From Candidatus Poribacteria bacterium (GTDB lineage Bacteria > Poribacteria > DTPJ01 > WJIO01): a stretch of 25,922 nucleotides of DNA. The notes under the pieces were generated by a model. That model saw nothing but the letters and a program-made list of their open reading frames with translations, did not search any database and was not told the origin of the DNA. Of the stretch, positions 1 to 25,922 are shown piece after piece. Where the stretch lies: positions 1-25,922 of the forward strand of contig WJIO01000214.1 in NCBI GenBank assembly GCA_014730235.1, read 5' to 3'. Within the stretch, counting starts at the first letter, position 1. The number at the start of each line of letters is the position of its first letter. The position numbers and the translations under genes were made by a program.

Positions 1-394
1 CGATCTTTCCCCCAGGATCGATAATGAAAGTTTTTCTTTTAGCATGAGTGCCGATAATATTTAAAACCCCAAATGCCCTGGCAACCTCTTTGTTATTATC
101 GCTTAGAAGATCAAAGGGCAAAGCAAGTTTATCTTTGAATTTCTTCTGTTTTTCTATTTTATCAACACTGATACCAAGAACTATTGCTCCTGTCTTTTCT
201 ATTTCGTCGTGGCTGTCACGCAGCGTTTTGGCTTCGGTGGTTCAACCCGGGGTAAATGCCTTGGGATAGAAAAACAGAACAACCCATTTACCTCTGAAAT
301 CAGAGATTTTAACATTTTTCCCATTGGTGGCCTGAATCTGAAAGTCTGGGACAACATCACCTAATTTAACACCATCTTTAGATAAATTTGCCAT
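1..394 (-). CDS. Selenocysteine-containing peroxiredoxin (AhpC/TSA, BCP/PrxQ-like), partial
   Basis: Thiol-dependent peroxidase of the AhpC/TSA family, which reduces H2O2 and organic peroxides. The start MANLSKDG at 394 follows purine-rich AAAGGAAATAGGAAA. The N-terminal half reads ...[15 protein letters not shown]...[18 protein letters not shown] and then meets TGA (244-242). Reading on in the same frame gives [18 protein letters not shown]...GISVDK...[19 protein letters not shown]...[13 protein letters not shown] with no other stop up to the window edge, which is the rest of a normal peroxiredoxin. The TGA falls exactly on the peroxidatic Cys of the FTPGC-T motif (residue 51), so Sec insertion is the best reading; Sec peroxiredoxins are a known selenoprotein class. 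The resolving Cys that many PrxQ proteins carry five residues later is Lys here, and no Cys is seen in the visible part. A nonsense mutation is the alternative. The C-terminus lies outside the window. Confidence 0.85.
208..224 (-). promoter_or_regulatory. Candidate bacterial SECIS hairpin
   Basis: Just 3' of the UGA in the mRNA two overlapping small hairpins can form: GCUG-CGUGA-CAGC (224-212), whose five-base loop holds a GU, and CGUG-ACAGC-CACG (220-208). The apical loop lies about 22-26 nt after the UGA, within the range expected of SelB-bound bacterial SECIS elements, which need a short stem and at least one G in the loop. The stems are only four pairs, so this is suggestive only. Confidence 0.4.
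242..244 (-). other. In-frame UGA, probable selenocysteine codon
   Basis: The single TGA interrupting the peroxiredoxin frame sits between FTPG and TTEAK, replacing the peroxidatic Cys. A random nonsense mutation landing on the one residue class that is replaced by Sec in known Prx selenoproteins, with the downstream frame fully preserved over about 80 codons, is unlikely. No selA, selB, selC or selD is visible in this window, so the decoding machinery would have to be elsewhere in the genome. Confidence 0.8.
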
Positions 395-531
395 TTTCCT
401 ATTTCCTTTTCTATTGAAAGTAGTGCTTAATATAACCTTGTTATTGGTAATTTTATCAGAAATACGAGATATGTCCATACCAAATTCTATCACCTGTTTC
501 GTGGAATAATCAACAAAAATAGGGGAGCAAA

Positions 532-1656
532 ATGAAATTTATATTTAAGTGCCATATAATTGATAAGGATTTACCCGGAAGATCATACGGGCAAACAGCT
601 TTAGCTGATATTGATAATGATGGGCGTTTGGAATTTATCATGGGTCGCAGCGGCGGCGATATTTACTGGTACAAGTTTCATTCGTCAGAGAGATGGTCCT
701 GCCACCTGCTGGGGGAAAATTCACCTTCAGATGTGGGCGCATGCGCCATTGATGTGGATGGAGATGGCAATATGGACTATGTGACCGGCGGCGCGTGGTA
801 TCGAAATTCACAAAATCCAGATAAACCCTTTGAGCGTATAGTTTTTGATCCTGATTTAAACGCTGTTCATGACGTGGTTTCAGGTGACATTGACGGTGAT
901 GGTAAGCTGGAAATAATAACCATGTCCGACAAAAATAACCTGCGGTGGTACAAGATTCTAAACGACCCCACAGAACACTGGATCAAAACAGATATAGGTC
1001 CGGCAGTCCATGCAGGCGCATCCATTGGTGATATAGACGGTGACAGCAGTCTGGATGTAGTCAGGACTGATGTTTGGTTTCAGAATGTGAATGGTGATGG
1101 CTCCCGGTGGTTACAACATGATATTGGCCCAAACACACCACCCCCTTCGGATTTCCAGCCATATTTTGCCTTTGATGCCACATACAGTTTTGTATGTGAT
1201 ATGAACAACGATGGCAAAAACGACATTGTATTTACAGATGCAGAGATACCTGGTGGCAAAATATGGTGGATGGAAAATATAGATGGCTCCGGTAAGTCTT
1301 GGAAACGCCATGAAATACCCAACGGTGATCCTATCCGCAGAGGTGCTTATCATTCCCTGTATGTGGGTGATCTGGATGGTGACGGTGATTTTGACATATT
1401 CACCTGTGAAATGGAAGCTGTAGGAGGAGAACGACCACCGCGATGGTATATCTGGGAGAATCTTGACGGGAATGGGGAAGAATGGCAGGAGCATGTTATA
1501 CTGGACGCTAATCTCGGCGGACATGCAGCCGTAGTAGGAGATATAACGGGGAATGGGCTACCGGATATTATAGCCAAACCCTGGGTGGCTCAAAGGGATA
1601 ACGCCCTTGCTGGTCAGATGTTCCTGGTATTTCTGGAAAATCTTTCTAGTCCCTGA
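532..1656 (+). CDS. FG-GAP/VCBS-type seven-bladed beta-propeller protein
   Basis: A 374-residue protein made almost wholly of calcium-loop repeats: DIDNDG (26-31), DVDGDG (74-79), DIDGDG (119-124), DIDGDS (167-172), DMNNDG (223-228), DLDGDG (280-285) and DITGNG (337-342). Each is followed by a hydrophobic strand of the type LEFI, MDYV, LEII or PDII, and they are spaced 45-57 residues apart, which predicts seven blades. Such FG-GAP/VCBS propellers bind ligands or, in some lineages, carry polysaccharide-lyase activity; I see no catalytic signature. The start follows AGGGGAG. There is no signal peptide, unusual for a calcium-dependent propeller. It is transcribed divergently from the peroxiredoxin with 137 bp between the two starts. 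The 649-residue protein at 11920-13869 has a related propeller. Confidence 0.85.
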
Positions 1657-1838
1657 GACTGGGAACGGCAAGAGCTGTGCATCAAAGTGATAAATTCAGG
1701 GATGCTTTGAAGTCGGCTATTCGGCTCTGGAAACGCTATCAACTTTGACGTATAGAAATTCCTGGAAATCAGTAATCGTTAAAAAATGAAAAATGTGTTT
1801 AGAATAATACCCTTAACACAATGACATACTTATACAGG

Positions 1839-1874
1839 TTTTCATATTTACCACACTAAACCCTGAAGAATCAA
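1839..1874 (+). repeat. Direct repeat copy A (leader-like)
   Basis: Matches 2064-2100 closely: the core TTACCACACTAAACCC followed by GAAGAATCAA has one mismatch in 27 bp, and the match extends upstream through TTTTCA with a one-base indel. It is followed by an A/T-rich stretch ending AAGG, similar to the Shine-Dalgarno region after copy B, so it may be the decayed leader of a lost gene copy. Confidence 0.7.
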
Positions 1875-2025
1875 CATTTTTAAAACTTAAGGTGACATAC
1901 ACCTGTCTCAGGTTATAAATATAATTATACAGAATAGGTAATTAAATGTTCGTATGTGAATTCTAACTTAAAATCCTTGGCTCTTCCGACTTGAGTGGGG
2001 TAAAGATAAGAAACTTCTTTATGCT

Positions 2026-2051
2026 GTCATTCCTGCTTCTGCAGGAATGAC
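2026..2051. repeat. REP-like palindrome
   Basis: GTCATTCCTGC, loop TTCT, GCAGGAATGAC: a perfect 11-bp stem with a four-base loop. It resembles the widespread intergenic GTCATTCC(C/T)GC hairpins found in many copies in diverse bacterial genomes and often mobilised by RAYT (IS200/IS605-like) transposases. It has no T run after it, so it is unlikely to be a terminator. Confidence 0.65.
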
Positions 2052-2063
2052 AAGGTGAGAGCA

Positions 2064-2100
2064 TTTTCAATTATTACCACACTAAACCCGGAAGAATCAA
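2064..2100 (+). repeat. Direct repeat copy B, leader of the small secreted protein
   Basis: Second copy of the repeat, ending 10 bp before the AAGGAGG ribosome binding site of the gene at 2125. A weaker echo, ACTAAAACCC at 2553-2562 followed by CCTTTAAGGAGG, precedes the second paralog, so the element looks like part of a conserved 5' leader of this gene family. Confidence 0.7.
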
Positions 2101-2124
2101 ATCCTTTAACAAGGAGGAAAATTA

Positions 2125-2505
2125 ATGAGATTCAAAACGACTCTTCTGGCAATATGTGTCCTGGCTTTAGCCTTTTCCGGTACAGCCATGGCCGGTCACG
2201 GTGAATTGGAAGGCTGGTGGGATGTAACCGTTCACTGGGCTGATGGTGAGACTCAGACCGATAAGTGGGATATTTCCATGGATACAGGTTTTATCGGTGG
2301 AGCAGAATCCTGGGAAACAGACAGTGCCGGAATTCTGTATTTTTTACTAAGACATGTAAGTATAAGAGTTGAAGTTGATGGTGAAGGCCTCTGCTCTTTC
2401 ATGGGCATCAAAATAGGTAGTATGATGTTTGGCACCATGTTTGATCTGGATGAGCCATACGAAAGAGGCACATGGTATGCTTCTCCGGGTGAAGAGCCAA
2501 TATAA
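2125..2505 (+). CDS. Small secreted protein, tandem paralog 1 (unknown family)
   Basis: A 126-residue exported protein of unknown function. The signal peptide MRFKTTLLAICVLALAFSGTAMA should be cut before GHGELEGWW. The mature part is mostly predicted beta strand: GWWDVTVHWADG, a WDISMD strand, VSIRVEVDGEG, LCSFMGIKIGSMMFGTM, and an ending DLDEPYERGTWYASP. A G-x-W start, repeated F-x-G-x-x-I-G strands and a closing G-x-W-x-A recall small beta-barrels of the lipocalin type, but I recognise no family. There is one Cys, so no internal disulphide. The start is fixed by AAGGAGG seven bases upstream. The next gene is a clear paralog of equal length. Confidence 0.85.
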   Translation: MRFKTTLLAICVLALAFSGTAMAGHGELEGWWDVTVHWADGETQTDKWDISMDTGFIGGAESWETDSAGILYFLLRHVSIRVEVDGEGLCSFMGIKIGSMMFGTMFDLDEPYERGTWYASPGEEPI

Positions 2506-2579
2506 AAAGCTTTTTATCCAGATAATAAAGACAGGCTACCTAAAGACTAAATACTAAAACCCTTTAAGGAGGTTTTTTG

Positions 2580-2960
2580 ATGAAATTCAAAATGATACTT
2601 CTGGCAGTATTGGCCATGACATTTATAACTGCTTCAGCCATGGCCGCCGCCGATCATGTTATTGACGGTTACTGGGATGTAGACATAGCATGGTTCCTTG
2701 ACGGTAATGCTGATTATGCTGACTGGGAAATTGATATGGAAAAATATACCCTCGGTGAAGTACATGATGATGAAAGCGGAGCAGAAGGTGTGGTTCGCTT
2801 TTTTGCAAGGAGAGTCAGGATAGTTATTGAAACCGATGAGGATGGTATGTGCCTTTTCCGGGGAATTTTAATCGGAAGAATAATGATGGGCACAATTACT
2901 GATATGGATGAACGCTATCAAAAGGGAATCTGGATAGCAACGCCATATATTGAAGATTGA
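2580..2960 (+). CDS. Small secreted protein, tandem paralog 2 (unknown family)
   Basis: A 126-residue exported protein, paralogous to the gene 74 bp upstream. The ATG at 2580 is chosen over a TTG at 2577 because AAGGAGG ends seven bases before it, the same geometry as in paralog 1. The signal peptide is MKFKMILLAVLAMTFITASAMA. Shared positions with paralog 1 include G-[WY]-WDV, DW/KW-[ED]I-[DS]M, C-x-F-x-G-I-x-IG, M-x-GT and a closing D-[LM]DE-x-Y-x-[RK]G-x-W-x-A-[ST]P. The sequences have diverged widely at other positions, so the duplication is not recent. It is followed at once by a terminator, so the pair forms a self-contained transcription unit. Confidence 0.85.
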   Translation: MKFKMILLAVLAMTFITASAMAAADHVIDGYWDVDIAWFLDGNADYADWEIDMEKYTLGEVHDDESGAEGVVRFFARRVRIVIETDEDGMCLFRGILIGRIMMGTITDMDERYQKGIWIATPYIED

Positions 2961-2990
2961 AATTTGAGATGAATTAAATCTAATAAAATC

Positions 2991-3022
2991 AGGACGGTGT
3001 TTTTAAGCACCGTCCTTTTTTA
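2991..3022 (+). terminator. Rho-independent terminator
   Basis: GGACGGTG (2992-2999) pairs with CACCGTCC (3008-3015) across an eight-base loop and is followed by TTTTTTATTTTT. It ends the small-secreted-protein unit. Confidence 0.9.
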
Positions 3023-3038
3023 TTTTTAAAAGAAGCTC

Positions 3039-3067
3039 TTGATATTAATACAACAAACACATACAAT
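3039..3067 (+). promoter_or_regulatory. Sigma70-type promoter for the PQQ propeller gene
   Basis: TTGATA (3039-3044), a 17-nt spacer and TACAAT (3062-3067) lie just after the terminator and about 115 bp before the start of the large propeller gene, leaving a 5' leader of roughly 110 nt. Confidence 0.6.
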
Positions 3068-3184
3068 ATTAGACAAATATTAACTGCATCTTCATTTTAG
3101 ATTAACCATGAAATGTTATATTCGGTTGTCAAATGTATTATTTATGTTTCTGGCTTATTCAATACTCAATCCGGGGAGGATAAT

Positions 3185-6100
3185 ATGAGTAAAACATTTA
3201 CCAGAATTGCTATAATCTGTGTCTTTTTAACCTTCTTTGCCATTGGGCTGGCAAATGCAGAGGGTTGGTTGACTTACAGGTACGACAGCGCCAGAAGCGG
3301 CTTTACATCTGAAAAGATGGCTGCTCCGCTTTCGCTGAAGTGGAATTTTGTTCCCAACCACACCCCCAAGCCGGCCTGGCCCATGCCTGGTGAAGAACAA
3401 CCCAGAATGCACTTTGATAGTGTGTATCATACAGTAGTGTCCGATGGTAAGGTATACTTTGGTTCGTCAGTGGACGGAAAAATTTACGCTTTGGATTCGG
3501 ACAAAGGCGAAGTTGAATGGACATTCTTTACTGACGGCCCAATACGCTTTGCCCCTTCCATATACGATGACAAAATCTACTTCGGTTCTGACGATGGATA
3601 TGTCTACTGCCTGGAAGCGAAAAACGGCAAAATGGTCTGGAAATACAGAGCAGGCCCCAGCGATGAAAAAATTATAGGCAACGGAAGAATGATCTCCTTG
3701 TGGCCTGTAAGGACCAGCGTCCTGGTTGAGGATGGCGTTGTTTATTTCGGCGCGGGAGTATATCCTTATGAGGGTGTTTACATCTGCGCTCTGGATGCCG
3801 AAAACGGCGACGTGATCTGGAAAAACGACACTCTTGGAGATCGTGCCCATGAGATGACTTACGGCGGTATATCTCCTCAGAGTTTCCTTGTAGCTTCCGA
3901 AAATGTCCTTTATGTCCCGTCAGGCAGAGCTATGCCAGCCGCTTTTAACAAGAAAACCGGTCAATTTTTGAGATACCTGCCAGCAGGACATACAGGCGGA
4001 ACCTGGGCTTTGGTGGCCGACGGTGAACTGGTGGCCGGTGTGGATGCCTCTGGTAGACCCGCAAAGATTGCCTTTGATGCCGAAACCGGGCAGCGAAAAG
4101 GTGATCTATACGCATGGTTTCCAGGGCTTGATATGGTCATAGCCGGTGATATATCTTATACTGTCACCAAGGATGGCGTTAAGGCCATATCCCGATCCGC
4201 TTATCCCCATCTAAACGAAAAGCTGAATACGTTGCGAGAAGACCAGAAGAAATTAAACGCTATGCTTACCGACCTGAAAAGCAAGCTGGCTGATGTTGAT
4301 GAACGCATGCGGATTGAAATTAACAGGCAAATAGAAGAGGGTGCAGCAAAAATTGAAGCCCTGACCAGGGAAGAAGAAGTCAACATAAAGAATTTAGCCT
4401 GCAAATGGCAGTATGACAGAAAAGACCTGTATTCCATTATCCTCGCAGGTGATACCGTAATTGCAGGCGGGAAAGATGTTGTCGTCGCCATCAATGCAAA
4501 AGACGGTAAAGAAATCTGGAATGCCAATGTAGATGGTAGAGCTTATGGTCTATCTTCAGCCGATGGAAAGCTTTTTGTCAGCACTCACAAGGGAAATATA
4601 TATAGCTTCGGCGAAAAATCCGATTCACCCGGGGAAGTGGTGAAGGTTGAAATAGATAATTCACCTTATACCAGCCATAGAAATTCATCTAACTATGCAG
4701 AAGCTGCTAAAAATATATTGAATAATACTGGCGTTAAAAAGGGATACTGCCTGATCCTGGACGCCGATAACGGAAGATTGGCCTATGAAATCGCCAGACA
4801 GTCAGAACTTAAAGTCGTAGGGATCGAAAAAGATAAAAAGAAAACCGCCAAAGCCAAGGAAATGCTGGACAAAGCCGGTTTATATGGCTCTCAGGTGATT
4901 GTGGAAAACTGGAATATTTCATCTCTCCCACCTTATTTCGCCAACCTTGTTGTTTCCGACAGCATGATGAATTCCGGTGATACTGATTACAACGCCGGGG
5001 ATGTGTTCCGGGTTCTTCGGCCTTATGGTGGCATAGCGTACCTGGGTCATCCTGATTCCAACAAAGTAGAAGACAAGATTAATGATTGGGTCGCAAATTC
5101 AGAAATGCCGAAACCTGAAATAATAAACAATGGCGGTCAGTGGGCAAAGATGGTTCGAGGGGAACTGGAAGGTGCAGGAGACTGGACTGAACAATACGCA
5201 GATCCCCAGAACACAGCCTGCTCAAAGGACGAATTGGTAAGAAGCCCACTGGGTATATTGTGGTTTGGCGAACCGGGTTCAGAAAAGATTATGGACAGGC
5301 ACGCCAAAGGCGAAGCTCCAGTAGGCATAAACGGTCTTCTCTTTATCCAGGGTGAAGAAGTAATAATGGGTGTTGACTCCTATAATGGCACCATACTATG
5401 GGAGAGGGAAATTCCCGGAGCTGTAAGACCCAGGACTGACGTTGATACAGGAAACCTGAGCCTTACAGAGGACGCTCTCTATCTGGCAGCTTATGAAAAA
5501 TGCTACTGCCTGGACCCTGAAACAGGTGAAACAAAAGCCATATTTGAAGTTCCCCCCACAGAGGACGGAAGTCCGAGACGCTGGGCCTATATTGCCAGCT
5601 ATGATGGTCTTCTTTATGGTTCAAGAGGTATGCCGTTATCCAGGGATTATTTCACCTTCTGGGAAGATGGTGAATGGGTCGATCCCGAGGAAGTTCCTGC
5701 CGAATACCTGAATGAATATAACCAGATGAAAGCTGCCTATCCTGACGCAGAAGGTGAAATGTGGGAAGCTCTGAAACGTTCAGGTCAGTTATGGCGTAGG
5801 TTAGCCAACTATCCCTCATGGGAAATATATAATCCCTCCAAAGGCGCAGTTACCAGCAGGACAATGGTCTCTGATATGGTCTTTGCCATGAATCCAAATA
5901 CCGGAGAAATAGTCTGGAAACACGAAGGCGAAAAAATCGCTGGTATTACTATTTCCATTGGAGGCGGCAAGGTTTTCTTTGCTGAAAGCTCAATTACCGA
6001 AAACCAGAAGGATAAGGCATTTGAGGACAGGAAAAAACTTACTCAGGAAGGTATATATGAAGAATCTCCTGTAGATGCTGAATTTGCTGATCTTGATGTC

Positions 6101-7777
6101 AGAACCGCCTGTTGTCTGGATGCAGCCACAGGTAAGGAAATATGGAAAAAGGATTACGATTTTACATGGTGCGGAGGTGATGCTCTGGCGACAGCTTATC
6201 ATGATGACGGAATCCTGCTTTACTTTGCCAACATGGGAAGTCATGACGCATGGAGACATAAAAATCTTTCGCTAATCTGGAAAAGAATGACTGCATTATC
6301 AGCCGAAGACGGAAGCATGATATGGTCAAAGCCCAATAACTACAGGACAAGACCTTTTATAATCGGTGATGATGTATATATCGAACCCAGGGTCTGTGAT
6401 GTGCATACCGGTGAGATAAAAATGCGCAAACATCCCATTACTGGCGAAGAGGTTCCCTGGGAATACCTGCGTCCAGGTCACACATGTGCTATTAGTTCAG
6501 CAGCAGCCAATATGGCCTTTACCCGTTCCTACTGTGGCGCGTTTTTCGATATTGAAAACGACGCTGGCGTTACTCTGTTCGGTGGAACTCGCCCCGGTTG
6601 CTGGATCAACATGGTTCCAGCCAACGGCGTTCTGCTATTCCCCGAAGCCAGCGCAGGATGTACCTGCTCATTCCCCGTAAGGGCTTCCCTGGTTATGGTG
6701 ACTAAACCCGATAGAATCCAACCTTATAACGTATTTATCACTCACGGTAAACTAGATACGGTCAGACACTTCGCCATAAACCTGGGCGCACCTGGTGATA
6801 TGAGGGATTCAGAAGGTAACCTGTGGTTTGCATATCCAAATCCCAATACGCGATACGGCGGAAACCACTATCCCGATTACGGCGTTAAATTTAACCTGAA
6901 TGAAAAGACCCTGGAAGGTATGGGCTTTTTCAGCTACGACGCAAGAACCGCCCAGCTTCCGGGAACAAGCACCCCCTGGTTATACGCCTCTGGTTGTCTT
7001 GGGCTTCTGAAAAGTGAAATTTCACTGGTAGATAAAGTCTGGGGAGATGAACCCGGAACTTATACCGTCCAACTGGGATTTGCAGCACCATCTGAAGATA
7101 AAACCAATCAGCGGGTATTTGATATAAAACTCCAGGGTGATGTTGTCCTTGGTGGATTTGATATTGTAAAAGAAGCTGGTGGCTCAGATAAACCTGTGGT
7201 AAAAGAATTTAAGGGTATCAAAGTTGAGGACAAGCTGCTTCTGGAATTGATACCTGAAAATGATAACCCAACTTTTGCCCATGCCCCTATTATAAATTTC
7301 ATAAAGGCAGTAAGAGAGGACACACCATCCATACCTGATATGGCTTCTGTGAAAGCTATTAGTGAAACCGAAGCCAAAGAGATGCTTAAGAAGGCCAATG
7401 CCGATATGAAAAACGGCAACCATAGTCAGGCTCTGGAAGCCTATCATACAGTATTCGACGCTGCTCCTTCTGCCGAATTAAAGGTTAAGGCTGTTGAAGG
7501 TATAGCAACTATTGCAAGTCCTGAATCTTTAAGCACAATTGCAGCATACTGCAAAGGCGTCGATCCTGTTGTGATAGATTATAAACTTCCGGGACAGGAA
7601 GTAAAAGACGGTATTATCAAAGCCTGTGTGGCTATTGCCAACAATGTGGCTAAAGAAGATAAGGAAAGGGCTGTGGCTATGCTGAATCAGGCAATGATAA
7701 CTGCTGGTGAGTCCGAAGTTCGTGAAGAAGTGGTTAATAGCCTTCAGGAACTGGGGGTCGATGTTAAAACCGAATAA
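3185..7777 (+). CDS. Exported PQQ-type beta-propeller protein with methyltransferase-like and malectin-like domains
   Basis: A 1530-residue exported protein. The start is ATG 3185 after GGGGAGG, followed by the signal peptide MSKTFTRIAIICVFLTFFAIGLANA. The order is: a PQQ/BamB-like propeller (about 35-330) with repeats such as GKVYFGSSVDGKIYALD and DDKIYFGSDDGYVYCLE; a coiled coil (about 341-406); another blade with DTVIAGGKDVVVAINAKDG; a Rossmann, methyltransferase-like insertion (about 496-625) with LILDADNGRLAYEIA and VVGIEKD; a second propeller (about 670-1270); a malectin-like domain (about 1290-1382) with RVFDIKLQGDVVLGGFDIV and VVKEFKGI; and a helical-repeat tail. The SAM-binding glycine motif is degenerate (LDADNG), so this domain may no longer methylate. 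Similar fusions are known to me in Planctomycetes. The role is probably periplasmic glycan or redox-ligand binding, but the substrate is unknown. Confidence 0.85.
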   Translation: MSKTFTRIAIICVFLTFFAIGLANAEGWLTYRYDSARSGFTSEKMAAPLSLKWNFVPNHTPKPAWPMPGEEQPRMHFDSVYHTVVSDGKVYFGSSVDGKIYALDSDKGEVEWTFFTDGPIRFAPSIYDDKIYFGSDDGYVYCLEAKNGKMVWKYRAGPSDEKIIGNGRMISLWPVRTSVLVEDGVVYFGAGVYPYEGVYICALDAENGDVIWKNDTLGDRAHEMTYGGISPQSFLVASENVLYVPSGRAMPAAFNKKTGQFLRYLPAGHTGGTWALVADGELVAGVDASGRPAKIAFDAETGQRKGDLYAWFPGLDMVIAGDISYTVTKDGVKAISRSAYPHLNEKLNTLREDQKKLNAMLTDLKSKLADVDERMRIEINRQIEEGAAKIEALTREEEVNIKNLACKWQYDRKDLYSIILAGDTVIAGGKDVVVAINAKDGKEIWNANVDGRAYGLSSADGKLFVSTHKGNIYSFGEKSDSPGEVVKVEIDNSPYTSHRNSSNYAEAAKNILNNTGVKKGYCLILDADNGRLAYEIARQSELKVVGIEKDKKKTAKAKEMLDKAGLYGSQVIVENWNISSLPPYFANLVVSDSMMNSGDTDYNAGDVFRVLRPYGGIAYLGHPDSNKVEDKINDWVANSEMPKPEIINNGGQWAKMVRGELEGAGDWTEQYADPQNTACSKDELVRSPLGILWFGEPGSEKIMDRHAKGEAPVGINGLLFIQGEEVIMGVDSYNGTILWEREIPGAVRPRTDVDTGNLSLTEDALYLAAYEKCYCLDPETGETKAIFEVPPTEDGSPRRWAYIASYDGLLYGSRGMPLSRDYFTFWEDGEWVDPEEVPAEYLNEYNQMKAAYPDAEGEMWEALKRSGQLWRRLANYPSWEIYNPSKGAVTSRTMVSDMVFAMNPNTGEIVWKHEGEKIAGITISIGGGKVFFAESSITENQKDKAFEDRKKLTQEGIYEESPVDAEFADLDVRTACCLDAATGKEIWKKDYDFTWCGGDALATAYHDDGILLYFANMGSHDAWRHKNLSLIWKRMTALSAEDGSMIWSKPNNYRTRPFIIGDDVYIEPRVCDVHTGEIKMRKHPITGEEVPWEYLRPGHTCAISSAAANMAFTRSYCGAFFDIENDAGVTLFGGTRPGCWINMVPANGVLLFPEASAGCTCSFPVRASLVMVTKPDRIQPYNVFITHGKLDTVRHFAINLGAPGDMRDSEGNLWFAYPNPNTRYGGNHYPDYGVKFNLNEKTLEGMGFFSYDARTAQLPGTSTPWLYASGCLGLLKSEISLVDKVWGDEPGTYTVQLGFAAPSEDKTNQRVFDIKLQGDVVLGGFDIVKEAGGSDKPVVKEFKGIKVEDKLLLELIPENDNPTFAHAPIINFIKAVREDTPSIPDMASVKAISETEAKEMLKKANADMKNGNHSQALEAYHTVFDAAPSAELKVKAVEGIATIASPESLSTIAAYCKGVDPVVIDYKLPGQEVKDGIIKACVAIANNVAKEDKERAVAMLNQAMITAGESEVREEVVNSLQELGVDVKTE

Positions 7778-7800
7778 TTTGGCAATGTCAAGTTAAAATT

Positions 7801-7835
7801 ATATTTGGGGTCTAGTTTTACTAGACCCCAAATAT
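7801..7835. terminator. Bidirectional hairpin terminator
   Basis: A perfect 15-bp stem, ATATTTGGGGTCTAG against its complement, with loop TTTTA, between the convergent genes ending at 7777 and 7842. The A/T-rich stem ends can supply short U-rich exits in both directions. Confidence 0.75.
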
Positions 7836-7841
7836 TCGCTA

Positions 7842-8621
7842 CTAATCTATATCGTAAATATTCCTCAGATACACATTATTTCTCCAGCCACATGGAACGA
7901 TCAAATCATCATCTACACTGCCATCATGAGTAGCCATTTTATCAACTTGATGCGCGCCGTGATCAGCCAGTATAATAAGCCCATATCCCATTTCCGCCAG
8001 AACAGGCATAAGCTCTCCCAGGTGTCGGTCTACATCGGCTACCGCTTTTTCAATCTGTGGACCTTTTAAACCGAATTTATGTCCGGTTTCATCTATGTCC
8101 AGAAGCTGCATAATCATGAATTCAGGGTTTTCTTCCTTAACCATTTCTATACCCATGGAAAGTAGTTCTTCGTCGGTATTTGTCGAGGCTATACACTTAT
8201 AGTCGGCGAACTTTGAAAGCAAAACTCCCACTGTGCTGCTTTCACGACCAACAGCCGCCGATTTCATCCCTGGTTCTGAAAGCACATGGAAGAGCGTCTC
8301 AACTTCCAGGGGTTGAGTTCTATCCCTTATGGCGTGAACATCAGAAGGTGCGCCTGTTACCATTGTGGCAAAATTAACCGGCGTTTTAGCCGGTAATACA
8401 GAACGGATATGCAGGAGATGCTGATGGACAATTAGATTAAAATTCGGGGTAAAATCTCTGAAACGCTTCCATGTAGACACACCAAAAGCGTCTACCACCA
8501 CCAGAGCGATTTTGCTTTCATCCGTCATATCTCCTGTAATTTCTTCTATTATCTCTTCCTGACTTTGGGCTGGTTTTCGTATGCCCAGGATATTACTCAC
8601 TGTAGGAGCAACACTGGTCAT
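7842..8621 (-). CDS. Alkaline phosphatase superfamily protein (phosphodiesterase/phosphoglyceromutase-like)
   Basis: A 259-residue metal-dependent phospho- or sulfo-transfer enzyme of the alkaline phosphatase superfamily. Visible motifs are VVVDAFG (metal-ligand D44), LPAKTPVNFATMVTGAP (T80 as likely nucleophile), LLDIDETGHKFG (D175, D177, H181), LADHG (D220, H221) and THDG (H232), which together give the two-metal centre. There is no signal peptide. I chose ATG 8621 because AAGGA lies seven bases upstream and MTSVAPTVSNILGI fits the usual start of such proteins; ATG 8636 and GTG 8663 are possible but have weaker sites. It is the last gene of the minus-strand glycan cluster, separated from the LamG gene by a perfect palindrome. 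The substrate is unknown; a sugar phosphate or phosphonate is possible. Confidence 0.85.
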   Translation of the reverse strand: MTSVAPTVSNILGIRKPAQSQEEIIEEITGDMTDESKIALVVVDAFGVSTWKRFRDFTPNFNLIVHQHLLHIRSVLPAKTPVNFATMVTGAPSDVHAIRDRTQPLEVETLFHVLSEPGMKSAAVGRESSTVGVLLSKFADYKCIASTNTDEELLSMGIEMVKEENPEFMIMQLLDIDETGHKFGLKGPQIEKAVADVDRHLGELMPVLAEMGYGLIILADHGAHQVDKMATHDGSVDDDLIVPCGWRNNVYLRNIYDID

Positions 8622-8666
8622 GCTGTATTCCTTCATATATGCTACAGTCCTTTCTGATGCCACGTT

Positions 8667-8696
8667 TGTAGCGTCACAATATATTGTGACGCTACA
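8667..8696. promoter_or_regulatory. Perfect 30-bp palindrome, candidate operator
   Basis: Half-site TGTAGCGTCACAATA is followed directly by its exact complement with no spacer. There is no T run on either side, so a terminator is unlikely. It lies between the LamG gene and the phosphatase gene, 45 bp before the preferred start of the latter. Next to it (8693-8716) is a short tandem repeat of ACATATTAT. A dimeric-regulator operator, an mRNA-processing hairpin or a REP-like element would all fit. Confidence 0.55.
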
Positions 8697-8732
8697 TATT
8701 ATACATATTATACATTGGTTAGTAAACTATAA

Positions 8733-9527
8733 CTATTCTTGTGTCTTAATTTCTGACCATACAGTAGCCATTTTCCCCTCTGATGAGACAGCCAAAACAC
8801 CTGCCATACCAGAATTCATAAGGGTTTTTATATCATCCTGTTCCAGGGCAACGTTGAAAATGGCAACTTCGTCAATGATTCCAGGAGTATAATATCCTGC
8901 CGCTCCGGCATTTGCCCCTCCGCCAATTCTAAAAGGCTGGGATGTGACGATAATCTCGCCGGAGAAATTAAGGGAACCGTCTTCCTCACCATTAACATAA
9001 AGGGTTAAAACATTTCCATCATAAACCTGGGCCACATGATACCACGTTTCAAGCTCGACGGTTGTACTTCCGTCAAAATAATTTGCAGTACCGTCTGAAG
9101 TCCATATATGCGCTCTGAATGTATTGACATCAGATGCTGTAAGCAAATACTGCCTTTCTGCGTTTTCACCGTCTTTGCTTAGTATATCCCGATGCGTATT
9201 TTCGTTGCCTGTTATATAAACCCAGCATGCCATGGTCATTTCATTTTTAGGATTCAATTCCTCTGAATCGGGTATTTCAACGAATTGATCCAGACCGTTG
9301 AAACTTAAGGCCTTGCCGGATTTACCGTCAACCCATTCCGCCCCATTGATTGTACCATCGGCATTTACACCTGAGGAATCCATTACTATATCTCCGCTTC
9401 CCTCGTCAAATAGCCAAACTCCAACACATGTTTGCATGTCAATTTCAGCGTAAAGCTGAAAGGTAAAAATCAAGCTAAGGAAAATTAATGTCGCACAAAA
9501 AATTAATCTTAAGTTCAATTTTTTCAT
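8733..9527 (-). CDS. Exported LamG (concanavalin A-like) protein with C-terminal W-x-x-I-K tag
   Basis: A 264-residue secreted lectin-like protein. The signal peptide runs to about A27 (MKKLNLRLIF...FQLYA). The rest is one LamG/ConA-like jelly roll: VGVWLFDEGSGDIVMDSSG, GKSGKALSFNGLDQFVEIPD, MACWVYITG, WYHVAQVYDGNVLTLYVNG and the closing GIIDEVAIFNVAL, all hallmark strands of this fold. After the domain a short linker leads to GKMATVWSEIKTQE at the very end, which matches the tails of three other exported proteins in this window. AAGGAG lies nine bases before the ATG. It is fourth in the minus-strand cluster, 22 bp after the dehydrogenase gene. It probably binds extracellular or surface glycans; no enzymatic residues were recognised. 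Confidence 0.9.
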   Translation of the reverse strand: MKKLNLRLIFCATLIFLSLIFTFQLYAEIDMQTCVGVWLFDEGSGDIVMDSSGVNADGTINGAEWVDGKSGKALSFNGLDQFVEIPDSEELNPKNEMTMACWVYITGNENTHRDILSKDGENAERQYLLTASDVNTFRAHIWTSDGTANYFDGSTTVELETWYHVAQVYDGNVLTLYVNGEEDGSLNFSGEIIVTSQPFRIGGGANAGAAGYYTPGIIDEVAIFNVALEQDDIKTLMNSGMAGVLAVSSEGKMATVWSEIKTQE

Positions 9528-9549
9528 TTTCAGCTACTCCTTATTAAAA

Positions 9550-10542
9550 TTAATTGTTATTTGAAAGCACTCCCGGATTCAGAAGGGATTTAGGTTTTTG
9601 TCCTTTAAGGACACGTAAAACTTCATCCAGGGCCAATTTTCTCAAATCCACTAGAGCATCTTCCGAATACCATGCAGAATGGGGTGAAAAGATTACGTTT
9701 TCAAATTCTGCCAGCCGGTTGTTGGGATCAAATGGAGGCACACCCTCTATTACATCCAGGGCTGCACCTGATATTTGCTCGTTTGACAATGCCTCTATCA
9801 AGGCTTCTGTGTCAATTAAACTACCGCGAGCGCAGTTGACTATTATGGGTCTGCGCTGCATTTTTTTGAAATACTCAGAATTCAGCAAATGATATGTCTT
9901 AGGGTTTGCTGGCGCATGCAGCAGTATAGCATCCGAAACTTTTGCCAACTCATCAAGAGAGACTTTTTTGAGGTTCAGATTTTCATCTTTAACATCTTCT
10001 TCACTTACATTGGGATCAGCGAAAACTATTTTGACTCCAAAAACCGATAACTTCATTGCCGATAGCCTGCCGATACGCCCCATACCAATAATACCCACAG
10101 TCATCTCCCTGATCCGACTCATGGGTTTAAGATAACTCAAGCTCCATTCTCCCTGGCGTATGCGTTTATCCGAAAGGGGAAGCTTTCTAAGCAGTGATAA
10201 CATGCTGGCTACTGTATGGTCGGACACCTCCTCACAGCAGTAATCCGGCACATTTGCCACCATTATACCATGCTGGGTGGCTGATTCTATGTCTATACTA
10301 TCTACTCCTATGCCATAACGGATTACAGCCTTGCATTTAGTCAACTCAGAAAAAGTCTGAGAATTCAGAGGTCTGAAATATGTATTCAATATAACATCAG
10401 CATCTCTTGCAATAGAGATAACGTCGTCCACGCTTTCACACTGGGCGATCACCAGTTCCGCGTTATTCTCAGCGAGGGTTGCACGTTCTGAATCCAGATC
10501 AGGAAAAACGTAATCAGTAACAGCAACCTTGAATTCTGCCAT
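9550..10542 (-). CDS. NAD-dependent D-2-hydroxyacid dehydrogenase (CtBP-like)
   Basis: A 330-residue cytoplasmic oxidoreductase interconverting a 2-hydroxy acid and a 2-oxo acid with NAD(H). The nucleotide-binding motif is G153-M-G155-R-I-G158, with D176 at the end of the second strand favouring NAD over NADP. The catalytic triad is visible as R239 (NCARGSLID), E266 or a close neighbour (LDVIEGVPP) and H288 (FSPHSAWYSE). The PHSAWYSEDAL segment and RYGIGVDSIDI are typical of the CtBP-like branch. AAAGGAGG precedes the start. Spacing of 16 bp after the sulfatase gene points to co-transcription. In this cluster it probably oxidises or reduces a sugar-derived acid released by the upstream enzymes; the substrate cannot be read from the sequence. 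Confidence 0.93.
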   Translation of the reverse strand: MAEFKVAVTDYVFPDLDSERATLAENNAELVIAQCESVDDVISIARDADVILNTYFRPLNSQTFSELTKCKAVIRYGIGVDSIDIESATQHGIMVANVPDYCCEEVSDHTVASMLSLLRKLPLSDKRIRQGEWSLSYLKPMSRIREMTVGIIGMGRIGRLSAMKLSVFGVKIVFADPNVSEEDVKDENLNLKKVSLDELAKVSDAILLHAPANPKTYHLLNSEYFKKMQRRPIIVNCARGSLIDTEALIEALSNEQISGAALDVIEGVPPFDPNNRLAEFENVIFSPHSAWYSEDALVDLRKLALDEVLRVLKGQKPKSLLNPGVLSNNN

Positions 10543-10558
10543 CCTGTAAATCCTCCTT

Positions 10559-11905
10559 TTAATTTGTATAAGGCACAGTTCCGTTTTTGTTGACCTTATA
10601 TCCCCATTTTCTAATATATTCCATTCCAGTTAAAAATTCATCTCCCCGGTCATCAAGTTTCTTTTTCAACCACGCTTCAAATTTCGCCTGTAAACTGGAG
10701 TATTCTGGCTTGTTAATAAGGTTTTTTAGCTGATAAGGGTCTTTCTGGTTATCATATAAAAGCCAGGGCCCTTCAATAGTGCGAACATAAGTATAGCGAA
10801 GGGTTCTTATACCCCTGTATTCTATACCACCTTGAGGCTGTCTTGCCCATTCGCCAAAAGGATGTGGACAACCTATTATACATGCGCCATCTGAGGGGTT
10901 TTCCCCGTCCTGCATATAACCCGAATAATCCAGACCTTCCACAGTATCAGGTATGGACATTCCACATAAACCCAGTAATGTAGGCATAATATCCGGCGCA
11001 TCTATTAGGGCATTAAGCTCTTTTGGTTCATTACCAAACATGGCCGGGTAACGAAGCAAAAACGGCACCCGGATTGATTCATCCCAGGGACGCTGTTTCC
11101 TCTGGTGCCCCTGAGAACCCAGCATATCCCCGTGATCCGATGTAAAGATAAAAATTGTGTTTTCCTCAATACCTTTACTACCAATAGTATCCAGAAGATC
11201 ACCAATACAGGCATCCAGAGCAGAACAATGGGCGTAATATCCCGCTATATCCTGCCTTGCCTTTTCTGCCATAGATTCGGTTACATTGGGACGCAGTTCT
11301 ATTTTATCCGAGTCATACATGGCTTTATATTCTTCCGGCGCGGTTTGGTATGGGTTATGGGGAGGCCCCCATGAAAGCATAAGCAAAAACGGTTTACTGT
11401 CATTATGATTGGTTATATAATCCTGAGCATCTCTGGTCTGTGCTATTGCGTCGTATTCTTCCCAATACAATTTTTCATCTGAGTTTCCTGAATAATATGG
11501 GGAGTTGTTATAATCGTGGGTGCATTCTAGCACCTTCCAGTAATCAAATCCCTGGCGGCGTTCAGGAGGTATATAATTTGACCTGCCATGGCCGTCAAGA
11601 TGCCACTTGCCGATATAGGCCGTATCATATCCCTCGCCAGCATAAGCGTCGGCTATACTTACCGCGTTATGACTTAGATATACATCGTTTACAAATACAC
11701 CGTGAGTCAACGGAAACTGACCGGTCATCAGGCTTGCTCGATAGGGTGAACATACCGGGCACCCGGATACGGCATTAACAAAATTCACGCTTTCTCCTGA
11801 TAAGGAATCCAGATTCGGCGTTTTTATCTGTTGGTTTCCTGCGTATCCCGCGGCATGGGCCCGCCATTGGTCTCCAAAAACAAATACTACATTTGGTTTT
11901 TTCAT
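10559..11905 (-). CDS. S1-family sulfatase (Cys-type, formylglycine-dependent)
   Basis: A 448-residue arylsulfatase-superfamily enzyme that removes sulfate esters, probably from a glycan. The signature C52-S-P-Y-R56 in CPVCSPYRASLMTG is the Cys-type site converted to formylglycine. Other landmarks are PNVVFVFGDQ (metal D12), GKWHLDG (K100, H102), PPHNPY (H183) and TSDHGD (D257, H258). The length is normal. There is no signal peptide: the protein starts MKKPNVVFVF, where the hydrophobic run is the first core strand, so the enzyme should act in the cytoplasm unless exported by an unusual route. No sulfatase-maturing enzyme is in the window. The gene starts 14 bp after the lectin/propeller gene ends and belongs to the same transcript. 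Confidence 0.93.
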   Translation of the reverse strand: MKKPNVVFVFGDQWRAHAAGYAGNQQIKTPNLDSLSGESVNFVNAVSGCPVCSPYRASLMTGQFPLTHGVFVNDVYLSHNAVSIADAYAGEGYDTAYIGKWHLDGHGRSNYIPPERRQGFDYWKVLECTHDYNNSPYYSGNSDEKLYWEEYDAIAQTRDAQDYITNHNDSKPFLLMLSWGPPHNPYQTAPEEYKAMYDSDKIELRPNVTESMAEKARQDIAGYYAHCSALDACIGDLLDTIGSKGIEENTIFIFTSDHGDMLGSQGHQRKQRPWDESIRVPFLLRYPAMFGNEPKELNALIDAPDIMPTLLGLCGMSIPDTVEGLDYSGYMQDGENPSDGACIIGCPHPFGEWARQPQGGIEYRGIRTLRYTYVRTIEGPWLLYDNQKDPYQLKNLINKPEYSSLQAKFEAWLKKKLDDRGDEFLTGMEYIRKWGYKVNKNGTVPYTN

Positions 11906-11919
11906 CTTTTCACCTTGGT

Positions 11920-13869
11920 TTAATCTTCGGGGCCGAATACATACATCTTGCCCTCTATTCCTATGCAGATATAGTCTGTCTTATCTTCTCCCATACGGTT
12001 AATTCCTGTGGATACAGCAGTTCTCAGTCTATCACCCCACAGCTTCTTAATTTCAGTTAGCTCCTTTACCCGACGTCCGTAACCGTCGTAAAAGGCCTGG
12101 GCACGACAAGTTGTGTTTGTCCATATAAGTTTAACGTCCATATCTCCCCACTGGACGGGTGTAGCGCCCTGACCTATATAATCGGGCTGGATAGTCCATA
12201 GCCTATCACCAAAGCCGCTAAACAAGGTAAGAATTCCCATATTACCCCATCTTGTAGCCGCCAGAATCTGCTCCCCTGGTATATCCTTCCGCACTTTACC
12301 TGTGTTACGCCCCTGGGCATGGCCTATGCGATGAACAGACCGAGTCTGTCCGGTGAGTCCATCAACCACATACAAACCTGCACTTCCAGCCAGCAAAAAA
12401 GCTACGGGATCAACATCCTCATCATCGGTATAATTATCCAGGGCAACCGCGTCATAATGCTGTCCGCCGGGTATACTCAAAACTTCCTCGTCTTTATCAT
12501 GAATCCACAGGATGTTACCATCGCCGTCAAACAGCGTACCTCCGGCCAAAAGCTCATCTCTACCGTCATTATCTACATCAAAAAACTGAACGGCGTAATG
12601 ATGACCATACCATGCACCTTTTAGCTCATGATGCCACAGGAGATTGAGATTCATATCATAAGCCCAAAGATTTATTCCCCCGCCGCCTTTATCATCCCGC
12701 CATTCCCGGAGCACTATATCAAATCCACCGTTACCAGTCATATTTCCGCTGGTCTGGGAATAATCGGGTCTTCTTATGGTTTCATGGAGTTCCGGCACTT
12801 TTCCTTTTGCTAATACTTCACCATCGGAACAGCGAATAACAATCATCTCATCAAAGACTACCATCCTACTCGCTTTACCCCTGATATCCCTTTGAGTCTT
12901 CATTTCCCTTGAGCCTGTAAAGCTGTATAACAACCTTCCTTCGTCATGAAAGTATTTGGAAAATACAGCGCCATGTATATTTAAGGGTTTCTCCCATAGC
13001 ACCTCACCTTCAACGGTCATGGCCCTTAGGCTTTTCTCCCCGGATATTAGCATATCATATCTTCCGGGTTTTATAAAGTCCATAAAAATTAGCGAACCAC
13101 CCAGTTCCCGGAGATCTATTGTCTTTATAAGAACTGCGTCAGGTATATTTTCACCCAGTTTCTCTTCCTTTTTGCTTATAATCCTTTGCCGCCGTTCATC
13201 TCGATTTGACTGCCATTGACTTTGCTTTATTGTAATAGAATCCAGACGGGAGCGACCAATGGAGCGAAAGCCTGCTTTACCGTATTTCATTGTAGTGTCT
13301 GTGCAGAAAAAGTTTACCCCCAGTTCATCACACTGACATTTGATGCCGTCACCGCAGGTAGAGATCCTTAGATTTAAATAGCCTTCTGGAACGTCAACCT
13401 TCTTTTCAGCCAGGGGAAACCATTCATCATCTATACGGCGATAAAGCACAGCGCGATTTTTGCCCTCTATACCAAAGTGATAATAGGCTCTGGATGTTTG
13501 TATTCTGAATACAATGCCTGTAAGAGCTTCCTTGCAATCGCTTCTGTCGTTATGTGGTGTAAAGACTGAATCTACTGGCATTACTCTGGCTTCAATGCTA
13601 CAATCCCGGAATTCCTTTTCCTCATATACCAGAGATCGATCCAGGCGATTTCCATTAAATAGAAGTATGTTTTCGTTTTCTTCCTCAATAACCTCTAAAC
13701 CTGAATCAAGATTAAAGCCACCCAAAGGTGTAAGGGGTGTTTCCCACCCTGAAAAATACTTTCTGTATATTTCTCCTCTTGGTTCTAAGGGCGGCAAAAT
13801 TTTCCCAAGCGGACAATTACGAAAATCCAGAGATGCGATAATATTTTCTGATTTAATCTTGCGTTTCAT
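11920..13869 (-). CDS. ConA-like/DUF1080-type domain fused to a beta-propeller (rhamnogalacturonan-lyase-like)
   Basis: A 649-residue protein opening the minus-strand cluster. The first 240 residues look like a concanavalin A/3-keto-disaccharide-hydrolase-type jelly roll: ILLFNGN, DCSIEARVMPVD, TGIVFRIQTSRAYYHFGIEG, LNLRISTCGDGIKCQCDELGV and a closing GKAGFRSIGRSRLDSITI. The remainder is a propeller with repeated DVDNDGRDELLAGGTLFDGDGNILW-type blades and further W-G-D-M-D segments, resembling the propeller of family 11 rhamnogalacturonan lyases. I cannot assign catalytic residues. GGAGGG precedes the start and a clear promoter lies 50-77 bp upstream. There is no signal peptide, which is odd for a calcium-loop propeller. 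It is probably a glycan-binding or lyase subunit working with the sulfatase. Confidence 0.8.
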   Translation of the reverse strand: MKRKIKSENIIASLDFRNCPLGKILPPLEPRGEIYRKYFSGWETPLTPLGGFNLDSGLEVIEEENENILLFNGNRLDRSLVYEEKEFRDCSIEARVMPVDSVFTPHNDRSDCKEALTGIVFRIQTSRAYYHFGIEGKNRAVLYRRIDDEWFPLAEKKVDVPEGYLNLRISTCGDGIKCQCDELGVNFFCTDTTMKYGKAGFRSIGRSRLDSITIKQSQWQSNRDERRQRIISKKEEKLGENIPDAVLIKTIDLRELGGSLIFMDFIKPGRYDMLISGEKSLRAMTVEGEVLWEKPLNIHGAVFSKYFHDEGRLLYSFTGSREMKTQRDIRGKASRMVVFDEMIVIRCSDGEVLAKGKVPELHETIRRPDYSQTSGNMTGNGGFDIVLREWRDDKGGGGINLWAYDMNLNLLWHHELKGAWYGHHYAVQFFDVDNDGRDELLAGGTLFDGDGNILWIHDKDEEVLSIPGGQHYDAVALDNYTDDEDVDPVAFLLAGSAGLYVVDGLTGQTRSVHRIGHAQGRNTGKVRKDIPGEQILAATRWGNMGILTLFSGFGDRLWTIQPDYIGQGATPVQWGDMDVKLIWTNTTCRAQAFYDGYGRRVKELTEIKKLWGDRLRTAVSTGINRMGEDKTDYICIGIEGKMYVFGPED

Positions 13870-13917
13870 GAATACCCTCCATTTCCAAAACCTATTTCAC
13901 CCGGACTGGTTTTAACT

Positions 13918-13946
13918 ATAATACCTCTTTTTTTCTATTGTGGCAA
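13918..13946 (-). promoter_or_regulatory. Sigma70-type promoter of the minus-strand glycan cluster
   Basis: On the minus strand TTGCCA (13946-13941), a 17-nt spacer and TATTAT (13923-13918) lie about 49 bp before the first start codon at 13869. This supports one long transcript running to about 7842. Confidence 0.65.
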
Positions 13947-14203
13947 GACAATCATGTCTAAAGAAAGTGTTCCAAGTTAGTCGGTCATTTAACAATAATC
14001 TTTCATTGTTCTGAGAATTCCACTAAACCCCGCTTTATCAAAGCTGAGGGTAAGATCTTCACCCGCTTAGAATGGCAAATGTGAAAGTTATCAGAATATC
14101 AGTCCGTTTTTTTAACTGCATAATTGACCATGGATTTATATTATATCATCTTTCCAGTATCATACCATAAAATTAAAAAGCCCTGAGAGTTTCTGGACAA
14201 ACC
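13947..14203. other. Non-coding region between divergent promoters
   Basis: About 257 bp, increasingly A/T-rich toward 14160. I see no gene, no strong palindrome and no convincing regulator site. A short CCACTAAACCCC at about 14019 faintly echoes the repeat at 1848 and 2074, but the match is too short to call. Confidence 0.4.
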
Positions 14204-14232
14204 TTGACAACAGTAAAAGCTTATTATATGAT
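14204..14232 (+). promoter_or_regulatory. Near-consensus sigma70 promoter
   Basis: TTGACA (14204-14209, perfect -35), a 17-nt spacer and TATGAT (14227-14232). The expected start of transcription is about 14239, 38 nt before the permease ATG. This is the closest match to consensus in the window. Confidence 0.75.
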
Positions 14233-14276
14233 ATGCTTATCTCGTTTATCTGGTGAAATTCTGGAGTTTAATTATA

Positions 14277-15065
14277 ATGTTAAATCCTATTATGGTAAAA
14301 GAACTTCGTATACACAGCCGTCGGACGATACTATACTGGGTAGGTCTTATTTATTTACTGATGGTATCAATATCTGCCTGTATATTGATATGGCAATACA
14401 AACTGATTGATCCTTTAAATGACATCTTGGTAACCAGCCGAAGTGTTTTCGTTGTATTTACCACTATAGCAGTGGTAATTAATTCCTTTGTTTCTCCATC
14501 AATTGCTTTGCTTATAATAAACGCAGAAAAGGATATCTCTTATCTGGATTTTCTGAAACTAACTCGACTTAAATCATACCAGATATTATCAGGAAAATTT
14601 ATTTGCTTACTTTTTTATACAATTCTGGTAAATTCCCTTTCTGCACCTGTTATTATGCTTCTGGCCAGTTTTTCCGGTGTTTCTATCTTTGGTGTTGCCA
14701 GGTTTTATTTGATAACTATATTTTGCAATATAACCTTTGGTTTTGTTGGAATATCTTATTCTGCAATATTTAAGAGAATAAAAACTGTAGCCATTTTGAC
14801 TTTTGCAACAACCGTTTTTTTCTTATTCGGAACTCTTATGATGAAGCCTGTTTTAAGACAAATTTTGCGTTCCAGAAATATTATAGCAGAAAGTATATTC
14901 AGAGGACTAAATCCAATACATGCTACTATTAATATACTGGATCCCAGGGATACGTCTAAAGTTGCTGGCTTGTCTTTATGGTTGTTTTTAATTATATCTT
15001 ACCTGTTTTTGATTATTGTATTTTCAATAATTGCAAACTTTAAGTTGAATTTAGTAGAATCTTGA
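14277..15065 (+). CDS. ABC-2-type transporter permease
   Basis: A 262-residue integral membrane protein with six predicted hydrophobic helices: the first starts near LYWVGLIYLLMVSISACIL, then VVFTTIAVVINSFVSP with SIALLII, a pair between LICLLFYTILV-like and IFCNITFGFVGIS stretches, AILTFATTVFFLFGTLM, and the last LWLFLIISYLFLIIVFSII. It opens MLNPIMVKELRIHSRR, the typical cytoplasmic start of ABC-2 permeases. ATG 14277 is chosen over GTG 14253 because GGAG lies ten bases before it and the family start fits. No ATP-binding subunit is adjacent, so its partner must be encoded elsewhere; the transported substrate is unknown. The next gene starts two bases after its stop. Confidence 0.8.
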   Translation: MLNPIMVKELRIHSRRTILYWVGLIYLLMVSISACILIWQYKLIDPLNDILVTSRSVFVVFTTIAVVINSFVSPSIALLIINAEKDISYLDFLKLTRLKSYQILSGKFICLLFYTILVNSLSAPVIMLLASFSGVSIFGVARFYLITIFCNITFGFVGISYSAIFKRIKTVAILTFATTVFFLFGTLMMKPVLRQILRSRNIIAESIFRGLNPIHATINILDPRDTSKVAGLSLWLFLIISYLFLIIVFSIIANFKLNLVES

Positions 15066-15067
15066 TA

Positions 15068-15592
15068 ATGTATTTTAACCGCAGGGAACAAAGGATTGTC
15101 ATTTTTATAGGATTTGCGGCTGTACTGGCAATATCAATATTAGTTGTAAAGATTTTAGAACCAGGTGTTTTTTTAAGTTTTTCCACAGGAATGCCTGTAT
15201 CTATTTCTGGATCCAAATATAAGTTAATTGAAAACACATCAAGTCAACCCGATGGAAAAATTGAAGAGGATAGTAAAAATTCTCCCGGGAGCATTGATGA
15301 CAGGATCAATATTAATACTGCCAGCAAAGATGAACTTGAAAGCCTGCCGCGAATCGGGCCTGTTTTGGCCGGTAGAATAATAGATTATCGAAATGAATAC
15401 GGACTTTTTGCCTGTATAGAGGAGATTATTAATATTCATGGTATAGGCGATAAAACTCTTGAAAAGCTCAGAAACTTTATAACTGTAGAAAATCAATCTA
15501 CAAATCAGGGGAAAAAAATAAATGAAATATACAAAAACAGAAAAAACATTAATAGAAGCAATGGAAGAAATGGAAATAGTGGATGCTCATGA
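15068..15592 (+). CDS. ComEA-like helix-hairpin-helix DNA-binding membrane protein
   Basis: A 174-residue protein with a short basic N-terminus (MYFNRREQR), one membrane anchor (about 9-30), a polar linker and a ComEA-type double helix-hairpin-helix domain (about 80-140): ININTASKDELESLPRIGP, ILDYRNEYG-like and IHGIGDKTLEKLRNFI. ComEA binds incoming double-stranded DNA at the cell surface during natural transformation. The hydrophilic tail after residue 140 (rich in N, K and R) has no counterpart in the domain and is partly encoded inside the start of the next gene, which it overlaps by 71 bp. ATG 15068 follows the permease stop so closely that translation is probably coupled; no strong Shine-Dalgarno site is seen. 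The nearby pilin gene may share the DNA-uptake role. Confidence 0.8.
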   Translation: MYFNRREQRIVIFIGFAAVLAISILVVKILEPGVFLSFSTGMPVSISGSKYKLIENTSSQPDGKIEEDSKNSPGSIDDRININTASKDELESLPRIGPVLAGRIIDYRNEYGLFACIEEIINIHGIGDKTLEKLRNFITVENQSTNQGKKINEIYKNRKNINRSNGRNGNSGCS

Positions 15593-16751
15593 GCATCTGC
15601 CGCCGGAGAAAGTTCGCACCGACGCAAAAGTTGATGCTTTGACCTTGTTTTCTCATTATACCCGGACTGATCTGATTACATCCGGAATGAGTAGTGAGAA
15701 TTACAATACGATTATAGATTCAGAAAAACCTCTGGATGAAAGATGGAAGATGTTTGAGCCGCATCTTGAATATATCCGATATGGTTCTTATGCCCAGCCA
15801 GCCTTTATCGCGGCAAAGGAATTCTATGGTTTTGATGATATTAACGGCAGTAATTACAAGGAATTGTCCAAAAAGATGCAGGAAATGAATACTCCTGGTA
15901 TCTATAATAGAATACTAAGGGAAAAATGTAAGATTCGAATAGCCCTGACCCAGACGGGAAGCACCGATTACCAGGGGGATTTGCTTATCCCGCTAATGCC
16001 ATTGGACAGTTACGCAGGAATAAGGTCTGCTGAAGATGTGTCAAAACGGGCTGATTCTATGGATATGACCGTATCAAATTTGGATGACTATCTGGAACTT
16101 GCGAAGAAAGGTGTGGCAAAACTTAAATCAGAAGGTGCTATAGGTCTTAAGATGGCTTCTATTCCCAATTCACCACCTTCCCGGGAAGCGGCAGAAAAGG
16201 TTTTCAGGGATATTATGGCAGGCAAAAAATCCTCAGAAACCAGTAAACTGTGGGACTTTTTAATGAATTACCTGCTTGATGTAGCCGCTGAAATGGATAT
16301 GGTGGTAGCTGTCCATGCCGGAATGTGGGGTGATTTCCGCCAATTGGACTCAAAACATATGATACCTGTATTTCCGAGACATCCCAATACGAAATTTGAC
16401 CTTTATCATCTCGGTATGCCTTCAGTCAGAGACACAATTGTAATAGGAAAAAATTTCCCTAATGTCTGGTTAAATATATGCTGGTGTCACATAATTTCCC
16501 AGCAGATGACATGCTCTGCATTGGACGAATGTATTGATATGGTTCCCATGAACAAAATAATTGGCTTTGGTGGAGATTATAACAGGCCAGTGGAGAAGGT
16601 ATATGGACATCTCCTTATGGCCCGGGAAGATATAGCCGCTGTTCTTGGACGAAGAATAGACCGGGAAATGATGAGTATAGACGAAGCAAAAAATATAACC
16701 AAAAAATGGCTCTGGGATAATCCCAGAGAACTATATAAATTGTCTATATAG
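15522..16751 (+). CDS. Amidohydrolase-2-type metal-dependent hydrolase
   Basis: A 409-residue TIM-barrel metallohydrolase of the amidohydrolase superfamily. Metal-binding and catalytic positions are D21-A-H23-E-H25 after the first strand, K210 (AIGLKMASIP), H265 (VVAVHAGMW), H296 (DLYHLGMP) and D352 (GFGGDYNRP). The length and the HLPPE and WLWDNPRELY ending fit amidohydrolase-2/uronate-isomerase-like members, which act on cyclic amides, lactones, carboxylates (decarboxylation) or uronic acids. The start at 15522 is supported by AGGGGA upstream, even though it lies inside the preceding frame. No signal peptide. It ends 11 bp from the convergent pilin gene. A role in handling a sugar-derived acid is plausible in this glycan-rich setting, but the substrate is not visible. 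Confidence 0.88.
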   Translation: MKYTKTEKTLIEAMEEMEIVDAHEHLPPEKVRTDAKVDALTLFSHYTRTDLITSGMSSENYNTIIDSEKPLDERWKMFEPHLEYIRYGSYAQPAFIAAKEFYGFDDINGSNYKELSKKMQEMNTPGIYNRILREKCKIRIALTQTGSTDYQGDLLIPLMPLDSYAGIRSAEDVSKRADSMDMTVSNLDDYLELAKKGVAKLKSEGAIGLKMASIPNSPPSREAAEKVFRDIMAGKKSSETSKLWDFLMNYLLDVAAEMDMVVAVHAGMWGDFRQLDSKHMIPVFPRHPNTKFDLYHLGMPSVRDTIVIGKNFPNVWLNICWCHIISQQMTCSALDECIDMVPMNKIIGFGGDYNRPVEKVYGHLLMAREDIAAVLGRRIDREMMSIDEAKNITKKWLWDNPRELYKLSI

Positions 16752-16762
16752 GGAGCAGATTT

Positions 16763-17230
16763 TTATTCATATTCGTTGGTATGGGTTATATTTCCATTAT
16801 TATCCAGAGTCCATGTATCAAAAGGTGCTCCATCATCTTTAAAATCGCTCATGGCGGTAATGATAAATGCTGTTTTAATATCAGGATTTCCATTTACCTG
16901 ATATTGATACCTTACCTGAGCACCATCAACATTTGCACCAAAACCCAGACTCTCCCAGTTTCCTCCGGGATTACCCCATACCTGGGCTGTTGAAGGAACA
17001 TCAGCAGGATGAGGTGGGAGAGTGATAAACTGGTCGTTTGTGCCTTTATAAGCTAACTCAAGAGTTCTTATAGCGTGCATATTTCCTGACACTTCAGCAG
17101 TTTTTGCTCTGTTTTGAATCCTTTTGTATATTGGACTGCCGATAGCCATTAATATACCCACGATAGTAACTACTATCATTAACTCAATAAGACTAAAACC
17201 TTTATTTTCATTTCTATTGTATTTAATCAT
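16763..17230 (-). CDS. Type IV pilin / pseudopilin-like protein
   Basis: A 155-residue prepilin. The leader MIKYNRNENKG is cut by prepilin peptidase before F12, giving FSLIELMIVVTIVGILMAI, the classical N-methylated pilin helix with Glu at mature position 5 (E16). The globular part contains NRAKTAEVSGNMHAIRTLELAY, the usual alpha-1 continuation, and a beta-rich C-terminus. There are no Cys pairs, so the disulphide D-loop of some pilins is missing. GGAG lies seven bases before the ATG, and a sigma54-like promoter lies upstream. It stands alone in its orientation; no pilus assembly genes are in the window. It could be a type IV pilus subunit or a type II secretion pseudopilin. Confidence 0.9.
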   Translation of the reverse strand: MIKYNRNENKGFSLIELMIVVTIVGILMAIGSPIYKRIQNRAKTAEVSGNMHAIRTLELAYKGTNDQFITLPPHPADVPSTAQVWGNPGGNWESLGFGANVDGAQVRYQYQVNGNPDIKTAFIITAMSDFKDDGAPFDTWTLDNNGNITHTNEYE

Positions 17231-17279
17231 AAGCCGTCTCCATTTTGCCTGGTAAAAGTTTCAAGATGCTTATTTAATT

Positions 17280-17295
17280 TGCAATTATTATGCCG
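17280..17295 (-). promoter_or_regulatory. Sigma54-like promoter of the pilin gene
   Basis: On the minus strand CGGCAT, five bases, then TTGCA: it matches the -24/-12 consensus (TGGCAC-N5-TTGCA) at GGCA and all of TTGCA, with GG and GC ten bases apart. Transcription would start about 38 nt before the pilin ATG. Pilin genes are often RpoN-dependent, which fits. No sigma70-type box of comparable quality was found for this gene. Confidence 0.5.
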
Positions 17296-17378
17296 AAAAT
17301 CCGAATAAGAAATATAATATATTAGATATTGTGATAAATAAAGGTATAACAACGCATTATGGTGGATACAGAACTTAC

Positions 17379-17407
17379 TTGAATTTAAATTTGATAACTG
17401 TTATGTA
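17379..17407 (+). promoter_or_regulatory. Possible sigma70-type promoter of the second glycan operon
   Basis: TTGAAT (17379-17384), a 17-nt spacer and TATGTA (17402-17407), about 140 bp before the Nudix gene. The remaining intergenic sequence (17231-17550) is A/T-rich and shows no gene or strong palindrome. Confidence 0.4.
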
Positions 17408-17550
17408 TTCATTTTTCTTCAATCTATTTTAATAACCGATCATTTTTTGAAGAATCATGTTTATCTAAAGGGTCACGATAGAGTATATCGGTAGAAAAGT
17501 TATTTTACCTGAATATTTTTCCACCTTTATACCAAAAAGGATCAAGAGTA

Positions 17551-18129
17551 ATGAAAGTTAAAATAATTAAGGAAACCAGAGAGTTTGACGATTTCCTGAA
17601 AGTTGACAAAGCTGTATTAAAACACGAAAAATTCAATGGTGAAATGAGTCATGATATGGTCCGCTTAAATCTCAACCGACCTGATGCTGTTGCTGTATTA
17701 TTGTATGATGATAAAAAAGACTCAGTTATCCTTGTAAAACAGTTTAGATATCCAGCCTATGTAAATAACGGACCGGGATGGATTCTTGAGTTAGTGGCAG
17801 GAATAATAACTGATGGTAAAGATAAAATATCCACTGCTAATGCGGAGTTGATGGAAGAAGCTGGTTATGAAGTGGAAAAATTACAATATATAAACACTTT
17901 TTATCCCAGCCCCGGCGGATCATCGGAAAAATTGCACCTCTATCTGGGAATTGCACCGCGCAAGGTTAATACAGGCGGTGGGTTACCAGAAGAACATGAA
18001 GATATTCAAGTAGTAGAAATGTCGTTCACCAAGGCTATGGAAATGATAGAAACCGGGGAAATATGCGATGCAAAGACCATAATCGCTCTCCAATGGCTGA
18101 TGTTAAAAAAGCTGGAAATGGAGGATTAA
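17551..18129 (+). CDS. Nudix hydrolase (NudK/ADP-ribose pyrophosphatase-like)
   Basis: A 192-residue Nudix pyrophosphohydrolase that splits a nucleotide sugar or ADP-ribose into NMP and sugar phosphate. The Nudix box runs from G84 to Y106: the catalytic E99, E102, E103 and G105 are kept (AELMEEAGY), but the first Glu is K90 and the Arg is A98. Degenerate boxes of this kind are seen in NudK-type GDP-mannose pyrophosphatases, and the flanking ELVAGI, SPGGSSE and TGEICDAKTIIAL segments match that branch as I know it. It opens the second glycan operon, with one base separating its stop from the lyase start, so it may process an activated sugar linked to that pathway. AAGGATCAAGAGT precedes the ATG. 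Confidence 0.88.
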   Translation: MKVKIIKETREFDDFLKVDKAVLKHEKFNGEMSHDMVRLNLNRPDAVAVLLYDDKKDSVILVKQFRYPAYVNNGPGWILELVAGIITDGKDKISTANAELMEEAGYEVEKLQYINTFYPSPGGSSEKLHLYLGIAPRKVNTGGGLPEEHEDIQVVEMSFTKAMEMIETGEICDAKTIIALQWLMLKKLEMED

Positions 18130-18130
18130 A

Positions 18131-20464
18131 ATGGAATTTCTCGAGAAAAAGAATAAAGACAGGATGTTATTTCCGCGCCCTATTGACGGCGCGATAGTAA
18201 ATATAACCCCACCGGGATTGGCCTGGTTACCAGCCGAAGGTTCTTCAGGTTATCGGGTCGAGATAAGAAATAAAGCGAATGGGCTGATTTATGAAAAATC
18301 TATAGGCAGCGATCCTGTTCATCTTCCAGACCAGATTTTTCCCTCTGGTGAGTATGAATGGGATGTGATTGCCCTGGATGATAATGCAAATGATTCTGCT
18401 CGAAGGGGTTTGCAGACGTTTATAATTCCTGATAAAGCTCCGGAACTTCCCTGGATTGATCCGGAAGAACTTTTATCAAAAGTACCGGAAGGGCATAGCC
18501 GGCTTCTTTATCCTGCAAGCAAGTTACCTGAAATTCGACAAACTCTGGAAACTACCCGAAAGCAGGGATGGGAAGCCCGTCTCAAGGCTGCGGAAAAATC
18601 CCTTGATATGCCAGCACCGGAATATCCTAACTATCATCTTATTGATAATCCAAAGCGATGCCGCCTGGAATACAGCAAATACTTCGGCGACTTCAGGAGA
18701 TACATTAACGGTGCCTTGATGAACCTGTCTCTGGCATATCTTATGACTGAAGAGGATAAATATGCAGAGGCAGCAAAGCGAATACTATTGGAAGTCACCC
18801 GGTGGCCCACAGACGACCAGGATGTTACATCGGTAAGGGCTAAATGGGGTGATGAACCGGGTTTAAGTATGTCTAGATGTGCCCATCGGGCCTATGACTG
18901 GCTTTATCATGCTCTTACTGATGAAGAACGTTCTCAGGTGTTGAAAATGTGTGAAGAAAGGGCATGGCAGACCTATCGTCGTCTGAAAGGTATGGATTAC
19001 CTGACCAACCCCGGTTCAAGCCACGACGGGCGGCTTATTGCATATCTGTCAGAAATGGCAATTGTAATGGCCAGGGAATCCAAAGGGGCTAAGACATGGC
19101 TGGATTATTCCCTCAAAGCCTTAACTACATTCTATCCTCATTGGGGAGGATATGAAGGTGGATGGGCTGAGGGTGTTCCCTATGGATTATGGTATAACGA
19201 ATTTTATATACCGGCCTTTGAAGGTCTAAGGATGACCACTGGCTTTGACCTTTGGAAGCGTCCATTTTTTAATAATGTCCGCTATTTTTTCTTTTACTGT
19301 ACGGCTATTAGAGGGGAAATCAGGCCCTTTGGTGATGGTGCTGAAAGAGGTGGCCCGGGAATAAGCGGAGGCAGCGGTTATGCTTCGTTATTATGGTATC
19401 ATGCCCACAGATTTAATGATCCCTATATAGGATGGTGGGTTGATCAGATACAGGGATGGAATCGTGATTATGGGGAATTGACTTTGCTCTTTGATGACAA
19501 AGCAGCATCCACACCGCCTGAGGATCTGCCTGATTCGCGAGTTTTCAGAGGTGTAGGCTGGGCGGGACTACATGGAGATATGTGTAATCCGGATGAAGAT
19601 ACATTTCTGTTATTTAAAAGCAGTCCATACGGAAGCGTGTCCCATAGTCACGCAGACCAGAATTCCTTTTGTATTATGAAAGGTGGTAAAGCTCTGGCCA
19701 TAGCTTCAGGTTATTATGGTCCAACTTACGGTATGCCACACCATGCAGAATGGACAAGATCAACAAAAGCGAACAACTGTGTCCTGGTAAATGGTGAAGG
19801 TCAGGCCATAAGAAAAGCTAAAGCCAATGGTAAAATAATGACTTTTGAGGAAAGAGCTGGTTTAACCTACGTTTCGGGAGATGCTACTCCGGCCTATATG
19901 GGTAAGTTGGAACAGTTTCACAGGCATATATTGTTCCTGAGACCAAATTTATTCCTTCTGCTGGACGATTTAAAAGCACCTGAACCATCATACTTCCAGT
20001 GGATGCTCCATGCCTTTGACCGGATGGAGCTTGACGAAAAGAGAAACAGTATCAGATCCATGCGGGAAAATACAACCCTGGATGTATACCTCAAATCTCC
20101 AGCCGGGATCGGGCTAAGTCAAACAGATGAATTTGATACACCCTATAACGCGGGGATCCCAAAAGATTATCACAGGAACATGTCAAAGCAGTGGCATGTA
20201 ACCGCTGAAACGCGAACAAAACTCCGGGATACCCGAATTGCTGGGATTATGTATACCAGCATGAATAAAGATAAATTCAACCTGGAATTACTCGAAATGA
20301 AGGGATGGTTTGGGGCCAGGGTTACAAGCAACTGTGGACAGGTGGAGGGATGGATTCAGATTATCCCCGGTATACCCGGGCCAGATAACTATGACTCATC
20401 AGTAGCTGAGGGAAAATCAATTTTGTGCGGCAAAGCTGTTGATGGTGAAACTTTTGTTTTTTAG
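18131..20464 (+). CDS. Heparinase II/III-family polysaccharide lyase with DUF4962-like N-terminus
   Basis: A 777-residue lyase-like protein. The first 110 residues form a beta-sandwich (PPGLAWLPAEGSSGYRVEIRN ... GEYEWDVIALD), as in DUF4962. Then comes an alpha/alpha toroid (about 120-430) with WGDEPGLSMSRCAHRAYDWLY, H298 in GSSHDGR and Y351 in EGVPYG as candidate catalytic residues, and a C-terminal heparinase II/III beta-sandwich with the S504-H-S-H-A-D509 motif. This architecture cleaves uronic-acid glycans (heparan- or alginate-like) by beta-elimination. There is no signal peptide, while heparinases normally act in the periplasm or outside. GGAGG lies upstream, inside the end of the Nudix gene. 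The exact substrate is unknown; the sulfatase cluster nearby suggests sulfated host or algal glycans. Confidence 0.85.
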   Translation: MEFLEKKNKDRMLFPRPIDGAIVNITPPGLAWLPAEGSSGYRVEIRNKANGLIYEKSIGSDPVHLPDQIFPSGEYEWDVIALDDNANDSARRGLQTFIIPDKAPELPWIDPEELLSKVPEGHSRLLYPASKLPEIRQTLETTRKQGWEARLKAAEKSLDMPAPEYPNYHLIDNPKRCRLEYSKYFGDFRRYINGALMNLSLAYLMTEEDKYAEAAKRILLEVTRWPTDDQDVTSVRAKWGDEPGLSMSRCAHRAYDWLYHALTDEERSQVLKMCEERAWQTYRRLKGMDYLTNPGSSHDGRLIAYLSEMAIVMARESKGAKTWLDYSLKALTTFYPHWGGYEGGWAEGVPYGLWYNEFYIPAFEGLRMTTGFDLWKRPFFNNVRYFFFYCTAIRGEIRPFGDGAERGGPGISGGSGYASLLWYHAHRFNDPYIGWWVDQIQGWNRDYGELTLLFDDKAASTPPEDLPDSRVFRGVGWAGLHGDMCNPDEDTFLLFKSSPYGSVSHSHADQNSFCIMKGGKALAIASGYYGPTYGMPHHAEWTRSTKANNCVLVNGEGQAIRKAKANGKIMTFEERAGLTYVSGDATPAYMGKLEQFHRHILFLRPNLFLLLDDLKAPEPSYFQWMLHAFDRMELDEKRNSIRSMRENTTLDVYLKSPAGIGLSQTDEFDTPYNAGIPKDYHRNMSKQWHVTAETRTKLRDTRIAGIMYTSMNKDKFNLELLEMKGWFGARVTSNCGQVEGWIQIIPGIPGPDNYDSSVAEGKSILCGKAVDGETFVF

Positions 20465-20480
20465 TATGAGGAGGTAACAA

Positions 20481-21248
20481 ATGATTAAAACTTTTTTTGT
20501 CACAATTACTTTCTGTCTGTTTCTGGTTTTCTCAGTGTTTCCTGCCGATGATTCTTTAATACTTTACCTTAGTCTTGATGAAGGCCAGGGTAATGTGGCT
20601 AAGGACTCATCAAACCATAATAACGACGGTGAAATCGTAGGTAACACAAACTGGGTTGACGGTAAATCCGGTAGCGCAGTGGAATTTATTAGCGGTTCGT
20701 ATATAATAATGCAGGAAATACCGGAATACGACGTGACAGACGCAGTCAGTCTTATGGCATGGGTCAAAACAAACTCAGTAACTACCTGGGCCAGGGTTAT
20801 TGATAAATCCCAGTGGCAGGATAACGGATTTGATCTGGCCTTAAGTCAGGCTACTCATGCTCCGTTATTTGAGTTCTTCGTCAATAATACCACATCCCAG
20901 GCCCTGGGTGTTACTCCTGTTGATGATGGTGATTGGCACTTTATCGCTGGTACATTCGGAAATAAAAAGTTAAGGATATATGTGGATGGTGTCATGGAAA
21001 CAGAAGTTACTTCAGCCAATGAAGTAGACATCAAACCCAACGATTGGCCCATAACTATAGGTGTAGAAGCCAATAATCTGACCGGACAACCCTATGTTGG
21101 GGTTATTGATGAAGTCGCTATTTATAACCGGGAGTTATCGGCAGACAATATAGAAAGCATATTCCAGAACGGCATTGACATGTCATCACCAGTTGATCGT
21201 AAGGATAAAGTTACAACTGTATGGGGTGATATAAAAAAGGTGCTATAG
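20481..21248 (+). CDS. Exported LamG protein with C-terminal W-x-x-I-K tag
   Basis: A 255-residue secreted lectin-like protein. Signal peptide to about A22 (MIKTFFVTITF...VFPA), then one LamG jelly roll: ILYLSLDEGQGNVAKDSSNHNNDG, WVDGKSGSAVEFISG, SLMAWVKTNS, WHFIAGTFGNKKLRIYVDG and GVIDEVAIYNREL. It ends DKVTTVWGDIKKVL (242-255), the same tail motif as in the LamG protein of the minus-strand cluster, although the two domains are only distantly alike. GAGGAGG precedes the start, 16 bp after the lyase stop. It probably binds the glycan handled by this operon at the cell surface or outside. Confidence 0.9.
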   Translation: MIKTFFVTITFCLFLVFSVFPADDSLILYLSLDEGQGNVAKDSSNHNNDGEIVGNTNWVDGKSGSAVEFISGSYIIMQEIPEYDVTDAVSLMAWVKTNSVTTWARVIDKSQWQDNGFDLALSQATHAPLFEFFVNNTTSQALGVTPVDDGDWHFIAGTFGNKKLRIYVDGVMETEVTSANEVDIKPNDWPITIGVEANNLTGQPYVGVIDEVAIYNRELSADNIESIFQNGIDMSSPVDRKDKVTTVWGDIKKVL

Positions 21249-21277
21249 TTATCAATACTTATAGTGCCGGGAGTAAT

Positions 21278-22432
21278 ATGAATATTAAAAATTCGACAGC
21301 AAAGGTCGTAAAAACCGAAGGCTTCCGGATAACAGTAGAAGAAGCTTCACAATGGAGTAACCTTTTTAAAAGACATGAAGGCTGGACAGGTGCTGATGGA
21401 ATCTATTCTATACCTCTATCAGGATATGAGGCACAAGGAAAAGCCGATAAAACGCAAACCTTATTTGTCTTTAGTGATACTTTCATTGGTCAGATAGATC
21501 AGGAAACCACAAAAAGGCAGAATTTCTGCATGATCAATAACTCTCTTGCCTTATTGGGTGGAGACATACCTGATAATGACCAGATTCGTTTTATATGGGG
21601 TAAAAACGGCGACGGAAGTAGATCGTCAGTATTTACACCTGAAACAGCAGGCACAAAAGGCAAAAAGTGCTGGTATTGGTTACAGGATGGAGTTTTTCTT
21701 AATGGTAATGTGTATATCCTGCCTATGGTAATTGAATCAGGTCCATCCGGAAAAGAAGGCTTCAAATTCAGGCTTAGCGACTTGGCAATGATTAAAATCC
21801 CTGTAAGCTCAAACGTTCCCGATTTGCAGAAACATACTCAGGTAGATACCCCATTTTTGCATATAAATGAGGTTCGCACCCTGTATTTCGGGGCAGGAAT
21901 AATGCCGAATACAGTTGAGGCAGACGCGCCAAAACCCGATGGATACGTTTACATTTACGGTAGGTATGAGGCAGGAGAAATAAAGCTGGCCGTTGCCCGT
22001 GTAAAACCGGAAGATTTCGAGGATTTCAGCAAATGGCGTTTCTGGGACGGTAAAATATGGTCAAGCGAGATTGCAGATACTGTTCCATTGGGCAGAGGAG
22101 GTCCTGAACTCAGTGTAACACCGGTACAAAGTGGACCATTAGAAGGAAAATACCTGATGGTATCAATGCACGTGGAACGCGATTTATATATCCGGATTGG
22201 TGAAAGTCCTGTTGGGCCTTTTAGCCCAAGGATCAACATTTTCCGCACCAGCGAACCAGATACAGGACAGAAGATATACACCTATAATGCAAAAGCCCAT
22301 CCAAACCTTTCTAAGCCTGATGAGTGGTTAATCTCCTATAATGTCAACTCAACCGATTGGCAAAACCACATCGATAATGGTCATATATATCGTCCGCGTT
22401 TTCTGAAAGTGAAATTCATTCAGGATAATTGA
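21278..22432 (+). CDS. Five-bladed-propeller glycosidase-like protein (DUF4185/DUF5005-like)
   Basis: A 384-residue protein resembling DUF4185/DUF5005 families, which share the five-bladed propeller of GH43/GH117/GH130-type glycosidases. Telling segments are GADGIYSIPLSGYE, TLFVFSDTFIGQID (the acidic residue in the first blade), MINNSLALLGG, WYWLQDGVFLNGNVYILP, TPFLHINEVRTLYFGAG, YVYIYGRYE...LAVARVKPEDF, SVTPVQSGPLEGKYLMVSM and YNAKAHPNLSKPDEWLISYN. These give a regular blade pattern over the whole length. There is no signal peptide and no W-x-x-I-K tail. It closes the second glycan operon, 29 bp after the LamG gene, and is probably the oligosaccharide-cleaving partner of the lyase. Catalytic residues and substrate cannot be fixed from sequence. 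Confidence 0.7.
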   Translation: MNIKNSTAKVVKTEGFRITVEEASQWSNLFKRHEGWTGADGIYSIPLSGYEAQGKADKTQTLFVFSDTFIGQIDQETTKRQNFCMINNSLALLGGDIPDNDQIRFIWGKNGDGSRSSVFTPETAGTKGKKCWYWLQDGVFLNGNVYILPMVIESGPSGKEGFKFRLSDLAMIKIPVSSNVPDLQKHTQVDTPFLHINEVRTLYFGAGIMPNTVEADAPKPDGYVYIYGRYEAGEIKLAVARVKPEDFEDFSKWRFWDGKIWSSEIADTVPLGRGGPELSVTPVQSGPLEGKYLMVSMHVERDLYIRIGESPVGPFSPRINIFRTSEPDTGQKIYTYNAKAHPNLSKPDEWLISYNVNSTDWQNHIDNGHIYRPRFLKVKFIQDN

Positions 22433-22438
22433 GTCACA

Positions 22439-22481
22439 AAGCAGAAGGGCAAATCTTATTATAAGATTTGCCCTTCTGCTT
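22439..22481. terminator. Bidirectional terminator hairpin
   Basis: A 21-bp perfect inverted repeat (arm AAGCAGAAGGGCAAATCTTAT) around a single central T. It sits between the convergent genes ending at 22432 and 22515 and is flanked by A/T-rich sequence on both sides. Confidence 0.85.
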
Positions 22482-22514
22482 AAATTTTACACATTAATTC
22501 TAAAGTGCCAAAAA

Positions 22515-23180
22515 TCACTTAATCTCTGCCCATTTTACAGCAAGTTTGCCTTCAGGTTTAACAGCCATAGGAACAAACATAAGTGTTGTTGGTTCAAGCC
22601 AATCAACTGACCAGTTGTCTGATGCGCCTTCCTGGAAAGCCGATAAAGCAATAGTATCGCCTTCATTTACACCTATTACATCTTCGGGAACCATTGCTTC
22701 CATAGAATCACCTTCGGATGCAAAATCAAAATTTTCCATCATTAATTCTTCGGTAAGCGCGTCGTAGATCTCTACACCGTTGGGATTTCCGTCTCTCCAT
22801 CCCACCATAACAACCACGTCAACACCTATAGGATCTACATCTGTGGGGTTTCCCTCGTATTCAGAATTTTCAAATCCGGTATTTATGTTATCATCAGTAT
22901 CCAGAATCCAATGATAATAATACCTGTTAGTCATACCTGCCGGAGTTTCATCCATTGCTGGCGTAATTGTACCGTAAACAGTCATACGAAGGTAAAGGTT
23001 GCCCTCTTCATAGACAGCTTGAATCATTTTAATATCGCCGCTGGAGTCGGCCATGTCTTCATCATCATCAATCTTTGTAGGTACCTGCGCCCAATCGTCA
23101 AAATTTCCATCAATTGTCATTGCCAGACTGATGCTACAAAACAAAGCCAACATTATTATTGTGATAAGATTTTTAATCAT
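22515..23180 (-). CDS. Exported CBM9/DOMON-like protein with C-terminal W-x-x-I-K tag
   Basis: A 221-residue secreted protein. Signal peptide MIKNLITIIMLALFCSISLA, then TIDGNFDDWAQVPTKIDDDEDM, the typical opening of CBM9-like carbohydrate- or heme-binding beta-sandwiches, followed by SSGDIKMIQAVYEEGNLYLRMTVYG and YYYHWILDTDDNINTG, the aspartate-rich strand of the same fold. No catalytic residues are expected. The protein stops with GKLAVKWAEIK, the shortest form of the tail shared with three other exported proteins here, so the motif itself is the C-terminus. TAGGAGGG precedes the ATG. It is 25 bp after the partner gene at 23206, so the two are co-transcribed. Confidence 0.87.
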   Translation of the reverse strand: MIKNLITIIMLALFCSISLAMTIDGNFDDWAQVPTKIDDDEDMADSSGDIKMIQAVYEEGNLYLRMTVYGTITPAMDETPAGMTNRYYYHWILDTDDNINTGFENSEYEGNPTDVDPIGVDVVVMVGWRDGNPNGVEIYDALTEELMMENFDFASEGDSMEAMVPEDVIGVNEGDTIALSAFQEGASDNWSVDWLEPTTLMFVPMAVKPEGKLAVKWAEIK

Positions 23181-23205
23181 TTTTCCCTCCTAATTGATTA
23201 AATAA

Positions 23206-23862
23206 TTAAAAGCTTTTTACCATACCCCAGGTAGAAGCCAGCTTTTCCTGCGGCTCCACCGTAGTTTTCGGTATGTTCGGGCCTTCAATGCTGAGATCGT
23301 CAACAGCCATGATCGCGTTCCAGACTCTAAGACCTATCATGCCTGTTTCCAGTTGATCATCCTCCCATTCCCCCATATCTTCACCATCTACATAGAATTG
23401 GAAATGGTTTCCCTCTACCACAAGTTCCAACTCATATTCAGTTTCCACCTGTGTTTCAAAAGGCACAGGATTTATCGGTAAACCACCGTTCATCCATGCA
23501 CCGTTTATACAGCCGCAGTAACCGATCCTTTGATCCATCCTGATGCTGATTACATAGAATAGATCATTTCTGGCACAACGCCATACAAAGCCAATATTAT
23601 CCGCCGAACCTTCCAGAAGCCATGCTTTACACTTGATTACACAATCTGTCCAGTCCATATCACCAATAACAGCTATACCACTATTTGTATTAGCCTTTCT
23701 GAGTATATATCTTCCGTCCTCAATTTTACCTTCACCATCAAGTATCTGCCAGTCATCCGCCTGGCCGGGATCCTCAAAATCGTAAAAAAGCGCTAACGCT
23801 GACTTGGAAAAACCTGCAAAAATCATAAAGACAACCAGTAAAAATAAAGCCCTTTCTTTCAT
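23206..23862 (-). CDS. Exported ConA-like (DUF1080-type) lectin protein with C-terminal W-x-x-I-K tag
   Basis: A 218-residue secreted protein. Signal peptide to about A24 (MKERALFLLVVFMIFAGFSKSALA), then a single concanavalin-like jelly roll: FYDFEDPGQADDWQILDGEGKIEDGRYIL, DCVIKCKAWLLEGSADNIGFVWR, FYVISIRMDQRIGY, YELELVVEGNHFQFYVDGEDMGEW and GMIGLRVWNAIMAVDDLSIEG, as in 3-keto-disaccharide-hydrolase/DUF1080 domains. It ends EKLASTWGMVKSF (206-218), with Val in place of the usual Ile of the shared tail. A purine-rich CAAGGGGG lies before the ATG. The domain resembles the N-terminal part of the 649-residue protein at 11920-13869, here as a free exported unit. Confidence 0.85.
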   Translation of the reverse strand: MKERALFLLVVFMIFAGFSKSALALFYDFEDPGQADDWQILDGEGKIEDGRYILRKANTNSGIAVIGDMDWTDCVIKCKAWLLEGSADNIGFVWRCARNDLFYVISIRMDQRIGYCGCINGAWMNGGLPINPVPFETQVETEYELELVVEGNHFQFYVDGEDMGEWEDDQLETGMIGLRVWNAIMAVDDLSIEGPNIPKTTVEPQEKLASTWGMVKSF

Positions 23863-23912
23863 TATATCCCCCTTGTAATTGTTATTTCGTTATGAAAGAA
23901 GGCTTTTACCAG

Positions 23913-24515
23913 CTAAAAACCCTCTTTCCTTAAAAAGCTGGCAGAAATCCCCGCTGCGATTGTAGCTTTTATCAAATCAACCGGGATAAACGGCAATACA
24001 GCCATCGTAAAAGTTCGCGTAAATCCCGATCTCGTAACAAAAGAAAAATGAAGTGCGCCAAAGGCATAAATAATAAATACCCCCAGAGACATAAGCATAA
24101 GCTGAGCATTAACCTTTCCGAAATTTTTATATTTATCAGTAAGCCAACCTGTAATCATAACGGCCGGTATAAATCCAATAATATACCCTCCTGTTATTCC
24201 GGAAATTACCCCGTATCCACCGGCAAAGCCATTAAACCATGGAACACCCGCAGTTCCTGAGATAATATAAATCAGCATACTGGCACCACCAAAAAAGCTG
24301 CCAAGTATTGTTCCACTTAAAAGCACCATAAAAACCTGCAATGTAACTGGTACAGGTGTAAATGGAAGAGGGATTCTGACTTGAGCAGCAATACCTGTCA
24401 GAAGTGCAAATCCAAAGGCGAGTAGTAGTTTATGGTATAAACTCAGCGTATCCCGCCACTGGATATATGAACCCCCTGAATTTCTGTAACCACCCATGAG
24501 TTTTGTCAAATACAT
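23913..24515 (-). CDS. bioY: BioY biotin transporter S component
   Basis: A 200-residue membrane protein, the biotin-binding S subunit of an energy-coupling-factor transporter. Signature segments are AAQVRIPLPFTPVPVTLQVFMVLLSG and LIYIISGTAGVPWFNGFAGGYGVISGITGGYIIGF, both diagnostic of BioY, within six hydrophobic helices. The length is normal; the first 25 residues (MYLTKLMGGYRNSGGSYIQW) are a hydrophilic extension. GGGAGGA precedes the start. No BioM/BioN or shared EcfA/EcfT genes are in the window, so the energising module must lie elsewhere or the protein works alone, as reported for some BioYs. No biotin synthesis gene is nearby, which suggests biotin scavenging. It is 50 bp upstream of the lectin pair. 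Confidence 0.93.
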   Translation of the reverse strand: MYLTKLMGGYRNSGGSYIQWRDTLSLYHKLLLAFGFALLTGIAAQVRIPLPFTPVPVTLQVFMVLLSGTILGSFFGGASMLIYIISGTAGVPWFNGFAGGYGVISGITGGYIIGFIPAVMITGWLTDKYKNFGKVNAQLMLMSLGVFIIYAFGALHFSFVTRSGFTRTFTMAVLPFIPVDLIKATIAAGISASFLRKEGF

Positions 24516-24609
24516 CTAATTCCTCCCGGATAAAAATATTGAAAATCGCATAGACGCGACTGTCTTGCAAATGTTATTTTGAATTGATTGCTAATTCATA
24601 ACCTGAATA

Positions 24610-24638
24610 ATTCTACCATAAAAACTCTGGTTATTCAA
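24610..24638 (-). promoter_or_regulatory. Promoter of bioY with overlapping inverted repeat
   Basis: On the minus strand TTGAAT (24638-24633), a 17-nt spacer and TAGAAT (24615-24610). An inverted repeat of ATAACC (24598-24603) and GGTTAT (24629-24634) brackets the -10 box and reaches the -35 box, as a repressor site would. BirA/BioR-type operators have AACC...GGTT halves, but with a shorter gap than the 25 bp here. Confidence 0.5.
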
Positions 24639-24679
24639 AGGAAAATAAATATCTCAAGCATAAAAATAGCGATTAATAC

Positions 24680-24708
24680 TTGAATATAGAAAATATATGA
24701 TGTAATAT
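24680..24708 (+). promoter_or_regulatory. Sigma70-type promoter of the MscS pair
   Basis: TTGAAT (24680-24685), a 17-nt spacer and TAATAT (24703-24708), 61 bp before the first MscS start codon. Confidence 0.5.
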
Positions 24709-24769
24709 GAAGAATTGTATTTGCAAATCAAAATCATAAAATATAATATTCTTTCTGAAAGGAATATAT

Positions 24770-25663
24770 ATGTGGAATAAATATGATGGATTTATATATG
24801 GTGTTTTAAGCATTATTGTTCTGGTAATCCTCTTTAAGGTTATGACAAAAATGCTCCGCCGCTACACTGAAAAGCAATCCTTCAAAGAGGAAAATGAACT
24901 TGCTTTTTTACGACGCTGGCAGTATGCGTATATATTTATCGCAGTGGCTATATGTGCAACTGCATTTTCCGGGGAGATCCAGGCTATGGGTATAACTATG
25001 GCCTTTCTGGGTTCTATTATGGCCTGGATGCTTTCAGCACCCGTTAGGAATATGGCCGGATGGCTTTTCCTGGTAATATCCAGGCCATTTAAGGTTTTAG
25101 ACAGGGTTATAATTGGTGGAGTTACCGGTGATGTGGTGGATATTACCATAAATTTCATTGTTCTGGATCAGGTAGGCGGAACTACCACCGGTGAAGAAAA
25201 ATCAGGGCGCGGTGTATTGGTGCCAACTTCATGGCTTTTCAGCCATATTATAAATAATTACTCCATGAAACTTCCATCGGATGAAGAAGGTCAAAAATAT
25301 CTGCTTGACGAAGTTGTCGTAAGGATTACTTATGACTCCGACTGGAATGAAGCCGAGAGAATCCTGAAATCAGTGGCAGCGAATATTACATCTGAAGCAA
25401 TAAAGGAAACAGGAGAAGAGCCATATATAAGGGCGGAATTTTTCCCCTCAGGGGTTTTTATGAGGATCAGATACAGGGTAGCACCTACTGACAGGCAAAG
25501 GGTATGGTCTGAGATAGTAAGAAAAGTTTCTGTTGAATTGGATAAAAGTAACAAAGTGTTTTACTGTTTTAACAAGTCAAATGTTTTTGTCAATTATAGA
25601 GATAAGGAAAAATATCCCCCTCAGCTTCCCATAAATGATATTCCTGTTGGAGGTGTAAAATAA
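24770..25663 (+). CDS. MscS-family mechanosensitive ion channel (copy 1)
   Basis: A 297-residue inner-membrane channel, close to the usual length of small MscS proteins. It has about three membrane helices: IYGVLSIIVLVILFKVM, YAYIFIAVAICATAFSG, and the pore helix region MGITMAFLGSIMAWMLSAPVRNMAGWLFLVISRPF. The last is followed by the beta-domain VLDRVIIGGVTGDVVDITINFIVL and VLVPTSWLFSHIINNYS, as in the MscS vestibule. Such channels release solutes on hypo-osmotic shock. AAAGGA precedes the start. The stop overlaps the next start codon by one base (TAATG), which indicates translational coupling with a paralog. Confidence 0.88.
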   Translation: MWNKYDGFIYGVLSIIVLVILFKVMTKMLRRYTEKQSFKEENELAFLRRWQYAYIFIAVAICATAFSGEIQAMGITMAFLGSIMAWMLSAPVRNMAGWLFLVISRPFKVLDRVIIGGVTGDVVDITINFIVLDQVGGTTTGEEKSGRGVLVPTSWLFSHIINNYSMKLPSDEEGQKYLLDEVVVRITYDSDWNEAERILKSVAANITSEAIKETGEEPYIRAEFFPSGVFMRIRYRVAPTDRQRVWSEIVRKVSVELDKSNKVFYCFNKSNVFVNYRDKEKYPPQLPINDIPVGGVK

Positions 25664-25922
25664 TGGATAAAGTTAGTCAGTTCTTCGTTAGATTGGGATC
25701 AATTTATGAGATAATAATTACTTCAAAATATAAAGGTGTGCTTTTAAGTGCTGTTGTGGTTATATCCCTCATAATACTCCGACGCATACTTACCAAATTA
25801 ATGGAATCCTACCTGAGGAGAAGGGCTTTCAAGGAGGAAAATGCTGCCCAGTTTATGATGACATGGAAATATATCTGGACGGCTATAATATCCATTTTTG
25901 GCATAATTGCTCTTAGTGGCTC
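25663..25922 (+). CDS. MscS-family channel (copy 2), partial at window edge
   Basis: An open frame from ATG 25663 to the window end, 86 residues visible. It reads MDKVSQFFVRLGSIYEIIIT, a hydrophobic helix VLLSAVVVISLIILRRIL, then RRRAFKEENAAQFMMTWKYIW and IISIFGIIALSGS. The block K-[Q/R]-x-F-KEEN-x-A-x-F and the following W-[QK]-Y...ALSG-type helix align directly with residues 35-67 of copy 1, so this is a tandem paralog. The start overlaps the previous stop by one base; the Shine-Dalgarno region TTGGAGG lies inside copy 1. The pore and vestibule lie beyond the window. Confidence 0.8.
   Translation, partial: MDKVSQFFVRLGSIYEIIITSKYKGVLLSAVVVISLIILRRILTKLMESYLRRRAFKEENAAQFMMTWKYIWTAIISIFGIIALSG

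Follow-up and report, generated by a model that had tools for sequence, protein, structure and literature searches.

A short C-terminal tag, probably a shared address label, on unrelated small exported proteins of Poribacteria

A short C-terminal tail recurs on dozens of unrelated small exported proteins in each Poribacteria genome searched, where it probably serves as a common address label. The analysis started from a stretch of 25,922 nucleotides (contig WJIO01000214.1; hereafter the window), in which four exported proteins with differing bodies had been predicted to end in a common tail with a Val five residues ahead of the first Lys. All four open reading frames and their tails are present as described (Table 1), and the Val is not only present but constitutes the fourth near-invariant position of the tag. 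The bodies do differ: Pfam identified Laminin_G_3 in two and the 3-keto-disaccharide hydrolase family (3keto-disac_hyd, PF06439) in one, for which the score of 29.1 bits is above the cut-off of 26.8 bits, while the protein at 22515-23180 had no Pfam match at 0.01 and only a weak match to TIGR04145, under that model's cut-off. The LamG protein at 8733-9527 is the top LamG match of the whole genome, and a fold search identified the LamG body in the window as a lectin-type jelly roll. The two small secreted paralogs of the window (2125-2505 and 2577-2960) lack the tag, as had been predicted, and so does its 1,554-residue exported PQQ protein.

Table 1. Tagged proteins of the window and their C-terminal tags
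Feature	Position	Strand	Evidence
Exported LamG protein, 264 aa, tagged	8733..9527	(-)	ORF; Laminin_G_3 E 8e-33; ends ...AVSSEGKMATVWSEIKTQE
C-terminal tag VSSEGKMATVWSEIK-TQE	8736..8789	(-)	pattern match 8745-8774
Exported LamG protein, 255 aa, tagged	20481..21248	(+)	ORF; Laminin_G_3 E 8e-28; ends ...PVDRKDKVTTVWGDIKKVL
C-terminal tag VDRKDKVTTVWGDIK-KVL	21192..21245	(+)	pattern match 21207-21236
Exported DOMON/CBM9-like protein, 221 aa, tagged	22515..23180	(-)	ORF; ends ...AVKPEGKLAVKWAEIK
C-terminal tag VKPEGKLAVKWAEIK, extreme C-terminus	22518..22562	(-)	pattern match 22518-22547
Exported 3-keto-disaccharide-hydrolase-like (DUF1080) protein, 218 aa, tagged	23206..23862	(-)	ORF; ends ...TVEPQEKLASTWGMVKSF
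C-terminal tag VEPQEKLASTWGMVK-SF	23209..23259	(-)	pattern match 23215-23244

The occurrence of the tag is beyond chance. When the core motif, K-[LIVM]-[ASTC]-x2-W-x2-[LIVM]-K, was searched as a DNA pattern (AARVTNDCNNNNNNNTGGNNNNNNVTNAAR), the genome from which the window comes gave 58 matches, the four window tails included, compared with 3 for the reversed pattern used as the control. For the analysis at the protein level, ORFs were called in the window and in 60 further stretches, together 880 kb of the same genome, and 86 distinct tagged proteins of at least 120 residues were found. The proportions of tagged proteins in this sample are biased upward because the loci were picked for the tag or for LamG; of the 133 genes in 219 kb retrieved mainly on account of T9SS genes, 3 carried the tag. 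A tag profile of 20 positions, used with a threshold of 20 bits, detected 85 tails at C-termini but none within a protein in 745 genes, and weaker tails brought the number to 88. An N-terminus resembling a signal peptide, as called by a simple hydrophobicity rule on genes from a crude ORF picker, was present in 82 of the 86 tagged proteins in the 880 kb and in 146 of 543 untagged ones; three of the four tagged proteins without such a signal resemble upstream miscalled starts, and the fourth is cut at the edge of a fetched stretch. The original prediction had proposed enrichment at the C-termini of signal-peptide proteins as a check and internal or cytoplasmic occurrence as evidence against a tag, and the enrichment was seen whereas internal sites of 20 bits or more and tags on cytoplasmic proteins were not. 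The tagged proteins are small as well as exported, with 84 of the 86 shorter than 300 residues and none longer than 370, and 40 of 88 untagged exported proteins in the sample exceed 400 residues. In being portable between unrelated folds, fixed in position and found nearly exclusively on exported proteins, the tail has the properties of a C-terminal recognition tag.

The tag carriers belong to unrelated folds, namely jelly rolls, CBM9, Kelch, WD40, alpha/beta hydrolase and TIM barrel, in agreement with the prediction that the tag is independent of the fold of the body. Among the 86 tagged proteins, Pfam found Laminin_G_3 in 55, 3-keto-disaccharide hydrolase in 6, and F5/8 type C and CBM9 in 2 each, and there are one Kelch protein and one esterase of the alpha/beta-hydrolase fold. 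Carriers elsewhere include CBM9 and a WD40 protein, and a carrier of the phosphotriesterase family has a twin-arginine motif at its N-terminus and a variant tag in which Phe replaces Trp. The large share of LamG proteins, which possibly descend from one tagged ancestor, would be expected if the tail were inherited from a common ancestor or formed the final strand of a fold, with no function of its own. However, this explanation is already contradicted by the diversity of the carrier folds and is highly improbable, as the tag is more conserved than the bodies and is modelled outside the fold, and as 55 of the 58 short LamG proteins in the sample are tagged but none of the four long ones. The absence of the tag from long LamG proteins also rules out a tail intrinsic to LamG.

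When the 86 tagged proteins, which have a mean identity of 13%, were aligned, seven columns were invariant or nearly so, and the tag contributed four of them with its V, K, W and K. In the case of the DUF1080-like protein, these residues likewise made up four of nine invariant columns among seven divergent relatives. Part of the conservation among the LamG paralogs could be due to common descent. As modelled, the tag sits outside the folded domain: in the AF2 model of the window LamG protein at 8733-9527 (mean pLDDT 90; start Met omitted from the input) it forms a separate, low-confidence helix past a disordered linker (pLDDT roughly 52-57), and in that of the DUF1080-like protein (mean pLDDT 62) it also lies past a disordered linker, with a pLDDT of about 35. 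The original prediction had also named, as a finding that would speak against a tag, that the tail is the final strand of a fold shared by the carriers; the unrelated folds together with these models rule this out.

The consensus derived from 246 tails of this and other genomes is [AP]-V-[ED/S]-[PA]-x-[GD]-K-L-[AT]-T-T-W-[GA]-x-[IVLM]-K, and the tag is about 15-18 residues long. Trp is present in 246 of 246 tails, partly a selection effect because the tails were chosen by the profile, the last Lys in 243, the first Lys in 236 and the Val in about 239. The distance from the last Lys to the C-terminus varies from 0 to 12 residues, usually 0-5 with a mode of 3. Synonymous codons of the tag vary freely and all are used, so that selection acts on the protein level, and a DNA-level element such as a recombination site or a terminator is ruled out. 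No hydrophobic transmembrane helix follows the motif, where residues are polar or basic. Therefore, the claim that the tag lacks the hydrophobic helix of known signals stands, but the accompanying claim that it lacks a basic end does not: R and K account for 207 of the 691 residues past the motif (30%), with Arg favoured over Lys, and half of the tagged proteins have K or R as the final residue. Since Arg is favoured past the motif, the preference for Lys within the tag is specific; the first Lys was replaced by Arg in just 2 of 160 tails from other genomes. A Lys-rich tag with an invariant Trp, with basic residues past the motif and drawn by AF2 as a short helix, could in principle be a cationic amphipathic peptide that merely binds membrane or lipopolysaccharide. 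This is very unlikely, because generic membrane binding tolerates exchange of Lys for Arg and of Trp, whereas in the 246 tails exchange of Lys for Arg is very rare and Trp is constant. Furthermore, the hydrophobic moment of the tag has maxima at 110 and at 150-160 degrees alike, values that give no clear preference to a helix over a strand.

The tag is conserved throughout the phylum. The core pattern matched in 84 of 84 Poribacteria genomes, with 14-104 matches each and 4,697 in total compared with 140 for the reversed control. The tag is thus typical of Poribacteria, in line with the similar tails on LamG proteins of the phylum that the original prediction mentions. When a stricter pattern was scanned across about 85,000 prokaryote genomes, 112 of 114 loci among the matches listed were labelled Poribacteria, from many different sources. 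The two outside loci among the matches listed are in metagenome-assembled genomes (MAGs) with two matches each, about the control level, and in 119 genomes from the phylum of the Planctomycetota-labelled MAG there were 107 matches compared with 125 for the control. One outside locus (L123) encodes an ordinary tagged protein, and the other (L144) encodes an esterase with the tag in a different frame from the body. Because the host MAGs lack genome-wide enrichment, these two loci are probably mis-binned contigs or the result of transfer. No NCBIfam model matches the tag, which is absent from all protein-family libraries tried, and no description of it was found in a literature search mainly of non-subscription papers.

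Several known systems likewise use many-to-one C-terminal signals on exported proteins with unrelated domains, including PEP-CTERM/exosortase, GlyGly-CTERM/rhombosortase and LPXTG/sortase. In these signals a transmembrane helix is followed by basic residues, whereas the present tag shares the short basic tail but has no preceding helix. The search for processing enzymes covered PF04203 and PF09721: sortase (PF04203) was found in none of 81 Poribacteria genomes and exosortase (PF09721) in 3 of 81, compared with the tag in 84 of 84. The lack of a helix, together with the absence or near absence of the enzymes, rules out LPXTG/sortase and PEP-CTERM/exosortase. Another system that the tag resembles is MYXO-CTERM/myxosortase of the Myxococcota, whose C-terminal signal is universal in that phylum, marks dozens of Sec-exported proteins in each genome and leads to surface localisation (PMC11980579). 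The tag of Poribacteria is likewise phylum-universal and found on dozens of exported proteins per genome, but MYXO-CTERM is tripartite, with a Cys motif, a transmembrane helix and an Arg-rich end, and the present tag has neither the Cys nor the hydrophobic helix.

The tag could also be a minimal T9SS-type signal, in which case an SprA-like translocon and one of the many PorV-like shuttles would carry the tagged proteins across the outer membrane, with possible processing by a C25 (PorU-type) sortase. Candidate components are widespread, as an SprA-like ORF of about 2,200 residues was found in 80 of 81 genomes, the PorV family above its cut-off in 81 of 81 with 8-24 matches each (25 in the genome of the window), and Peptidase_C25 in 39 of 39. 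In the genome of the window, the SprA-like copy (L205:4643-11536) scored 182 bits to TIGR04189 (cut-off 200) and a porV gene adjoins a C25 gene (L236). PorV copy number correlates weakly with the tag count across genomes (rho 0.35), a correlation confounded by completeness and kinship. However, the SprA-like matches are under the curated cut-off in every genome but one, ordinary T9SS/FlgD-like CTDs are found on large exported proteins, and PorV genes adjoin genes for CTD proteins or C25, not tagged genes, in most loci read, standing in several of them beside large proteins with T9SS-like C-termini. In addition, the tag lacks a beta-sandwich and spans about 18 residues, while the shortest reported T9SS CTDs have 43-55 residues (PMC11969387). 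On this evidence we regard a minimal T9SS-type signal as unlikely.

CTD families (TIGR04183, PF18962, PF13585) were absent from the NCBIfam matches of eight tagged proteins and from the Pfam matches listed for all 86, whereas CTD models do match large untagged exported proteins; the lack of a CTD match and the different size rule out the tag as a T9SS CTD. The T9SS type A/B CTDs, including the short CTDs of Prevotella intermedia, are likewise C-terminal signals on Sec-exported proteins of diderms, but they are beta-strand domains of at least 43 residues with motifs B, D and E (PMC11969387), whereas the tag is modelled as unstructured or helical and has another motif. The prediction that the tag lies outside both the tripartite signals and the T9SS CTDs is thus upheld. 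A search for GldM gave no match anywhere and hence no information on its presence. An earlier study reported sorting domains of the T9SS in Poribacteria but none of the structural genes of that system (PMC3909097); contrary to that study, profiles find SprA-like, PorV-family and Peptidase_C25 proteins in the phylum. In Poribacteria, large cargo thus appears to take a T9SS-like route, while the tag, carried by proteins that lack CTDs, forms a second, separate class of C-terminal signal.

The pattern of the tag, which is portable and terminal, occurs on exported proteins and has fixed spaced residues in free surroundings, suggests a many-to-one sorting or docking signal. It is possible that the tag is a docking peptide that holds its lectins and enzymes on one shared scaffold or coat protein, in the style of dockerin and cohesin. 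The many carbohydrate-binding heads and few enzymes with one small tag in common are consistent with such docking, as are the neighbouring of tagged genes by other tagged genes in 108 of 247 cases and the invariant spaced residues, which suggest a protein pocket. The type I dockerin of the cellulosome is a small C-terminal module attaching to one scaffold, and the tag could act likewise. Dockerins are, on the other hand, calcium-binding folds of roughly 60 residues. The Pfam matches listed for the 86 tagged proteins do not include the dockerin model, no scaffold protein was identified, and dockerin and cohesin domains do occur in the genome of the window but in a tagless, CTD-bearing protein (L071). 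Docking onto a scaffold is therefore rather improbable.

The reading we prefer, to which we give about an even chance, is that Poribacteria use the tail as a portable recognition signal on small exported proteins, with one receptor that sorts or fastens them at the outer membrane or surface. Tagged proteins would be exported from the cytoplasm by Sec, rarely by Tat, and would fold in the periplasm with the tag exposed on a flexible linker. One dedicated receptor would then read V-x4-K-L-[AT]-x2-W-[GA]-x-[IV]-K and sort or fasten the protein at the outer membrane or cell surface, so that many lectin-like heads and some enzymes would share one address label. As both Sec and apparently Tat carriers exist, the tag is probably read after translocation. 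The variable distance to the free carboxylate makes a PDZ-like reading of the last residue unlikely, and the near-absence of Arg in place of Lys favours a protein pocket over plain charge. Both the single receptor and the outcome of surface sorting or anchoring are what we infer from these features. The original prediction had also suggested looking for a co-occurring partner gene family, but the gene neighbourhoods gave none: clustering of 1,664 genes around tags yielded solely ordinary families and no linked receptor or enzyme gene. A phytanoyl-dioxygenase-like family adjoins tagged genes in 5 of 5 cases, a small sample among many families tested. Phylogenetic profiling cannot name the partner because the tag occurs in all 84 genomes. 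A more far-reaching proposal is that of a categorically new sorting or display system running in parallel to the T9SS-like route for large proteins, in which an outer-membrane receptor would read the helix-less short tag and display, on each cell, a coat of dozens of diverse lectin-like proteins and enzymes; we put this forward tentatively, as somewhat less than an even prospect.

Poribacteria are dominant uncultured symbionts of sponges and are found outside sponges too. Comparison at the sequence level supports the tag as a new C-terminal signal, and a role in sorting or docking is the most likely one. The tag marks a whole class of exported, often carbohydrate-binding proteins, dozens per genome, whose fate is now testable. 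Since a single pattern picks out more than 4,600 sites, the tag is useful for annotation, and it is useful for proteomics in that trypsin cleavage at its two lysines yields a characteristic peptide. Should the tag prove to be a sorting signal, it would be short and of a kind without known counterpart in other bacteria, and its receptor would contribute to explaining how Poribacteria cells build their surface.

Tagged genes outside of Poribacteria were found at two loci, L123 and L144, in MAGs labelled Planctomycetota and Deltaproteobacteria. No enrichment of the tag was seen across the genomes of these MAGs, and the reading frame of the tag at L144 differs from that of the esterase body. A variant tag, AVSPGGKAVSTFGKVKGGK, in which the Trp position is taken by Phe, ends a phosphotriesterase-family protein.

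Coordinates of features (L-numbers, DNA stretches analysed)
Feature	Location
Two small exported paralogs	window 2125-2505, 2577-2960
Exported fusion protein, 1,554 aa	window 3113-7777
Phosphotriesterase-family protein, twin-arginine signal, variant tag	L245:2644-3738
Exported LamG/cohesin/dockerin/T9SS-like CTD protein, 956 aa	L071:8394-11264
Curlin-like cluster	L090:3851-8316 (own genome, C434)
DUF6785/DUF6784 multi-membrane-spanning proteins	L205:2648-4567, L206:8733-12683 (copies assigned from similarity of protein ends only), L236:4751-6670, L161:1495-3495
SprA-like gene	L205:4643-11536 (own genome, C368)
porV and adjoining C25 peptidase gene	L236:8779-15680 (own genome)

The tag is absent from the 956-aa protein and from both small paralogs; a Pfam search with the two paralogs returned zero matches. 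Within one chain, the untagged fusion protein combines propellers of the PQQ/BamB type with a malectin domain and a segment that resembles a methyltransferase. Two tagged LamG proteins adjoin a cluster of curlin-like exported proteins with Asn/Gln-rich repeats.

DUF6785/DUF6784 proteins are abundant, adjoin the sprA-like gene and occur near the porV/C25 pair; their genes lie beside tagged genes in 7 of 17 cases, which is not significant.

A 2014 study (PMC3909097) reported no T9SS outer-membrane components in Poribacteria. In contrast, an SprA-like protein was found in 80 of 81 genomes of the phylum, PorV-family proteins are numerous, and C25 peptidases occur as well. Judged by sequence similarity, divergent T9SS outer-membrane components (SprA-like, PorV family and C25 peptidases) are present in Poribacteria.
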